From a virus: a stretch of 63,046 nucleotides of DNA. Where the stretch lies: the IMG/VR virus record IMGVR_UViG_3300042673_000070, positions 1 through 63,046 of that record, one strand, 5' to 3'. The notes under the pieces are model-generated. The model searched no databases and was not told the origin of the DNA. It saw nothing but the letters and a program-made list of their open reading frames with translations. Shown here one piece after another: positions 1 through 63,046 of the stretch. Every line of letters begins with the position of its first letter. Within the stretch, counting starts at the first letter, position 1. The position numbers were made by a program, and so were the translations under genes.

Positions 1-42
1 CGGCAGGAGCTCTTTGAGTAATTGTGCACGTGAAATAGCCAT
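1..42 (-). CDS. major capsid protein, N-terminal fragment (runs off left edge)
   Basis: Only the first 14 codons are inside the window (MAISRAQLLKELLP, read from 42 down to 1), preceded by AGGAG nine nt upstream of the ATG. This N-terminus is one I associate with major capsid proteins of environmental tailed phages, and the position fits: it is the gene after scaffold (1190-2155) and a decoration-like protein (58-717). If the genome is circular, the rest would lie beyond the right edge, just before the minus-strand terminator at 62979-63018. Identity is inferred from 14 residues plus context; another head protein is possible. Confidence 0.6.
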   Translation of the reverse strand, partial: MAISRAQLLKELLP

Positions 43-57
43 GTTTCAGAACTCCTA

Positions 58-717
58 TTACAGGCCGACCGGGTTGTTATAAGCGTGGCCGCCCGTGATC
101 ACGCCCGAGTCAACGTGGGGAGCGTTGAACTTGACGATGACTTCAGGGTAGTAGACCGTTCCGCTTACATCAAACGCAGTGTCTTCGACCACATCAACGA
201 TACGAATCGGCAACGAAGCCGTCACAGCAGCCGAACCAACGAGGAGACCCTGTTGTGAGTCGCCAGTCGTCGTATTCAACGTGTTTGCCACGAGCGGAAC
301 GTTCAAACCGATATCCGAGTAGGTGAAGCCCGTCGAGGTCGAAACCACGAGCGAAGCCGTCACACCAACAGCCTTGAACAGGGTGTCCGGATCATCAGCC
401 ACGTACGCAACGATGTACGTACCAGCCTTGACCGAAGTGCCCGAAATCCAAGCCTGCGAGTAGGTCGGTTGACCAGTCACAGAGGAAACGAACGTGCAGC
501 CCAAGAACACACCAGCAAAGCCAGTGACAGGGGCCGTCGATGTTTCCGTGGTTACTGCTACGGTGCCGTCGTTGGCAAACTTCAGCGGGTCGCCGTAGCC
601 GATGCTAGAAGCACCAGAAGCGATACGACGCTGACGAGTTGCCCCGGCGAACACCTGCCCACCGATCAGATTGATCGGCTTCAAGCCATACGGCTTGCTA
701 ACGGTAGGATAAGCCAT
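58..717 (-). CDS. probable head decoration/stabilisation protein
   Basis: 219 aa, neutral, Gly/Thr/Ser/Val-rich and without membrane segments or cysteine clusters. It starts MAYPTVSKPYGLKPINLIGG, a start typical of a common phage structural family found next to the capsid gene. It lies between scaffold-side genes and the capsid start, the usual slot for decoration or cement proteins (as gpD before gpE in lambda). Beta-rich character (many alternating Val/Thr stretches) fits a virion surface protein. ATG at 717 with a moderate ribosome site. Function is by position and composition only; a minor capsid role is also possible. Confidence 0.5.
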   Translation of the reverse strand: MAYPTVSKPYGLKPINLIGGQVFAGATRQRRIASGASSIGYGDPLKFANDGTVAVTTETSTAPVTGFAGVFLGCTFVSSVTGQPTYSQAWISGTSVKAGTYIVAYVADDPDTLFKAVGVTASLVVSTSTGFTYSDIGLNVPLVANTLNTTTGDSQQGLLVGSAAVTASLPIRIVDVVEDTAFDVSGTVYYPEVIVKFNAPHVDSGVITGGHAYNNPVGL

Positions 718-738
718 TTGTTACTCCAAAAAAGAAAG

Positions 739-1188
739 TTATTTACCCTTACCAAACGAGGTACTGGACTTGCGTTCATTGAACAGCGGCATCCGTTCGT
801 CGTTCAGTCTCATAAAGTTATTGTCTACGGACTGGATCTGAGCCTTTGCTTGCTGGGCGTAATAGTCATCACGCTGCTTCATTAGCTCTTCCGGTGCCTT
901 ACACAACAACAAACCTCCGATTTCGATGTTCCCTTTAAATTTGGAATTCGGATCGGAGTGGTGCATCAGTTCCGGATGATCTTCGGCCTTTACAGGCTCC
1001 CAACCTTCACGAAACTTTGCGGAGGTATTCGATGGGTCAGCAGTACCCATGATACTAGTCCGGATATATCGAAAGACCCAACCCGGCTGCGGATTTGGTG
1101 CCGGTAGCGTCTGAGGTGGGGTCCAAGTTTTTGTGCGCTGCGCGGATTCTCGACTTTCGAGTTCACGTGCGAGTCTGTTCTCAGCCAT
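739..1188 (-). CDS. conserved phage protein of the head gene cluster, unknown function
   Basis: 149 aa. It starts one base after the scaffold stop, so the two are probably co-translated. Highly polar, with a Pro-rich N-terminal third (about residues 22-35), a segment rich in Asp/Glu/Asn around residues 55-75 and a short basic tail ending FGKGK. A helical stretch with the sequence KQRDDYYAQQAKAQ is seen around residue 105. I know the family as an uncharacterised protein that sits between scaffold and capsid genes in aquatic phages. No catalytic motif is visible; a head-assembly role is inferred from position only. Confidence 0.45.
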   Translation of the reverse strand: MAENRLARELESRESAQRTKTWTPPQTLPAPNPQPGWVFRYIRTSIMGTADPSNTSAKFREGWEPVKAEDHPELMHHSDPNSKFKGNIEIGGLLLCKAPEELMKQRDDYYAQQAKAQIQSVDNNFMRLNDERMPLFNERKSSTSFGKGK

Positions 1189-1189
1189 T

Positions 1190-2155
1190 TTAGTTAGCCT
1201 CCAATTTCATCAATTCACGGGCATATTGCTCATTACTCAGTCCCAGCTTTTTGGCTAGGGCTACCTGAGTCGGCGTCAGACGTATCTGACGAGGGCCTGA
1301 TGACCGTGTGACCGGTGCAACCACATTGGCTGGTTTTGTGCGAGCAGGCTTTTCTTCCTGCTTCGTTTGAGGTCGTTCTTCCTCAGCGGTTTCAAACGCC
1401 TCCGGAAATCGTTTCCTCATCGTCGTGTTAACTCGGTCGTAGTACTCGTCGCTACGCGGATCGATTCCAGACCGGACCAGTTTTTCGTGCAGTCCCAAAG
1501 CAAGGGCGGTCATCTCCTCGTCGGTGCCAAACCACGGATTTTTATCCTTCCACGCCTCGGCTTTCGGGTCGATAGCGGGTTGAGGTGCCGGGGGCACTTG
1601 GTACTGTTCGGCTTGTTGTACTCCCGATTCTTCGTCTTGTAAAGAGGGTCGGAAGTTTTCGTACTGTTTAATTTTAAACTTAGCTTCGGTCAAAGCTTCT
1701 TGGGCGTCGGTAATCTTCTCCGCATCCCCAGCCTCGTACGCCTGCTTCAAACGTTCCTTGGCTACAACCAGATCATTACTGGCAGCCTTGGTGACTTCTT
1801 GGAAGTACGCCTTCTCACCATTACCGAGGCGCTGCTTTAACTGACGAATCTCCTGTTCCCGCAACTGGGCAAACCGGAATGCCTCCTCGCGCTCCCGTAG
1901 GGCGCGTTCTTTCTCACGACGCTCGTCGTGCCAGACCTTTTTCATCTGGGAGAGGCGCTTCTTGACCTTCTCGGAATACTCCTCAAGGTCGTCGTTATCA
2001 AGCTCGTTCACTACCTCTTTTGGTAGCGGCTTGCGGCCTCGGTCTTCTGGCGGGGTATCGTCCTCAACCTGAATCTCAAGTTCAGGCTCCTTTTCAACCG
2101 GCGTCTCCTGCGCTACTTCGTCAGGAAACTTGAATTCTTCTTTCTCAATAGCCAT
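1190..2155 (-). CDS. probable capsid scaffolding protein
   Basis: 321 aa, very rich in Glu, Lys, Arg and Gln. An acidic N-terminal region (residues 1-55) is followed by a long predicted helix/coiled coil (about 55-170, with repeated charged heptads), a Pro/Gln-rich linker (about 175-200), and a C-terminal basic helix with LTPTQVALAKKLGLS. Acidic-coiled-basic architecture with a short C-terminal helix that could bind coat protein is typical of phage scaffolds, and the gene lies between portal and capsid. No serine-protease signature is seen, so no self-cleaving prohead protease is evident. It would act in procapsid assembly and leave the mature head. Confidence 0.65.
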   Translation of the reverse strand: MAIEKEEFKFPDEVAQETPVEKEPELEIQVEDDTPPEDRGRKPLPKEVVNELDNDDLEEYSEKVKKRLSQMKKVWHDERREKERALREREEAFRFAQLREQEIRQLKQRLGNGEKAYFQEVTKAASNDLVVAKERLKQAYEAGDAEKITDAQEALTEAKFKIKQYENFRPSLQDEESGVQQAEQYQVPPAPQPAIDPKAEAWKDKNPWFGTDEEMTALALGLHEKLVRSGIDPRSDEYYDRVNTTMRKRFPEAFETAEEERPQTKQEEKPARTKPANVVAPVTRSSGPRQIRLTPTQVALAKKLGLSNEQYARELMKLEAN

Positions 2156-2165
2156 TGATTACTCC

Positions 2166-2543
2166 TTATGCGCGACGAATTCCACGGGGGTCATCGACCA
2201 CCGCTTCAACGTTGTCGTCGTTAATGATGCGGAACTCACGACCGTGGATGACCACGCGAGTACCTGTGTACGGACGGGTGAGGACAAAATCGCCTTCCTT
2301 ACACCACGGCCCAGTGGGGAACCGAGCCTCGTCCTTGTAGCAAAGATCACCCAACTTGATGACAAACAAGACCACAGTGGTCTGCTCTTCAACTCGCTTG
2401 GTGTCGTCTGCTTTGATGATGCCCCCATCAAACTCCTCTTCAACGTGCGGGACTGCACAGAGGATTCGGTAGCCACGGGGTTCTGGCAGCAGTTTGGCTT
2501 TCTCGGCTTCCTGCTGTGTCTTCTCAACGTCGATGTTGCTCAT
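2166..2543 (-). CDS. GroES-like co-chaperonin (phage gp31-type)
   Basis: 125 aa. The ATG at 2543 overlaps the stop of the upstream gene (ATGA-type coupling). The fold pattern matches GroES: an RGYRILCAVP strand, a GG-I-I mobile-loop-like segment (EEEFDGGIIKADDTKRVEE, about residues 35-53), a central KLGD strand, then KEGDFVLTRPYTGTRVVIHG and a final strand ending in AVVDDP. That is the GroES order of VGDRVLF..YAG..V..DG..Y.I...D.. . It would replace or compete with host GroES on host GroEL to fold a phage protein, most likely the capsid protein; no GroEL is in the window. Position within the head cluster supports this. Hallmark hydrophobic GGI of the mobile loop is present. Confidence 0.72.
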   Translation of the reverse strand: MSNIDVEKTQQEAEKAKLLPEPRGYRILCAVPHVEEEFDGGIIKADDTKRVEEQTTVVLFVIKLGDLCYKDEARFPTGPWCKEGDFVLTRPYTGTRVVIHGREFRIINDDNVEAVVDDPRGIRRA

Positions 2544-2728
2544 TCTTCTTCCATCCTTTTTGCAAGGTCTTTGATATAGCCAGTTGCGAGGTCGAGACCC
2601 TGTAACGCCCCGCATAGCCTTTTGTACTCACCTTCATCCAATTTGCCTTGAATGATGCTTTCCACGATCAATGTGCGCTCGTCTTGGAGTTTTGAATCCA
2701 AGTATTCCAGAGCGTTTGAATAGCTCAC
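2540..2728 (-). CDS. small helical protein after portal, unknown
   Basis: 62 aa, starting MSYSNALEYLDSKLQDERTL. Almost entirely helix-forming and charged, with one Cys and no membrane segment. It begins 3 nt after the portal stop and its own stop overlaps the start of the GroES-like gene, so portal, this gene and the co-chaperonin form one translationally linked block. I know no function; a small accessory factor for portal or head assembly is a guess from position. Confidence 0.5.
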   Translation of the reverse strand: MSYSNALEYLDSKLQDERTLIVESIIQGKLDEGEYKRLCGALQGLDLATGYIKDLAKRMEEE

Positions 2729-2731
2729 AAA

Positions 2732-5290
2732 TTACTCCTCTGTTTGCGGTTGATTTCTCCGATTCTGATCCATCTGGGCACGCTGCATTGCTGTAGCGTC
2801 CTGCGCTTTGCCAATCTCCAGTCCGAGTCGGACACCTTCCATCTGCTGCTTGGCTGAGAGGGCGGCCTTGTCTTTCTGGATATCCACGCCAAGTCGGGCA
2901 GCTTCAAGCTGCTGACGGCCAGAGATTTCGGCTTTGCGAAGCTCCAACTCGTCCGCTTTGGCAGCGGCGTCCATGACATCTTTCTGCTGTTTGCGCTGGA
3001 TCTCGGCTTGCTGCATCTGGGCTTCGATCTGCATCTGCTGCGCTTTCGTTTGCGCCTGAAGTTGCTTGATCTGCAAGTCCATCATCTGCATCTGAACCAG
3101 CGGGTCTTGTGCCTGCTGCGCGGCTTGCTGCATCTGCGCTTCGGCCTGATCCTTCTGGAGGACCCGTGCGGCAGCGGCTGCTGCCAACTGCGACAACTGC
3201 GCCTCGAACTCAGGCGGCAGGTCGTATTCTTCTCGGTCGTCTTGCGGAAGCGGAGGCAAGGCTGCGCCAAGCTGCTTCTCGATCTCGCGGCGGTACTGGA
3301 ACGCTACGTGCTCCATGATGTGGGCTTGCAGCGACGCCGTAATCTGCTGAGCCATCGGGTTTTGGCCGATCTGCTGAGCAATCTTTGGATCTTGGCCGAG
3401 TGCCATGTGAACGGCAATGTGGGCCTCGTGGTCCTGATACATAAACGCTTTGACGGGTTTGCCCGTCATCACATCCATGTTCTCGGTGATTGGATCGCGG
3501 GGTTTGGCATCTCCAGCCAACGGAATAATGCGATCCGCATTCTTCACACCCAACGTCTCGATCATCTGACGATGCAGATATGGGAGATCATAGAGTTGCG
3601 GAGCCGTTTGGCTAAGCTGGAGTACCGCTTGGTACTGCACAACCTTCTGCGACATTGTTGACGCATTCGGATCACTGACCGGAATGACATCCACATCGTC
3701 GTAGTCAGCCTTCTTCGCTTTGCGGGAACCAATCTCTGGCTCGTAGCTGTACTCGTCCGGAGTGTTGTCTCGGATAATGCCTGCGAGAAGCTTGAACTCC
3801 TGCTTCATCGCGTAGTACACGCGAGCCTGCACCGCAGTCATAACCTTGAGCACACGCTCCAACACGGCAAGCGTCGTACCGACCGGAGCCTGCGACGACA
3901 TGTCGCTGATCTTTAGATCCGACACCGCAGCGAAACGGCGTCCTTCCTCGACCACTCGGTCCATCAACTGCGCGAGGGTCTGGCTCGGCTCTTTGTACGG
4001 CAGGGGCAGGATGTTGTCGCGGATCGCGCCTGACGGGATATCTACGTCTCGGAATTCACCCGGAGCGATTGGAGTATCGTCTCCTTTAATTCGTAGTCCT
4101 CTAGACTTGAGTCCACCGGGGAGATTACTGAGGGTTCCTGCGTCGATAAGTTGGCGAAGGAGCGAGGTTGCAGCTTTACTGTGTCCCCCGATAAGGTGAA
4201 TAAGTCCGAAGTAGTAAAATCCAAATCCCGGTATGTATCCGTAGTGGACAAAGTGCTGTCGTCGGGCTTTGAGTTTGTCGTCTTCGCGCCAGTTACGTCG
4301 AATGGCGAGTACGGTACCCGTCCCTTTCTCAATGGTGACGACATAGGGGAGCGCGATCCCCGTCTCGTGGTTGTCTTTATCGACATCTGGATACCCCGGC
4401 AGGTCAATGTTAACGTGCATCTCCAGCAACTGGAACCGGTCGTCCATGCTGGCTGAGAACCCTTGGTCCTCGGCCTTCTGCTTCTCCACTTCGTCCATGA
4501 CGCGCATGGGTTCACCCAAGTCCACGTCACGATAAAACCCTGCGTACTGAAGTCGCTTCAACTCATTCTTTGTCTTACGCATCCGGTGCGTAACACGATC
4601 CGAAGTCTCCAAGTTAGCCGCGCCATACGGCACGATGATGTCTTCGGCTGGGATATAAATGGCAGTCTGACGATCCAACGCTGGATCGAAGTACACTTTC
4701 TTGAACGCATTACCCGCCAGAGCCAACGAGAGCAGGAGCCGCTCATGCTCGGGGCGATACTCCTTCATCACTTCGGTCAACTGGTAGTTCATGTCATCAG
4801 AGACACGCACCGCCGAGTCACGCTTCTCTGGAGTTTCCTTGCCAATGATCTTGGCTTTGACCGGTCCCATCGCCGGGAAGGTCTCCATAATCGTTTCAGA
4901 TTGGAACTTGACCGCGCTCTCCATGAGCAAGGGGTGGAACACCCCGCAGGCACCCGGCCACGGCTCGGTTCTCTCTTCATACCGGATACCGAGGATCTTT
5001 AAACCTTTAATGTAGGTGTCCAGCCAGTCTTTGCGGCTGGAGAGATCTTGCTCGTAGTTACCGATGAGTTCTGATGCGAGGAGTTGAAGCTCGTTCTCAT
5101 TCATGAACTCGGCAAGGTTGGCGTCAAAGTCTTCAGCACGAGGCTCGGCTTTGGACATCTCAATCATCATGCCATCCATACCGATGGCTACGCTCTCCGA
5201 GTCCTCGATCATGATCTCAATCGGCGCTTCTTCAGCAGCGAGAGATTCCAAGCCCAGCGGAGCCTGCATTAAACTTTTATCGACGGCCAT
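2732..5290 (-). CDS. portal protein (P22-type, long form)
   Basis: 852 aa. The central part (about residues 60-560) shows the podovirus portal pattern: an early DWLD..IKGLKILG helix, a WPGACGVFHPLLMESAV segment, and an RRNW..D..K.RRQHFVHYGYIPGFGFYYFG region. Together with LLDRGT-like wing helices this recalls P22-type portals. From about residue 690 the protein becomes a long Gln/Ala/Lys-rich coiled coil to the end, a barrel-like extension projecting into the head. It forms the dodecameric DNA channel at the packaging vertex and binds terminase and the connector proteins (59561-60286, 58160-58798). AGGAG precedes the ATG. Longer than P22 gp1 (725 aa) because of the coiled coil. Confidence 0.85.
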   Translation of the reverse strand: MAVDKSLMQAPLGLESLAAEEAPIEIMIEDSESVAIGMDGMMIEMSKAEPRAEDFDANLAEFMNENELQLLASELIGNYEQDLSSRKDWLDTYIKGLKILGIRYEERTEPWPGACGVFHPLLMESAVKFQSETIMETFPAMGPVKAKIIGKETPEKRDSAVRVSDDMNYQLTEVMKEYRPEHERLLLSLALAGNAFKKVYFDPALDRQTAIYIPAEDIIVPYGAANLETSDRVTHRMRKTKNELKRLQYAGFYRDVDLGEPMRVMDEVEKQKAEDQGFSASMDDRFQLLEMHVNIDLPGYPDVDKDNHETGIALPYVVTIEKGTGTVLAIRRNWREDDKLKARRQHFVHYGYIPGFGFYYFGLIHLIGGHSKAATSLLRQLIDAGTLSNLPGGLKSRGLRIKGDDTPIAPGEFRDVDIPSGAIRDNILPLPYKEPSQTLAQLMDRVVEEGRRFAAVSDLKISDMSSQAPVGTTLAVLERVLKVMTAVQARVYYAMKQEFKLLAGIIRDNTPDEYSYEPEIGSRKAKKADYDDVDVIPVSDPNASTMSQKVVQYQAVLQLSQTAPQLYDLPYLHRQMIETLGVKNADRIIPLAGDAKPRDPITENMDVMTGKPVKAFMYQDHEAHIAVHMALGQDPKIAQQIGQNPMAQQITASLQAHIMEHVAFQYRREIEKQLGAALPPLPQDDREEYDLPPEFEAQLSQLAAAAAARVLQKDQAEAQMQQAAQQAQDPLVQMQMMDLQIKQLQAQTKAQQMQIEAQMQQAEIQRKQQKDVMDAAAKADELELRKAEISGRQQLEAARLGVDIQKDKAALSAKQQMEGVRLGLEIGKAQDATAMQRAQMDQNRRNQPQTEE

Positions 5291-5300
5291 CTAAATTCTC

Positions 5301-6815
5301 CTAGTAATAGCCTTCGCTTCGGCGTTTGAAGTAACGCTCAGGTTCCGGCTCATCGCTAGCCAAACGTAAAAACCCACCCTGTCTGTACCGTAGCAGGGCT
5401 TGAGTCATAGAGTCTACCAAGTCATCGTGTTCGCCTGACGGGAAACTTGCCACTTCCTCAACCAACTCTTCGGCCCAGTGGGTGTTGGGTACCCATACCC
5501 TACCCGATGCAAAGATGTCCGCCACGGCGTTTAGTCGTGCGATCTTGTCGTTGCCCTTGCTAGGAGTGAACTCCTGCACCGGAATACCCATGGCACGTAA
5601 CTCAAATATCAGAGGACTACCGGCTGCCTTGGCTTCGACGATCAAACTGTCCGGATTCCACTCTTTATACTCATCAAACGCCCGTTCTTTGAGTTCCGGA
5701 AACTCCATTCGGTCCTTGAAAGCGTTCAGGAGGATGATGTTCGACTGCAATTTACCTGTATCGTCCGGGTGTTCGAAGATTCCCCACGTTGTACAGGCTG
5801 AATAGTCAGCACGCTGTGTTTTGAGGAACGCGGTATCCCAAGATTGGATCGTATAACTGCAAAATGGCGGGTGATCCTTCTCCCAAACCTTCCACCACTC
5901 ACGTTTAATGATGGCCGATACGTCAGAAGTCGGTTGCTGCTGGTACTGAGCCATCCATTTGCCGTTCGGAAGCTCCTGACGAAGGGCTTCAAGCTCTTCG
6001 ATCTTCCAAAACTGGGGCCAAAGGGCGTTTCCAGAGGGCAAAATGGCCGGAAATTCGATAACTTCCCACTCTTCACCGCTGCGCTGAGCCGCAGCCTTCA
6101 AAACTTGGCCTGTTAGATCCTTTTTGGACCATCTCGTCATGACTATGACGATGGCTCCGCCCGGTTGCAGACGCTGCCGGGGTCCCGACGTGTACCATTC
6201 GTAGGTTTTGTCGTAAATATCCGAGTTTGTCTCGGCTAATGTGGCTTCTTGTTCCGAGTGAGGGTCGTCAATAATGAGCAGATCCGCGCCTTTACCGGTC
6301 ACGGCACCGCCGATGCCGATTGCGAAGTACTCGCCAGCATAGTTTGTAGCCCACCGGCCTGCTGCTTTTGAGTCTGCTTGCAGGGCTACCTGCGGAAAGA
6401 TGTCTTTATACCGGTCAGAATCGACAAGGTTACGTACCTTTCGGCCAAATCCCACTGCAAGTTCTGCCGTGTGGGACGTTTGAATGATCTTCTTGTCCGG
6501 AAATCTACCCAGAAACCAGCTTGGCAGTAGGTACGAAGCGAACTCTGACTTCGTATGACGAGGTGGCATATTGATAATCAGGCGTTTTGTCTTGCCTTCT
6601 GCCACTCGTTCAAAAGCCTGCGCCATCTTCTCGTGGTGCCGACCATTAATGAAGTTAGGCCACACGTATTTAACGTAGGCCATGAAGTCGTTTTTGGCTT
6701 TTTCCTGCGTTCCAACCTTCCTTGCCTCAGCAAGGAGTTGCCCCACCTTCTGCTGTAGCTCAGGCGGCATAGTCGGAAGCTTAGCTTCCAGATCAAGCAG
6801 CAGCTTCGGATCCAC
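5301..6815 (-). CDS. terL: terminase large subunit
   Basis: 504 aa packaging motor. ATPase half: Walker A-like PPRHTKS at about 84-90, Walker B LLIIDD at 179-184, and coupling motif MTRW at 226-229. Nuclease half (RNase H fold): SWDTA with Asp near 327, VEAKAAG with Glu near 394, and HDDLVDSM with Asp near 464-468, so all metal ligands are present. It cuts concatemeric DNA and pumps it through the portal. The reading frame begins at a GTG (6815) inside the end of the small-subunit gene, a 23-nt overlap that suggests coupled translation; an internal ATG (residue 16) is an alternative start. Confidence 0.93.
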   Translation of the reverse strand: MDPKLLLDLEAKLPTMPPELQQKVGQLLAEARKVGTQEKAKNDFMAYVKYVWPNFINGRHHEKMAQAFERVAEGKTKRLIINMPPRHTKSEFASYLLPSWFLGRFPDKKIIQTSHTAELAVGFGRKVRNLVDSDRYKDIFPQVALQADSKAAGRWATNYAGEYFAIGIGGAVTGKGADLLIIDDPHSEQEATLAETNSDIYDKTYEWYTSGPRQRLQPGGAIVIVMTRWSKKDLTGQVLKAAAQRSGEEWEVIEFPAILPSGNALWPQFWKIEELEALRQELPNGKWMAQYQQQPTSDVSAIIKREWWKVWEKDHPPFCSYTIQSWDTAFLKTQRADYSACTTWGIFEHPDDTGKLQSNIILLNAFKDRMEFPELKERAFDEYKEWNPDSLIVEAKAAGSPLIFELRAMGIPVQEFTPSKGNDKIARLNAVADIFASGRVWVPNTHWAEELVEEVASFPSGEHDDLVDSMTQALLRYRQGGFLRLASDEPEPERYFKRRSEGYY

Positions 6816-7377
6816 TTCCGGTACCTAGTTCTTCGTCCAGATCAATCTCGGCAAGGCTTACTGGCTTGGATTCGGTAACGTCAGTGTATTCACCTTCGTA
6901 CAGTTCCAGCGTTTTACGCAGTTCTGTCTCAATATCTTTAACCGTGCGGTGAGTCACGGTCACATCAATACGGTCTGAGAAGAGTCCAACACCGTTAATT
7001 TTGCCTAGCATTTCCAAGGCTTTTAGCCGGACCTTGGGGTCTGGATCCTGAGTCTCCAGAACGAACTTGTTCGTCACGTAGTTACGCAGTCTGCGATGTA
7101 CGTCCAGCACTTCCTTGTCGTATTCGGACAGGATGGCATTTAGATGTTTGACGGATGCCGGGGTTATATTCTTGGGTGACGGGATACTTTCTTCCAACAT
7201 CATCCCGTGAGACTGGATGCGGTCATCGTCCGTAACCTCAACATCCAGCCCGTTGCGTTCCAACTCCTCGACCGTGTTCAGCATGGCCTCGGCTTTTGCA
7301 CGGAAGTTGTCTAGCTCTTCCGGCGTGGTGTCGAAAGGAAAAGGAATACCAAGTTCCGGTGTTGCAACAACTGGCAT
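6793..7377 (-). CDS. terS: probable terminase small subunit
   Basis: 194 aa, first gene of the leftward packaging arm and overlapping terL by 23 nt. The middle holds a helical segment with the pattern ALEMLGKINGVGLFSDRIDV (about residues 118-137), which resembles the conserved LKALELLGK..GLF motif near the C-terminus of Terminase_2-like small subunits, followed by a strongly charged oligomerisation-type helix and an acidic tail. It would recognise the packaging site and feed DNA to TerL; the G-run-rich DNA just upstream is a candidate site. Assignment rests on this motif, size and position; no obvious N-terminal HTH can be read by eye. Confidence 0.65.
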   Translation of the reverse strand: MPVVATPELGIPFPFDTTPEELDNFRAKAEAMLNTVEELERNGLDVEVTDDDRIQSHGMMLEESIPSPKNITPASVKHLNAILSEYDKEVLDVHRRLRNYVTNKFVLETQDPDPKVRLKALEMLGKINGVGLFSDRIDVTVTHRTVKDIETELRKTLELYEGEYTDVTESKPVSLAEIDLDEELGTGSGSEAAA

Positions 7378-7630
7378 TGCGCGGAGTATACGAACAATCC
7401 TAGAAAATACAAATATCTATGCCGGGTGTATGGGACCCAAACAAGTGACGGGGGGTGTTGCTATATGAAGGGGGTGGGGTACGTATCCAGATATTTATAC
7501 AAATGCGTGGCCTACCGGGAAAAAATAAAACGAAGAATCTAACGAGCGGATTATAGAGTACAGAAGATGCGCGGGACTCCGACGCTGGTTTGGGGGGTCG
7601 GGGGGTAGTGGGGTCGAGTCCAGCCCGATT
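7378..7630. other. divergent intergenic region with G-run clusters
   Basis: No gene is supported between the terS start and 7753. The plus strand carries two clusters of G-runs: 6, 5 and 4 G at about 7450-7479, and 6, 6 and 4 G at 7592-7613 (with an isolated GGG at 7573-7575). The region also contains AT-rich blocks (7480-7500, 7520-7540). It separates the leftward packaging arm from the rightward early arm. I see no convincing leftward promoter. Because it abuts terS, it could hold the packaging (pac/cos) site, but nothing in the sequence proves this. Confidence 0.4.
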
Positions 7631-7648
7631 TATAAACACGTGTTTATA
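7631..7648. repeat. palindrome copy 1 (perfect, promoter-upstream)
   Basis: TATAAACACGTGTTTATA, a perfect 18-bp palindrome with a CACGTG core. It ends 19 bp before the -35 box of the promoter at 7668 and is the first copy of the early-region palindrome family. Confidence 0.9.
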
Positions 7649-7667
7649 CTTTGAAAAGTCAAAATAG

Positions 7668-7699
7668 TTGACATTCTCCCCATGATGTGAGACTATATA
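7668..7699 (+). promoter_or_regulatory. candidate sigma-70 promoter for the 7753 gene
   Basis: A consensus -35 TTGACA (7668-7673) is followed by an AT-rich -10 area GACTATATA (7691-7699). At 17-bp spacing the hexamer is GACTAT, a poor -10; TATATA fits better but at 20-bp spacing. The perfect palindrome lies upstream. It would drive the monocistronic gene 7753-8292, which has its own terminator. Confidence 0.45.
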
Positions 7700-7752
7700 T
7701 CCACGGTCGAGCAACGGCCGCAACACGTAAAAACATATTGGAGTGTAACGTC

Positions 7753-8292
7753 ATGGCTATTTCGTCAACTGTTAAAAAGACTTCGACCGACGCGATCCAG
7801 TTGGAAGCAAAGACTGGCAAGAAGTGGAAAGAAGCGGGTGAGGCTATCCGCGCCGAGTACGCGAGTGCCGAGGCTTTCACGGCAATCAAAGACGAGTATC
7901 TGGACACGGTTGTCTATCCTGCACTAGGCGATGAAGCGGTACGCATCATGCGCGCCGTGATACCGCGCTCGAATTCGAAAGAGTTTATTGGTGCGAGTGC
8001 GACTCAACAGGCGGAATGGGTTGCAGACGGCAAGGCGAAAATTTCGGTGCGCGGAACTGCAAACAGTCTGTTTGCACGAGTGCGGGACAAATACGCTTTC
8101 CCGAGTGTGGCCGACGACACCGAAACCGAGTCCGAGTCCGAGGGTGCAAACAAGCGCACCGACGACGTAACCTACTGCATGGAGCGCAACACACAATGCG
8201 AGAAGCGGTTGCAGAAGTCCGAGACACCACCGAAAAACATCGCCAAGGTTCTGGCACTCTACGCCGAGATCAATAAACTTCTGGTTGGTTGA
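7753..8292 (+). CDS. unknown early protein, monocistronic; candidate regulator
   Basis: 179 aa. The ATG at 7753 is chosen because GGAG stands 10 nt upstream; an in-frame upstream extension has no ribosome site and would overlap the promoter. N-terminal half is helix-rich and basic (TGKKWKEAGEAIRAEY), there is a polar acidic run of Glu/Ser/Thr at about 127-135, and two Cys in the C-terminal third. No known domain is recognised. It is the only gene between a promoter with the perfect palindrome and a strong terminator, an arrangement often used by autoregulated phage regulators. That role is inference from layout, not from a visible DNA-binding motif. Confidence 0.6.
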   Translation: MAISSTVKKTSTDAIQLEAKTGKKWKEAGEAIRAEYASAEAFTAIKDEYLDTVVYPALGDEAVRIMRAVIPRSNSKEFIGASATQQAEWVADGKAKISVRGTANSLFARVRDKYAFPSVADDTETESESEGANKRTDDVTYCMERNTQCEKRLQKSETPPKNIAKVLALYAEINKLLVG

Positions 8293-8301
8293 TTCGACAC
8301 A

Positions 8302-8332
8302 CCCGACCGGCTCGTGCCGGTCGGGATTTTTT
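8302..8332 (+). terminator. strong rho-independent terminator
   Basis: Perfect 10-bp GC-rich stem CCCGACCGGC / GCCGGTCGGG with a 4-nt loop, then A and six T (8327-8332). It ends the transcript of the 7753 gene and insulates it from the downstream early genes. Confidence 0.92.
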
Positions 8333-8380
8333 GTGCCCGAACTATCATGCCTGTAGCAGCGGATCGTCGCGCATCAAGTT

Positions 8381-8396
8381 ATAAACAGATGTTTAT
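8381..8396. repeat. palindrome copy 2
   Basis: ATAAACAGATGTTTAT: two exact 7-bp arms around GA. It is not next to any start codon or to a promoter I can see, unlike most copies. Confidence 0.85.
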
Positions 8397-8428
8397 GATT
8401 CGCGTGGCTGGTTTTGGTTGTGCTTCAA

Positions 8429-8454
8429 CCGATAACGTGCTTGCACGTTATCGG
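8429..8454. repeat. perfect 12-bp inverted repeat
   Basis: CCGATAACGTGC, TT, GCACGTTATCGG, followed by ATTTTC. As RNA this is an 11-12-bp hairpin with a tiny loop; the T-run is only four long, so it is either a second, weaker terminator or a protein-binding site. It is unrelated in sequence to the RTAAACA family. Confidence 0.7.
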
Positions 8455-8611
8455 ATTTTCGTAGGCTCCGCAAGGGGTCTAGTGAAAAAAGTACGTACCA
8501 AAAATGCTATGCAATTCTGACCATCAGGAGCAGCCAGTGTACTTCGGGAGCAGTATGAGGTACACCAACTAACTGTATGATTTTATTAGAGTTAATAGTC
8601 GTTTTTTATAT

Positions 8612-8637
8612 ATAGTGCAGAGAAACACTATTTTTTT
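8612..8637 (+). terminator. weak AT-rich hairpin with T-run
   Basis: ATAGTG / CACTAT stem (6 bp, 8-nt loop) running directly into seven T (8631-8637). It resembles a weak terminator for anything that reads through the stronger hairpin at 8302, or an unwinding element within the AT-rich block. Confidence 0.4.
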
Positions 8638-8668
8638 ATACGTCCCCCAAAATGCTCTCACAACACGT

Positions 8669-8683
8669 ATAAACGCGTTTTAT
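8669..8683. repeat. degenerate palindrome copy 3
   Basis: ATAAACGCGTTTTAT: core AAACGCGTTT is palindromic but the arms differ from the RTAAACA family in two positions. Possible decayed copy. Confidence 0.4.
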
Positions 8684-8772
8684 TTTTGTTGGGCATTGTC
8701 GATCTGAAGTTGGCTGGCAGGTCAAAAATCACTGCTTTTTCGGCACTGGGTGACATTTAGCCTCGTAACTTC

Positions 8773-8801
8773 TTGACTTTTAAGGCTTTTTCTGATACAC
8801 T
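8773..8801 (+). promoter_or_regulatory. sigma-70 promoter for the early operon
   Basis: TTGACT (8773-8778), exactly 17 bp, then TACACT (8796-8801). Transcription would begin near 8808, so the palindrome at 8864-8881 lies in the 5' leader of the first early mRNA. Confidence 0.65.
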
Positions 8802-8863
8802 ATTTGCTACACCGTTGGGACTGGCTGCACCCGACACTTTGAATATCACAAAGCAGCCTGATT

Positions 8864-8881
8864 TATAAACACATGTTTATA
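8864..8881. repeat. palindrome copy 4 (before ribosome site)
   Basis: TATAAACACATGTTTATA with 8-bp arms around CA. It runs directly into GGAGTGCATCATG, the ribosome site and start of the 8892 gene. Confidence 0.9.
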
Positions 8882-8891
8882 GGAGTGCATC

Positions 8892-9101
8892 ATGAGCAAT
8901 GAGTTCTGTTGTGTGGTTTGTTCGTCGCCGGTCAATCCACATCGTTGGGAATTGGGATACCACTGGTGCAAACCGTGTGGCGAAGCATCAGCAAAACGTC
9001 AAAAGCACACCATCGTCCCGATGCACAAGAGCAACTACATCGTGGTGACGAACCGCGAGGACTTAAAAGGCATCAACAACAAGGGAGGGTTCTACAGGTG
9101 A
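8892..9101 (+). CDS. small zinc-ribbon protein
   Basis: 69 aa, first gene of the early operon. Cysteines at 6, 7 and 10 (CCVVC) and at 26 and 29 (CKPC) make a probable C-x2/3-C ... C-x2-C zinc knuckle; the remainder is basic and ends with NNKGGFYR. Such small zinc proteins in phages often bind nucleic acid or a host polymerase, but I recognise no specific family. ATG follows palindrome copy 4 and AGGAG. Its last codon overlaps the GTG of the next gene. Confidence 0.7.
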   Translation: MSNEFCCVVCSSPVNPHRWELGYHWCKPCGEASAKRQKHTIVPMHKSNYIVVTNREDLKGINNKGGFYR

Positions 9102-9322
9102 CCAAGGCAATTAAATTGCCTCCCCGAACCAAACTGTACGGCTACGACTACAACAAGAACCAAACCCTGCACATGACCGGCAAGGAGTGGCACATCTACG
9201 CCAAGCGCGACACGTTCAAGCATCCGTACGACCGTGACGCACGAGACACAGCATGGAGCGGTACGGGTATCGAAGTTTGGCTAGACGGTGCGACGTTGGA
9301 TAAGTCCTACCCGCGCACATAA
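9098..9322 (+). CDS. small basic protein, unknown
   Basis: 74 aa from a GTG start at 9098 that overlaps the previous stop (GTGA). AAGGGAGGG (9081-9089) lies at ideal distance. The frame is open further upstream, but that part lies inside the zinc-ribbon gene and has no ribosome site. Basic and aromatic-rich (KLYGYDYNKN, KEWHIYAKRD), ending SYPRT. No known domain. Co-translated with the zinc-ribbon gene. Confidence 0.65.
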   Translation: MTKAIKLPPRTKLYGYDYNKNQTLHMTGKEWHIYAKRDTFKHPYDRDARDTAWSGTGIEVWLDGATLDKSYPRT

Positions 9323-9326
9323 ATTC

Positions 9327-9342
9327 ATAAACAGATGTTTAT
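9327..9342. repeat. palindrome copy 5 (before ribosome site)
   Basis: ATAAACAGATGTTTAT starts 4 bp after the stop of the previous gene and is followed at once by AGGAGTG, the ribosome site of the 9356 gene. Identical to copy 2. Confidence 0.9.
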
Positions 9343-9355
9343 AGGAGTGAGTGCA

Positions 9356-9646
9356 ATGACTATTGAAACCATGAGCCGAGACGAGTTGATCGAGGCGATT
9401 GTGGACTTCCAAGTCCACACGTTTATGAGTGGACAGAATCAGTCGGAGTTACGACATATCTTGCTGTACGGACATGGATACAAAACGTACACGCTACATG
9501 ATGACAACAACTGGACTACTGAACAGTTGCGGGAATACGCCAAGGACTTGGGCGTGTTGGATGAGGGATTCAAGAGGAGAAACGTAGCGGGACATATTGT
9601 CGAGCCGCCCAACCGTGACGAGTGGGTCAACTGGGGGAGGAAATAA
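9356..9646 (+). CDS. unknown early protein
   Basis: 96 aa from the ATG at 9356, which has AGGAG 9 nt upstream; the frame is open further up only through the palindrome. Acidic N-terminal helix (MSRDELIEAIVDFQVHTF), then a WTTEQLREYAKDLGV segment that looks like a small helical domain. No cysteines, no membrane segment. Stop is 2 nt before the start of the next gene, so the two are coupled. Confidence 0.65.
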   Translation: MTIETMSRDELIEAIVDFQVHTFMSGQNQSELRHILLYGHGYKTYTLHDDNNWTTEQLREYAKDLGVLDEGFKRRNVAGHIVEPPNRDEWVNWGRK

Positions 9647-9648
9647 CC

Positions 9649-10077
9649 ATGCAAACCTTCCTACCGTATCCGTCCTACGAGCACTCTGCGCGGGTACTGG
9701 ATTACCGGAGACTCGGCAAGCAGCGAGTCGAGACAAAGCAAATCCTACTTGCCATGAGCAAGACGACAGGCGGGTGGCGTAACCATCCTGCGACGAAGAT
9801 GTGGCGTGGCTACGAGATCGAGTTGGCTCTGTACGGAGCGGCTATGTGCTACGAGTGGAAGTCCAGAGGGTACAAGGACAGTCTGCATGACTTTTTTCTA
9901 CTCGCGGCGAGCGAGTACATGGCTGACGGACGACGGGCAGCACCGCCACCGTGGATAGGCGACGAGTCAATCCATGCGTCACACCGGTCGAATCTGCTAC
10001 GGAAAGACCCTGTGTTCTATGGGCAGTTCGGATGGAGTGAGAGTGCCGATCTGCCGTATGTGTGGCCGGTTGAGTAA
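9649..10077 (+). CDS. DenV-like / conserved phage protein (possible pyrimidine-dimer DNA glycosylase family)
   Basis: 142 aa. N-terminus MQTFLPYPSYEHSARVLDYR with GKQRVE, then NHPATKMWRGYE and later HASHRSNLLRKDP.FYGQFGW. I recognise this as a widespread phage protein family that has been linked to the pyrimidine-dimer excision (T4 endonuclease V, Pyr_excise) group; the late His-..S-R..L..K-P..Y pattern is reminiscent of T4 DenV. If so it would nick UV-damaged DNA. DenV's catalytic Thr2 is not evident here (residue 2 is Gln), so enzymatic activity is uncertain. GGGGAGG stands before the ATG. Confidence 0.5.
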   Translation: MQTFLPYPSYEHSARVLDYRRLGKQRVETKQILLAMSKTTGGWRNHPATKMWRGYEIELALYGAAMCYEWKSRGYKDSLHDFFLLAASEYMADGRRAAPPPWIGDESIHASHRSNLLRKDPVFYGQFGWSESADLPYVWPVE

Positions 10078-10083
10078 GTGATT

Positions 10084-10101
10084 TATAAACACATGTTTAT
10101 A
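10084..10101. repeat. palindrome copy 6 (before ribosome site)
   Basis: TATAAACACATGTTTATA, identical to copy 4, 6 bp after the previous stop and immediately before GGAGTGCA and the ATG at 10113. Confidence 0.9.
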
Positions 10102-10112
10102 GGAGTGCAAGT

Positions 10113-10406
10113 ATGACTAACGAAATCTGGAACATCGAAGGTGAAGGCGAGGCTCGGTACGAGCCTGACGAGATCGACATTCTCGAAGAACTGTACACGC
10201 AAGAGCGTTTGGCAAATGACTACTTAATTGAACAATTAAAAATGCTTTCAACAGCAGAACCGCGTGAAGCGTTGGACGGTATCAGAAACATATTGGAGCA
10301 AGGCTTCATCTACTTTGGCGAACAGCGCCCGTGGGATAGACCCGCCTTGCAGACACTCATTGGACAGAATCAACAACTAGATTTATTCGAGGAGACAGTG
10401 CAATGA
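10113..10406 (+). CDS. unknown acidic protein with C-terminal beta-clamp-binding motif
   Basis: 97 aa, acidic (many Glu/Asp in residues 8-30). No fold is recognised, but near the C-terminus it carries QLDLF (residues 88-92), which is the canonical bacterial sliding-clamp (DnaN) binding pentapeptide QL(S/D)LF, placed in a short, probably flexible tail as in many clamp clients. It could tether a phage activity to the host clamp or block it. Downstream overlap (ATGA) couples it to 10403-11212. The motif is seen; the binding is inference. Confidence 0.65.
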   Translation: MTNEIWNIEGEGEARYEPDEIDILEELYTQERLANDYLIEQLKMLSTAEPREALDGIRNILEQGFIYFGEQRPWDRPALQTLIGQNQQLDLFEETVQ

Positions 10407-11212
10407 ATCCGTATTACCTACAGACGAAGGAACACTACGAGAACACAAAGCCGATCCGAGGTCGGGCGGTGGAGGTTCGTCCTGCCGGTAAACGTCGGCG
10501 TGACTGGGAGCAGATCACAAACCCTGCACCGGACACGTATGCGTACAGGTTGTACAACACCGACTGCGTGATCCACACACCCGAGAGAACCGTATTGACC
10601 TACGGACAATGGCCGACCGTAACTACGGCGAAGTTTATTGGCGACTACATGCGGTCGGTTCCGTGTATCAAACGGTACAACACTCTGTGGACATCGCACA
10701 ACAACATGGTTGGTTGGTATCCGATATGTAAACAACTGTTTATAGATTACGACGCCGAGGGCAACAAAATCCCACGCATCGAGCCCGTACCAGTACAGGT
10801 AGTGGATCGCAAACGGGCGAAGGAATTGCGAAAGCGATTGATCCCGTTCATCAACTACGGCGTGACCATGCTGAAGTTATCGGATGGGTGGATCACACGT
10901 AAGTTTGTGGAAGAGACACGGCAACGTGTGTTTGAGAAGTGGCCGAGCGTCTTGCGTGAGAAGTTGAACTTCAACAACTTCATAGATACACCCGAGGACT
11001 TGCTGCCGTATTACATGTATCAGATGGCGACACTATCCACGCCGGTATCGTTCCGTAAGTCTGTCTCTGATCCGTTCGAGTTGGACAGACAGTATTCGCC
11101 TGAATCATTCAAGCGTCAGGTGTATGCGCTGCACGACAAGCAAGAGTCCGAGGTGTATCGGATCGGATACAGGCTACCCGATGGGAATATGTTTACGAAC
11201 GTGGTCGTGTGA
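10403..11212 (+). CDS. conserved phage protein, unknown function
   Basis: 269 aa, basic. Residues about 45-75 show the pattern Y-R-L-Y-N-T-D ... L-T-Y-G-Q-W-P-T-V-T-T, resembling a motif (RLHxT...GGWxTxTTKxR) that I have seen in many uncharacterised phage proteins near replication genes. The C-terminal half is helical and rich in Tyr/Phe. No catalytic signature. The start overlaps the stop of the clamp-motif gene. A palindrome copy (10728-10743) is embedded in the coding sequence. Confidence 0.6.
   Translation: MNPYYLQTKEHYENTKPIRGRAVEVRPAGKRRRDWEQITNPAPDTYAYRLYNTDCVIHTPERTVLTYGQWPTVTTAKFIGDYMRSVPCIKRYNTLWTSHNNMVGWYPICKQLFIDYDAEGNKIPRIEPVPVQVVDRKRAKELRKRLIPFINYGVTMLKLSDGWITRKFVEETRQRVFEKWPSVLREKLNFNNFIDTPEDLLPYYMYQMATLSTPVSFRKSVSDPFELDRQYSPESFKRQVYALHDKQESEVYRIGYRLPDGNMFTNVVV
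10728..10743. repeat. palindrome copy 7 (inside a gene)
   Basis: GTAAACAACTGTTTAT: exact family arms around AC, within the coding sequence of 10403-11212. Confidence 0.85.
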
Positions 11213-11215
11213 ATG

Positions 11216-11231
11216 ATAAACACGTGTTTAC
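11216..11231. repeat. palindrome copy 8 (just upstream of a -35 box)
   Basis: ATAAACACGTGTTTAC, with the same CACGTG core as copy 1. It ends 6 bp before the -35 of the promoter at 11238, so a protein bound here could activate or block that promoter. Confidence 0.9.
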
Positions 11232-11237
11232 AAAACA

Positions 11238-11266
11238 TTGACTTTGACCCTGCAATCAAATATAAT
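11238..11266 (+). promoter_or_regulatory. near-consensus sigma-70 promoter for the MoxR-VWA block
   Basis: TTGACT (11238-11243), exactly 17 bp, TATAAT (11261-11266): the best promoter seen in the window. Predicted start near 11273, about 30 nt before the MoxR start codon. Confidence 0.85.
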
Positions 11267-11303
11267 ATATCCAACAGTTAGATAAACAACAACGGAGTGC
11301 ATC

Positions 11304-12377
11304 ATGAGTCTGATTAATTTTGGTAAGACGATTTCCTTGAATGACTTTGCCCATGCCGTAGCCGAGTGCGGTCATGAGGTGACTCTGGTAGGCGAAGGCG
11401 AGATGGGTATTGGCAAGTCAGCCATGCTCAAAGAGATAGCCAAGCGGCTACCGACACATCTCCCTGCGTACATCGACTGCACATTGCTAGACCTAGGTGA
11501 CTTTGCTCTGCCGTATACAGTCGAGGAGAACGGTATGCGGGTGACTAAGTTTGCACCCAATGCGCGGTTCAGATTCCACGAGGGTAAGCCGGTCATCATC
11601 ATGCTCGATGAGATTGGCAAGGCGATGGGTGCGGTCAAGAACGTGCTGATGACCCTGATGAACGAGGGGCGTGTCGGTGATCAGTTTGTGCCAGAAGGTA
11701 GTCGTATCTTTGCGACCACTAACCTAGGCATGGAGAATCTGGGTGACTTGCTGCAACCACACCAACGGAATCGTATCTGTTCGGTGCGTATCCGTAAGCC
11801 CGAGGCCGAGGAGTGGATCGAGAACTATGCGCTGAGCAATGATATTGCACCCGAGGTCATCACATGGGTAAAGCAGTTTCCACAATGTCTTGCAGCCGGT
11901 GATGATCCAGCCCAACGTGAGAATCCGTACATCAATGTGATCGGCCAGACCAAGACAGGCGCGGTTGTTACGCCACGTAGTCTGGAGAAGGCAAGCCACA
12001 TCGCCAAGCGTCGAGCAGTACTGGGTGATGAACTCACCATTAGTATGTTGATCGGTGTGATCGGTGAGTCTGCGGCGCGGGACATGCAAGCGTTCTTCAC
12101 GGTGGTGGACAAGTTGCCAACGTGGGATGCCATCATCGCAAGCCCAAGCACAGCGAAGTTACCGGATGACACTATCGCTCGGTGTATCTGTGTGTTCGGT
12201 GCAATCAGTCGAGTGCAGAAGGATACGTTGTCGAAGTGGATGACGTACGTACAACGTATGGACAAGGAGTGGCAAGCCCTGTTTGCCAAGTCTGTGATGA
12301 AGTCTGACAAGCAATCGTTCTGTGTGACTAACAAGGACTTCAAGGACTGGGCGTTGGCTAATGAGTGGCTGTTCTAA
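11304..12377 (+). CDS. MoxR-type AAA+ ATPase
   Basis: 357 aa. Walker A GEMGIGKS at 32-39, Walker B IIMLDE at 98-103, sensor-1 FATTN at 136-140, then a helical lid. This is the MoxR/CobS-like AAA+ family, which usually acts as a ring chaperone with a partner carrying a von Willebrand A domain; the next gene is exactly such a partner. The pair would remodel or insert metal into a target protein. ATG at 11304 follows CGGAGTGCATC. Driven by the strong promoter at 11238. Ends within palindrome copy 9. Confidence 0.85.
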   Translation: MSLINFGKTISLNDFAHAVAECGHEVTLVGEGEMGIGKSAMLKEIAKRLPTHLPAYIDCTLLDLGDFALPYTVEENGMRVTKFAPNARFRFHEGKPVIIMLDEIGKAMGAVKNVLMTLMNEGRVGDQFVPEGSRIFATTNLGMENLGDLLQPHQRNRICSVRIRKPEAEEWIENYALSNDIAPEVITWVKQFPQCLAAGDDPAQRENPYINVIGQTKTGAVVTPRSLEKASHIAKRRAVLGDELTISMLIGVIGESAARDMQAFFTVVDKLPTWDAIIASPSTAKLPDDTIARCICVFGAISRVQKDTLSKWMTYVQRMDKEWQALFAKSVMKSDKQSFCVTNKDFKDWALANEWLF

Positions 12378-12392
12378 TAAACATCTGTTTAC
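12377..12392. repeat. palindrome copy 9 (before ribosome site)
   Basis: ATAAACATCTGTTTAC overlaps the last base of the MoxR stop codon and precedes GGGAGTGCATCATG of the VWA gene. Confidence 0.9.
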
Positions 12393-12407
12393 AAATGGGA
12401 GTGCATC

Positions 12408-13583
12408 ATGGCGAAACTAACTGCTGAACAGCGTGTGCAACGGGCGCACGTTGCGTTGATGAACGATCCGAAATACTGCCTGTTCTCTGGCGTGTTCATG
12501 ATCGGCAAGACCGAGGTCGTCGATAACGTGGCTACTGCCTGTACCAACGGGCGCGATGTGAAGTATGGCCGCAAGTTCGTGGACAAACTCACTGAGCAGG
12601 AGTTGCGTGGCCTGATCCTGCACGAGAACAAACACAAAGCGTTCCGTCATCTGGAGATTTGGAAGCCACTGTGGAAGGAGAACCCGCGCCTTGCAAACAT
12701 GGCGTGTGACTACGTGATCAACCTGATGATCTATGACTCTGATGTGGAAGGTAAGTTTGTGAAGTTGCCCGAGGGTGGGTGCTTTGACGAGCGGTTCCGT
12801 GGCATGGATGCAAACACTGTTTACAAAATCCTGAAGCAAGAACAGGAGAAGGGTAACGGTGGTGACGAGAAGGATGAGGACGGTCAAGGCGGTGGCCTAG
12901 ACGACCATGATTGGGAATCTGGTGAGCAGATGAGCAAGGAAGAGAAGGAGACTCTGGTGCGTGACGTTGACCAAGCGTTACGTCAGGGTGCGATTCTCGC
13001 TGGCAAGATGAAGGGTAACGTGCCACGCGAAGTGACCGATGCTTTGACACCGAAGGTGGATTGGCGTGAGGTGCTGCGTGAGTTCGTCAAGTCTGTGTGC
13101 GCGGATCGTGACGAGAGCACATGGAGGCGGCCCGCACGTAGATGGATAGGCCAAGATATTTATATGCCATCCAGTATCAGTACGGCGATCGGGCGTATCA
13201 CGGTGGCTATCGATACGTCAGGCTCCATCGACGGTGAGCAGATCAGTCAGTTCTTGGGTGAGTTGAAGGCTATCTGCGATACGGTCAAGCCCGAGGGTAT
13301 TGATCTGTTGTATTGGGATACGGCTGTGTGTCAGCACGAGAAGTACGACCGTGGTGAGTTTGATCAAATCCTGCGTAGCACCAAGCCGCGAGGTGGTGGT
13401 GGCACTGATCCACGTTGCATCACCGAGTACATGAAGGCCAAGCACATGAAGGCCGAGTGCGCGGTTGTGTTGACCGATGGATATGTGGGTACGTGGGGCA
13501 GCGGGTGGCCGTGTCCTGTGCTGTGGGGCATCACTACGGTGGGCATCACGGCTGCTGTTGGTAAGTCAGTAACGATTCAATAA
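12408..13583 (+). CDS. VWA-like metallopeptidase-domain protein (DUF2201 type), MoxR partner
   Basis: 391 aa. N-terminal putative metallopeptidase domain with HENKH at 72-76 (HExxH) and a further His at 81; acidic Gly-rich linker at about 148-172; C-terminal VWA domain with MIDAS motif DTSGS (269-273), GGGGTD and a late TDGYV Asp. Architecture matches the DUF2201 family, whose members are encoded beside MoxR ATPases. The VWA MIDAS residues are intact, so metal-dependent ligand binding is likely; peptidase activity is less certain. Palindrome copy 10 is embedded at 12810-12824. Confidence 0.82.
   Translation: MAKLTAEQRVQRAHVALMNDPKYCLFSGVFMIGKTEVVDNVATACTNGRDVKYGRKFVDKLTEQELRGLILHENKHKAFRHLEIWKPLWKENPRLANMACDYVINLMIYDSDVEGKFVKLPEGGCFDERFRGMDANTVYKILKQEQEKGNGGDEKDEDGQGGGLDDHDWESGEQMSKEEKETLVRDVDQALRQGAILAGKMKGNVPREVTDALTPKVDWREVLREFVKSVCADRDESTWRRPARRWIGQDIYMPSSISTAIGRITVAIDTSGSIDGEQISQFLGELKAICDTVKPEGIDLLYWDTAVCQHEKYDRGEFDQILRSTKPRGGGGTDPRCITEYMKAKHMKAECAVVLTDGYVGTWGSGWPCPVLWGITTVGITAAVGKSVTIQ
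12810..12824. repeat. palindrome copy 10 (inside VWA gene)
   Basis: GCAAACACTGTTTAC: one mismatch in the left arm, one-base centre. Confidence 0.65.
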
Positions 13584-13594
13584 ACACTGTTTAT
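13580..13594. repeat. palindrome copy 11 (one-base centre, before ribosome site)
   Basis: ATAAACACTGTTTAT: arms as elsewhere but with a single C between them. It overlaps the VWA stop and is followed by AAATAGGAGAGTG, the ribosome site of the next gene. Confidence 0.9.
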
Positions 13595-13612
13595 AAATAG
13601 GAGAGTGCAATC

Positions 13613-14434
13613 ATGATTCAAGATAGTGCTGTTTTGGTTGACCTGAACATCTCTGTGTGGACTGGTCGCAAGTTGGACAAGCGTGTGTCTGAACAAGTGG
13701 ATGCGTCGAACAACACAAAGACCCGCGCAGGCAACTACCACAAGAAACTACTCGCCGGTACGGAGGCATTGGACGCGCTTCATGCGGCGGCTAACTTGCT
13801 GCGTCAGTATCACTACGAGAACACGTTACCGTGGAGCGATAGCGGTACACGACTGCTGCCGATGAGTAACTTCTTTGATTACAAGGCAGGACTCGCTGAC
13901 TTCCAAGCCAACTTCAACGGTGCGCTTGAGGAGTTTATCGGTCAGTACGACGACCTTGTGAGTGCGGCGGCGTTCACGTTGGGTGATCTGTTTAATCCGA
14001 ATGATTATCCGAGTGCTGAGCAGGTGCGTAGCAAGAACTCTATACGTGTTGTGTACAGCCCTGTACCCAATGCCGGTGACTTCCGTGTGGACATTCCGAA
14101 TGAGTACCGTGAGGAACTCCAGAAGATTTCCGACGAGCGTATCAATGCGGCGATGAAGGACGCATGGGATCGGCTGCATGACTGCCTGAAACATATGTCC
14201 GAGAAGTTGGCAGGTGAGCAGAAGCAAGTGTTCCGTGACACGTTGGTAACTAACGCGCTTGATCTGTGCGTCATGCTGACGAGACTCAATGTGACTAACG
14301 ATCCGAAGTTGGAACAGGCACGCAAGCAGTTGGAGTCTGCGCTGATCGGTGTCGATGCCAAGGAGTTACGCAAGCACGATGCGGTACGCCACGATGTGAA
14401 GTCACGTGTCGATGAAATCCTGAGTATGTTTTAA
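13613..14434 (+). CDS. DUF3150-like protein, third member of the MoxR-VWA block
   Basis: 273 aa. N-terminus AVLVDLNISVWTGRK followed by a Lys/Arg-rich helix, a TRLLP segment and long helices; this matches my memory of DUF3150, a family of unknown function commonly encoded beside MoxR and VWA/CobT-like genes in phages and mobile elements. No catalytic residues are evident. Close spacing and the shared leader signal support a functional link with the two upstream genes, perhaps as substrate or adaptor; that is inference. Confidence 0.65.
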   Translation: MIQDSAVLVDLNISVWTGRKLDKRVSEQVDASNNTKTRAGNYHKKLLAGTEALDALHAAANLLRQYHYENTLPWSDSGTRLLPMSNFFDYKAGLADFQANFNGALEEFIGQYDDLVSAAAFTLGDLFNPNDYPSAEQVRSKNSIRVVYSPVPNAGDFRVDIPNEYREELQKISDERINAAMKDAWDRLHDCLKHMSEKLAGEQKQVFRDTLVTNALDLCVMLTRLNVTNDPKLEQARKQLESALIGVDAKELRKHDAVRHDVKSRVDEILSMF

Positions 14435-14443
14435 CGGCTAGAT

Positions 14444-14458
14444 GTAAACACTGTTTAT
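14444..14458. repeat. palindrome copy 12 (one-base centre, before ribosome site)
   Basis: GTAAACACTGTTTAT, followed by AAATAGGAGA and the ATG at 14475; the leader is nearly the same as that of copy 11. Confidence 0.9.
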
Positions 14459-14474
14459 AAATAGGAGAACAGAG

Positions 14475-15257
14475 ATGCTTACTGGACGAATTGAAGATAA
14501 CGACCGCATGGCTCGGCTAAACTTGTTTATGCGTGATTTGAAGCGCACACATGTGAGCCGGTATCCGCTGCGTGTGGAGTCGGACGGGACTACCTGTGTG
14601 GAAATCTACGATGATCGGTTCACACACAAGCCGGTGCTGACCTTGTATGCCGTGGATGGCAACACGTACAAAATCTGGAGTCCGATGATCGTCAACGAGA
14701 AGTTCAGCCACAACAATTCTGACTACCACACCCGCAAGTCATCCGATGGGGCGAAGATCAGACGGTGGCTGAAGGAGTATGCCGTACCGCACTCGACACG
14801 GTTTATTTCACGTACGTCGTACGATCTCATGACTGGCAACGTATACACGTGGAGAAACCAATACTACGGAGATATACGCGAGGCACAGCGAAGCATCGTC
14901 AGTGACGATGTGCTTGAGGACATTCTGAATTACATCAAGACGGGTGTGGCGTATCAGAGTTCCAAGTTCAACAAGTTCAAGGACTCAGAGTTTATTGCCA
15001 AGGCCGAACAGCATGTGGAGCGGAGCAAGGCAACTAACCCGACGCTGCACGTACTGGTGAATCCCGATGAGATGGTGTCTGTAAATAAAATGCTCAATAC
15101 GTGGGATGAACCTGAAAACATCTGTACACAACTGTACGACACGCTTGATGACAACTACCGTTCAAAGATTGCACTACTCAAAATGGTCGCACCAAAGACG
15201 ATGCTTGGTGAGGTGGGTGTAAGGATTGACACTTGCAACTTTTGGATATACAAATAG
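14475..15257 (+). CDS. unknown early protein
   Basis: 260 aa, basic, with mixed alpha/beta pattern. An N-terminal half rich in short strands (CVEIYDDRFTHKPVLTLYAV) is followed by a helical region with many Lys/Glu. It begins right after palindrome copy 12, in the same run as the MoxR-VWA-DUF3150 genes, so it may be a fourth member of that set. No domain recognised, no Cys cluster, no membrane segment. Confidence 0.6.
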   Translation: MLTGRIEDNDRMARLNLFMRDLKRTHVSRYPLRVESDGTTCVEIYDDRFTHKPVLTLYAVDGNTYKIWSPMIVNEKFSHNNSDYHTRKSSDGAKIRRWLKEYAVPHSTRFISRTSYDLMTGNVYTWRNQYYGDIREAQRSIVSDDVLEDILNYIKTGVAYQSSKFNKFKDSEFIAKAEQHVERSKATNPTLHVLVNPDEMVSVNKMLNTWDEPENICTQLYDTLDDNYRSKIALLKMVAPKTMLGEVGVRIDTCNFWIYK

Positions 15258-15292
15258 TTGACCTGCAAATAACGGTGGGTTAGAGTGCAAAG

Positions 15293-15625
15293 ATGATAAA
15301 ATGTAGTAGATGGCTTTTAAGTGTGAGCCTTAGAACTAATGGCGACGAGTACCGTTACTACACCCTGCTTGATCAGCGCAAACAACAATCAACACGATTC
15401 GACAGTCATAAACACTGTTTACATATCGACGTTGCAGAGAAACTGGCGTTGGTGAGGATCAGGCGGGGTGACTACGACAACACAAACGTAATGGGTACGT
15501 GGATCGGTGATCGACACCTGATCGTGGCCTTGAATAAAGACGAGTACCAATACCTACTGGAGTTGACGTATGGCAGCGACACCGGAAAGCAAAGTAAAAG
15601 ATCGCGTAAAAAAGATACTGGCTAA
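15293..15625 (+). CDS. unknown small protein
   Basis: 110 aa. Start chosen at ATG 15293 after TAGAGTGCAA, which matches the GAGTGCA signature of other early leaders. Strand-rich N-terminal half, then VALNKDEYQYLLELTYG and a basic tail (KQSKRSRKKDTG) that overlaps the next gene by 56 nt. Palindrome copy 13 lies inside it. Moderate support: good leader signal, but long overlap. Confidence 0.5.
   Translation: MIKCSRWLLSVSLRTNGDEYRYYTLLDQRKQQSTRFDSHKHCLHIDVAEKLALVRIRRGDYDNTNVMGTWIGDRHLIVALNKDEYQYLLELTYGSDTGKQSKRSRKKDTG
15408..15422. repeat. palindrome copy 13 (inside a gene)
   Basis: ATAAACACTGTTTAC, one-base centre, in the coding sequence of 15293-15625. Confidence 0.85.
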
Positions 15626-15920
15626 ATATCAGAAAACATACCACCTACTACCGATGACGGGTGGTTATGGATCATCCGGAGCACCAGACATTATCGCGTT
15701 AATTGACGGTAAGTTTATAGGTATCGAGTGCAAGGCTAACGGCAACAAGCCTACGGCATTGCAGATGAAACATCTGGAGAAGATTGTTGGGGCAGAGGGG
15801 TATGGGTTTGTGGTCGATGACAAGTCAATCGGTGTGTTCATCTTGGCGTTGGATAACGTAGTAAATAACCGAGCAAAACCTGCCGTGATGGATTTAACAC
15901 GTGAAGAAGGAGCGAACTAA
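15570..15920 (+). CDS. VRR-NUC domain nuclease
   Basis: 116 aa. Contains the VRR-NUC/PD-(D/E)XK core: GSSGAPDIIAL (Asp near 40), GIECKANG (Glu 53, Lys 55) and a following LQ..HL helix with Gln near 65. These small stand-alone nucleases resemble Holliday-junction resolvases and are common in phages, acting on branched or flap DNA during replication, recombination or packaging. All catalytic residues are present. It overlaps the preceding gene by 56 nt and the next by 20 nt. Confidence 0.85.
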   Translation: MAATPESKVKDRVKKILAKYQKTYHLLPMTGGYGSSGAPDIIALIDGKFIGIECKANGNKPTALQMKHLEKIVGAEGYGFVVDDKSIGVFILALDNVVNNRAKPAVMDLTREEGAN

Positions 15921-16143
15921 AACACGTTACGGCGTGGCGCGTCGGATACTGCGGCTGACAAGATCACAGTTTGCAATCACGGCAACCGATCTGGTCGAGA
16001 CGTACGGATTCACATATCGCCATGCGTTGCGGTACATAAAGTGGATGCAGGAAGAGGGGCTGATTTACCTGCGGTATCGCAAGAATAGATATAACTATTA
16101 TTCAGTTGTGAGGAGAAAGCATGAAGTTGGAAAAATTAAATGA
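15901..16143 (+). CDS. small winged-helix DNA-binding protein
   Basis: 80 aa, strongly basic. GTG start at 15901 overlapping the nuclease end; the start is uncertain because the nearest AAGGAG (15905-15910) is inside the gene. The sequence ITATDLVETYGFTYRHALRYIKWMQEEGLIYLRYR reads as a winged helix: helix, recognition helix, then a basic wing. It could regulate early genes or assist the nuclease; nothing decides between these. Confidence 0.55.
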   Translation: MKKERTKTRYGVARRILRLTRSQFAITATDLVETYGFTYRHALRYIKWMQEEGLIYLRYRKNRYNYYSVVRRKHEVGKIK

Positions 16144-16420
16144 CGCGCTTGCCGTAGCCCATGAGTTCGGGCTGGACGGCGTGGACATAGCCATTCTTGG
16201 TGCGATTGCCGAGAAGCGGCGTGGCGAGGGGGGTGCAACTATCATGCAATTCTCTTCCGGTATTTCCGTCGCGTCGTTTGCGACGATCCATGCGCGTGTC
16301 AAACGCATGGTGGACAAAGGCATATTGTGCAAGCGGGTAAACAAAAGTAACGAACGCTACAAGGTGCTTGAAGATGGCCCTGCGTTCGGCAAGTTCATAA
16401 ACAAGTTGAGTGATGTTTAA
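16121..16420 (+). CDS. MarR-like winged-helix protein
   Basis: 99 aa. Good ribosome site (AGGAG) 8 nt before ATG 16121. Pattern LDGVDIAILGAIAEKRR, then MQFSSGISVASFATIHARVKRMVDKGILCKR, is a typical MarR/winged-helix arrangement with a recognition helix around residues 50-65 and a wing after it. A second DNA-binding protein next to the first, overlapping it by 23 nt. One of these may bind the palindromes; no direct evidence. Confidence 0.65.
   Translation: MKLEKLNDALAVAHEFGLDGVDIAILGAIAEKRRGEGGATIMQFSSGISVASFATIHARVKRMVDKGILCKRVNKSNERYKVLEDGPAFGKFINKLSDV
16397..16420. repeat. possible stretched palindrome copy
   Basis: Arms ATAAACA (16397-16403) and TGTTTAA (16414-16420) separated by 10 bp. 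It ends at the stop codon and lies shortly before the ribosome site of 16441. Could be a decayed copy or chance. Confidence 0.3.
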
Positions 16421-16440
16421 CAACCGAAGGAGTGACTAGA

Positions 16441-16905
16441 GTGAAGAAGAAGCAAACTAAAACGCAACGTATCAATGCGTTGCTTGCAGCAAGACCGGAA
16501 CTGACGATAAAGGAAGTAGCCAAGAAGTTGGGAGTAACTCCGAATCTTGTGCATCAGGCCAGATGGAAGGCCAAGCAGAACTCTGAATTTGTAAACAAGG
16601 TGTTTACAAAAGCGGGGCTGAAGAAGCCGTCGAGGATCATTGATGCGGTGACAGAGATGAAGACCACGCTCGATGCGTTGGACAAGATCAAAGACAAACC
16701 CGATCCCGTCAATCATCCTGCACATTACAAGGCTGGCGGTGTTGAGACTATCGACTTCATCGAGGCGAAGGATTTGAACTACCGTCTTGGCAACGTGGTG
16801 AAGTACGTCACTCGTGCCGGTAGGAAAGCGACTGATCCTATTGAGGATTTGAAGAAGGCTCGTTGGTACTTGGATCGTGAAATTTCTGTACGGGAGAAAG
16901 CATAA
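16441..16905 (+). CDS. HTH plus DUF3310 protein
   Basis: 154 aa. GTG at 16441 preferred because AAGGAG ends 8 nt before it. N-terminal helix-turn-helix (TIKEVAKKLGVTPNLVHQAR, about 20-39), basic linker, then a C-terminal domain with VNHPAHYKAGGVETIDFIEA and GNVVKYVTRAGRK...KKARWYLDREI, the signature of DUF3310, a very common phage domain of unknown role (sometimes called SaV-like nucleotide kinase). The HTH fusion suggests DNA association. Palindrome copy 14 lies inside. Confidence 0.75.
   Translation: MKKKQTKTQRINALLAARPELTIKEVAKKLGVTPNLVHQARWKAKQNSEFVNKVFTKAGLKKPSRIIDAVTEMKTTLDALDKIKDKPDPVNHPAHYKAGGVETIDFIEAKDLNYRLGNVVKYVTRAGRKATDPIEDLKKARWYLDREISVREKA
16591..16607. repeat. palindrome copy 14 (inside DUF3310 gene)
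   Basis: GTAAACAAGGTGTTTAC: exact arms with a three-base centre. Confidence 0.7.
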
Positions 16906-17252
16906 TGTCAATTATTCTTCAGCGTTCGTTGGCCGCGCTCAAGGCCGCAGGTGCTAAGTACGTCATCATCATGCCTGACGGTACGGTACATCAGCAGGGT
17001 GACTTGGAATTATCGGCAAAGAAGAAGCGTTCCAAACGGTTGTATCCACATGGGACGATCACCAAGCATTACATGCCGTACCTCAAGGACTTGAAACCGA
17101 ATCAAACGGTCGAGATCCCGTTCGGGCAATTCTCACCACATGCTATCGTGAGCGGCGTTTCATCACGTGCCGTTGTCTTGTGGGGTAAGGGCAGTACTGT
17201 TACCGCGCAGGATAAAAACAAGAAGGTCGTTGAAGTACTGAGGGTATCGTAA
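16905..17252 (+). CDS. unknown protein
   Basis: 115 aa, basic, ATG overlapping the previous stop (TAATG). Short strand-rich protein with KYVIIMPDGTVHQQGDLEL near the N-terminus and a C-terminal beta-rich part. A run of Lys/Arg lies at about 38-45 (KKKRSKR). I do not recognise a family. Coupled to DUF3310 upstream and the methyltransferase-like gene downstream. Confidence 0.55.
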   Translation: MSIILQRSLAALKAAGAKYVIIMPDGTVHQQGDLELSAKKKRSKRLYPHGTITKHYMPYLKDLKPNQTVEIPFGQFSPHAIVSGVSSRAVVLWGKGSTVTAQDKNKKVVEVLRVS

Positions 17253-17890
17253 TGAACCCAATACAAATCGGTCGCCAAAGATTCAGCAACATCTTCTGGG
17301 GCATCGTAGATGAGCGGGTGGATGACTACCCGTACGAGGTCATTGAGAGGATCGTTGAGCAACAACAGAAGTTGCGGTCTGAAGCAGACTACAACACGGG
17401 CTCAGTTCCGTATGACGATGCAGTTGAGTTGTACAAACTGGCGAAGTTCTTTCAGCCGAAGGTCATTGCCGAGGTGGGTACGTTTATTGGTATATCCACC
17501 ATGACTATGAATCTAGCTATGGAGCGTTTGGTAGATATCTATACGTGTGATCATTCCAACAACATTGATCTGGGCGTACCAAATATCTTCCAGTACCCCA
17601 AGAAGTCCTCGACAGATATGTTCAAAGACATGGCCGAGAAAAAGGTTGGTGTGGACTTGCTGTATCTGGATGGCCGGTTGCAGCAGGATGACTTCCAGCA
17701 CTTCCCGAAGATCATCCATGACCAGACCATCTTTGTGTTCGACGACTTTGAAGGCATCGAGAAGGGTGTGGTCAATGCAATGATGTTGGAGGGCGCGAAC
17801 CGACTGCTGATCTATCCACGTGAAGGCAGGAAGACGGCGGTATCACTTCCGTTCACCTTGTTGCAGTTCGTGCCGCAGGAGGCTGTATGA
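17252..17890 (+). CDS. class I SAM-dependent methyltransferase-like protein
   Basis: 212 aa. Motif I EVGTFIGIS (74-82) is followed about 18 residues on by an acidic residue in YTCDHS (Asp 100), and later LLYLDGR and FVFDDFEG, in the order of Methyltransf_24-type Rossmann enzymes. No DNA-methyltransferase NPPY/DPPY motif is seen, so the substrate is more likely a sugar or small molecule than DNA; the glycosyltransferase genes that follow support a sugar link. Starts at the stop of the preceding gene. Confidence 0.7.
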   Translation: MNPIQIGRQRFSNIFWGIVDERVDDYPYEVIERIVEQQQKLRSEADYNTGSVPYDDAVELYKLAKFFQPKVIAEVGTFIGISTMTMNLAMERLVDIYTCDHSNNIDLGVPNIFQYPKKSSTDMFKDMAEKKVGVDLLYLDGRLQQDDFQHFPKIIHDQTIFVFDDFEGIEKGVVNAMMLEGANRLLIYPREGRKTAVSLPFTLLQFVPQEAV

Positions 17891-18372
17891 CCGAAAGAGA
17901 AATGATTTTTTATTTAGCCGAGCGAGCAGGGATCGTATTCCGACTCACGAACACTGACGTTACGGTGGAGAAGTTGCAGCGGTTCTTGGAGTTGGTGGAA
18001 GGACATAGGACTAGAGGATGGCGTATCAAAGAACCAAAGGCTAGGAAAGTCACGGACGTAAGTCGAGGCGCAAGAGAAGTACCGATTGATTACGACGGTA
18101 TGGCTACCTTCAAAAAGGAATGGGAGTGGAAGGAGATGGACACGGTTGACTACCGTATCCCAGATATCCGGGTAAGTAACGCAGTGGACAAAAAGACTTG
18201 TGGGTTCTTGTGGTTCTGGCTGAGACCGGAAGGTGGTGTACACAAGCCGGGATTGAACCTGACTCTGCCGGGAAATGGGTTTGTCCTGACGTTGTACACA
18301 CGACGATCTAAGTACCGACTCCGTTTCCGAAAGGGCATCAGACCGATGTTTATATGGGGGAAGGAGCCATGA
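17887..18372 (+). CDS. unknown protein
   Basis: 161 aa, basic, ATGA overlap with the methyltransferase-like gene. N-terminal helical part (about 1-45), then a beta-rich C-terminal part with many Trp/Phe (FLWFWLRPEGG, RSKYRLRFRKG). No family recognised. Its translational coupling suggests it works with the methyltransferase. Confidence 0.55.
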   Translation: MTEREMIFYLAERAGIVFRLTNTDVTVEKLQRFLELVEGHRTRGWRIKEPKARKVTDVSRGAREVPIDYDGMATFKKEWEWKEMDTVDYRIPDIRVSNAVDKKTCGFLWFWLRPEGGVHKPGLNLTLPGNGFVLTLYTRRSKYRLRFRKGIRPMFIWGKEP

Positions 18373-18406
18373 CTCTCGACAACATACGTGCGAGGGGAGA
18401 AAGCAA

Positions 18407-18523
18407 ATGATCAAGTGGCTACTAGGTTTCTTCAAACGGGCTGAAGAGTTTCGCAGGAAAGAGTGGGCGCACGTGCCGCCCCCTGCATGGGGAGCGAAGC
18501 GTGGTGGGAGGGATTACTGGTGA
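18407..18523 (+). CDS. very small protein, unknown
   Basis: 38 aa starting MIKWLLGFFKRAEEFRRKEW, with a Pro/Gly/Trp C-terminus (VPPPAWGAKRGGRDYW). AGGGGAGA stands 8-15 nt upstream and its stop overlaps the GTG of the next gene (GTGA). The amphipathic N-terminus could be membrane-associated. Supported by the ribosome site and coupling, not by homology. Confidence 0.45.
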   Translation: MIKWLLGFFKRAEEFRRKEWAHVPPPAWGAKRGGRDYW

Positions 18524-20391
18524 GTGAAAAGAAAGGGCAGACCCTAGCGGATGCAGTAAAGTTTATCTTTGACAAGGGCTTGGCAGCGGCGGGTGAAGGC
18601 AAGTATGACGAGGCTATCGGCATCCTTGAGAACATCAACCAGATTCACCCTGCTCTTGTCGCATCTGCTTTGCAGACCGGGCGTTGTCACTGGGAGATGC
18701 ACCGTTGGCAACCGGCGAGAAAGTATTTTGAGTTAGCGCATCGTCTCGACCCGACCAACGACGATACGGCGTGGACTCTGGGTCTGCTCTCTCTTCAGAT
18801 GGGTGACTTCAAAACCGGGTGGGAAGGTTACGAGCGACGATGGGGCAGCAAGACATTCTCATCTCCACGTATCTCTACGATCCACCCACAGTGGGAGCAG
18901 GGTCTTGGCTTGGAGCGTCCGATTGTGTGGACGGAGCAGGGCATCGGTGATCAGATTCTCTACGCATCGCTCATCGAGGCGTTGGCGAAGGAGGTCGAGT
19001 CCGTTGTTGTTCTAGTTGATATGCGGTTAGCCCCACTCCTGCAACGTGGATGCAAGGCCGAGAACGTCACGTTCCTGCCGCACAATGCCAAGGTCAAGAT
19101 GACGGAGCATGACTCGCACATCCCCATCGCGAGTCTTGGTAAATACTTCATCAATAGTGTTTACGACATTGAGCCAAGTCGTAGCGAGGGCTACATCAAG
19201 GCTGATCCGCATCGGGTTGGGTTACTGAAGAAAGAGTACGGGCTTGAGAACAAGCGCATCATCGGCCTGTCATGGGCAAGTACTGCACCCGCTATCGGTA
19301 CGCACAAGTCTGTTGGGTTGGAGGGGTTTAGATCGCTGTTTGATATTCCCGACAGCGTGTTCATCAATCTTCAGTACGGCAAGCCGCAGGACGAGGCTAA
19401 GGACTTTCATCCGAACCTGATTACGACGCACATCGACACTTTCTTGGACTTGGAGAACGTCGCTGCGCTCATGGAGTTGTGCGACATAATTGTTTCTCCA
19501 TCGAATGCCAACGTGCATCTAGCCGCTGCGATGGGTAAGCCTGTCATGCTGCTCGATGCGAACAAGTTATGGTATTGGAATAACCGCAAGGGGTATCGCA
19601 GTATGTGGTATCCCGAGGTCAAGATTTTTCAGCGCGAGAACATGAACGCGCCGTGGGACTTGCAGGTAAAGCAGGTCAAAGAAGAGTTGAAATACATGTA
19701 CATGTTAAGTGGGCGACCAGTTAACCACTTTGCTTTCTTCCACGTGGGCGATGACATTTCTCAGCCACAGAAGATGGTGAAGTCTCTGCTGCGGCACAAC
19801 TTTGACGCATTCATCACGATGTACACGGACAAGGCCACACCGGATGTGATGGGTATCACGCGACGGGTGGAGAGCGAAGTTAATCGGGAAGAGTTGTGCT
19901 ACCACCGAGTCAAGGCATACGCCGAAAGTCCTGCAAGTTTCACCGTACCCGTTATGTACTTGGATACGGATATGTTGGTGCAGGACAAAATCGTGGTGAA
20001 AGACTTGTTGGAGCCATACAAGCACGTAGCGTTTCTGCGAAGAGAGTTCCATCGTGACGCGATCTTCAATGTTGACCAACGTGGGATCAACTTCTCCGAG
20101 TACGAAGGCAAGACGATTGACAAGGTGTATCCGTACGTGGGTTGCACAGTTGTGGCAGAAGGCGTTCATGTGTGGAAGGATTTACTGGCGATTTACGATG
20201 CACTCGATCCGAAGTTCCGCAAGTGGTATGGCGATCAAGAAGCGTTACGTATCTATGCCAAGAAGTACCCCGAGCGAGTGAGCGAGATACAGGAGTCTGT
20301 GTACGGTTGTTTACCTGAACACAAGACCGACGATGCCAAGATCCTGCACTTCAAGGGCGAGGCACGAAAGAAGTTGTTTGAGGTGGCGTGA
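18520..20391 (+). CDS. TPR - GT-B - GT-A fusion (double glycosyltransferase)
   Basis: 623 aa from GTG 18520 (GGGAGGG 8 nt upstream; overlaps the previous stop). Residues about 5-105: TPR-type helical repeats (KYDEAIGILENINQIHP, RWQPARKYFELAHRLDPTN). About 110-400: GT-B glycosyltransferase of heptosyltransferase/GT9 character (WTEQGIGDQILYASLIEAL, then a late DIIVSPSNANVHLAAAMGKP). About 405-623: a second domain of GT-A type with a DTD metal motif (482-484, in YLDTDML). It probably transfers sugars to the phage or host surface, or to modified DNA bases. The fusion of two transferase folds is unusual. Confidence 0.72.
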   Translation: MSEKKGQTLADAVKFIFDKGLAAAGEGKYDEAIGILENINQIHPALVASALQTGRCHWEMHRWQPARKYFELAHRLDPTNDDTAWTLGLLSLQMGDFKTGWEGYERRWGSKTFSSPRISTIHPQWEQGLGLERPIVWTEQGIGDQILYASLIEALAKEVESVVVLVDMRLAPLLQRGCKAENVTFLPHNAKVKMTEHDSHIPIASLGKYFINSVYDIEPSRSEGYIKADPHRVGLLKKEYGLENKRIIGLSWASTAPAIGTHKSVGLEGFRSLFDIPDSVFINLQYGKPQDEAKDFHPNLITTHIDTFLDLENVAALMELCDIIVSPSNANVHLAAAMGKPVMLLDANKLWYWNNRKGYRSMWYPEVKIFQRENMNAPWDLQVKQVKEELKYMYMLSGRPVNHFAFFHVGDDISQPQKMVKSLLRHNFDAFITMYTDKATPDVMGITRRVESEVNREELCYHRVKAYAESPASFTVPVMYLDTDMLVQDKIVVKDLLEPYKHVAFLRREFHRDAIFNVDQRGINFSEYEGKTIDKVYPYVGCTVVAEGVHVWKDLLAIYDALDPKFRKWYGDQEALRIYAKKYPERVSEIQESVYGCLPEHKTDDAKILHFKGEARKKLFEVA

Positions 20392-21059
20392 TGAAAATCT
20401 TTATTGGTTGGGACAGTCGTGAAGACATTGCATATCAGGTGTGCAGGGAGTCGTTGGCTAGGAACTCTTCCGAATGGCTCGACATCAAGCCGATCAAGCA
20501 GCAGGAGATGCGTGAGCGTGGCCTGTACTGGCGGGAGCATGACCCTCTCTCCTCTACTGAATTCTCCTTCACCCGTTTCCTCGTGCCGTATCTTGCAGGA
20601 TACAGCGGGTGGGCATTGTTCATGGACTGTGATTTTCTCTGGCGAGGAGATGTGGCAGGGATCATGGACTACGCTGATCCGAATGTCCCGGTCATGGTGG
20701 TGCAGCACAGGTACAAGCCGAAGGAGACGACCAAGATGGACGGTGCGGTACAACACCAATACCCGAGAAAGAATTGGTCGAGCCTGATGCTGTTCAACTG
20801 CGGCCACGAGAGCGTGAAGCATGGCCTGACATTGGAGCAGGTCAACATTGGCACTGGGATGTACTTGCATCAACTCAAGTGGGCAGGGACACACATTGGT
20901 GCGCTGCCGATTGCATACAACTACTTGGAAGGGTGGCATACGAAGAACGACTGCCCGAACCCGGTGGCGGTTCACTTCACCCGAGGTGGCCCGTGGTTCA
21001 AGGACTGGGGCAACGTGGAATATGCCGACGAATGGTTAGCAGTAGCGAAGGAGATGTGA
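20391..21059 (+). CDS. GT-A glycosyltransferase (GT8-like)
   Basis: 222 aa from ATG 20391; a GTG one codon earlier is equally open. MKIFIGWDSREDIAYQVC is a typical start of small GT-A enzymes, and FMDCDFLW carries the DxD metal motif (Asp 79 and 81). A late H-F-T-R-G-G-P-W matches the His/Gly end of GT8-like folds. It resembles the C-terminal domain of the preceding fusion in size and motif order, so the two may be paralogous. Starts at the fusion's stop (TGATG). Confidence 0.75.
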   Translation: MKIFIGWDSREDIAYQVCRESLARNSSEWLDIKPIKQQEMRERGLYWREHDPLSSTEFSFTRFLVPYLAGYSGWALFMDCDFLWRGDVAGIMDYADPNVPVMVVQHRYKPKETTKMDGAVQHQYPRKNWSSLMLFNCGHESVKHGLTLEQVNIGTGMYLHQLKWAGTHIGALPIAYNYLEGWHTKNDCPNPVAVHFTRGGPWFKDWGNVEYADEWLAVAKEM

Positions 21060-21060
21060 C

Positions 21061-21348
21061 ATGGCAAGAGTAGAAGCAGCGGTGAAGCCGCCGAAGGATG
21101 CAGAGTACGCCGAGTTGATCGTGGATAAGACCCACGTGAAGGCTGTGCCGAGCGAGACGGTATGGGCAAAGATTGGTGACAACGGCGGTCTTGAAGTCAT
21201 CCGATGGGACATCATTGAGATGTACGCCAAGCAGTATGACATCGACAACAAAAATCGTTCGCAGTCACACGTGATGTGTAAATTGTTGGTGTTGGTACGC
21301 GACCAAACGAGGAAAGAGTGTGGAGAAAAAGTACACGAAGCCAACTAG
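21061..21348 (+). CDS. unknown small protein
   Basis: 95 aa with mixed charge; AAGGAG lies upstream of ATG 21061. Segments VDKTHVKAVPSETVWAKIGD and EVIRWDIIEMYAKQYD suggest a small alpha/beta protein; one Cys pair late. No family recognised. Its end overlaps the next gene by 29 nt. Confidence 0.55.
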   Translation: MARVEAAVKPPKDAEYAELIVDKTHVKAVPSETVWAKIGDNGGLEVIRWDIIEMYAKQYDIDNKNRSQSHVMCKLLVLVRDQTRKECGEKVHEAN

Positions 21349-21730
21349 GTTTAACCTGACGCTGACGTTTGAGCAGTACAAGTTTTTATTAGAGCGTAAG
21401 CGTAAGGCGCGAGAACTTGACGAGCGGATCAGGTACAAAGATTTAGTTGAGCAGTGGGGTGTTCCGCAGTATTTCATGGCTACAGCAATGTACAGAGGGA
21501 TAAGACAATATGACAACAGAATCAAAGCCGAAGGTGGCAACAGAAACGTCAATGATTGTGGACAATCTGTCCCCGCCCGGCGCGTGGAAAGACGAGATGA
21601 GTGCTGCCCCTTGGGGTTATGGGCAAAGTCAGCAGACGCTCGTCGAGCGATCATTGCAGAATATACGGAGAGCGGGGTTGTCCAACGAGGCTACAGTCCT
21701 TTCGTTAGAGCTTCTTACTTTGAGGAATGA
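21320..21730 (+). CDS. small basic protein; C-terminal half doubtful
   Basis: 136 aa from GTG 21320. The first ~60 residues (starting MEKKYTKPTRFNLTLTFEQY, then a Lys/Arg/Glu helix) look like a real protein, but beyond residue 63 the frame runs 221 nt over the next gene and its composition (CGQSVPARRVERRDECC) looks like an out-of-frame reading. Either a genuine long overlap, or a short protein whose stop was lost, or a sequence/frameshift effect joins it to 21510-21761, which is in the +1 frame. Confidence 0.4.
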   Translation: MEKKYTKPTRFNLTLTFEQYKFLLERKRKARELDERIRYKDLVEQWGVPQYFMATAMYRGIRQYDNRIKAEGGNRNVNDCGQSVPARRVERRDECCPLGLWAKSADARRAIIAEYTESGVVQRGYSPFVRASYFEE

Positions 21731-21761
21731 ACTGGAGTATCTGCGAGGGCTAAAAGGATAG
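21510..21761 (+). CDS. small helical protein, unknown
   Basis: 83 aa. ATG 21510 with GAGGG about 10 nt upstream. Pro-rich N-terminal part (SPPGAWKDEM) and a C-terminal leucine-rich helix ending LRNELEYLRGLKG, similar in style to the end of 22583-22792 (IKYLRAEVERLKN), so the two may be related. No function known. Confidence 0.55.
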   Translation: MTTESKPKVATETSMIVDNLSPPGAWKDEMSAAPWGYGQSQQTLVERSLQNIRRAGLSNEATVLSLELLTLRNELEYLRGLKG

Positions 21762-21777
21762 GGTAAAATTATGCCCC

Positions 21778-22203
21778 ATGAAGATCACCTACGGGCAAGT
21801 TGATCCTTCAAACCGGGGGGTCAAGCGGCAGTTAAAAGTCTTGCAGAAGGCATGTCTGCCAGCCGATAGCCTTTACTTTCCAGAGGACGGGGTATGGTGG
21901 ATGGCGCACCACAGGGCTACCCCCGTAGGATTTAGTTGTTTGTCGCCATCACAGCAAATGGAAGACGGTATATATCTGGGTCGTTGCGGTGTGCTGAGTG
22001 CCTACCGGGGGTACGGAATTCAGCGGCAGATGATCCGACTGCGAGTTCAGTGGGCAAGAAGGCATGGGTATAAATGGGCTGTGTCGGATACCACTGACAA
22101 TATACCGAGTGCCAACAACCTGATCTCGTGTGGTTTCAGACTCTACACCCCCAAAGTTTTGTACTCGTTCGCACGAGCGTTGTACTGGAGGAAGAAACTT
22201 TGA
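21778..22203 (+). CDS. GNAT-family N-acetyltransferase
   Basis: 141 aa. Central GNAT motif A: CGVLSAYRGYGIQRQMI, with the acetyl-CoA-binding R-G-Y-G-I-Q at 77-82, followed by a motif-B-like segment (NIPSANNLISCGFRLY). The N-terminal half has the usual splayed strands (PVGFSCL). It would acetylate an amine; next to glycosyltransferases an amino sugar is possible, and in phages protein targets are also known. Complete length for the family. Confidence 0.78.
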   Translation: MKITYGQVDPSNRGVKRQLKVLQKACLPADSLYFPEDGVWWMAHHRATPVGFSCLSPSQQMEDGIYLGRCGVLSAYRGYGIQRQMIRLRVQWARRHGYKWAVSDTTDNIPSANNLISCGFRLYTPKVLYSFARALYWRKKL

Positions 22204-22212
22204 GGGGGGTTC

Positions 22213-22593
22213 ATGCCATTCAAGGACGAGGCCATCAGGAAGGCCAAGCAAAAGTTGTATTCAAGGAAGTGGTACGAAGGGAACAGACGAGAAGTTATAA
22301 AGAAAGCGAGGAAAGTTAGAGATAAAAGCAGAGCAGAGTGGACTGCGTACAAGGCGAAGCAGCAATGTAGTCATTGTCGCAAAAAACATCCTGCGATTAT
22401 TGACTTTCATCACGTGATCAAAGAAGGTAAGCGATCCGTTAACCGTTTAGCGTTAAAGCAAAACAATGTACTGGAAGCGATCAGAGAGGCGGAGGAGAAG
22501 TGCATCCCGCTTTGCTCCAACTGCCACCGGATACACCACTGGCACGAGACAAGAAGAGCAATACACAAAAGGAGAAAGAAGAGTGGAGATTGA
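22213..22593 (+). CDS. HNH endonuclease with zinc cysteines
   Basis: 126 aa. Zinc pairs CSHC (52, 55) and C-x3-C-x2-C (97, 101, 104) bracket the metal-binding IDFHHV (His 66, 67), followed by CHRIHHW. This is the classic Cys4-HNH fold; the long basic N-terminus (1-50) would contact DNA. Not inside an intron or intein that I can see; it may be a free-standing homing enzyme or a replication/packaging nuclease. Confidence 0.82.
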   Translation: MPFKDEAIRKAKQKLYSRKWYEGNRREVIKKARKVRDKSRAEWTAYKAKQQCSHCRKKHPAIIDFHHVIKEGKRSVNRLALKQNNVLEAIREAEEKCIPLCSNCHRIHHWHETRRAIHKRRKKSGD

Positions 22594-22792
22594 AGATGAC
22601 ATACTGGACTTGATACGTGCGTTACCGAACGAGGTGAATGACGCATCAACAACCACAGAGATGAAGTTTTTGACGGTGGGTAGCGTGTTGTGGCAGTGCC
22701 ACCACGAGATCAAATACTTACGGGCTGAAGTGGAGAGATTGAAGAATGGTAGTCGTCGTAAAAGAAAGAAGATGTACGGAGTGCAAACGTAA
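22583..22792 (+). CDS. small acidic helical protein, unknown
   Basis: 69 aa from GTG 22583, 11 nt inside the end of the HNH gene, with GGAG at 22571. Acidic start VEIEDDILDLIRALPNE, then a long helix ending EIKYLRAEVERLKNGSRRKRKK. Overlaps the zinc-finger gene that follows. The upstream extension of this frame lies inside the HNH gene and is not supported. Confidence 0.5.
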   Translation: MEIEDDILDLIRALPNEVNDASTTTEMKFLTVGSVLWQCHHEIKYLRAEVERLKNGSRRKRKKMYGVQT

Positions 22793-22922
22793 GTTCGCCA
22801 CACCCGAGTCCTTCAGGGCACATAAATACAAGTTCGGCCAATGCCGATCCCCTGAAGCCCTAGCAATAGCCGGGTTCGTTGAAACCGGAAAGGGGTGGAA
22901 ACAAATCAGAGTGCAAGAATGA
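22746..22922 (+). CDS. small C2HC zinc-finger protein
   Basis: 58 aa, easy to miss because of its size. GGAGAG stands upstream of ATG 22746, and its TGA overlaps the ATG of the DNA polymerase gene (ATGA), arguing for coupled translation. The core CTECKRKFATPESFRAHKY and a following GQC give C-x2-C-x12-H-x6-C spacing, a C2HC/C2H2-like finger. It may be a DNA-binding helper of the polymerase; that is inferred from coupling. Confidence 0.65.
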   Translation: MVVVVKERRCTECKRKFATPESFRAHKYKFGQCRSPEALAIAGFVETGKGWKQIRVQE

Positions 22923-24733
22923 ATATCCTAACGATTGATTTTGAAACGTACTACGACAGGGAGTTCTCCTTGTCCAAGATGACCACGGAGGAATACATCC
23001 GTGATGATCGGTTTGAAGTTATTGGTGTAGCCGCTGCGTTGAATGACTCCACGCCGGAGTGGTTTAGTGGCACACATAAAGAAATTGCAGATTGGCTAGC
23101 GAAGTTTGACTGGCCGAACCTTTTTGTCCTCGCGCACAACATGCAGTTTGACGGAGCAATTCTGTCGTGGCAGTTCGGCATCAAACCGAAAGGCTGGCTA
23201 GATACGCTGTGCATGGCGCGGGCTAAACATGGTGTGGATGCGGGCGGTAGCCTCAAAGCCCTCGCTGAAAGATATGAACTAGGAGTGAAGGGCAATGAAG
23301 TCGTTAGTGCGCTTGGCAAACGCCGTGTGGATTTTTCTGCTGAAGAACTTGGTCGCTATTCTGATTATTGTATTAATGATGTTCGCCTTACCTATGATCT
23401 TTTTAATCATCTTGGTATGGGGTTTCCTGCGCGAGAACTCAGGGTTATAGACCTGACGCTACGGATGTTCATTGAGCCGACGCTTGAACTGAACCTGCCG
23501 CTGCTTGAATCGCATCTGGAGTCGGTCAAGGAGAAGAAGGCTGCGCTACTGGCTGCGGCTGAGGCCGACCGCGAGTCGTTGATGAGCAACGACAAGTTCG
23601 CAGAGCTTCTGACCAACCTAGGTGTCGAGCCTCCTAAAAAGATCAGTGCACGTACTGGGAAGGAGGCTTGGGCGTTCGCAAAGACAGATGAGCAGTTCAA
23701 AGAACTTCTCTCCCACCCAGACCCCAGAATCCAGACGTTAGTGGGGGCTCGACTGGGTACGAAAACCACTCTTGAAGAGACGCGTACGCAGAGGTTTATA
23801 GATATCGCTTTGCGAGGGGCCTTGCCAGTACCCATCAAGTACTACGCTGCCCACACCGGGCGATGGGGTGGGGACGACAAGATCAACCTCCAGAACCTAC
23901 CCCGCGAGAGCAAATTGAAGTCGGCAATCTTGGCTCCGAAGGGCTACGTCATGATCGACTGTGACTCATCACAGATCGAAGCCCGTACGGTGGCGTGGTT
24001 GGCGGGGCAGAACGACCTGCTCGATGCGTTTGAGAAGGGTGAGGATGTCTACAAGATCATGGCATCCACCATCTACAACAAGTCCGTGGACGACGTTACC
24101 AAGGGCGAACGCTTTGTCGGCAAGACCACGATTCTCGGAGCCGGGTATGGCATGGGTGCTGCCAAGTTCCAGATGCAGTTAAAGACGTTCGGAGTGGACG
24201 TTGAGTTGGAAGAGTGCAAGCGCGTCATTGATGTCTACCGAAGTACATACCCGTCCATCCCCGCACTTTGGCGACAAGGGCAGCGGTGCGTCGAAGCGAT
24301 TGTGACTAACAAGGCTTGCCAGTTCGGGGCGGTAGATGCTGTACTGTTTGATCCCCGCGAGTGCGGATTCCTTTTACCTAGTGGACTGTGGCAGCGGTAT
24401 GAAGGTTTGAGAAAGGTAACGGACGCAGACGGCAAAGAGCAGTACGAGTACCACACCCGCAAGGGCGTCACTAAGATTTATGGCGGAAAGGTAGTTGAAA
24501 ACATCTGCCAAGCCGTAGCAAGATGCGTAATCGCTGAACAGATGATACGTCTTTCAAAGAAGTACCGAGTTGTGCTGACCGTACATGACGCGATTGCCTG
24601 TATTGCTCCCGAGGCTGAGGCCGAAGAAGCACAGGCGTATGTTGAAGAGTGTATGCGATGGCGACCGGCGTGGGCTGCAACACTACCGCTCAACTGTGAG
24701 TCGGGTGTTGGTAAAAGTTACGGGGATTGCTGA
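22919..24733 (+). CDS. DNA polymerase, family A, with 3'-5' proofreading exonuclease
   Basis: 604 aa. ATG 22919 chosen after AGAGTGCAAG; an 8-codon upstream extension is possible. Exonuclease motifs: I DFET (Asp 7, Glu 9), II HNMQFD (Asn 74, Asp 78), III YCINDVRL (Asp near 154). Polymerase motifs: A DCDSSQIEAR, B K-T-T-I-L-G-A-G-Y-G, C VHDA. All are intact, so this is an active replicase of T7/PolI type without a 5' nuclease domain. It is the phage replicative polymerase; the primase-helicase at 29161 completes the core replisome. Confidence 0.93.
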   Translation: MNILTIDFETYYDREFSLSKMTTEEYIRDDRFEVIGVAAALNDSTPEWFSGTHKEIADWLAKFDWPNLFVLAHNMQFDGAILSWQFGIKPKGWLDTLCMARAKHGVDAGGSLKALAERYELGVKGNEVVSALGKRRVDFSAEELGRYSDYCINDVRLTYDLFNHLGMGFPARELRVIDLTLRMFIEPTLELNLPLLESHLESVKEKKAALLAAAEADRESLMSNDKFAELLTNLGVEPPKKISARTGKEAWAFAKTDEQFKELLSHPDPRIQTLVGARLGTKTTLEETRTQRFIDIALRGALPVPIKYYAAHTGRWGGDDKINLQNLPRESKLKSAILAPKGYVMIDCDSSQIEARTVAWLAGQNDLLDAFEKGEDVYKIMASTIYNKSVDDVTKGERFVGKTTILGAGYGMGAAKFQMQLKTFGVDVELEECKRVIDVYRSTYPSIPALWRQGQRCVEAIVTNKACQFGAVDAVLFDPRECGFLLPSGLWQRYEGLRKVTDADGKEQYEYHTRKGVTKIYGGKVVENICQAVARCVIAEQMIRLSKKYRVVLTVHDAIACIAPEAEAEEAQAYVEECMRWRPAWAATLPLNCESGVGKSYGDC

Positions 24734-25398
24734 TGTCAGTACAGTACAGTTGGTCATACTCATCGTTGGACTTGTTCCTGCAATGTCCTCACAAGTACTA
24801 CCGTCTCAAGGTCAAGAAGGATATCAAGGAGCCGGTGAGTGACCATCTGGTCTACGGGCTGGACGTACACAAAGCCGCCGAAGATTACATCAAGGAAGGC
24901 AAGCCGATACCCGAGAAGTTTGGGTTCATCAGACCCCTACTGGACAAACTGAACGCCTACGAGGGCGAGAAGTTGTGCGAGTACCGGATGGGGCTGACCC
25001 GCAATCTGGAGCCGTGTGGGTTTTTCGACAAGAAAGTCTGGTGGCGCGGCATAGCAGATTTAATTATCCTGAACGGTGACTCTGCAAAAATCGTTGATTA
25101 CAAGACGGGTGGCTCATCCAAGTACGCAGACACCAAGCAGTTGGAAATCCTGTCGCTGGCGGTGTTCAAGCACTTCCCGCAGGTCAAGCGCGTGAAGGGC
25201 GGCCTACTGTTCGTAGTAGCCAACGATTTCGTCAAGGGCGACTTTGATGTGGAGAAGAGTGATATCTACTGGCAGCGATGGCTGACCAATACGACTCAAC
25301 TTGAAAAAGCGTTTGAAGTCGATGTATGGAACCCAAGACCCAACTTCACGTGCAGGAAGTGGTGTCCGGTAAAAGACTGCACACATAACGGGAAGTAA
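24733..25398 (+). CDS. PD-(D/E)XK nuclease with likely Fe-S cluster (Cas4/RecB-like)
   Basis: 221 aa, ATG overlapping the polymerase stop. Catalytic core: His 46 (VYGLDVHKAAE), Asp 109 (WRGIADL), Asp 122 and Lys 124 (IVDYKTG). Cysteines at 18 near the N-terminus and at 207, 211 and 216 at the end (CRKWCPVKDC) give the Cas4/AddB-type four-Cys arrangement for a 4Fe-4S cluster. Family members are single-strand exonucleases; here it probably acts in recombination or processing of replication ends. No cas1/cas2 or CRISPR is present. Confidence 0.85.
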   Translation: MSVQYSWSYSSLDLFLQCPHKYYRLKVKKDIKEPVSDHLVYGLDVHKAAEDYIKEGKPIPEKFGFIRPLLDKLNAYEGEKLCEYRMGLTRNLEPCGFFDKKVWWRGIADLIILNGDSAKIVDYKTGGSSKYADTKQLEILSLAVFKHFPQVKRVKGGLLFVVANDFVKGDFDVEKSDIYWQRWLTNTTQLEKAFEVDVWNPRPNFTCRKWCPVKDCTHNGK

Positions 25399-25400
25399 CC

Positions 25401-25724
25401 ATGAGTGATATCAGGATACAGTTGAGCAAGTCAGACCCAGAACAGGTATGGATGCACGACTATGAGTACGAATACCCAGAAAGTAACAACGGCGGTAACA
25501 GCGATTACTTGATACTCAAGATCGTCAATAACTGCGGTAATCCAATCTCGGTTTTAGCGTTTGACGGTACTAGTTCTGATCCGTTATTCCACGAAGACAT
25601 GATCCAGGAATTACATATTAAGATAGACGGTGCGATGGAAATAGCCGCACTAAAAGAAATGCTTGAGTTAATTGAGAAAGCCCATGAAATTCAGGACGCA
25701 CTCAGGAGGAAACATGGCACGTGA
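25401..25724 (+). CDS. unknown acidic protein
   Basis: 107 aa, acidic, 2 nt after the nuclease stop. Strand-rich N-terminal half (EQVWMHDYEYEYP, DYLILKIVNN) and a C-terminal helix (ALKEMLELIEKAHEIQDAL). No family recognised. Overlaps the start of the small HNH gene by 11 nt; in the middle of replication genes, so an accessory role is possible. Confidence 0.55.
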   Translation: MSDIRIQLSKSDPEQVWMHDYEYEYPESNNGGNSDYLILKIVNNCGNPISVLAFDGTSSDPLFHEDMIQELHIKIDGAMEIAALKEMLELIEKAHEIQDALRRKHGT

Positions 25725-25965
25725 CTACCGTCGTGAATACGACAACTACCAAGGCAAACCCGAACAACTGAAGAACCGCGCCAAGCGCAATGCGGCTCGT
25801 GCCAAGATGATGAAGGCCGGGCGTGTGCAGAAAGGTGACGGTAAAGATGTTGACCACAAGCAACCGCTCAGCAAGGGCGGGTCAACCAGCAATAGTAACT
25901 TAAAGGTTACTAGCGTTCATGCTAACCGCTCGTACAAGCGGCAGAAGGACAGGAAACCTGCCTGA
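25714..25965 (+). CDS. small HNH-like endonuclease
   Basis: 83 aa, ATG 25714 with AGGAGGAAAC upstream. Basic N-terminal two thirds, then DVDHKQPLSKGGSTSNSNLK and a following NRSYKRQ, the H-N-N/H core of a minimal HNH domain (DH ... GG ... N-L ... N-x3-K). No zinc cysteines. Nicking enzyme of unknown target, perhaps packaging- or recombination-related. Confidence 0.7.
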   Translation: MARDYRREYDNYQGKPEQLKNRAKRNAARAKMMKAGRVQKGDGKDVDHKQPLSKGGSTSNSNLKVTSVHANRSYKRQKDRKPA

Positions 25966-25966
25966 C

Positions 25967-27517
25967 ATGCAGATAATCGATAACAAGGCTTTGTTGATCA
26001 GAGTGCGAGAACCGCAGCGCATTACCTCGGTAATACGTACTGCCAAGCAACTGAACGCGACCGATGTGCTGGTTAAGTGGGGCGTGGAAGAAGCGCAGAT
26101 ATTGAAGAACCTGCGGCTCAAAGACGTACCGTCTCCGATTATGCGAGATTACGCATGGCCGGGATTACAGAAGCCCTTCAAACACCAGTACACAACCGCA
26201 TCGTTCCTGACACTGCACCGTAGAGCGTTCTGCTTCAACGAGCAGGGCACAGGCAAGACCGCATCTGCTATCTGGGCAGCGGACTACCTGATGAAGCAGG
26301 GATTGATTCGGCGCGTACTGGTGCTATGCCCCCTGTCGATCATGCAGTCGGCATGGGAGAACGACCTCTTCAAGTTTGCCACGCACCGTACGTGCGCTAT
26401 CGCACACAGTTACTCCAAGGATAAACGCATCAAGGCGGTGGAAGGCGATGCCGAGTTTGTGATCTGTAACTACGACGGGCTGGATATCGTCAAGGAAGCA
26501 GTGATCAAAGGCGGGTTTGACCTGATCATCATCGACGAAGCCAATGCGTACAAGAACGTATCGACGAAGCGATGGAAGATACTGAACAGCATCCTCACGC
26601 CATCAACGTGGGTCTGGATGATGACGGGTACCCCCGCAGCGCAGTCGCCAACGGATGCCTACGGACTAGCGAAGGTCATCAACCCCAACAACGTACCGAA
26701 GTTTTTCGGATCGTTCCGTGATCGGGTGCTGATCAAGGTTAGTCAGTTCCGGTTTGTACCGCGCCCTCAGTCACAGCAGATTGTTCACGAAGTCCTGCAA
26801 CCGGCGATTCGGTTCACCAAGGACGAGTGTCTGGACTTGCCAGAGATGACGTATGTCATGCGCGACATACCGCTGACGACGCAGCAGAAAACCTACTACG
26901 AAGAGATTCGTAAACAGATGTTGACTATTGCTGCCGGTGAAGAGATCACGGCGGTCAACGCCGCAGCGAGCCTGAACAAGTTGCTCCAGTTGTCGTGTGG
27001 CGCGGTCTACTCGGATAGTGGAGAGATCGTTGCGTTCGATGCCAAGAACCGCATGAGTGCGCTACTGGAGGTCATCGAGGAAGCCAGTCAGAAGGTAATC
27101 GTATTCGCTCCATATCGTCATGCGATTGAGATCATTGCGGAGGAATTACGTAATAACAACATTACGTGCGAGATTATCAATGGTGCGGTACCCGCAAGCA
27201 AACGCTCGGAACTGTTCAAGAAGTTTCAGGAAGACCCGAACCCACGTGTGCTTGTCATTCAGCCTCAAGCAGCGGCACACGGTGTCACGCTACACGCAGC
27301 CAACGTAGTTGTTTGGTGGGGTCCGATAACGTCTATTGAGACTTATTTGCAAGCGAACGCTCGTGTCCATCGTGCGGGACAACACCACCCCTGTACCGTT
27401 GTACACTTGCAAGGCTCCCCTGTTGAGAAGCGCATCTACAAGATGCTGTCACAGAAGTTGGATGTGCATACTAAGTTGATCGAGTTGTACAGAAATTTTG
27501 TTGAGGATGAGACTTGA
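25967..27517 (+). CDS. SNF2-type DEAD/DEAH helicase
   Basis: 516 aa from ATG 25967. Motif I GTGKT (94-98), motif II DEAN (190-193), motif III TGTP near 215, and motif VI QANARVHRAGQ near 470, the last being typical of SNF2/Rad54-like translocases. Compact, lacking the insertions of chromatin remodellers. Phage SNF2 enzymes of this size are thought to act in replication, recombination or fork remodelling (UvsW-like roles). Complete. Confidence 0.88.
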   Translation: MQIIDNKALLIRVREPQRITSVIRTAKQLNATDVLVKWGVEEAQILKNLRLKDVPSPIMRDYAWPGLQKPFKHQYTTASFLTLHRRAFCFNEQGTGKTASAIWAADYLMKQGLIRRVLVLCPLSIMQSAWENDLFKFATHRTCAIAHSYSKDKRIKAVEGDAEFVICNYDGLDIVKEAVIKGGFDLIIIDEANAYKNVSTKRWKILNSILTPSTWVWMMTGTPAAQSPTDAYGLAKVINPNNVPKFFGSFRDRVLIKVSQFRFVPRPQSQQIVHEVLQPAIRFTKDECLDLPEMTYVMRDIPLTTQQKTYYEEIRKQMLTIAAGEEITAVNAAASLNKLLQLSCGAVYSDSGEIVAFDAKNRMSALLEVIEEASQKVIVFAPYRHAIEIIAEELRNNNITCEIINGAVPASKRSELFKKFQEDPNPRVLVIQPQAAAHGVTLHAANVVVWWGPITSIETYLQANARVHRAGQHHPCTVVHLQGSPVEKRIYKMLSQKLDVHTKLIELYRNFVEDET

Positions 27518-27542
27518 CAATGTAAAATAAGCCCAATAAATT
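27514..27542 (+). promoter_or_regulatory. sigma-70 promoter for the SSB/primase block
   Basis: TTGACA (27514-27519), 17 bp, TAAATT (27537-27542). Overlaps the end of the helicase gene and would start transcription near 27549, just before the 27566 gene. Confidence 0.6.
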
Positions 27543-27565
27543 AGACGACCTACAAGGAGAATACT

Positions 27566-27946
27566 ATGAGTGCAATGAACGCAGAGAAACTTGCGGAAGT
27601 CTACGTTAAGATACGTGACGCCCGTAGGAAACTGGCCGAAGAAGATGACAAACTGAAAGAGCAACTGAACGTCATTGCTGACCAGTTGCTTGCGATCTGC
27701 AAAGATCAAGGCGCGTCAACTATTCGTACTCCCCACGGTACGATCTCGCGTCGTATAGATAAACACTACTGGACCAATGATTGGGATTCGTTCTTCAAGT
27801 TCCTCAAGGAGAATGAAGCCTTTGCATTGATGCAGCGTCGGATTAACAACTCCAATATGGAGCAGTTCCTTGAAGAGAACCCAAACCTTCACCCGCCGGG
27901 GTTACAGGCAGACATGAAACAGACCATTGTGATTACCAAACGCTAA
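27566..27946 (+). CDS. conserved phage protein of unknown function
   Basis: 126 aa. AAGGAG precedes ATG 27566. N-terminal coiled coil (about 5-50, KIRDARRKLAEEDDKLKEQL), then STIRTPHGTISRRIDKHYW, WTNDWDSFFKFL, and a C-terminal NPNLHPPGL motif. Seen in many aquatic phages beside the next gene; the coiled coil followed by a small beta unit recalls Gp157-like proteins, but I cannot assign it. First gene after a promoter. Confidence 0.6.
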   Translation: MSAMNAEKLAEVYVKIRDARRKLAEEDDKLKEQLNVIADQLLAICKDQGASTIRTPHGTISRRIDKHYWTNDWDSFFKFLKENEAFALMQRRINNSNMEQFLEENPNLHPPGLQADMKQTIVITKR

Positions 27947-27955
27947 GGAGCGCAT

Positions 27956-28846
27956 ATGAGCAACGAACTTGCTATGTTGAATACGGCTCTGCCAGATTAC
28001 CTGCGGACCGCACAGATTGACGACACGACCAAAGCCCTCATGGGCGGTGGAAGCGGTGCTTCCTCTCGTCGCATCTCCATCAAAGGTGGTGTGTGGCGGC
28101 TCATGATTAACGGCAAGGAGGTCGCAACAAACGAAGATCGTCACATGAACGTGGTTATCGTCGCAGCCTCGCCCAAGGTGTCCCGTACGTTCTACGCGCA
28201 GCAGTATCAGGAAGGTGGCGAGATCAGCGCACCGGATTGCTGGTCTGCTGATGGTGAAGTGCCTGATGTGAAGGCATCCTCGCCGCAGTCGAAGCGTTGT
28301 ATTGACTGTCCTCAGAACGTCCAAGGCTCGGGACAGGGTAATAGTCGTGCTTGCCGATACAGCCAGCGTCTTGCCGTCGTTCTGGCGAACGATGTTGGTG
28401 GCGACGTATTCCAACTGACTCTTCCTGCTACGTCTATCTTTGGTGAAGGCGCGGCTGGTAAGTGGCCGTTGCAAGCGTACGCCAAGATGCTTGGCAGCAA
28501 GGGTATTCCGATCACTGCCGTCGTGACGGAGATGCGTTTTGATACGGGTAGCGCCACGCCGAAGATCAACTTCAAGCCAGTAAGTTTCTTGGATGCTGGA
28601 CAGCATCAACTGGCTATCAACCAAGGCTCCACGGAAGCCGCCAAACGCGCCATCACTATGACGGTGGCCGAAGCGGATAACGTCAAGCCCAAGGCTATCG
28701 CTGCTCCAAAACCTGCTGCTCCTGTTGAAGTCGCTGCCGAGCCAGTCGAGGCCGTTGCTGAGCCGGTCAAGCGTTCTTCCAAGAAGAATGAAGAGGCTGC
28801 TGAGAAGCCTGACCTCTCCAAGATTCTTGCCGAATGGGATGACTGA
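27956..28846 (+). CDS. probable single-stranded DNA-binding protein with zinc site
   Basis: 296 aa. Central beta-rich domain with cysteines at 95, 115, 118 and 133 (RCIDCPQN, SRACRY), a likely structural zinc; then a low-complexity Ala/Pro/Val/Glu linker (about 240-275) and an acidic tip ending KILAEWDD. OB-like core, flexible linker and acidic C-terminal tip are the general layout of phage SSBs (compare T4 gp32, which also has zinc). Its place between polymerase and primase genes fits. No direct sequence match is claimed. Confidence 0.6.
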   Translation: MSNELAMLNTALPDYLRTAQIDDTTKALMGGGSGASSRRISIKGGVWRLMINGKEVATNEDRHMNVVIVAASPKVSRTFYAQQYQEGGEISAPDCWSADGEVPDVKASSPQSKRCIDCPQNVQGSGQGNSRACRYSQRLAVVLANDVGGDVFQLTLPATSIFGEGAAGKWPLQAYAKMLGSKGIPITAVVTEMRFDTGSATPKINFKPVSFLDAGQHQLAINQGSTEAAKRAITMTVAEADNVKPKAIAAPKPAAPVEVAAEPVEAVAEPVKRSSKKNEEAAEKPDLSKILAEWDD

Positions 28847-29079
28847 TGGCTACGCATGGGTATTCAACGCTGACGCTACAGGCGATCAATGACGCCAATC
28901 CATTCTTGTTGGGTGTACAACTCGCCAAGATATGTGTGCGGCTCAACATCCCTGTTAAAGATGTTGCTGAATATCTGAAAGTCAGCCGACCAACTGTGTA
29001 CTCATGGTTTATCGGCAGAAGCGAAGTATCAAAAAAGCATCAAGAGCAGGTTGAGAAGCTAATCAAAAAATTAGCTTAG
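28846..29079 (+). CDS. helix-turn-helix DNA-binding protein (Cro/XRE-like)
   Basis: 77 aa. Start overlaps the SSB-like stop (TGATG). Helices with IPVKDVAEYLKVSRPTVYSW form a clear HTH (turn at V-S-R, recognition helix PTVYSWFIG), followed by a C-terminal helix. A compact Cro-like regulator and one candidate for binding the early palindromes. A 7-bp hairpin (AAGCTAA/TTAGCTT, 29056-29077) spans its stop codon. Confidence 0.72.
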   Translation: MATHGYSTLTLQAINDANPFLLGVQLAKICVRLNIPVKDVAEYLKVSRPTVYSWFIGRSEVSKKHQEQVEKLIKKLA

Positions 29080-29083
29080 CAGT

Positions 29084-29139
29084 TAGATGGGCTAGGTTCG
29101 CTACCGAAGAGGGTGTGCCGTCCACCCCTGCCCATTCTA
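29084..29139 (+). ncRNA. candidate structured RNA / intergenic three-way junction
   Basis: The ends TAGATGGGC (29084-29092) and GCCCATTCTA (29130-29139) pair over 9 bp with one bulge; inside, TTCG/CGAA and AGGGTG/CACCCCT form two further hairpins. It sits between the HTH gene and the primase-helicase start (29161), followed by TTTTG. Could be a leader controlling primase translation, a small RNA or a weak terminator. Based on hand folding only. Confidence 0.4.
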
Positions 29140-29160
29140 TTTTGACGGTTGAGGACGGCT

Positions 29161-32049
29161 ATGATTTCACGTAAGGACTTTCTTGCCTTGGTTCTTCCGC
29201 CGCTGGAAGAAGGTGAGTCCTATTGTACTGTTGGCATCAAGGAAGATGGCGAGGACAAGGATGTCCGCCAACGCTTTGTCAGTAGCATCGATGAGATATC
29301 AGACCACGCAGATGAGTTTGTAGATAACCAGTACAACGCGTTTTTTGCTATGGCGAAGTACGGCCCTGAAGAGCGTCGTACTACCAAGAACGCTATTGCA
29401 CTGAAGTCTTTCTACATCGACCTCGACTGCGGTACTGGTAAACCCTTTGCTGATCTGAACGAGGGACTCCTCGCACTACGTGCGTTCTGCAAGGTTACTG
29501 GACTGCCACGCCCGACCATTGTGAAGTCAGGTATGGGGGCGCATCTGTACTGGGTATGTACGGAGGCCATGCCACGTGAGCAGTGGACGCAGTACGCCGA
29601 GCAGTTGAAGGCACTGTGCATACAGCACAAGTTTGACGTTGACCCGGTAGTGACGGGTGAGGCTGCGCGTATCCTGCGTATCCCCGAGACATACCATGTG
29701 AAAGACCCGACCAATCCGATTCTGGTCGAGGTGCTTCACGTTGCTCCGCAACTATCATCTTCTGACATTCACAAATTTCTTGAACCAAGTTTTGAAGTAT
29801 TGGCTGCAACCAACAAGCAGCAATACAAACGCCAACTGGATCCCGTCACGCTTGCGCTGATGGGCAACAAAGAAGCCAAGTTCAAAGACCTGCTGGTCAT
29901 GTCCTTGGAAGGCAAAGGTTGCGCCCAGATCGCGCACATCTACAACGAGCAAGCCACACTCAGTTACGACATGTGGCGCGGTGGGTTGAGTATTGCCCAG
30001 AAGTGTTCCGACCGGGACAAGGCCATCCACATACTGTCCAAAGGGCACCCCGAGTATTCCCCGGAAGCCACAGAGAAGATGGCTAACGGTACAAACGGCC
30101 CGTATACCTGTGAGCGGTTCCGTATCCTGAACCCTACGGGCTGCGAAGGATGTCCCCACAAGATCGCTACCCCCATCGCGCTGGCTGAACGGGTGGTGGA
30201 GGCTCCTGCCGATGCGGTTGTGACTGCGGTCGAGGAAGTGACCAAAGAGGTCAAGCAGTACCACATCCCGAAACTGCCGTTCCCATTTTTCCGTGGCAAG
30301 AACGGCGGGGTGTACTACAAGGTTCTCCGCAAGAAGAAGGACGATGATGACGGCGACGAGGAGACAGAAGAACTCCTGTACCCGTACGACTTCTACGTCG
30401 TGAAGCGCATGGTTGACCCTGACCTTCTCGACACCATTTTATGCCGTCTGCATACGCCGAAGGATGGAGTGCGTGACTTCATCATGCCTAACACCACGGT
30501 CGTATCGAAGGACAAGTTTATGGCTGCGATAGCCCCGCAAGGGCTGGTCATGTTGGGCAAGAAGCAGGACATGATGATGCAGTACGTCAAGGCTTGGATT
30601 GATGAACTCATGAAGGAAAAAGCAGAAAAGGCACACCGACAGTTTGGTTGGACTGAGGATGACTCTTCAGTGATTATTGGTGAGCGTGAGATCAAGGCTA
30701 CAGAAGTCCTGTACAGCCCTCCGTCTGCGCCGACCCTGCCGAACATTCACTACTTCCAGCCGAAGGGTGACTTCCAAGTATGGAAGGACATCATCAACCA
30801 CTACGGCAAGCCGGGTATGGAGAACAGGGCGTTCGCCTTCTTCTTGGGGTTTGGCATACCGCTCATGCGCTTCACGGCACTGGACGGGTTCCTAGTCAAC
30901 CTGATGAGCCGTAACTCGGGTTCGGGAAAGACCACGATCCTCCATGCGATCAACAGCATCTACGGGCGTCCGAAGGAACTGACTCTGGCTCCGAAGGATA
31001 CCTACAACGTCCGTATGAACCGCCTTGGCGTGATGCAGAACCTCGCTGTGACGATGGACGAGATCACGAACATGCCAGCCGAGGACATGTCGAACCAAGT
31101 CTATGACGTGACCTCTGGACGCGCCAAGCACCGCCTGAAGCAGCACGATAACGTCGAGCGCAACAACAATACGAAGTTCCAGACGGGCGTTATCTCGTCC
31201 TCCAACCGCTCTGTCATGGACGTATTGCTCTCCATCAAGGGCTTTCCAGACGGCGAGTTGAAGCGCGTGTTGGAAGTTAGCGTCGAGCAGGAAGAGGACG
31301 CCGACGCCACGTGGTCTCGTGAGCACTTTGAACGCCTGATGGAGAACTACGGACACGCAGCAGAGCCGTACTTCCAAGCAGTTATTGCCCAACTTCCAGC
31401 AGTCAAGGAGTTACTGAACAAGACCCGAGACAAGGTGGACATTGCTGCCGGTATCCGTCCATCAGAACGGTTCTGGAGTTTGATCGTTGCCCTCTCCATT
31501 ACGGGTGGGTTGGTCTCCAAGAAACTTGGACTCCACGATATTCCGGTACAGCCCGTCTTTGACTACGGTATTCGCCTGATCAAGGAAACGCGCATCAAGA
31601 GCCGTGAATACATGTTTGACGGCGACGAATTCTTGGGCGTCTTCTTCCAGCATCACTTCAACGAAGTTCTGGTCATCAATGCCAAGATAGACAAGCGTAC
31701 TGGACTGGAGCAAGGACCGATCAAGGAACCTCGCAACGCGATGACGATGCGGTATGAGCCAGACACAAAGATGTTGTTCGTATCTGCAACGGCGTACCGA
31801 GCCGAGTGCAACAAGCGGTCGATGAACTTTGAGGAGACCCTGAAGCCCTACATCAAGTGCAAGGCACTGATCGTTCATCCGGGTGGTTTGACGACCAAGC
31901 GCAAGAAGATGTTCGTGGGAACTACCGCCAGTAACACGGCGGCTACCACCTGCTTGTGGTTCGATACGACCAAACTGGACTTCTTCAACGAAGACGCACT
32001 GATCAACGCAGTCCCAGATGAAGATCTACAACCTGCCAGTTCTGGTTGA
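29161..32049 (+). CDS. AEP-type primase fused to DUF927/SF3-like helicase
   Basis: 962 aa from ATG 29161 (GAGG 6 nt upstream; a TTG four codons earlier is less likely). N-terminal primase: SFYIDLDCG with Asp 87/89, then SGMGAHLYW (His 128), and EAARILRIP, the three motifs of archaeo-eukaryotic primases/RepB-like primases. Linker with Cys pairs near 330. C-terminal helicase with Walker A SRNSGSGKTT near 582, TMDEI as Walker B and SSNRS as sensor. It would prime and unwind at the fork, the T7 gp4 role done by a different protein lineage. Complete. Confidence 0.8.
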   Translation: MISRKDFLALVLPPLEEGESYCTVGIKEDGEDKDVRQRFVSSIDEISDHADEFVDNQYNAFFAMAKYGPEERRTTKNAIALKSFYIDLDCGTGKPFADLNEGLLALRAFCKVTGLPRPTIVKSGMGAHLYWVCTEAMPREQWTQYAEQLKALCIQHKFDVDPVVTGEAARILRIPETYHVKDPTNPILVEVLHVAPQLSSSDIHKFLEPSFEVLAATNKQQYKRQLDPVTLALMGNKEAKFKDLLVMSLEGKGCAQIAHIYNEQATLSYDMWRGGLSIAQKCSDRDKAIHILSKGHPEYSPEATEKMANGTNGPYTCERFRILNPTGCEGCPHKIATPIALAERVVEAPADAVVTAVEEVTKEVKQYHIPKLPFPFFRGKNGGVYYKVLRKKKDDDDGDEETEELLYPYDFYVVKRMVDPDLLDTILCRLHTPKDGVRDFIMPNTTVVSKDKFMAAIAPQGLVMLGKKQDMMMQYVKAWIDELMKEKAEKAHRQFGWTEDDSSVIIGEREIKATEVLYSPPSAPTLPNIHYFQPKGDFQVWKDIINHYGKPGMENRAFAFFLGFGIPLMRFTALDGFLVNLMSRNSGSGKTTILHAINSIYGRPKELTLAPKDTYNVRMNRLGVMQNLAVTMDEITNMPAEDMSNQVYDVTSGRAKHRLKQHDNVERNNNTKFQTGVISSSNRSVMDVLLSIKGFPDGELKRVLEVSVEQEEDADATWSREHFERLMENYGHAAEPYFQAVIAQLPAVKELLNKTRDKVDIAAGIRPSERFWSLIVALSITGGLVSKKLGLHDIPVQPVFDYGIRLIKETRIKSREYMFDGDEFLGVFFQHHFNEVLVINAKIDKRTGLEQGPIKEPRNAMTMRYEPDTKMLFVSATAYRAECNKRSMNFEETLKPYIKCKALIVHPGGLTTKRKKMFVGTTASNTAATTCLWFDTTKLDFFNEDALINAVPDEDLQPASSG

Positions 32050-32248
32050 ATGGAACAAGTTTCAGCCCGGTAGTTCCTTCTTCATACCGTGTCTTGACCG
32101 CAAGGACATGGAGAAACAGGTCCTCAAGGAAGCAAAACGGCTAAACGTTAACGTGATGTGTAAACATGTTATAGAAAATAACATGTATGGATTGCGGGTT
32201 TGGCGTGTGGCTCCTACAATGCTCACGCACTCTAGTTCTCCTGTCTAG
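32018..32248 (+). CDS. small conserved phage protein, last early gene
   Basis: 76 aa; ATG 32018 lies 32 nt inside the primase end. GSSFFIPCLDRKDMEKQVLK followed by VNVMCKHVIENNMYGLRVWR is a pattern I know from short uncharacterised phage proteins downstream of replication genes. Possibly a small DNA-associated protein. Ends 6 bp before the terminator. Confidence 0.6.
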   Translation: MKIYNLPVLVEWNKFQPGSSFFIPCLDRKDMEKQVLKEAKRLNVNVMCKHVIENNMYGLRVWRVAPTMLTHSSSPV

Positions 32249-32253
32249 GAGTT

Positions 32254-32281
32254 GACCCCTGCTTCGGCAGGGGTCCTTTTT
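32254..32281 (+). terminator. rho-independent terminator at the convergent junction
   Basis: GACCCCTGC, loop TTCG, GCAGGGGTC, then CTTTTT. Perfect 9-bp stem with a stable tetraloop; the T-run favours the plus strand, closing the early/replication arm just where the minus-strand arm ends. Confidence 0.92.
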
Positions 32282-35200
32282 ACTCTTCCAGTCCCAACTC
32301 GTCGGTAATCCTATTGGCGAGTTTCTTGTCTACGGTAATACCGTACACGGACTGAGCAATACTCTTCTGCCGACGCTGGATCGCACCCATCAAAGTTTCC
32401 GAAGTGATGGCGCGTTCTGGGAACGTAGCACTGAACGCCTGTGCTTCCTCAACTGCTTCTTGGAACCCTTCATAGTCCCCGCTGAGTCGAGCCACAGCAG
32501 CACGAGCGATGATGGAGTTACGTCGCTCCAGTATCTCGCGCTGCATACGGGTAGTGGCTCCCGCAATATCACCTGCCTCGGCAACGTCACTCGGACGGAA
32601 ACCGAATATCTGCATGAAGACGTTGTAGGCGTTTACATCGTCAACCAGAGGCTTACCGGAGGCAGTTACAGCACCTTCCTCGAAATACCGCGCTCCCTTG
32701 AGGATATTGCCAACCACTTTCGGGCTGAGTTGCTCAAAGCCACGCTGGTACTCACCCGCGCTGAAACTGTCGATGACGCCGTTTGGTTTGAATATGCCAT
32801 TGGCGTATGAGTACGCAGGGCCAAGGAACTGTTCCATAGCGTAGGTGACAGGACCGACCTCAGCCATGCGCTTGGGATCTTCACGCCAGAGCATACCCGT
32901 CCAACCCGTACGGCTGGCAAAGTCCACACCGAGCAAGTAGTTGGCCGGGCCTTTGTAGTTGAACAAACCAACTGCATCGCGCAGTTCAAAGTCAGGGTTG
33001 TACGGCTCGTCATCGTCGCCCAGCGCACTGTTCAATACCGAGGCCAGTACACTTGCCGCCCCGATTACGGGCATACCCTGCACACCAGCAAACAGGTAGG
33101 CAGTACCGAAGTAAGCCAGTATCTCCCTGCGTGCAGCCTTGCGAACCTCTGGGGACTCACCCTTTGTAGCTTCTCGGTAGGCGTTCAACAACAGGTTGAT
33201 ACGGATCAGGGCGAACTTCTTGAAAGTCAACGCAGTACGGGCGAACCCGTTACCCATGATGGGCGGCGCTGCCTTCGGGAAAGACGATCCATATACGTCG
33301 TACACAGCGCGTTGCGCTTCATCAAAAGCGTTTTGGTCAAATACGTTTTCAGGAGTCTTCTTACTAAGCTGGTACGCGGCCATGAATGCCACGTTTCTGT
33401 TGAACATATCCGACTTGGCAAATGCCCAACTGCTCGCACGCTCGACACCTGCTTTGATGCGGTCGTACTTGGAACCTACGTTCTTGAACTCAGCGATATC
33501 CCGAAGCTGTTGCTCACGGAGCACACCGGAATCAAGCCCACGTTGCAGAACTTCCTCCATCTCCTTGGACTTCTTCTTACTGAAGTACGCAGTCGAAGCG
33601 TTCTGGATAGCGTTAAACGCCTTGCCCCAACCATGCTTGCCAGCCAAGCGGCTGTACGTAATCGTCGGGATATCCACAAGGTTGATGATGGCCGTGGAGA
33701 TGTTGGCACCGAGATACATCTGGAAGCTGAAGTAACTCAGCTTCGCCGCAAGGCTGTTTAGTTTGGGATCGCGGATGAACTCCATCTGCTTGCCGACTGT
33801 ATCCAGCAAGTCATCAACAACGTTCGTATCCAACGCTCCGCTGCTTCGGGCGTTCTCCAAGTCTTCAGTGATTTTGTCCTGCGCCGCACGGAACTTGGGG
33901 GTATACGTTAAATTGGTCAGACGCCGAGCGTAGCTACTGCCGACGTTCGCATACGCATCCAGCATGTCCTTGGAATAGCCCTCAGTACCCTTTCTCTGTC
34001 GGGCAAACTGAAGTGTGGACTGCGCCGGGAGTAGATCCAGATACGTGTTAACGATGGACGTAATAACTTCTGGGTCTACCTTCTGCTCGGTCAACTGCCC
34101 AACGATCTTGCCAAAGAACCCACTCGGGGGTATCGCATCGGCTTCCCTCGTACCGACACGGCTGGTCATGATATCCGTAGCCCCGCTGCGACGGGCTTCC
34201 GCTTCGGCTCTGTTGCGTTGGCCAAGAGTCTCAAACTGGAGCGATACGGTATCGCCGTTGCTGTCCACGTACTTCAACTTGAAGTCGCCCTTGCGGAAGA
34301 GCGGGAAGTACACAGGCAGACGCTTTTCGTTGAACTGGCTGATCAGTTTCTGCCATTCAGTCGGAGCAAGATATTGCTTCAGGACTTCTTCAATACCAAG
34401 CGCATAGTCTAGGTACGCCAGACGAAGGCCCTTGTAGACCTCTTCCAGTTTGGGGTCTTTCCGCACCAAAGACTGATACTGTTGGTACAGCGGGTGTGAC
34501 TTGTCGGCTGTCCAGTTGATGCCGCGCTTGTCGTCCTTGAGATCCAGAACCTCGACACCAAACTTCTCGACTACCTTGCCATTCTTGGTAGTGCGCTGCA
34601 CCTTGGTCGTAGTGGTAGCCATGAACGTATCAAAAATACGATCACGCTCGGCAGGGCTGTACTTGGAAAGAATCTTCTCCCACTTCTGGTAGTTTTCCAT
34701 GATGAGATCCTCCTGTTTGCGGAGGAACGCACCTTCAGAATTCAATTCACTCCAAAGCTGTCCAAAGCCCTTGGTGTGCTTGCCGTACATGCGGTCAAAG
34801 TCATGGGCAGTCAGCGTGCTATACAAAGCCCGACGCATTGCAGGTGTGGCGTTAGACGCAGCATCCGTAGCGGCTTGGAAGGTCTCGCTGGTCGGCTTCG
34901 GCAACTTCGACGGGATGCTGGCAATACTGCTGAGGAAAGCACGGTCGTTCTTCCGCTGCTCCGCAGGCGACATGGAGTACCGCGCCGCTGCATCAAACGG
35001 ATCAACCAATTTACCGGAAACACTATCGGTTCTACGACGTTCAGCAATCCAAGAGTCGGCAGACCCCGGACCCATATCGTCAAGGAACTTTTTAACTGCC
35101 TTGGTAGGTACAAATCTGTTGCCAGTGATTGCAGCGACAAGCTCGCGCAGTTTCCTAGCGACATCAGCAAAGAACTTTTCAACAATACCAACAGGCTTTT

Positions 35201-38198
35201 CGCTGGTCGTCACCCACTTGGAGGTGTTGTCAGCAAACCACTCGCTGAACGAACGCCAGTACGAATCCCTAAGTTTGGTATCCGCAGTCATGCCAGAAGC
35301 TTGTGCTTCGGCGGTCTCACGGTTACGTAGCGCACGAACAAGGTCGGCACCCTGCTTACCCTTGGTGTCTTTCAACCACTGGTCGTACTCGGCACGAATG
35401 GCATTTTTAACTTCTGGTGCAGCATTGTTATAGGCAACACGTTCAATCAAATGCCCAAGTTCGTGACCGATTATCTCTAGGGTACGGGTCTCCGACATTC
35501 CCTGTTTAAACGAGATATAAAAGTCTTTGAGGTTTTCTCCGTACGGACGGATAGACCCTTCTTCACCGGGGTCTGTGCCAGCAGACATGGCCGACGAGTA
35601 GTACCCGTACAGTTTGTATTTGTCCCGCTGGTTACGTACATCTTCTGGGGTCAGCAAGAAAACCCGAACATCGCCAAGCCCCATCGAGTTCATGAGGTTG
35701 GACAAGAACCTACCGTAGTTTGGATTTACGCTGTCAGACGTTACTACGTTAGACGTAGCCCCAGTAAACGGACCATCAGGGTTCTGGGCGAGCAATGCAG
35801 TATCTTGAGCCACGATACGTTTTTTGGCTTCGACCAGTCGTTGCTTTTGTTCAGGAGCAATCCAATTTCCATTGAATGCGTCAATATCAACCAGCGTACG
35901 ATTACCAGTCTTCTTATCAACAGCCATATATACAGACTGACCAGACAAAACACTGTGCCCACGCAGCAGCGCAGCATCCGGATCGGAATACACAACTTCG
36001 CCAGCAACGCTACGTTCAAACCTAGTAGCCCATTCTGGATGGGGTGATGGGGCCTGTTGGAACTTCAACCCAACGTCTTTCTCGCGCTTCGGTTTCGCAG
36101 TGCCCTCCAGCATGGAAGTGACACGCGCAAAGTTCGGTACGGGCTTCTTCAGTTCATCCGTAACAGCAAGATAGGTCTTTTCGTTGATCTCGTCGGCATC
36201 AAACGCATCAATAGCCCGAGTACGCAGGGCAGTCCTACGCTGGATGGTTTCATCAATAGCAGCACGAGCAGTACGCTGTTCAGCCGCACGACGGATCAAA
36301 GTCATCCGGTCTACAGGCGGGGCAGTAGTCGTTTCTAGTGGAGTGACGCTCGGTTCTTCTCCAACATTAGTTGGTGCAGGAGTTGTGCTAACGCCACCCA
36401 GTCCTGATTCTCCAGTTCCAACAGTGCTTGTTGTTCCGGCTCCTTGTGGTGGTACAGACACGCGAGGGCTTCTTCGACCTCTGGTAGCTGTAGCTTTTGG
36501 ACTACTTCGTACATTTTCGACCCCCGCAGGAGTAAGTTCCCATTCGTTCGCCTTCTTGTTGAAAGCAATCGCGCCTTCCTTCTTGAGGTCGCCAATAGTC
36601 TTTTGCAACTCCATCGGGCGCAGTTGGGTCGCAAACCGCAAATTCGGTATGTTCTTCTTGTCTTCGGTAATCGCCATAGCCCGCAACACACGGTCACGTG
36701 GGGCCAAGCGTTCCATCGGGATACCGGGTAGATCAAAACCCATTTGCTCGGCAGGAAGTTCCGTTTCAGGAGCCTCATACACAAACTGGTTGGGTTTGAT
36801 ATCTCCTTTCCTATCCAGTTTTATACCGAGTTCTCTGGCCGTTTCTTTGTATGGGCGAGAACGTGGACGTATATCGGTCTCCAACCCTTCTGCTTCCTGC
36901 TTCACGCGCAGGGCATCAGCCACCGCTTCATCAGCAGGTTTATACAAACTTGGAGGAGCTTCTGTAGCAGGGGCTAATAAACGGGGCGGAGCTTCACCAC
37001 CTTCCAGCGGCAAACCCATTTGCTCCATCGGCAAACTACGCAAGTACCGCATGTCATCTTTGGCGGCAGCGGCAGCATCTTCTTCAAGCACGGCCCTACG
37101 AAGGGCTTCATCAGACCCTTCCAAAAACTGCTTCTCACGCTGATCGCGCATACGGTTAGCAATGGCTTCTGCCTCGCCAAGACCCAGAGCGCGGAATTGA
37201 GAACTAAGCCGAGCACCTTCTTCGGCCTCAGCCTCAGTCATCGGGACTACGTTACCCTCTCTATCAACCTTGTACCCAGCATTGCGCGGGGCAGGAAGGG
37301 CTTTAATTTCTTCTTCGGCAGGTGTTACCGGCTGCTCTGGCGGGGTTTCAGGTTCTTCAGCAGGCGGCTCTTCCGCGCCACGACCACGCAGGCGGCGACC
37401 CAAAGCAAGGTCTGCAATCGCACTGACGATGGCACCAGCACCACCACCCAACGCAGCGGCTTCGCCTACACCACCAAACACAGCCTCATCGGGTGCGTAT
37501 ACGCCCTTGGCAATGAGGTTCTGGAGTACTTGGCTACTTGTTTCCTGAAGTGCTTCTTCACCACCCGCCACAGCAGCGCGGCGCAGGGCAGGAATAAACC
37601 CAGCCACTTCTTGAAGGGCTTCGTCACCAAAGCCAAGCCGACGTAGAATGCGGATGGGCGGCAGGGCTTCCAAAGCACCCGGACCAATACCAAGAGCAGT
37701 AGCAACACCGCGCTCTTCTTCAGTGGCACCTTCTTCTTCCGCACGTAGTCGGGCTTCACCAGTACCAGCACCGACACCCAGACCAACGGCAGCAGCCCGT
37801 CCAGCCGCGCCCAGTGCGCCTAGTGGGAGGAACGGAAGGGTGGAACCAACAGCCTCAGACAGTTTACGAACGGTCGTGTCTTCATAACCCGGAGCCGCAG
37901 CAAACGTCTCGCGGATAGGCTCAACAACACCAGATACACGCTCACGAACTGCTTGTTCGGCTTCTTCCGGAAGGAGTGCAGCAGCACCAGTAATGGCTGT
38001 TTCAGCCAGACCAGCAGCACCGGGAATTAACCCCTTGAAGGCTTCCTTGGCGTAGCCGCCGATAGTGCGCTCGGGCGGAGCTTCTTCAAGCAAACTTACA
38101 TCGTACCCATTCCTTCTCAGGCGTTCGGTCAGTTGCGCCCGAGTCGTTCCTTCAGGAACGTTCCTGATGACGGTACCGTCTGGAAGTCGAACGTCCAT
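32280..38198 (-). CDS. giant virion-internal protein with zincin motif (polyvalent/ejection protein)
   Basis: 1972 aa, the largest gene. N-terminus VRLPDGTVIRNVPEGTTRAQ matches the opening seen in phage internal/ejection proteins; then several hydrophobic/Ala-rich segments (about 45-240) that may insert into membrane; a Pro/Glu-rich linker; a metallopeptidase-like HELGHLIE near 912 with a downstream FSEWFAD acidic segment; and long helical regions to the end. Likely ejected with DNA to cross the cell wall or act in the cytoplasm, and last in the minus-strand virion operon. Start overlaps the stop of the previous gene (TAATG). Confidence 0.7.
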   Translation of the reverse strand: MDVRLPDGTVIRNVPEGTTRAQLTERLRRNGYDVSLLEEAPPERTIGGYAKEAFKGLIPGAAGLAETAITGAAALLPEEAEQAVRERVSGVVEPIRETFAAAPGYEDTTVRKLSEAVGSTLPFLPLGALGAAGRAAAVGLGVGAGTGEARLRAEEEGATEEERGVATALGIGPGALEALPPIRILRRLGFGDEALQEVAGFIPALRRAAVAGGEEALQETSSQVLQNLIAKGVYAPDEAVFGGVGEAAALGGGAGAIVSAIADLALGRRLRGRGAEEPPAEEPETPPEQPVTPAEEEIKALPAPRNAGYKVDREGNVVPMTEAEAEEGARLSSQFRALGLGEAEAIANRMRDQREKQFLEGSDEALRRAVLEEDAAAAAKDDMRYLRSLPMEQMGLPLEGGEAPPRLLAPATEAPPSLYKPADEAVADALRVKQEAEGLETDIRPRSRPYKETARELGIKLDRKGDIKPNQFVYEAPETELPAEQMGFDLPGIPMERLAPRDRVLRAMAITEDKKNIPNLRFATQLRPMELQKTIGDLKKEGAIAFNKKANEWELTPAGVENVRSSPKATATRGRRSPRVSVPPQGAGTTSTVGTGESGLGGVSTTPAPTNVGEEPSVTPLETTTAPPVDRMTLIRRAAEQRTARAAIDETIQRRTALRTRAIDAFDADEINEKTYLAVTDELKKPVPNFARVTSMLEGTAKPKREKDVGLKFQQAPSPHPEWATRFERSVAGEVVYSDPDAALLRGHSVLSGQSVYMAVDKKTGNRTLVDIDAFNGNWIAPEQKQRLVEAKKRIVAQDTALLAQNPDGPFTGATSNVVTSDSVNPNYGRFLSNLMNSMGLGDVRVFLLTPEDVRNQRDKYKLYGYYSSAMSAGTDPGEEGSIRPYGENLKDFYISFKQGMSETRTLEIIGHELGHLIERVAYNNAAPEVKNAIRAEYDQWLKDTKGKQGADLVRALRNRETAEAQASGMTADTKLRDSYWRSFSEWFADNTSKWVTTSEKPVGIVEKFFADVARKLRELVAAITGNRFVPTKAVKKFLDDMGPGSADSWIAERRRTDSVSGKLVDPFDAAARYSMSPAEQRKNDRAFLSSIASIPSKLPKPTSETFQAATDAASNATPAMRRALYSTLTAHDFDRMYGKHTKGFGQLWSELNSEGAFLRKQEDLIMENYQKWEKILSKYSPAERDRIFDTFMATTTTKVQRTTKNGKVVEKFGVEVLDLKDDKRGINWTADKSHPLYQQYQSLVRKDPKLEEVYKGLRLAYLDYALGIEEVLKQYLAPTEWQKLISQFNEKRLPVYFPLFRKGDFKLKYVDSNGDTVSLQFETLGQRNRAEAEARRSGATDIMTSRVGTREADAIPPSGFFGKIVGQLTEQKVDPEVITSIVNTYLDLLPAQSTLQFARQRKGTEGYSKDMLDAYANVGSSYARRLTNLTYTPKFRAAQDKITEDLENARSSGALDTNVVDDLLDTVGKQMEFIRDPKLNSLAAKLSYFSFQMYLGANISTAIINLVDIPTITYSRLAGKHGWGKAFNAIQNASTAYFSKKKSKEMEEVLQRGLDSGVLREQQLRDIAEFKNVGSKYDRIKAGVERASSWAFAKSDMFNRNVAFMAAYQLSKKTPENVFDQNAFDEAQRAVYDVYGSSFPKAAPPIMGNGFARTALTFKKFALIRINLLLNAYREATKGESPEVRKAARREILAYFGTAYLFAGVQGMPVIGAASVLASVLNSALGDDDEPYNPDFELRDAVGLFNYKGPANYLLGVDFASRTGWTGMLWREDPKRMAEVGPVTYAMEQFLGPAYSYANGIFKPNGVIDSFSAGEYQRGFEQLSPKVVGNILKGARYFEEGAVTASGKPLVDDVNAYNVFMQIFGFRPSDVAEAGDIAGATTRMQREILERRNSIIARAAVARLSGDYEGFQEAVEEAQAFSATFPERAITSETLMGAIQRRQKSIAQSVYGITVDKKLANRITDELGLEE

Positions 38199-39841
38199 TA
38201 TTTGAGCGCGCTGAAGTCGATAACGTTAGAGAAATTAGTTGTTGGGACTGCACTACTCGGAGTGCCACTAGCTGCTGCACGCATTTCAGCCTCCAACTCG
38301 GATACCCTTCTTTGAGCAGCGGCAATCATAGCTTTATGCTCAGGAGATCCTAATTTTATCCCGCCCGGAGGAATGCCAGTAACGGCGTTCAACCGCTCTA
38401 CAGCGGCTCGATACATAGGCTCAAGCGTATTGATGGTTAGTGCAGAACGACGGTACTCGTTTTGACCGCTGCCTTCCCCGTACTGCATACCAGCAACTTG
38501 CAACCGCTGACCAAGTTCCGCATTGAACTGACGAATCTGCTCAGCTTGGTTCTCAAGTTGGAAGATGTTCTGGTACCTCTTCTCTTCAAAGTCTCGCTTG
38601 GCAGTACGTTCACCACGCGCCACCTGATCTTGGTACTTCCGAAGATCCGCCATCTCTCGGCTGAGTTCTTTCTCAGTCTGGCGAAGTTCTTTCTGGGCAG
38701 CACGGTACTGTTGCATACCGCCAATCGCACCTTCCGCAGCCGCGCCAAGGAAGCTAGTACGCTCACGACCACCACGAGAAGCAGCCGCAGCCATACGGAA
38801 CCCAGCCTCAGCCAGTGCCATACGAGCAGCATCCTTCTTCTCGGCATCAAGTCCGGACAAAGCCTTCTCAATACGCTTCTGCTCTTGAGGCGAGAACGTA
38901 TCGGGAATTTCCTCAAACTTACGTCCTTCAACTTCTTTACGCATCTGCGCGAGACGGCTTCCCATGCCAGCATTACCGGGAGCAGCCATAGGTGCAGTTG
39001 ATACAGGAGCCGGTGCCGCAGGTTCTTGACGAACTGGCCGACCAAACGAATCGGTTCTGGATGCGGCTAAGTTTTGGTCAAACGAAGCATACGGGCTCGT
39101 CGCAGCACCCATCGGGACTGCGCTTTGTGTTGGTGTTGCTTTTGGAGCAGCAGGAGCCTGCGGAATTACTTGATCTGCACCAAGTGTGCGAAGAATGCGT
39201 TCGTTCATTGCGGCACCGCCACCTTTGGCGATATCAGCTTCTGAAGCGTAAGGCATACCGAACATTTCGCGGATAAACGGCTCAGAAAGCTTTTTATTAA
39301 GTGCAGCAATACCCGAATCTTCTCCCGTCTCCCGAGAAGAAAGAACTTCACCTGCTTGACGCAAAAGATTGTTTTCTTCTTCCGTACGAGTAAGCGGAGA
39401 CTTTCGCAGGATGCGCTGCACTTCTGCTTTAAGTTGTTGGTCAGGGTCGCCACCCTCAGCAAGTGCAACCACGCCGCCACCCGCGAACTGCGGATACTCC
39501 ATACGGCCAGCGTCAATCGCGCCAAGGCCACGGTCCATCGGCTGCGGAGCGGGAGCAGGAGCCTGCATACCGGCAATCCCACCCTGCTGAGCCTGCATCT
39601 GCTGATCAACCATATTCAACTGATCTTTGATCGTGGGCGGCGTTTGCGGTGGTTTGACTTGTTGCTGCTTCAGTCGCTGGAACTGATTCATCATGGCATA
39701 TAGGTCTGCCATCGGAGCAACGCCTTGAGTAGCCATACCCTTGACGTACTGAATCGCCTGATCAGGGGGCATCCCTTTGGACATGGCCTGCTGAAGCGAA
39801 GCCATCATCGCACGACCTGTGCCGCTAACTGGACCGATCAT
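38198..39841 (-). CDS. internal virion protein, helical
   Basis: 547 aa, Met/Gln/Pro-rich N-terminal part (MMASLQQAMSKGMPPDQA), a hydrophobic GGGVVALAEGG segment near 122-132, then a long coiled-coil region (about 320-520, Glu/Arg/Gln-rich). This FAGGGVVALAEGG-type segment is common in internal proteins of environmental podoviruses. Together with 32280-38198, 39845-41344 and 41357-44035 it probably forms the ejected internal complex. Confidence 0.5.
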   Translation of the reverse strand: MIGPVSGTGRAMMASLQQAMSKGMPPDQAIQYVKGMATQGVAPMADLYAMMNQFQRLKQQQVKPPQTPPTIKDQLNMVDQQMQAQQGGIAGMQAPAPAPQPMDRGLGAIDAGRMEYPQFAGGGVVALAEGGDPDQQLKAEVQRILRKSPLTRTEEENNLLRQAGEVLSSRETGEDSGIAALNKKLSEPFIREMFGMPYASEADIAKGGGAAMNERILRTLGADQVIPQAPAAPKATPTQSAVPMGAATSPYASFDQNLAASRTDSFGRPVRQEPAAPAPVSTAPMAAPGNAGMGSRLAQMRKEVEGRKFEEIPDTFSPQEQKRIEKALSGLDAEKKDAARMALAEAGFRMAAAASRGGRERTSFLGAAAEGAIGGMQQYRAAQKELRQTEKELSREMADLRKYQDQVARGERTAKRDFEEKRYQNIFQLENQAEQIRQFNAELGQRLQVAGMQYGEGSGQNEYRRSALTINTLEPMYRAAVERLNAVTGIPPGGIKLGSPEHKAMIAAAQRRVSELEAEMRAAASGTPSSAVPTTNFSNVIDFSALK

Positions 39842-39844
39842 TAT

Positions 39845-41344
39845 TTACTTCCCCGTGGTTGAGCCAAGGCCACCAAACAGGCTACCCAAACCTAATCCTA
39901 CGCCAGCAATCTGCCCAAACATACTGCCCGGCGCTTGGTACATGGTCTGTGTCTGTCCCGTCGCTGGGAGGCCACGCAGGATGCCCGACATAAACTCCAA
40001 CTGCTGATACGGCAGACGCTGCTGGTTGATGAAGTCCTGATACTGCGTATTGAGCAGTTCCTGACCAAAGGCTTGCTGCTGACCACCAGCACCCAACTGA
40101 GCCGCGTTAATACCCATTTGTTGCTGGTATTCCTGCTGACCCAAATTACCCAACATACCGGCAGCGGCCAACTGCTGTTGAAGTCCCTGCATACCCAATC
40201 CAGCACCAAACTGACGAGACTGCTCGGCAAGGTTCGCACCAGCCAGACCGTACTGGGCGCGTTGTTGGGCGTTCTGCTGACTGAATTGATTGGCTGCCGC
40301 CAACTGAGCCAGCGCCTGTTGCTGAGCCTGAAGCTGTGCTTGTTGGTTTAACTGTTGAGACTGCAAACCCTGACCCGCACCAAACTGTTGTTGGTTGATC
40401 ATTGCCTGAAGGTTAGTCTGACCGGTTTGTTGCTGTGCAGCCTGATTAGCCAATGCAGCCTGAAGCCCCGACTGAGTTCCCAACTGCTGAACACCCAGCA
40501 ACGCAGCGAGATTCTGTTGCCCAGTCGTCAATCCCGCTTGCTGGTTTGCAAGCCCAGCCTGAAGCATACGAGCACGGTCGGCGTTGTACTGAGCCTGTGC
40601 CTGCTGGAACGCGCTTTGACTACCCTGCGCCTGAATGTCGCCCAACTGAGTGGCAAGATTACGACGGGCTTCAGACTCCAGAATAGCTTCACGGGTACCA
40701 CCCGAAGCGCCAGCACGAACACCGGCTGCTTTGAGTGAAGGGAGTTGGCGAGCATAGTCACGAACAGCGGCTTGCTTCTGCCGGTCAACAACTTCCTGCA
40801 TGTATGGCGACATGTACTGAGAAGTCGCGCCAAGACCAAACTGATCCGCATACACACGCTCAGCCGGACCCATCTGATACTGCTGCAACGCGCCAATACC
40901 GACACGCTCCGGGCCAGCCATTTGATACGAGGTACCCGGCGCAGCATTAACGCGCTCAAAGGTAGTCCCCATCCGTTCAAACTGAGGGGCTTGATAAAAC
41001 TCGCGCTCCGCAGCAGGGGTATACTGCCCAAGTCTGGCAGCATCTACGCCAGCCAAACCAGCAAGGCCCGTGGCTTGTCTAAGTTGATCCGCAGTCTGCA
41101 TTCCAGCAATGTTCTGAAACGCCTGCCTTTGAAGCGGACTGAAGTCTTCTAAACGCTGGAGAGCTTCCATAACCGGACGGCCTTGCGCGTCCATGACAGG
41201 ATTGCCTTGAGCGTCTAACTTCGGCCTAGCGTAGGGCTGGTAACCCTGTTGAGACAGAACGTCTGCCTGACCGATTAACTTCAGGATCGGATCTTTGAGC
41301 CAACTAGGAATGTTGGTTTGAATTTGTTCAGTAGGAGTAGCCAT
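39845..41344 (-). CDS. Gln/Ala-rich internal virion protein
   Basis: 499 aa with about one fifth glutamine from residue 190 on; repetitive helical units such as LQAQQQALAQLAA and GAGLGMQGLQQQL. Starts MATPTEQIQTNIPSWLKDPI and ends with a Gly-rich hydrophobic stretch (IAGVGLGLGSLFGGLG) that could insert into membrane. No enzyme motif. An ejection-complex component by composition and place. ATG 41344 with GGGAG upstream. Confidence 0.5.
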   Translation of the reverse strand: MATPTEQIQTNIPSWLKDPILKLIGQADVLSQQGYQPYARPKLDAQGNPVMDAQGRPVMEALQRLEDFSPLQRQAFQNIAGMQTADQLRQATGLAGLAGVDAARLGQYTPAAEREFYQAPQFERMGTTFERVNAAPGTSYQMAGPERVGIGALQQYQMGPAERVYADQFGLGATSQYMSPYMQEVVDRQKQAAVRDYARQLPSLKAAGVRAGASGGTREAILESEARRNLATQLGDIQAQGSQSAFQQAQAQYNADRARMLQAGLANQQAGLTTGQQNLAALLGVQQLGTQSGLQAALANQAAQQQTGQTNLQAMINQQQFGAGQGLQSQQLNQQAQLQAQQQALAQLAAANQFSQQNAQQRAQYGLAGANLAEQSRQFGAGLGMQGLQQQLAAAGMLGNLGQQEYQQQMGINAAQLGAGGQQQAFGQELLNTQYQDFINQQRLPYQQLEFMSGILRGLPATGQTQTMYQAPGSMFGQIAGVGLGLGSLFGGLGSTTGK

Positions 41345-41356
41345 TATCGCTCCCGA

Positions 41357-44035
<2,679 letters not shown>

Positions 44036-44074
44036 ACTCACCCCACCGGGTCAAGTTGCGCTGATATTAACACT

Positions 44075-44677
44075 TCAAACCGACACATTGGACACCCACG
44101 TGACGGTCAAGATAACGGACGGGATCTCGGGGACATTACCCAAAGCAGGCTCTTCTGCCAGAAACACGTTGGTATCTGACGACTGCCAAGCAAGTTCAAA
44201 GTAGTCGTTCTCGGCCAGAGGCAGCACAAAGTTCCATGCGGCCACGATCTCAGAGTTTGGTCCGTCGATAGTAACTTTAGTTGCGCTGTTTGCAACATTC
44301 TGACCGTTAAGCCTGAGCCAGATATATACGGCAGACGCACTACCACCAGACTTGTCTAGCTGGGCGGAGAACTGAATGTTGTAGATAGCTTCTTCAGCTA
44401 CGTACACACGAGAGTTGATAGCGCCGATACTGACGTTAAAAAAATCAACCGTCTGGTTATACGTCATCAAATTGACGGCGTTAGAAACCGGGTTAAGCTG
44501 ATCAATGTTGCTATAAAACGAACCATACGGTCGCGGCGCGTTGACGGCGTTGCTGACTTGGTTCAAGTACAGACGCATGACGTTGCTGTACTGATCCTGA
44601 TACCGTTGCTCATAGCTCACCGGGGCTACCGGCAAGCTTGGGTTTACGATGTTTCGTCTTTTGCTAGTTATAGACAC
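44075..44677 (-). CDS. beta-sandwich virion protein (C1q/TNF-like jelly roll)
   Basis: 200 aa from a GTG that overlaps the stop of the previous gene (TAGTG). N-terminal part polar, then strands YNIQFSAQLDKSGGSASAVY, IWLRLNGQNVANSATKV and WNFVLPLAENDYFELAWQSS in the order of a C1q-like jelly roll. Such modules form trimeric knobs on fibres or head. Probably a small fibre or knob attached to the tail nozzle encoded next to it. Confidence 0.6.
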   Translation of the reverse strand: MSITSKRRNIVNPSLPVAPVSYEQRYQDQYSNVMRLYLNQVSNAVNAPRPYGSFYSNIDQLNPVSNAVNLMTYNQTVDFFNVSIGAINSRVYVAEEAIYNIQFSAQLDKSGGSASAVYIWLRLNGQNVANSATKVTIDGPNSEIVAAWNFVLPLAENDYFELAWQSSDTNVFLAEEPALGNVPEIPSVILTVTWVSNVSV

Positions 44678-46974
44678 TAGCGACGACCGTCCGGCTTCAC
44701 ATCAATACGCATAGCGCCCATCTGCCACGCCACGCCCTTGTCTACCGAGTCCAACCGGAACGCCATCTGACGACCACGCACTCGCGTGTAGACCTGACCC
44801 GTAAACTGTTGGATCGGGATAGTAGAAGTGCGTGTGACGGTCGGTTGATCAGCAGCCGTGTAATTGCTACCCGAGTTCTGTCTGGGCTTGACCGTCAAAG
44901 TAATTGTTGGACTACTAACAGTTGATCCTGCAAAGGTAAGGTCAGGCAACATACGCCAGACGTAACCAAAGTTCTCACCATCCGAGATATCAAAGTCGGA
45001 TGACTCGATGTACGCCTCAATAGGCAGTGACGGGCTTTGAGATACGTCGTCGTTACCAAACTCGTGCAGCATCACTTGGTTAGGTACTTTAAACCCGACC
45101 GCGCTGTATTGAATATGGCTTGCAGCAGTAGTGCCGTTAGCCCCGCGAACACAACCAGTGAGAGTATTACCAGTTTTACCGGTATAGGTAATCTGTTCCG
45201 AGTCAACCGTGATCGTGCCTGCATTGGGATATGACGACGCATCAACAAGCGATATGGTGGTTACAGACGAGTTGATAGCCGTATCCAGATACGAACTCTG
45301 AAGGCTAAACACGCCAAGCGGGTACGTACGCAGACCCGGCGAATCAAGCCATGCAGTGCGCTCAATCGTACCGTAGTACCAAATACGTTCCAGATGGTTA
45401 TAGATCACGTACCGATTATTCACGAGGCTATCGGCAGACGGATAGAACCACCAGATCTCGTTATAACCTTCGTTCGTACCGCACACGATCTGACCGTACT
45501 GGCTCGTGTTGATGTCGGTATAAACATACTGACGCAAGGTGCAGGGCAGCGTCTCAACGCGACCGGAATACATGTAGAACTTGTCCACACCCATCCAGTA
45601 CGTGACGTTGTTGACCGTGATTGCCGCGTTCGGGGAGATGATGGAGATATTGTCCATCAACAAGTTGATACCCCACACATACGGAGGACCGAGGTACTGC
45701 ATCGAAAACAACGCAGCATCCGTCCAAATCAAAATTTCCTGCCGAGTATCGACCGCGCACTGAATGAACGAACCGTGCGAGAGAAGTTGTTCACCTGACT
45801 GGTTGAGTGCAGTCGGCACCCAGTCATAGGCATTATCGGCGTCTGACCAGCGCACCAACATCGGATCAAAGTCGGAGGTAAACGTAGCAGGGCTGTACGG
45901 GTTTGAACCAAAGCAGATCGTGAAGTTGCTGACGCTTGAAGTCAGGACTTGGTTCGTTTGCTCAGGAATATGCCGACCAGAGTAACTGATGGTCAAAGTA
46001 GAAATCGTAAACGAGCCAGTCGTGGTGGCCGACAACGGTACTGAAAACCCGCCGTCATAGTCAGTTGTGACGTAGGTGCCAGCAGCAATACCACTACCGG
46101 TGATAACTGCGCCAGATTCAATCCCAGTTGGGTCAGCAACCGTAATTGTCGTAACCGAAGCCGACACCGTAGCCGTCGTAGTAGCCCGGATAGTCTCGTT
46201 AGCAATGTCTGAGAGCAGTCTGGCACGGTCATAGTTCGCCAGATCCAGCGTCCAGTAATAGATCGGACCACGACGATAGTTGAAGATCAGGTCGTCGTTG
46301 AAGTTATCTTGCGACCACAAGCGCAAGTCTGTGCCTGCGGCTACGGCAGAACCCCATCCACCTGCACTCCAAGGCGGCTTACCCCAACCCACACCGCCCG
46401 AGTAAGTAGATAGTCCTGCTGGAATTTGTAACTGCGAGACAACCAGCGAACCACCGCCAGACCCTGTAGATGTAGCTACGTTCGGAGCAACGATCTGATA
46501 CGAGTTGGACGTAGGTACAGCAACGATCTCAAACTCACCGTCAAAGTTGATGCCGTTGACGACGCCGCTATTAGATACGCCAGAGAACGTCACGTACGAG
46601 CCAATCGTGGAACCATGTCCTGACTGCGTGACCGTAACAAGCAAACTACCATCCGTAGTCGTGAACGGATTGGCAGCGATCACGCCTGAAGAGAAGACCG
46701 GGGTTACGTCGTAATAGGTACCGCCGTTTTCAATGTAGTACTTGGAGTTCGTACCAAAGCCCAGCAGGTTACTGCCGCCAAACGTGACCCAGTTCCACAG
46801 GGTGTGGCAGATGCCGAGGAAGGTATTGCTGGACTGGTTGACCCAGCCACCCAGCTTTTCAGCGTAGCCCGAACGAAACCGCACCTTGTCACAAGCAAAG
46901 TAACCGCCTTCGTTGGCATAGCTCGTAGACTCTTTGTTGATGCCCGGACGGAATTCAAGTTTTGTAAGGGGCAT
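44677..46974 (-). CDS. probable tail tube/nozzle protein
   Basis: 765 aa, beta-rich. Start PLTKLEFRPGINKESTSYAN followed by KVRFRSGYAEKLGGW is the typical beginning of a podovirus structural family that I relate to the tail tubular/nozzle protein (T7 gp12 or P22 gp10 role). It also holds an insert with QITYTGKTGNTLTGCVRGAN near 590, a module common in phage structural proteins. Its size and its place between connectors/fibres and internal proteins fit. Not proven by motif. Confidence 0.5.
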   Translation of the reverse strand: MPLTKLEFRPGINKESTSYANEGGYFACDKVRFRSGYAEKLGGWVNQSSNTFLGICHTLWNWVTFGGSNLLGFGTNSKYYIENGGTYYDVTPVFSSGVIAANPFTTTDGSLLVTVTQSGHGSTIGSYVTFSGVSNSGVVNGINFDGEFEIVAVPTSNSYQIVAPNVATSTGSGGGSLVVSQLQIPAGLSTYSGGVGWGKPPWSAGGWGSAVAAGTDLRLWSQDNFNDDLIFNYRRGPIYYWTLDLANYDRARLLSDIANETIRATTTATVSASVTTITVADPTGIESGAVITGSGIAAGTYVTTDYDGGFSVPLSATTTGSFTISTLTISYSGRHIPEQTNQVLTSSVSNFTICFGSNPYSPATFTSDFDPMLVRWSDADNAYDWVPTALNQSGEQLLSHGSFIQCAVDTRQEILIWTDAALFSMQYLGPPYVWGINLLMDNISIISPNAAITVNNVTYWMGVDKFYMYSGRVETLPCTLRQYVYTDINTSQYGQIVCGTNEGYNEIWWFYPSADSLVNNRYVIYNHLERIWYYGTIERTAWLDSPGLRTYPLGVFSLQSSYLDTAINSSVTTISLVDASSYPNAGTITVDSEQITYTGKTGNTLTGCVRGANGTTAASHIQYSAVGFKVPNQVMLHEFGNDDVSQSPSLPIEAYIESSDFDISDGENFGYVWRMLPDLTFAGSTVSSPTITLTVKPRQNSGSNYTAADQPTVTRTSTIPIQQFTGQVYTRVRGRQMAFRLDSVDKGVAWQMGAMRIDVKPDGRR

Positions 46975-47462
46975 TACGCTACTCCCGAGAGGAACAACGC
47001 ACGTTCGTCGTTGCGCCGTTTGACTAATCCCGGCAGAACTCTACCACCTGCCTTCGTCCATTTCAGAAACTCGTCAGCCGCCTCTTCCAGTTCACCTCGG
47101 TTGGTCTTCATCCGAAGGGAAGAACGCTGGAGATTGCCGAGGCCCACGTTGAAGGCAAAAGATACGAGAGCATCAAAGACTCCCTGACGGCCAACAGCAG
47201 CAGGGCAAAGTCGAACCACACCACGCTCAAACCGGCCAAGGTCTTGAGCAAGTATCCGGTCCACCTCGTCCATCGTGAGAGTGCGATCCCAGCCTGCGGG
47301 TATCGGTAGATTCTTGCGCTCCTCATACTTCACCGCAGCGTGAATAGGGTCAATCACATGGCCGACACCGACAGTCCACAAAAGGGCAGGGCAGCGGTAA
47401 GGCTTGGTCCGTACCCCCTCGTGATGTTTGATCATGTCAATGGCAGCCTGACTGACTTTCAC
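46974..47462 (-). CDS. endolysin, GH24 lysozyme
   Basis: 162 aa. T4-type lysozyme: catalytic Glu 15 in IKHHEGVRTKPY, then LLWTVGVGH with the conserved T/G-x-G-H of the family, and FDALVSFAFNVG later. No signal peptide or SAR segment at the N-terminus, so release depends on a holin, which is encoded directly upstream with a 4-nt overlap. Degrades peptidoglycan at lysis. Confidence 0.88.
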   Translation of the reverse strand: MKVSQAAIDMIKHHEGVRTKPYRCPALLWTVGVGHVIDPIHAAVKYEERKNLPIPAGWDRTLTMDEVDRILAQDLGRFERGVVRLCPAAVGRQGVFDALVSFAFNVGLGNLQRSSLRMKTNRGELEEAADEFLKWTKAGGRVLPGLVKRRNDERALFLSGVA

Positions 47463-47944
47463 TTCTTGCCAAAAGCCTGCGTACCAAACCAGAAAGCGAT
47501 GATCGAAGACAGAATCAACATCTCGTCATCCGAGAACACTTCAGCCATCGCAGCAGCAAACGGCACACCCGTATTGTAGGCGTACCAAACACCAGCAATG
47601 TTGATAGCGACAAGCTCCAACACGAAGATGTAGGTCACAACCGGACGGACAGAAGCCCGGAGGTTGATCATCCACTGACTTGCGCCTTTGCCAATCTCGA
47701 TGTCGTGGTTGTACAGAGCCTGACGTTCTTCAGCAGCAGTCTGAGTCTGGATCTGCTCCAGCTTGATTTCTTCGACCCGAGCCTGAGCAATGAAGCCACG
47801 CTCTGCCAAAGCCAACTCGCGCTCCTTCTGGGCAGCGACCAAAGCCAACTCGTGCTTCTTGTCCTGCCGGTCTTGGAATATTTGCAGGATCTTGGGTAGC
47901 CCACCTGCGAGAAAGGACAGGAACGTTGAGACCATCGTCATCAT
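47459..47944 (-). CDS. holin-like membrane protein (3TM holin family)
   Basis: 161 aa. Short hydrophobic N-terminus (TFLSFLAGGLPKILQIF), a charged coiled coil (about 25-85), then RPVVTYIFVLELVAINIAGV and a final LILSSIIAFWFGTQAFG membrane segment. The RP-V-I-T-Y-I-F pattern before a membrane helix is that of the GTA-type 3TM holins. Overlaps the lysozyme start; the pair forms the lysis cassette. Two or three transmembrane helices by eye. Confidence 0.72.
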   Translation of the reverse strand: MMTMVSTFLSFLAGGLPKILQIFQDRQDKKHELALVAAQKERELALAERGFIAQARVEEIKLEQIQTQTAAEERQALYNHDIEIGKGASQWMINLRASVRPVVTYIFVLELVAINIAGVWYAYNTGVPFAAAMAEVFSDDEMLILSSIIAFWFGTQAFGKK

Positions 47945-49776
47945 GGATGCGTCCTCTTGTATTCGTCAAACTCGGCTTTGAGTTCTTGGATGGCCTTGAT
48001 CAGCGGAGCAATGAGTTCGTTGTAGCCTATTGATTTAACGTCGTCCCCCCCTTTGATGGTGTGGTCTTGATATCCACCAAAATCGACGCCCATTGAATCC
48101 GCTACTGCTTTGACTTCTTGCGCGATCAAGCCGTGATGATAACGAGTACGCGCCTTTGTACCGTTGTGGGTAATGTTTGCAAGTTTATTTGCTTCACTCC
48201 ACGCTTTCAGCGCAGCTTGATACTCTGCATCAGATGCGTAGTCCTTTCTGTTGGGCCTTTCCGTTCTGTAGTCTTCACGCATATCCCACTTAAAATCTCG
48301 TGGGCGCAAAGCCATTATGAAATTCAAGCCTAACTGCGTGTCACGGATTGCCGTTTTATCGCGCACATCAGAACGATCTTGAACCGCCCCATACGCATAC
48401 GTAGTCGTGCTTGAGTTGCCTAGCTGAACTTGGTTGCTACCACTGACTTGAGCGTTGTATCCAAGGGCAGAAGCGTTTGAGGTGTTTATGAAGGCGTTCG
48501 CCAACGATACCGTACCAACGCCTGTGTTGTAGTTTCCGGTGGTTATGTCAATACCAGTCCATCGACCAACAAATACGTTGGAGTTTCCAGAAGTAAGTAC
48601 GTCGCCAGCGCCGTAGCCCAAGCAGGTGTTTTGATACCCACTTGTTATGCCGTAGCCTGAAGTTGATCCGACGCAGGTATTTTCATACCCACCTAGAATT
48701 GAATCACCAGCTTGTTGTCCTACAACTGTATTGTCATAACCAGTTGTGATAGACGTTCCAGCATCGTATCCAATACACGTGTTGTCGTAACCGGTTGTGA
48801 CGCTATCCCCTGCATTAAGTCCCAATGCAGTAGCAGTGCTGGTTGTAATACCGGTAAGGCTGGAGGTACCAGATATAGTGATAGACCCAGCACTATTCGT
48901 GATGGAAATACCGGTACCAGCAGTCAACGTCGAACGGGTATAGCCAGAGCCGTTACCAATCAATAACTGACCGTTAGTCGGGGTAGCCGTCAATCCAGTA
49001 CCGCCAAGGGACACAGGCACAGCACTAGCAAGGCTGATCGTGATCGACTGCGTACCAGTCGATTGAAGCGGCGAAGTGGCGTTGACGGATGCAATGAATC
49101 CGGTGCCCGTTGCCGTGATCGTGATTGACCCAGCGTTGTTAGTGATACCGACGCCCGGACCACCGTTCAGAGTGCTGAGCGTAAAACCCGTGCCGTTACC
49201 AACCAGAAGTTGCCCGTTTGACGGAGCAGCGGTGCTGCCTGTACCGCCTTGAGCCACGCCCAGCGGATTGGACAACGTGAGGCTTGTAATGACTGCACTT
49301 GTAGCAACAAGGTTAGTGATCGTAGCTGAACCAGCCGTCAGCGTTGTGATGTTGGCGCTAAGCCCATTGATATAGGAGGTCGCATTCACAACGTCCGTGC
49401 CGTTGCAGACCAGAATTATCTTGACGCCGTTGGGCACCGAGACGCCGGTCTGACCTGCCACTTTGACCGTAACTTGTCCGGACGAGGTGTTGTTGTAGAT
49501 GAAGTACAACTTCTTGTTGGCAGGGACGATCAGGTTGGTGTTGGTACCACCCGTGCCGGTCAACTCGATAAACATGTTACGAGCCACGCCCGATGCACCG
49601 TTCGGGATGGTGATACTCGTGTCCGTGCCCGTGGCGACTGCCTGAGTGACGTAGCCTGAGATGGCCTGTTCAATCAGCGTACCGAGGTTGGTATTGGTGG
49701 TATTACCCCACGCACCGGCTTGGTCTCCAGTACCAATAAGCTCGATGGCAAGGTTAGTTGAATATGTACTAGCCAT
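47941..49776 (-). CDS. tail fibre with C-terminal S74 intramolecular chaperone
   Basis: 611 aa. N-terminal AIELIGTGDQAGAWGNTTNT domain (phage fibre attachment), two copies of a GGTG..A-P[10 protein letters not shown] cassette, then YadA-like repeats with NTCIGYDAG, NTVVGQQAG and NTCLGYGAG spacing, and a C-terminal S74 domain with RSDVRDKTAI and YHHGLIAQEV. The S74 domain trimerises the fibre and then cuts itself off before the Ser-Asp. Receptor binding is likely in the repeat/tip region. Confidence 0.82.
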   Translation of the reverse strand: MASTYSTNLAIELIGTGDQAGAWGNTTNTNLGTLIEQAISGYVTQAVATGTDTSITIPNGASGVARNMFIELTGTGGTNTNLIVPANKKLYFIYNNTSSGQVTVKVAGQTGVSVPNGVKIILVCNGTDVVNATSYINGLSANITTLTAGSATITNLVATSAVITSLTLSNPLGVAQGGTGSTAAPSNGQLLVGNGTGFTLSTLNGGPGVGITNNAGSITITATGTGFIASVNATSPLQSTGTQSITISLASAVPVSLGGTGLTATPTNGQLLIGNGSGYTRSTLTAGTGISITNSAGSITISGTSSLTGITTSTATALGLNAGDSVTTGYDNTCIGYDAGTSITTGYDNTVVGQQAGDSILGGYENTCVGSTSGYGITSGYQNTCLGYGAGDVLTSGNSNVFVGRWTGIDITTGNYNTGVGTVSLANAFINTSNASALGYNAQVSGSNQVQLGNSSTTTYAYGAVQDRSDVRDKTAIRDTQLGLNFIMALRPRDFKWDMREDYRTERPNRKDYASDAEYQAALKAWSEANKLANITHNGTKARTRYHHGLIAQEVKAVADSMGVDFGGYQDHTIKGGDDVKSIGYNELIAPLIKAIQELKAEFDEYKRTHP

Positions 49777-49784
49777 TTAAAACC

Positions 49785-50480
49785 TCACGCCGCAATTTGC
49801 GTCCAGTTTGGCGTCTGTGTGTCGTTAATCTGTGTCCAAGTCGTCGTCTGCGAGTCGTCAACGGGAATCCACGGTCCAGTTGGAACCGGAACAATCTTAC
49901 CCCAAACAAGGACTTGACCAACAGCACCGGTTGCGGTAACGCCTGTAACGAGAACGACCGCATCTGCGGCAGCAGCAACTGTCCCAACCGCGCCTGTTGC
50001 AGATACCCCTGTAACTGGGACATCGACGAAAATGGCAACCGTAACCGTGCCAAGCTGCCCGGTAGCCTCGACTCCCGTAACCGGGACAACCGCTTCTGAG
50101 ATAACAGTAACGGCACCAAGTTGCCCAGTGGCTCCGACCCCGACAGCAAATACATCGGCATTTGCTGCAACAAGAACTGTGCCGGTTTGCCCGGTGGCCT
50201 CGACCCCCGTAACTGGGATGAAGGCTTCACCGAATACAGTGACCGTACCTATCTGGCCCGTGGCTTCAACGCCGTTAACCGAAGTGTTAGCGTCAGCCGC
50301 AACAACGACAGTGCCGAGTTGACCGGTAGCTTCAACGCCCGTTAAAAAGACGTTTGCTTCGTTTACAACGACTACAGTGCCAAGCTGACCGGTGGCTTCA
50401 ACCCCAGTTACGGCAACACGAGCGTCACCACTACCGAGATCGGCAAATGGCGCAGAAGCAAATGGGGTAAGGCCAAACAT
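49785..50480 (-). CDS. tandem-repeat fibre-like protein
   Basis: 231 aa made almost wholly of about eight copies of a 21-22-residue unit (VTGVEATGQLGTVVV...), followed by a C-terminal W-T-Q-I tail (TTTWTQINDTQTPNWTQIAA). Short N-terminal GLTPFASAPFADLG. The regular Gly/Thr/Val repeat suggests a beta-helix or stack. Found in many aquatic phages; a small virion spike or connector is likely, function unknown. Confidence 0.6.
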   Translation of the reverse strand: MFGLTPFASAPFADLGSGDARVAVTGVEATGQLGTVVVVNEANVFLTGVEATGQLGTVVVAADANTSVNGVEATGQIGTVTVFGEAFIPVTGVEATGQTGTVLVAANADVFAVGVGATGQLGAVTVISEAVVPVTGVEATGQLGTVTVAIFVDVPVTGVSATGAVGTVAAAADAVVLVTGVTATGAVGQVLVWGKIVPVPTGPWIPVDDSQTTTWTQINDTQTPNWTQIAA

Positions 50481-50483
50481 GCA

Positions 50484-51026
50484 CTAGTATTCCTTGCCTA
50501 GGACATTTTTTGCAAATTGATAATCGGCAGCGTAGTAGTCTCGGGCAAAAGACTTCAGGCCATCTGTAACTGGCACGTTGATTGGTTTGGCCTTGTTAAA
50601 GTGTTCAAATTTTTTATCGCCGCCCATATCTTTAACTACTTCCGTAACCCCAGCAACCAAGTTGTCAAAGTCAATTAAATTAATTTTTGGTATGTTTAAC
50701 CAATCAACTTGTTGTAATTTAAAAAACGAAAGATGTTGATTCTGAGGTTCATCAAAATAACTTAAAAACTTGTCATAACTTAGATTGAAACCTTTTAGCG
50801 TGCTCAAAAATCTGTCTAGTGGATTTCTAAACACTCCGTACATTTTGTAATTTGCAATGTTAGGGTAAAGCCTCACTGCGTCTTCATATTTAACATGGTG
50901 ATGATTTGGCAATGAAGAATGAGTGATTAACCTAAAGTTAAAAGATGCTAAAAAATCTTTCGTAGAAATGCTTCCGCATTTGGGCGGCAAAACAAACGCA
51001 ATCTGCGCCTGCTTGTGGAACATCAT
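50484..51026 (-). CDS. sulfotransferase-family protein
   Basis: 180 aa from ATG 51026 (overlaps the previous stop). PPKCGSIS at 14-21 matches the 5'-phosphosulfate loop of PAPS-dependent sulfotransferases, and FRNPLDRFLS at 66-75 the 3'-phosphate motif; the C-terminal half is truncated relative to full-length family members (about 250-300 aa). The gene is visibly AT-richer than its fibre-gene neighbours, suggesting recent acquisition. It may sulfate a host or virion glycan. Confidence 0.7.
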   Translation of the reverse strand: MMFHKQAQIAFVLPPKCGSISTKDFLASFNFRLITHSSLPNHHHVKYEDAVRLYPNIANYKMYGVFRNPLDRFLSTLKGFNLSYDKFLSYFDEPQNQHLSFFKLQQVDWLNIPKINLIDFDNLVAGVTEVVKDMGGDKKFEHFNKAKPINVPVTDGLKSFARDYYAADYQFAKNVLGKEY

Positions 51027-51445
51027 TACGGTGCTTCCTCTGGCGGCAAGTCTCTCCCTATGCCCATACTGCTTGTAAGGAGAGGCACGATATCCCAAGA
51101 AAGCGTACTTTCATTCCATATATAGAAGTTACCGTCATCTGGGTACGGTACAGGAGCTTCCCACTCGGTGGTGTCTTCGTTTAAAACCCAAGACGGAAAG
51201 AATTTTGGATGGATGAATACATCTTTTACTGGGTTGTAAACACCGCCAACAGCGGCGTAACGAGTTCTGAAATTATTGTTATACGACGTTTGTACCCAAA
51301 CAGTGTCGCTACCAAATAATGAACAACAGAACTCTACGCCAAGCGGTTCTGACTCGGGGAATGGCAAGTCGTTAATAACCGCGTTTTTTACAACGATTAC
51401 TTCTACTACGACGTTGTTTTCGTCAAGTCTTGCAAAATGTGCCAT
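51026..51445 (-). CDS. small conserved virion-associated protein
   Basis: 139 aa. MAHFARLDENNVVVEVIVVK opening and DVFIHPKFFPSWVLNEDTTE in the middle are the marks of a family frequent in marine and freshwater phages, usually annotated as hypothetical and located among tail-fibre genes. Two adjacent Cys (CC, residue 39-40). Possibly a small fibre-cap or assembly factor. Confidence 0.55.
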   Translation of the reverse strand: MAHFARLDENNVVVEVIVVKNAVINDLPFPESEPLGVEFCCSLFGSDTVWVQTSYNNNFRTRYAAVGGVYNPVKDVFIHPKFFPSWVLNEDTTEWEAPVPYPDDGNFYIWNESTLSWDIVPLLTSSMGIGRDLPPEEAP

Positions 51446-51448
51446 ATA

Positions 51449-52318
51449 TCACCATCTAACCGAACCGGAGCCGGTGAATATATAGATACGAAAACCGCCA
51501 GAAACAACGGCGGAAGGAGACCCTGTAATAGTGGCAGGTGCTCCAAAAGCGTCGGAGTATCTCAAAACAACTACACCAGAGCCGCCAGCCCCGCCAGCCC
51601 CGCCCGGAGATGGTGAAGTACCGTTACCGCCTCCACCGCCACCTCTATTAGCAGTACCCGCAGTAGGTACGGTGTAATAGCCGCCGCCTCCGTTTCCGCC
51701 AACACTTGACCCGCCAGCACCTTTAGTGCCACCGCCGTCACCGCCACCACCTCCGCCGCCAGCGTAGAAAAGGTTACTGAGCGTAATTGAAGACATTTGC
51801 CCCAAGCCGCCTGCGCCTGTGTCATAAGAGTAGGGTGGATAATATGCGCCGCCCTCTCCTCCAACTCCGCCTTTGCCGCCACCACCGCCGCCACCGGTTC
51901 CCAAGCCGGGCCGGGTATTACCCCCACCTCCGCTATTTCCTTGTCCCCCTGTGCCACTACCACCACCACCGCCGTAGCCACCGCCACCACCGGAGCCGCC
52001 ACCATAACCGCTTTCAAAGTCGATGCCGCCAGTACCGCCGCCGGTCATCGTAGCCACAGATGAAATAGCAGAGTTGCTACCGTTATTACTTGAGGCTCCA
52101 CCACCGCCAACAGTGACGGTGTAAGTAGTACCACGCACTGGGCTAAAGGTGGCTCCGGCATTGCTCATACCCCCTGCGCCACCACCACCGGCTACATAAG
52201 CGCCCTCGCCGCCCGCTGCTCTACCACCAGCACCGCCAGCAACTATGAGGTATTGAACCGATGATGGAATAGGTGCCCCGTATGGAGCCCCAATAAATAG
52301 TTGCTGCAAACCACTCAT
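51449..52318 (-). CDS. glycine-rich adhesin (polyglycine-II-like tip)
   Basis: 289 aa, with about half of residues 25-245 glycine in runs separated by short loops (GGGGG, SGGGGGYGGGGG). N-terminal GLQQLFIGAPYG and C-terminal VVVLRYSDAFG mark a short attachment part and a capping end. Such glycine-rich fibres (as in the T-even S16 gp38-type tip) stack polyglycine-II helices whose loops bind receptors. Probably the host-range determinant. Confidence 0.65.
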   Translation of the reverse strand: MSGLQQLFIGAPYGAPIPSSVQYLIVAGGAGGRAAGGEGAYVAGGGGAGGMSNAGATFSPVRGTTYTVTVGGGGASSNNGSNSAISSVATMTGGGTGGIDFESGYGGGSGGGGGYGGGGGSGTGGQGNSGGGGNTRPGLGTGGGGGGGKGGVGGEGGAYYPPYSYDTGAGGLGQMSSITLSNLFYAGGGGGGGDGGGTKGAGGSSVGGNGGGGYYTVPTAGTANRGGGGGGNGTSPSPGGAGGAGGSGVVVLRYSDAFGAPATITGSPSAVVSGGFRIYIFTGSGSVRW

Positions 52319-53121
52319 GTCAGATTGCCAGACAGAATGCAGTACGACGGGTTGATGAAAAGAATGTTGGCAATGCCACGGGTAGCCAGCGTAACGCCAG
52401 TACGGTTTGTGTTGGTACCGACCACGTAGGCGGTCGTAGTGCTGATGTTGATACTGACGTTACCCGTCGTGTCGTTGTAGACAGAGATGGCGTTGCCAGT
52501 CGAGAAGGTGTTGTTCGGTACAAGTACCTTTCCGCTAGTGCTAACCGTGACGAACTCACCAATGTCAGTGACGGTAAGGGTGTACTCGGATGTTTTAGCA
52601 GCACCGGCTGACGGGATGTTGCGAACGTTACCAGCAACGTCAGAGATGACACCACTTAACCCCGGGACATCTGTCGTGGTTCCGACGAGGAGATTGCCAG
52701 TGGTAGTCAGTCGAACCTTCTCAGCACCGTTGGTGTAGAAGGTCATCGGGAGGTAGGAGCCGGTGCCGCGAATACCAGCGGTTATACGACTATCTGACCC
52801 ATTGATAACGAGCAGCTGTGTATTGGAACAGCTGTTAAAATCAGATCCGGACTCAAGAATTAAACCAGAAACCGTCCCAGTTCCATTCGGCAACACTTCA
52901 ATATTTGTATTGCCATTAGTCGTGCTTGATTGAAATGCTAAACGGTTAGCAGCCGTCGCATTGCTAAAGTCACCCGTGATGCGTTGGGCGGTGCCTGCGA
53001 AGTTAAAATTACCAGACGAATCAATAGTCGTCCGCACCACGCCGCTCGTGGCAAGACTCAAAGTAGCAGAGCTATCTGCTGTCAGTATTATGCCATCAAC
53101 GGCGGCGTTAATTGTAGCCAT
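52315..53121 (-). CDS. fibre protein sharing an N-terminal module with its neighbours
   Basis: 268 aa. N-terminus ATINAAVDGIILTADSSATL is a diverged copy of the start of 53154-54650 (STINANSSGVVITGDTSGTL). Beta-rich throughout; no S74 domain, ending at a Ser/Thr-rich region (INISTTTAYVV). It may be a shortened fibre or an accessory adhesin of the same fibre family. ATG 53121 after CTGGAG. Confidence 0.6.
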   Translation of the reverse strand: MATINAAVDGIILTADSSATLSLATSGVVRTTIDSSGNFNFAGTAQRITGDFSNATAANRLAFQSSTTNGNTNIEVLPNGTGTVSGLILESGSDFNSCSNTQLLVINGSDSRITAGIRGTGSYLPMTFYTNGAEKVRLTTTGNLLVGTTTDVPGLSGVISDVAGNVRNIPSAGAAKTSEYTLTVTDIGEFVTVSTSGKVLVPNNTFSTGNAISVYNDTTGNVSINISTTTAYVVGTNTNRTGVTLATRGIANILFINPSYCILSGNLT

Positions 53122-53153
53122 GGCTTATGCTCCAGCAGACCCCTACGGCCATT

Positions 53154-54650
53154 TTACTCTCCTAATTTTGCTTTCAGCACGTTCACTTCGGCTGACAATT
53201 CTTTCACGGCGTTGACCAAGTGCCATACCAAACGGTCAGAGTTTACCGCCAACACGCCTGTGGACTCTTCCTTCACGCACTCAGGTAGCACCTCCTGAAT
53301 CTCCTGCGCGATCACGCCAAGCTGCACACCCGGCGTTTTGATAGCGGCAGACTTCGGCAATTCAGGATCAATCTCGTCCTCGGTGCGGTACTCGAAGTTA
53401 CGGACGCGAAGTTGGTTGATCTTGGCAAGGCCATCGTTGTTATCGACGATGTTTTTCTTAATTCGGCGGTCTGATGTTGTAGCCCAAGTGGTCGTGTTAT
53501 TGCCCTGGTACATGCTGCCGCCAGCAGGGTTGATGAAGCCTGTACTGCTTCCCTTACCAGTCGTGTCGTATCCAATAGCGATTTCATTGTTGTTTGTAGC
53601 TGCTGATCCACGCGCCAGTCCGCCGACGTAGGTGTTGTGGAATCCTGTTGTTGTGGCGGTTACATAATATCCAGCTTGCTCGCCAATAAAGACATTATAA
53701 TTTCCAGTTGACAGGCTAAATCCGGAATAGTATCCAATACAGTTGTTTCCGATTCCTGTTGTAATTCCATATCCAGCATAAAAACCAAACCCGTTATTTC
53801 CAGCCCCGGTTGTTGCAGAATAGAGAGACGCAAAACCAACAGCCGTGTTGTAGTTCGCCGTGGTCACATTGCGTAAAGTTTGGCTTCCAACCGAAGTCGA
53901 ATACGATCCGGTTGTTTTTGCATACTGACTAAGATAGCCAATAGCTACGTTATCTATGCCAGTGGTATTGCCATACATGGCACCTACGCCGACAGCGGTA
54001 TTCGCGTTTCCTGAGGTATTTGACTGTAACGGACCGCCGACCACACCGGGAATGTGTGCACCAACGGCGGTATTTGAGTTTCCGGTTGTGTTTAACTCAA
54101 GTGCAGACCTACCAAGAGCCGTGTTTCCGTAACCTGTTGTATTAGCATTTAATGCACTATAGCCGTTCGCGGTGTTGCTCGATCCTGTGGTATTGGCATT
54201 TAGCGCAAGCTCCCCCGTGACCGTGTTGCTCTGGACAGAACTCGCACCTCTGCCAAAGCGAACAGAGTTCAACCACGCATCGCCGTTGACATCAAGCAAG
54301 CGACCGGCTGTTGGGGTTTTGCCAATACCAACGTTGCCCGACGAGTCGATATGCATCCGTTCGGTGGCAGCCATCTGCCAACTGTAAATAGCGTTAGCAG
54401 AAGTATTCCAGACAAAACTATCCGTCGCCCCAGCGGTCGGGGTGCAATCCATAGTCACGGAGCCAGTTTGAAGTCTGAAGGCTCCTAGAAGTCCAACCTC
54501 TAACTTTCTGCTCGGTGAATTTACTCCAACTCCAACATTCCCCGACCCATCAATAGCCATACGGGTCGTACCACCCGTAGCAAGATTTAACGTGCCACTA
54601 GTGTCGCCTGTGATGACAACTCCGCTGCTGTTTGCATTGATCGTGGACAT
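53154..54650 (-). CDS. long fibre with YadA-like repeats and S74 chaperone
   Basis: 498 aa. Shared N-terminal module (STINANSSGVVITGDTSGTL), a stretch of NTA-G-x-x-AL..NTTG repeats (about 130-350) like trimeric adhesin heads, then SDRRIKKNIVDNNDG and GVIAQEIQEVLP of the S74 domain ending in a coiled coil. Trimerises and is matured by self-cleavage. One of three S74 fibres in the cluster. Confidence 0.8.
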   Translation of the reverse strand: MSTINANSSGVVITGDTSGTLNLATGGTTRMAIDGSGNVGVGVNSPSRKLEVGLLGAFRLQTGSVTMDCTPTAGATDSFVWNTSANAIYSWQMAATERMHIDSSGNVGIGKTPTAGRLLDVNGDAWLNSVRFGRGASSVQSNTVTGELALNANTTGSSNTANGYSALNANTTGYGNTALGRSALELNTTGNSNTAVGAHIPGVVGGPLQSNTSGNANTAVGVGAMYGNTTGIDNVAIGYLSQYAKTTGSYSTSVGSQTLRNVTTANYNTAVGFASLYSATTGAGNNGFGFYAGYGITTGIGNNCIGYYSGFSLSTGNYNVFIGEQAGYYVTATTTGFHNTYVGGLARGSAATNNNEIAIGYDTTGKGSSTGFINPAGGSMYQGNNTTTWATTSDRRIKKNIVDNNDGLAKINQLRVRNFEYRTEDEIDPELPKSAAIKTPGVQLGVIAQEIQEVLPECVKEESTGVLAVNSDRLVWHLVNAVKELSAEVNVLKAKLGE

Positions 54651-55542
54651 TACTTCGTCTCCAGAGCGGCAACCTTGGCCTTCAGTTCATCAATCATCGT
54701 CTGCTGTTCTTGGATGGCTTTGGTCAGCAGAGCCACCATGTTGCCGTAGTGGATAGCATCAGGTCGGCCTTCCTTGTTGTACGAAACAAACTCGGTCAAA
54801 CCTGCATCATGTACTTCTTCGGCAATCAAGCCGCCGAATACGGTATCTCCGTCTTTTTTGCTTTTATAAGTAACGCTTCGAAGTTTGAGTACTTCAGCAA
54901 GGCCGTGTGTGGCGTCGGTTACGTCTGATTTGTATCGAAGTGACGAAGTTGATCGGAGAAGAAAACCATTTACATCAACAACGACGTTGGCACTAGAACC
55001 AGTCGTGTTGTAGTACGGCGATGCAGCCGCAGTTCCGGTGCTTAATCCACCGTCATTTTGAACGTAAAAAAGATTTGTTGTTGCGCTGTTTCTAAAAATT
55101 ACAGAATAATTTCCATTGGTTGTGTCAGAACCAACAACATAAAAACGACAAACAGATAATGGGGTGGCTCCAATACCGACGTTGCCGGATGAGTTAAGAG
55201 TTACTGCACGACGTACATACGCGCCGCCAGAATCGTATTGGTTGATGCCTAGGCCACCAGAGCCGCCATCGTCAATAAAACCAACAGATGCGTTGCCGGT
55301 GTAGCCTGAAGTGCCTAATAGCCACGCATAGCCGCCAGTTGCGACTTGCAAGTTAAGGGCAGTTTGTGTTCCAGCACTAACGTGTAGCCTTCCTGATGGC
55401 GAAGCCGTCCCAATACCGACGTTGCCAGCAGAAGTAATTGTTGCAGCCGTGACCGTGCCGCTGACTTGGAACGTGATAGCCCCGGTTGTGTCACCGGAAA
55501 AGGTCAGCGCAGTTGGAACCGTTACACCTGACGTAATCGTAC

Positions 55543-55546
<4 letters not shown>
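54650..55546 (-). CDS. short fibre with S74 chaperone
   Basis: 298 aa from ATG 55546 (overlaps the stop of the previous gene). N-terminal TITSGVTVPTALTFSGDTTG, two SGNVGIG(TA/AT) units, then SSLRYKSDVTDATHG and GGLIAEEVHDAGLTEF of an S74 domain and a coiled-coil end. It has the same organisation as 53154-54650 but lacks the adhesin repeats, so it may be a short variant or the tip of a different fibre. Confidence 0.75.
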
Positions 55547-57447
<1,901 letters not shown>

Positions 57448-57459
57448 GTAACCCTCCTA

Positions 57460-57915
57460 TTAAGCGATACGCAGAATAGCAGTCGTCGAAGTCGGAGACG
57501 GGAACTGGATGGTGAAGTTACCAGCCGTAGAAGTCTTGTCACCGCCAAACGCCAACACCGCAACTGCCTTGTTACTCTGAGTCGCGTTGTAGATCAAAGC
57601 ACCGTTGGCTGTGATTGTCGCGCTCGGGAAGGTCAGATCATCGAAGTCGATGAACGCTGTGGTACCACTGGAGGTTGGCACCTGCGAGATCGTCAACGTC
57701 AGCCCACCCGCCGGGTAGTTCGTACCGGACGAAGAGACCTCATCCGCCGAAGAGTACACCGTGGTGGTCGCACTCAACGTAGCCGACGAAGTAAAGAGGG
57801 CCAGCTTGAACACATCCGCAGCCGTCGAAGCGCGGATCACGCCGGTACCAAAGTTGTGGATTCCGTCAAGGATTTCTACCTTGAACGAAGTCGTCATTGC
57901 TTGAGAAATAGCCAT
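57460..57915 (-). CDS. small virion protein of a common phage family
   Basis: 151 aa, starting MAISQAMTTSFKVEILDGIH with later FKLALFTSSATL and PAGGLTLTISQV. This is a common beta-rich phage protein that I recall next to fibre genes, with the pattern ITA(N)GALIYN near residue 105 and a Phe/Ala-rich end. Role in the virion unknown; perhaps a trimeric knob or fibre base. Overlaps the next gene's stop region. Confidence 0.55.
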   Translation of the reverse strand: MAISQAMTTSFKVEILDGIHNFGTGVIRASTAADVFKLALFTSSATLSATTTVYSSADEVSSSGTNYPAGGLTLTISQVPTSSGTTAFIDFDDLTFPSATITANGALIYNATQSNKAVAVLAFGGDKTSTAGNFTIQFPSPTSTTAILRIA

Positions 57916-58160
57916 CAGAGGTCTCCAATTAAGTGTGCGATTTCCGCATAGCCTTGTTGATCTAGCTTTTTACATATCATGCTGCGCTCGGCTGCCTGAG
58001 CCTCGCTGAGATACTTCACTAGCCAATAATGCAGTGCTTCCTTCGAGTCGGCACTGAGTATGCGGTTAGCCGCACGTTCTGCAATCTCTTCAACAGTGTG
58101 TCCACGATGGTCAGTCGTTTGTACAAACACACTGCCGATTTCTGTACTACCGTTAAACAT
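57915..58160 (-). CDS. small helical protein, unknown
   Basis: 81 aa from ATG 58160, coupled to the upstream stop (TGATG). N-terminal strands (GSTEIGSVFVQTTD), then long helices with many Ala/Glu/Lys. Known to me only as an uncharacterised phage protein near connectors. No motif. Confidence 0.5.
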   Translation of the reverse strand: MFNGSTEIGSVFVQTTDHRGHTVEEIAERAANRILSADSKEALHYWLVKYLSEAQAAERSMICKKLDQQGYAEIAHLIGDL

Positions 58161-58798
58161 CAAGTCACCGGAACCCTAGCCTGACCAGAGCGATACGCAT
58201 CCTGACGATCCAAGCCGTCACCGAGGCGCTTCAACTGACCAAGGGCTTCTTGGTACTTGTTCTCGTAGTGCGCCATCATGTCCTCGGCACCCTTCAAGTA
58301 GGTGTATGCCTCACGGAGCGAACCGTACAGGAGCACAGACTCGAAGTTGTTACCAAGCCACGACGTACCCGCATCGACAATCGACGTTGGGTAGTAATAG
58401 TAATGCAACTCCATAGTATAGGCTGCATCTGGGGTCGGCCCCAGCAACATCGTCGTGTTGTCGAAGATGGAGTAATACGCAGGTTTGCCTGACACTGCCG
58501 GAAACGGATACGACGCTCGGATGAAGTTCACATCCTTGTTGAGCAAATACTCGTAGTCCAGAGTCACAGGGTCAATCACCGCCATCGAGAACGTCGAGAG
58601 CCAATCGGACGGCAGAGACAGATATTGGTTGCCGTTGGTCGTCGTGCCCGTCACGTTTTTACGGATGGCCGGAATCTGAACCGTGTTGTAGATCCGCTCC
58701 TCAGCCAACTGCACGAACGTAGGGATGTTCGCCACGAAGCTCTGCTCCGTAGACTCACAGTAGTCCTGAATCAGTGTAGTTAACTGGGAGTAGTTCAT
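58160..58798 (-). CDS. probable head-tail adaptor protein
   Basis: 212 aa from ATG 58798 (overlaps the previous stop, TAATG). The MNYSQLTTLIQDYCES N-terminus followed by EERIYNTVQIPAIRKNV and a central LPSDWLSTFSM pattern recall phage adaptor proteins of podoviruses (SU10-type). It would bind the portal and form the first ring below it. Assigned by pattern and position; moderately sure. Confidence 0.55.
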   Translation of the reverse strand: MNYSQLTTLIQDYCESTEQSFVANIPTFVQLAEERIYNTVQIPAIRKNVTGTTTNGNQYLSLPSDWLSTFSMAVIDPVTLDYEYLLNKDVNFIRASYPFPAVSGKPAYYSIFDNTTMLLGPTPDAAYTMELHYYYYPTSIVDAGTSWLGNNFESVLLYGSLREAYTYLKGAEDMMAHYENKYQEALGQLKRLGDGLDRQDAYRSGQARVPVT

Positions 58799-58992
58799 TA
58801 GCTCCAACCCGTCCGGTATTTACCGTTGTTCTGCAAATTGATCTGCGAGACGAACTTCTTACCCTTGGTGGCAGCGCCCGCACCCTTCATGTCCATGTGG
58901 GTGACGCCCTTGTTGACATCCTTTTCAGGATAGCCATTCTCACCAGTCGAGTCAGTGTTCGGCTTGATCTTGCCGGGGTTTAGTTCTTTCAT
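58798..58992 (-). CDS. small basic protein, unknown
   Basis: 64 aa, lysine/glycine-rich, beginning MKELNPGKIKPNTDSTGENG and ending KYRTGWS. No Cys, no hydrophobic segment. Part of a run of small basic proteins (58798-62292) that probably includes virion minor proteins. The ribosome site is weak. Confidence 0.5.
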   Translation of the reverse strand: MKELNPGKIKPNTDSTGENGYPEKDVNKGVTHMDMKGAGAATKGKKFVSQINLQNNGKYRTGWS

Positions 58993-58997
58993 GGCAG

Positions 58998-59174
58998 TTA
59001 CTTCGGGCCAGAAGACTTACGGACCGGGCTGCGCTGGTTCATCACCTTCGCCATGTTCCGACCGTACTTCTTCATCTCGCTGTTGGTCTTGCCACCAGCA
59101 CGCATACCGTGAGCCTTGCCCGCCGGAAGCGAAGCGTGTTTTCTCAACGCTTTCATTGCATCGCCGTTCTTCAT
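58998..59174 (-). CDS. small basic protein, easily missed
   Basis: 58 aa, starting MKNGDAMKALRKHASLPAGK and ending VRKSSGPK. Very basic, Met-rich (six Met). GAG precedes ATG 59174 weakly, but it fills the gap between two genes and has the same composition as neighbouring small basic proteins. Function unknown. Confidence 0.5.
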   Translation of the reverse strand: MKNGDAMKALRKHASLPAGKAHGMRAGGKTNSEMKKYGRNMAKVMNQRSPVRKSSGPK

Positions 59175-59183
59175 CTCAATCTC

Positions 59184-59561
59184 CTAGGTCACTACGACCG
59201 TTACATCTCCTACTTCACCAGCAGGAGTAAGCGTATTTGGGGTTAGAGCCGCATCAAAAGAACTCGCCCCTCCAACCGGGTTCCAACCCCATTGTATCTG
59301 ACGGCTACCATTGGCACCGTCATTACCGACCGCAAAATAACTCGTGTCCGGTCTCGGGTTCCGTAAAGCCTGCGGATCGTCCACAGGGTACAGGCCAAGA
59401 GACAACTGGGGTTGGTCAGGCTCCCAGCACTCCGGACAGACCAAGATATTCACGTTCTTGGTCTTCACCACAATCGACTTCAACTGTTTCAGTTTGTACT
59501 GAAACCCGCATCGGTCGCACATGGCGATTGCGTTCTTGCCACTTGCAAACCTGTTTGGCAT
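59184..59561 (-). CDS. zinc-ribbon phage protein
   Basis: 125 aa. CDRC (15, 18) and CPEC (42, 45) form a zinc ribbon in the N-terminal half, followed by a Pro-rich region with DPQALRNPRPD, then a Ser/Gly/Val-rich C-terminus. A family I recall from aquatic phages, typically near connectors. Perhaps a DNA- or protein-binding assembly factor. Confidence 0.65.
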   Translation of the reverse strand: MPNRFASGKNAIAMCDRCGFQYKLKQLKSIVVKTKNVNILVCPECWEPDQPQLSLGLYPVDDPQALRNPRPDTSYFAVGNDGANGSRQIQWGWNPVGGASSFDAALTPNTLTPAGEVGDVTVVVT

Positions 59562-60286
59562 TAGTAGCCACCCAAGAAGCTCTCACGTGGGACAAACCGC
59601 ACCGCCGCCTTTTCTCGGTCCTCACCCGCCGCGAGATCCCACGCTTCGTCGTACTGGGCTTTCAATACTTGCGTACGAGCATCAGCACCGGGGATCTTCA
59701 TCGACAGCATATAAGCCAAGCCTGCAACCATACAGGGCAGGAAACGGAACGGGATATCTTGCCCATTCACGCCTGTACCGGGGTCAAACATCCGCCGCAA
59801 CCGCGTGTAGTACAACGTCCACGTTGTTGAGTTGTCAGGCTTCGGCCAAACCGTAAACTGGGGTTTCACCACCACATTGTCCGCACCCGTAGCACCCGTA
59901 CGCCGATTGATCCAGATCTGGATCGGGCGACCCGTCGCATTCTTGTTGGGAATGGACACGTAGGTACTGGATGAAATGCGCGAGATGTTGATGTCCTGTT
60001 GGTTCGTGCCAGACCCAGTGCGGATCACATGGTCAAGCAGGTCAACGGTGTCAGGCTCAAGGTCGTACGTACCGACGTTGTAGGTCAGCGTCTTGGTACC
60101 TTCTTCCAACGTCCAGAGGTTGATGCCTCGGTTTGACCAGTCCATCAATAGCAGGGCAAGACTACGCTTAGCCGTACGGAAGTCGTAACCCGTACGCAGT
60201 TCAGCACCGCAACGCTCGAACGCCTCTTCGATAATCGTGTTGAGGTCGAGGTTGAAGTCTGTCGTAGCTGTAGTCTTGTAGGCCAT
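59561..60286 (-). CDS. probable head-tail connector protein
   Basis: 241 aa, mixed alpha/beta with an early EEAFERCGAELRTGYDFRTA helix, LLMDWSNRGINLW and a late FLPCMVAGLAYMLS helix; Arg-rich throughout. Resembles podovirus connector/tail-adaptor proteins in size, and lies next to 58160-58798, so together they may make the two neck rings. Its stop overlaps the following gene. Confidence 0.5.
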   Translation of the reverse strand: MAYKTTATTDFNLDLNTIIEEAFERCGAELRTGYDFRTAKRSLALLLMDWSNRGINLWTLEEGTKTLTYNVGTYDLEPDTVDLLDHVIRTGSGTNQQDINISRISSSTYVSIPNKNATGRPIQIWINRRTGATGADNVVVKPQFTVWPKPDNSTTWTLYYTRLRRMFDPGTGVNGQDIPFRFLPCMVAGLAYMLSMKIPGADARTQVLKAQYDEAWDLAAGEDREKAAVRFVPRESFLGGY

Positions 60287-60699
60287 TACTTCCTCGCTGT
60301 TACCACATCGTCACCCTTGGTGACGGTAACGTGATCGCCTTCCACATCGACCCGCATCGGCATTTCTTTCCGATCCAATCGGTCAAGCTTGGCGATGAGT
60401 TCCTTGATGACCGCAAACTCAGGCTTGTCTTCCTTCTCGCTTGCACCGGCAATACCGTTTAGCATGGAGATCAGCGCAGTCAACGACGCGCCAAGCAGCC
60501 CCATCACGGCAGCAATCTTCTCCCCATCCAAGGCGAGACTCGACACCACGCCGATCACAACGATGATCGTGATGTACTTGAGACCGTCCTTGCCGATTGC
60601 CTTGCCAGCAACGTCTTTCGCAGACGACTGAGCCTCAAGCCGATTTAACTCGGCCTGAACCTGTGCCTTGAACATCTCAATGTCGTTCGGCTCAGCCAT
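60286..60699 (-). CDS. membrane protein, holin candidate
   Basis: 137 aa from ATG 60699 (TGATG overlap). Two adjacent membrane helices (YITIIVVIGVVSSLAL, then VMGLLGASLTALISML) are framed by a charged N-terminus and a charged C-terminus. Class II holins have this shape. It lies far from the lysis genes at 46974-47944, so a second lysis-timing protein or a virion membrane protein are both possible. Confidence 0.5.
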   Translation of the reverse strand: MAEPNDIEMFKAQVQAELNRLEAQSSAKDVAGKAIGKDGLKYITIIVVIGVVSSLALDGEKIAAVMGLLGASLTALISMLNGIAGASEKEDKPEFAVIKELIAKLDRLDRKEMPMRVDVEGDHVTVTKGDDVVTARK

Positions 60700-60944
60700 C
60701 ACATCCCCCGCCGTCTGTACGGCTTCACTTTTTCTTTGACACCTTTCGGTTGCGCGACGAACTGCTTGCCTTGGGCTTTGCCTTTACGCTTGGCTGCGGT
60801 GGTTCGGGCATATTCTCCGGGGGAAAGAGCTTTAATTGCAGCTTCCGGAAGATACCTTTCACCTGTGTCAGAAGATCGTTTACCACTTTTTGTCCTCCAC
60901 TTCTGGGCAGTCCATGCCTTTAACGACTGCTGCGGAGCCTTCAT
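60699..60944 (-). CDS. DUF5872-like basic protein
   Basis: 81 aa from ATG 60944, which overlaps the previous stop (ATGA). Basic, with SLKAWTAQKWRTKSGKRSSD and LPEAAIKALSPGEYARTTAA, then Lys/Arg-rich end. Resembles the DUF5872 family of small phage proteins. Upstream codons in this frame are less likely because ATG 60944 is coupled. Confidence 0.6.
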   Translation of the reverse strand: MKAPQQSLKAWTAQKWRTKSGKRSSDTGERYLPEAAIKALSPGEYARTTAAKRKGKAQGKQFVAQPKGVKEKVKPYRRRGM

Positions 60945-61237
60945 GACTTGTACCCGCCGCCCTTTTCCTTGTACCGCTTTGCCAGCAACTGCGCCTTCCG
61001 CGCCGACCATTGCCCAGCAGTAGTACCCTGAACCGCACTATTTTTAATACTATTGAACAAAGCTTTACGCATACCCGGCTTCGTATAGTTACCGGCTTCG
61101 TTGACCTTGCTCTCACCGCCCTTCTTGAAGGTACGGATGGGTTTGCCCGTCCCGATCACAGGCTTATCGTCCCCGCGCCGTTTGGCACGAGGAACCTTTT
61201 TGGGGTTGATATCACCCATGCCTCGGGAGGGCATCAT
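60941..61237 (-). CDS. small basic phage protein
   Basis: 98 aa, starting MMPSRGMGDINPKKVPRAKR; later VNEAGNYTKPGMRKALF and QWSARKAQLLAKRYKE. Strongly basic, family seen in aquatic phages beside DUF5872-like proteins. A DNA-binding or scaffold-associated role is possible from charge only. Confidence 0.55.
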   Translation of the reverse strand: MMPSRGMGDINPKKVPRAKRRGDDKPVIGTGKPIRTFKKGGESKVNEAGNYTKPGMRKALFNSIKNSAVQGTTAGQWSARKAQLLAKRYKEKGGGYKS

Positions 61238-61239
61238 AG

Positions 61240-61458
61240 TTACACCATCTTGCAGCGGGTCTTGCCCTTCTTGGCAATGCCATCAGCACGACGAGAAACA
61301 GAAGAGGCCATACCACCCTTCTTCATTCCCTTCGGCTTTGCACCTTTCGGTGCATCCTGCATATCAAGGCTCATACCCGGAGCAGCCATTGAACGGCTGT
61401 GGATACCACGAGGGCTAGTCGGGCCGTAGGACCCGCGAGTTTTTGGACCGCTGCTCAT
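61240..61458 (-). CDS. small basic protein, unknown
   Basis: 72 aa from ATG 61458 (overlaps the previous stop, TAATG). MSSGPKTRGSYGPTSPRG, then a Gly/Lys/Met-rich end. Its C-terminal part (MKKGGMASSVSRRADGIAKK) repeats the style of 61458-61661, so they are probably paralogs. Confidence 0.5.
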   Translation of the reverse strand: MSSGPKTRGSYGPTSPRGIHSRSMAAPGMSLDMQDAPKGAKPKGMKKGGMASSVSRRADGIAKKGKTRCKMV

Positions 61459-61661
61459 TAGCAATAACCTCCGCTACGCATTTTGACTTCCTTACCCTTG
61501 GTCTTGCCCTTCTTGGCAATGCCATCAGCGGCCTTGCGGTACGAACCAGCCATGCCACCTTTCTTCATGCCGTACTCGGCCTTCTCGTGCTTGATCATGG
61601 ACTTCGGAGCGCCCTTCTTCTTCATGAAGGCAAGCTCTTTCTTAGCCATTGCGTTTTTCAC
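61458..61661 (-). CDS. small basic protein, paralog of neighbour
   Basis: 67 aa from a GTG at 61661 that overlaps the previous stop (GTGA) and has GAGGA 8 nt before; an ATG four codons later is the alternative. Contains MKKGGMAGSYRKAADGIAKK, nearly the same as the C-terminal part of 61240-61458: tandem duplication of a small Lys/Gly-rich module. Confidence 0.55.
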   Translation of the reverse strand: MKNAMAKKELAFMKKKGAPKSMIKHEKAEYGMKKGGMAGSYRKAADGIAKKGKTKGKEVKMRSGGYC

Positions 61662-61807
61662 TTGGATTTCCTCGTAAATTTACGACCCTTGTCAGCCTTC
61701 ATGAATTCCTTCCCAACCTTCTGGGGGACTCCAAGACGTTTGGCTGCTTTCGGGTCATTAGCAACCAAAGCCATCAAACGATGTTGTTTGCCAGATTTAC
61801 TTGGCAT
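61658..61807 (-). CDS. very small basic protein
   Basis: 49 aa, too short to be flagged easily: MPSKSGKQHRLMALVANDPK, ending KFTRKSK. Its start overlaps the end of the preceding gene (61797) and its stop overlaps the GTG of the next, giving coupling on both sides. Basic; unknown function. Confidence 0.6.
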   Translation of the reverse strand: MPSKSGKQHRLMALVANDPKAAKRLGVPQKVGKEFMKADKGRKFTRKSK

Positions 61808-62036
61808 TGTGATTCACCAATCGGTCAATCTTCTGCTCCAACCGGTCAAGCCGGTCGAGGAGCATCTGGGCATCAGCCCGCACTTCGGCGCGAGTCACGT
61901 GTTCACGAGCCACTTCTTCTCGGGTTCTGTTGAGGAGAATCCCCAACCGTTGAAGTTCGGCAAACTTCTCTTTCACAACAAAACCCAAAATGGCCACGAT
62001 TCCCGTAAGAACCATGTTCCAAACAACCATTTCCAT
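61797..62036 (-). CDS. small membrane-anchored coiled-coil protein
   Basis: 79 aa from ATG 62036. One membrane helix (MVVWNMVLTGIVAILGFVV) then a long amphipathic coiled coil (about 25-79, LDRLDRLEQKIDRLVN). This is a shape known from small phage holin- or spanin-like proteins; I recall the family as hypothetical in aquatic phages. Confidence 0.55.
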   Translation of the reverse strand: MEMVVWNMVLTGIVAILGFVVKEKFAELQRLGILLNRTREEVAREHVTRAEVRADAQMLLDRLDRLEQKIDRLVNHNAK

Positions 62037-62037
62037 A

Positions 62038-62292
62038 TCAGCAGTTCCATGCTCTGAGGGACTTGTTGATACGACTGTTGGGATCATTGGCTGTCTTCGC
62101 GCTAGTCAGCTTTTTCTTCATGCCCTTCATACGAGCACAGAAGGAATCTCGTCGGGCACCACCTTCAGGCTGAGGCCGTTTCAACCCCGGCTTACCGGGA
62201 TTGGCTGCGTTATACGACGCACGGCCTTTGGCATTGAGTCCGCCTTTTGGGTTTTTCCCTTCTTTACGCTGCCAAGCGGGAGACTTAGCCAT
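62038..62292 (-). CDS. DUF6321-like basic protein
   Basis: 84 aa with SPAWQRKEGKNPKGGLNAKG near the N-terminus and RRDSFCARM in the middle, the signature of a short conserved phage family (DUF6321). The Arg/Lys/Gly-rich sequence fits nucleic-acid contact. ATG 62292 overlaps the end of the previous gene; GGTGAT lies just upstream. Confidence 0.65.
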   Translation of the reverse strand: MAKSPAWQRKEGKNPKGGLNAKGRASYNAANPGKPGLKRPQPEGGARRDSFCARMKGMKKKLTSAKTANDPNSRINKSLRAWNC

Positions 62293-62590
62293 AGATCACC
62301 ATCGTCGAAACCACGGCTGACGGGATAATGTAGATGTTCTCTTGGAAGAGAAGACCTTCACCCGGCATAAGGATGTAGTCCGCCGCAGTGGAACTAGCCT
62401 TGGTATTGACGACGATTTTGGTAGCGCCACTTGCACCGCCGTCGATAAACGTAACGGTACCAGCACCCGAATCGGGGACGATGTAGATCGCTTTTACGCG
62501 AGCACGACCAATAACGAGGCTATTTTGGTCCAGCATCTGACCTGCATCAGTGCGGACCTTACTAGCAAGGACATCTGTTTGCATTGACAT
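62285..62590 (-). CDS. small beta-rich structural protein, unknown
   Basis: 101 aa. ATG 62590 has AGGAG 6 nt upstream. Strand-rich, with VKAIYIVPDSGAGTVTFIDG and LMPGEGLLFQENIYI; looks like a small head or neck protein. I recall the family as hypothetical near capsid genes. It is the second gene of the rightmost minus-strand block. Confidence 0.55.
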   Translation of the reverse strand: MSMQTDVLASKVRTDAGQMLDQNSLVIGRARVKAIYIVPDSGAGTVTFIDGGASGATKIVVNTKASSTAADYILMPGEGLLFQENIYIIPSAVVSTMVIYG

Positions 62591-62613
62591 CTGAGTCTCC
62601 TGTAATGGATGAA

Positions 62614-62629
62614 GGGGGCTAGCGCCCCC
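62614..62629 (-). other. intergenic hairpin
   Basis: GGGGGC, TAGC, GCCCCC between 62285-62590 and 62640-62879. No T-run follows on the minus strand, so it is more likely an mRNA-stabilising or attenuating hairpin than a full terminator. Confidence 0.5.
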
Positions 62630-62639
62630 CTACGAAGTC

Positions 62640-62879
62640 TTACAGAGTCAGAGTGGTATACAGCGGGATGTACTTAGTCGTCGCGCCGATCTTGACCGGG
62701 AGATATCCCTTCTGATCAGAACCCACAACGCCCGAGGCTACGCTGCCCGTGGTCAAAATGCTGCTGCCGATCACGAGGGTCGTGCAAGCCAGAGTAGCAA
62801 CCGTGCCGACCGTTGCGGAGATGTCGCCCTCGAAGCCATTGTCAGACTTAACCGGGCCAGAAAAAGTTGTACGTGCCAT
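62640..62879 (-). CDS. small virion protein of a common family, unknown
   Basis: 79 aa, ATG 62879 with GAGGAA upstream. N-terminus ARTTFSGPVKSDNGFEGDIS is widespread in aquatic phages next to the capsid gene; the rest is Thr/Val/Leu-rich beta. Probably a small head protein. First complete minus-strand gene after the terminator at 62979. Confidence 0.6.
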   Translation of the reverse strand: MARTTFSGPVKSDNGFEGDISATVGTVATLACTTLVIGSSILTTGSVASGVVGSDQKGYLPVKIGATTKYIPLYTTLTL

Positions 62880-62904
62880 TTCAATTCCTCACATGCGAGT
62901 AAGT

Positions 62905-62947
62905 GTTTACCAGTCTGCATGTCGTCAGTCGGGTCTGTCTGGTAAAC
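62905..62947. repeat. inverted repeat of 9 bp in the leader region
   Basis: GTTTACCAG (62905-62913) and CTGGTAAAC (62939-62947) flank a 25-bp spacer. The arms carry the same GTTTAC half-site as the early palindromes but face outwards. Meaning unknown. Confidence 0.4.
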
Positions 62948-62978
62948 GGTTTTTTCCCGATAACGACTGTATACCATC

Positions 62979-63018
62979 AAAAAAGAGGGGCTACAAGTAT
63001 CGCTACCTGTAACCCCTC
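62979..63018 (-). terminator. minus-strand rho-independent terminator
   Basis: Read on the minus strand: GAGGGGTTACA, a 12-nt loop, TGTAGCCCCTC (stem with a G-U pair), then six T (62984 down to 62979). On the plus strand the pair becomes a mismatch and there is no T-run, so it terminates leftward transcripts arriving from beyond the right edge, most simply the capsid gene. The last 28 bp of the window hold nothing else recognisable. Confidence 0.8.
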
Positions 63019-63046
63019 GGACTAGCCCTCTAGGGAGAAAGCTATC

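Follow-up and report, generated by a model that had tools for sequence, protein, structure and literature searches.

The 63,046-nucleotide stretch of DNA analyzed here (the window) carries 12 exact copies of the palindrome RTAAACA-N1-3-TGTTTAY, all between positions 7,632 and 16,607, and in relatives that keep the gene order the whole palindrome set is replaced, a replacement that follows the first early gene. Dyad classes and first-gene families correspond one to one. The palindromes are in all likelihood a dispersed set of DNA operators and, since each dyad set goes with its own version of the first gene, this gene quite probably encodes the protein that binds them. The source of the window is a freshwater phage.

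Distribution of the palindromes in the early region

A strict scan of all 63,046 bases gave no exact copy outside this region, and the reversed pattern gave no match in the same scan. Third-order Markov shuffles set the chance expectation at 0.0 copies per window and 0.002 per 9-kb region; together with the reversed-pattern control, they rule out chance or base composition as the source of the palindromes. The strict scan and shuffled control thus confirm the 12 palindromes reported in this region by the first-pass annotation, three of its positions (7631, 8864 and 10084) being one base early. Among the weaker copies that it listed, the one given at 12810 stands (CAAACACTGTTTA, 12811..12823, 11/12, within gene 12408-13583), whereas those at 8669 and 16397 are poor. 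It overlooked a near copy at 26911 (11/12), outside the 9-kb region.

The palindromes are perfect, non-oriented dyads that match on both strands and are spaced roughly 0.5-1.2 kb apart. Their own spacer tracks position: N2 in the eight copies up to 12.4 kb, then N1 in three and N3 in the last, and relatives retain the N1 or N3 spacer in the corresponding downstream genes. Nine of the 12 are intergenic. The first two flank the first early gene, ATAAACACGTGTTTAT (7632..7647) being upstream of its -35 and ATAAACAGATGTTTAT (8381..8396) 3′ of the gene. Others precede start codons: 8865..8880 (11 nt 5′ of ATG 8892), 9327..9342 (13 nt 5′ of ATG 9356), 10085..10100 (12 nt 5′ of ATG 10113), 12377..12392 (overlapping the AAA gene stop codon, 5′ of ATG 12408), and the N1 copies 13580..13594 (5′ of ATG 13613) and 14444..14458 (5′ of ATG 14475). 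The ninth (11216..11231) lies immediately 5′ of the -35 in the region's best promoter, a sigma70-like TTGACT-N17-TATAAT (11238..11266, + strand, 11/12), and ends 6 nt before its TTGACT. Overall, six of the 12 palindromes are located 11-18 nt 5′ of start codons. The three remaining copies lie wholly within ORFs: 10728..10743 in gene 10403-11212, 15408..15422 (N1) in gene 15293-15625 and 16591..16607 (N3) in gene 16441-16905.

From 8292 to 14475, every non-overlapping junction of more than 3 nt has a palindrome and none of the coupled ones does, which bears out the earlier observation of a site at every uncoupled junction between 8.9 and 14.5 kb. However, the 35-nt junction 15257/15293 has no palindrome and three of the 12 copies are inside ORFs; therefore, the more general description of one site at each uncoupled junction, correct for 8292-14475, is too neat.

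The first early gene and the dyad classes of relatives

The first early gene (7753..8292, + strand, 179 aa, family A), which encodes the proposed operator-binding protein, is a stand-alone unit between its own leader and a strong intrinsic terminator (8302..8325, + strand). Its putative sigma70 promoter (7669..7703, + strand; TTGACA, then a TATA-rich -10) was recognized by eye, has a spacing that is not ideal and is not among the promoters listed by a scan of the region. Another putative promoter, TTGACT-N17-TACACT (9/12), is located at 8773..8801 (+ strand). The 7753 protein has no match in Pfam, PHROG or PDB, its model is all-helical with no known DNA-binding fold seen in it, and the proteins of families A and B have no significant fold match to solved structures. 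Searches with the gene of the window and with the tested A and B relatives retrieved no homologue from 50,697 phage records, and no homologue of the protein was found in named phages. The first-pass annotation already listed the 7753 protein among its candidates for gel shift.

Relatives exhibit about fourteen distinct dyad sequences, one per sublineage; for the two commonest classes, scans of whole records show them limited to one region. In a sample of 86 distinct first-gene contigs, family A first genes go only with TAAACA/TTAACA-type dyads (63/64 contigs) and those of family B, unrelated to A, exclusively with dyads of the 17-bp N1 type (15/18, the three exceptions being fragments of 6-7.5 kb). 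Family D, a third replacement gene, has dyads in none of its three contigs, and its loci serve as negative controls. Unrelated first-gene families, at least three in number (A, B and C), each have their own dyads, as does the unrelated first gene of a cultured relative, Planktothrix phage Pag-Yong1, whose sites read GGTTCAG-N-CTGAACC; no homology was detected among these four, and a scan of viral contigs with the Pag-Yong1 first-gene protein found no relatives. Neighbours such as 8892, 10403, the AAA ATPase and the VWA gene remain homologous. Loci newly retrieved by the first-gene protein alone have the predicted dyad, and the class dyad is present upstream of the first gene in all 46 loci considered, two mismatches being allowed where an exact copy is absent. 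Relatives that lack the motif while keeping the gene order, which the first-pass annotation regarded as evidence against its proposal, do occur. In most of them, other palindromes occupy the same places and the first gene also differs, so that they reinforce the operator interpretation.

The 15901, 16121, 16441 and 28846 proteins have weak matches to helix-turn-helix domains, and 16121 and 16441 group with the TAAACA class in locus L057, so one of them could be the binder and the first gene merely accompany the class. This is very doubtful, since these genes are not universal (15901 in 51, 16121 in 49 and 16441 in 32 of the 56 loci covering the region) and since, in locus L029 (ATTAAAC class) at matched backbone distance, only the first gene falls sharply, by 18.9 points compared to 4.3 for 15901 and 5.0 for 16121. 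Some observations weigh against the first gene as binder: gene 8892 is more divergent than 7753 in L028, and in L020 and L027 the first gene is highly divergent, at 21-22% identity to that of the window, although the sites are TAAACA. Label changes on trees proved uninformative for pinpointing 7753: parsimony requires five changes on each of the 7753, AAA ATPase and 10403 trees, so that, for family A loci, trees alone give no preference to 7753. The residues that separate the family A classes at 98, 101 and 105 share one face of helix 83-115; at these positions, the class proteins carry either T/S-G-V/S or D-S/A-T. Locus L075, which is TTAACA-like at most other class-separating columns, has TAAACA sites and TAAACA-type residues at these three positions.

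The dyads vary by lineage, as might be expected if the sites belonged to a host regulator differing among hosts. We consider this extremely unlikely: the dyad class switches together with the phage gene family, full family replacement included, for which a host factor would give no explanation. A search of bacterial genomes with the AAA gene, looking for a host or prophage, gave no match.

Nature and putative role of the sites

The operator half of the first-pass proposal is supported: the sites show sequence specificity and strand symmetry, occur only in early genes and vary in sequence together with a single protein. The other half, an mRNA hairpin, is not upheld. Hairpins in the RNA, or translation elements ahead of ribosome-binding sites, similar to the Cluster K SAS/ESAS, would fit the six sites 11-18 nt 5′ of starts, and every site could form a stem of 5-6 bp. 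However, G-T (n = 112) and A-C (n = 105) are tolerated equally at the outer dyad pair, which indicates an element acting as DNA; furthermore, the dyad core has few compensatory changes, the leaders fold no better than shuffled sequences (z from -0.9 to +0.4), and some sites are inside genes (three copies in the window) while others are at least 100 nt before the first gene. An RNA element was therefore rejected as extremely unlikely. Among known RNA families, the sole match was sub-threshold and covered the 3′ end of the first gene and the terminator. The palindromes were also considered as promoters and rejected: their sequence varies by class (for example TTTCCCAC-N-GTGGGAAA) and they therefore have no shared -10/-35.

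We infer physical binding, dimerisation and a blocking rather than activating effect. Expressed from a terminated unit with its own leader, the first-gene protein would appear immediately after infection and would bind the two-fold symmetric sites, probably as a dimer tolerating a 1-bp change in spacing. As it accumulated, it would fill the sites associated with the first gene, with the internal promoter around 11.24 kb and with every early gene junction; bound protein would block or stop RNA polymerase, and early transcription would be lowered unit by unit, as by a stoperator-like timer. The protein might also have a role in the exclusion of related phages. Taken as a whole, this reading (stoperator-like dispersed operators, bound by the first-gene protein, turning early transcription down) appears fairly probable; for the action itself, blocking or shut-off of early transcription is what we would, on balance, expect.

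Where a promoter is visible, the site adjoins its -35 on the upstream side, a position used by activators and repressors alike. Recognizable sigma70 promoters have a site just 5′ of the -35 (centre at about -46 to -68, measured by hand), as with the 11216 site of the window beside the best promoter. With operators and binder unchanged, the protein could then activate or let polymerase through, the -35-adjacent sites recruiting polymerase and the junction sites being relays for early expression. We find this unlikely, as most sites have no recognizable adjoining promoter and some are intragenic, which is unexpected for activator sites. A role in genome organisation, replication or packaging (nucleoid- or centromere-like) rather than transcription would suit the dispersed arrangement of the sites, some of them intragenic, at intervals of roughly 0.5-1.2 kb, and the authors of the work on Corndog-like dyads favoured a function outside the control of transcription initiation (PMC4351075). 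It is nevertheless rather improbable, since the sites are limited to the early arm, where they adjoin a first gene resembling a regulator and mark almost all uncoupled junctions, and since no parAB-like genes were seen among the proteins scanned.

More tentatively, and with somewhat less than even confidence, the first genes of these families may be new DNA-binding proteins that set specificity groups, and the transcription stops may time infection, in apparently lytic phages; this would concern a widespread group of uncultured phages in which the whole operator set varies together with the first gene. If true, this would add at least two new DNA-binding families, whole operator sets would be replaced in step with their regulator, and the specificity groups of uncultured freshwater phages could be read from sequence. 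The pairing predicts that the 7753, L069 (TTAACA-class) and L117 (family B) proteins would each bind only their own site among RTAAACANNTGTTTAY, ATTAACANNTGTTAAT and ATACTGTCNGACAGTAT duplexes.

Comparison with known dispersed-site systems

In Cluster K mycobacteriophages, a subset of the non-virion genes have SAS/ESAS repeats just in front of their ribosome-binding sites; these adjoin inverted repeats, the consensus of which varies by subgroup (PMC3203893). ESAS have 17-bp arms and 4-13 bp spacers and are tied to an asymmetric 13-bp start sequence, whereas the arms here are 6-7 bp. Whereas SAS/ESAS go with translation starts on a single strand, the dyads reported here are also intragenic and before promoters, and only six of the 12 are within 20 nt before a start.

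In Cluster A phages (L5, Bxb1), one regulator (Rep) has 20-30 scattered sites, which mostly occupy short gaps outside promoters and have a subgroup-specific sequence (PMC6550527, PMC9283540). The likeness lies in the many dispersed copies, most of them in short gaps between genes and at a distance from promoters, and in a site sequence that covaries between subgroups with the regulator (here a candidate). However, the Cluster A site is 13 bp long, asymmetric and oriented with transcription, compared to the perfect non-oriented dyads of the window, and the repressor that recognizes it is a monomeric HTH protein from temperate phages; no HTH is recognizable in the 7753 protein. Among the proteins scanned here (part of the ORFs), neither an integrase nor parAB was seen. 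Phage phiC31, also temperate and with a long c gene, has conserved inverted repeats (CIRs) dispersed over its early region and bound by the c repressor.

The SPbeta SPBRE are dispersed intergenic elements bound by a master repressor of unusual fold, MrpR (PMC10516654), and thus resemble the present set with its one proposed binder. MrpR, from a prophage, is a tyrosine-recombinase-like protein of about 320 aa; the 7753 protein has 179 aa, is all-helical and has no PDB match, and families A and B gave no tyrosine-recombinase-like match.

Cluster O (Corndog) mycobacteriophages have 17-bp dyads, TGTTCGG-N3-CCGAACA, in many copies, many of them in short non-virion intergenic gaps and about a third intragenic; no integrase or parABS was found in Corndog-like phages, and the dyads have no assigned function (PMC4351075). 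The likeness is one perfect dyad in many copies, three of the 12 being intragenic here. Corndog has more than 30 copies genome-wide and no named binder, compared to 12 copies in one 9-kb arm and a binder nominated via covariation over at least 11 dyad classes. Dyads of the Corndog type, from phages without an obvious lysogeny module, have so far had no binder or agreed function; the relatives of the window provide natural genetics for such a system, with about fourteen dyad classes, most of them with a nominated protein partner. The first-pass annotation described the system as not a known one. This is right for the proposed regulators, which are new, but not for the layout, already represented by the Cluster A stoperators, the SPbeta SPBRE and the Corndog dyads.

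Palindromes of the early region

A strict scan of the window detected 12 exact copies of RTAAACA-N1-3-TGTTTAY, all located between 7,632 and 16,607; the remaining 54 kb have none. Shuffled sequence gives an expectation of 0.002 per 9-kb region. This agrees with the first-pass annotation, which had reported at least twelve palindromes confined to 7.6-16.6 kb. The best outlier, a near copy (TAAACAGATGTTGA, 11/12) at 26911-26924, lies inside a helicase gene far from the cluster and is probably due to chance. Nine palindromes are intergenic (two share 1-4 nt with a stop codon) and three are intragenic, in the genes starting at 10403, 15293 and 16441. The claim that every uncoupled junction carries a palindrome holds between 8.3 and 14.5 kb, where all uncoupled junctions of more than 3 nt have one, but fails at the 35-nt junction 15257/15293, which is devoid of any site. 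Six palindromes directly precede a ribosome-binding site, with the start codon 11-18 nt downstream. Palindrome 7632 is upstream of the putative promoter of the first gene, and palindrome 11216 ends 6 nt ahead of TTGACT-N17-TATAAT at 11238, the region's best putative promoter. The first eight copies (up to 12.4 kb) have an N2 spacer, the following three N1 and the last one N3; the downstream N1 or N3 spacers are retained in relatives.

The first gene (7753-8292) is located between two palindromes, and its intrinsic terminator (8302-8325) is strong. Palindrome 8381 is followed by another strong terminator-like hairpin, of 11 pairs (8429-8454), with no clear gene ahead; the stretch 8335-8460 could harbor a small RNA or a lost gene. 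The early operon includes a pyrimidine dimer DNA glycosylase gene (PF03013, 9650-10077), and a cassette conserved in nearly all relatives carries MoxR-like AAA ATPase, DUF2201 metallopeptidase/VWA and DUF3150 genes (11304-14434). The HTH-like genes 15901 and 16441 have nearly identical first 23 nt (91%), suggestive of the copying of one gene start. The structural genes fall into two blocks, one at either end of the linear record (1-7377 and 32280-63046); the 63-kb contig therefore probably represents a circularly permuted genome that is nearly complete.

The dyad class follows the first gene

Many relatives were found in IMG/VR by matches to the AAA ATPase and the large terminase. TAAACA sites are common to the window and its close relatives. 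Distant relatives retain the order terminase - first gene - 8892 - 10403 - AAA - VWA and have different dyads, including RTTAACA-N2-TGTTAAY, GTTATCA-N2-TGATAAC, ATTAAAC-N2-GTTTAAT, CTAAA-N3-TTTAG, ATAATGTC-N-GACATTAT, ATACTGTC-N-GACAGTAT, TTTCCCAC-N-GTGGGAAA, TTTCATAC-N-GTATGAAA, RTAAAAACGTTTTTAY and others. Whole records of relatives scanned for TAAACA and TTAACA sites showed that these are also limited to one region, the reversed-pattern control giving 0. The cultured relative Planktothrix phage Pag-Yong1 (L168, OL906435) has about 21 copies of GGTTCAG-N-CTGAACC, virion arm included, and offers a cultured system for testing the dyads. OL906435 is equal in length to the records of Synechococcus phage MinM2 and Planktothricoides phage Pra-JY27 and shares their terminase match.

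An ORF of about 160-260 aa occupies the first-gene position in all 57 loci that extend from the terminase side to the AAA gene. It is a clear homologue of 7753 (family A) in 51; the six others encode a divergent family A protein (L064) or proteins of families B (L079, L083), C (L081) and D (L040, L077), the latter being a phrog_1448 protein. Among 86 distinct first-gene contigs, A-type dyads are present at 63 of 64 family A loci, B-type dyads at 15 of 18 family B loci (those without are three fragments of 6-7.5 kb), a dyad of its own at the sole family C locus and none at the three family D loci; no B-type dyad was found at a family A locus, nor the reverse. No repeated palindrome was detected in L040 and L077, where another type of regulator or site is perhaps used. 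In an out-of-sample test, contigs were retrieved by first-gene protein similarity alone. With the TAAACA-class profile, the predicted dyad was present in 28/28 listed loci (including L012, L013, L015, L018 and L025, seen before), and the 23 newly cut loci (L181-L203), of which several derive from contigs seen before, all contain TAAACA but no TTAACA sites. For family B, the prediction holds for L171-L174 and L178-L180 and for two short loci, L120 and L154. In 46/46 loci, a class dyad precedes the first gene, mostly 60-130 nt ahead of the start, two mismatches being permitted if there was no exact copy.

Among family A loci, the trees of 7753, AAA and 10403 each require five changes of dyad class; since they explain the classes equally well, trees alone do not single out 7753. 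Three other lines point to the first gene rather than its neighbours: (i) a switch of first-gene family goes together with a switch of dyad type, the neighbour genes remaining homologous, (ii) with AAA identity matched, similarity to TTAACA-class proteins is 18.9 points (about 4.5 sd) lower than expected for the L029 first gene (ATTAAAC class), compared to a shift of at most 5 points for its other genes (L028 is less clean, with drops of 10.7 for 7753 and 23 for 8892), and (iii) residues 98, 101 and 105, at i, i+3 and i+7 on a long helix (83-115) of the predicted model (pLDDT >90), divide the TAAACA from the TTAACA class within family A. L075 is TTAACA-like at most other class-separating columns but TAAACA-type at 98, 101, 105 and 154, and its sites are TAAACA. 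L020/L027 are an exception, their first gene being very divergent and their sites nevertheless TAAACA.

Nature of the element and proposed action

An RNA stem tolerates G-U but not A-C, whereas the two are equally acceptable in a DNA site that is read from both strands. In 641 distinct sites pooled from relatives (at most two mismatches, transcribed-strand reading), the pairs immediately flanking the arms are A-T (233), G-T (112), A-C (105) and G-C (44). The roughly equal tolerance of G-T and A-C outside the arms indicates that the dyad acts as DNA and not as RNA. An RNA stem is further contradicted within the arms, where A-C (55) exceeds G-T (27) and pairing-restoring changes are few (18), and by leader folds, which are not better than those of shuffles (z -0.9 to +0.4). 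Of the operator or mRNA hairpin initially proposed, these class-specific dyads, which are dispersed and act at the DNA level, favor the former.

We infer that the first-gene protein binds the dyad set, probably as a dimer. Less certainly, the bound protein would block polymerase at unit boundaries and promoters, and its accumulation would turn early transcription down. Activation, with which the sites directly upstream of -35 would be compatible, seems unlikely compared to such a block. A lysogeny repressor is not indicated, neither integrase nor parAB having been found in the part of the ORFs whose proteins were scanned.

Comparison with known systems

The 7753 protein has no match in Pfam, PHROG, PDB sequences or PDB folds and no convincing match among viral models; the family B protein is likewise without match, and homology between families A and B is not detectable. 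No homologue of the first genes of the window, L069 or L117 was found in 50,697 annotated phages. The site layout works like that of Cluster A stoperators (PMC6550527, PMC9283540) and of SPbeta SPBRE/MrpR (PMC10516654). However, the window dyads are perfect and have no orientation, and the candidate binder has no fold match; therefore, the system was placed in neither. SAS/ESAS (PMC3203893) are tied to translation starts, unlike the window dyads. The closest in appearance are the Cluster O dyads, for which a dimeric binder was expected by the authors but no function found (PMC4351075). Overall, the layout is of a known type and the candidate regulator families are new.
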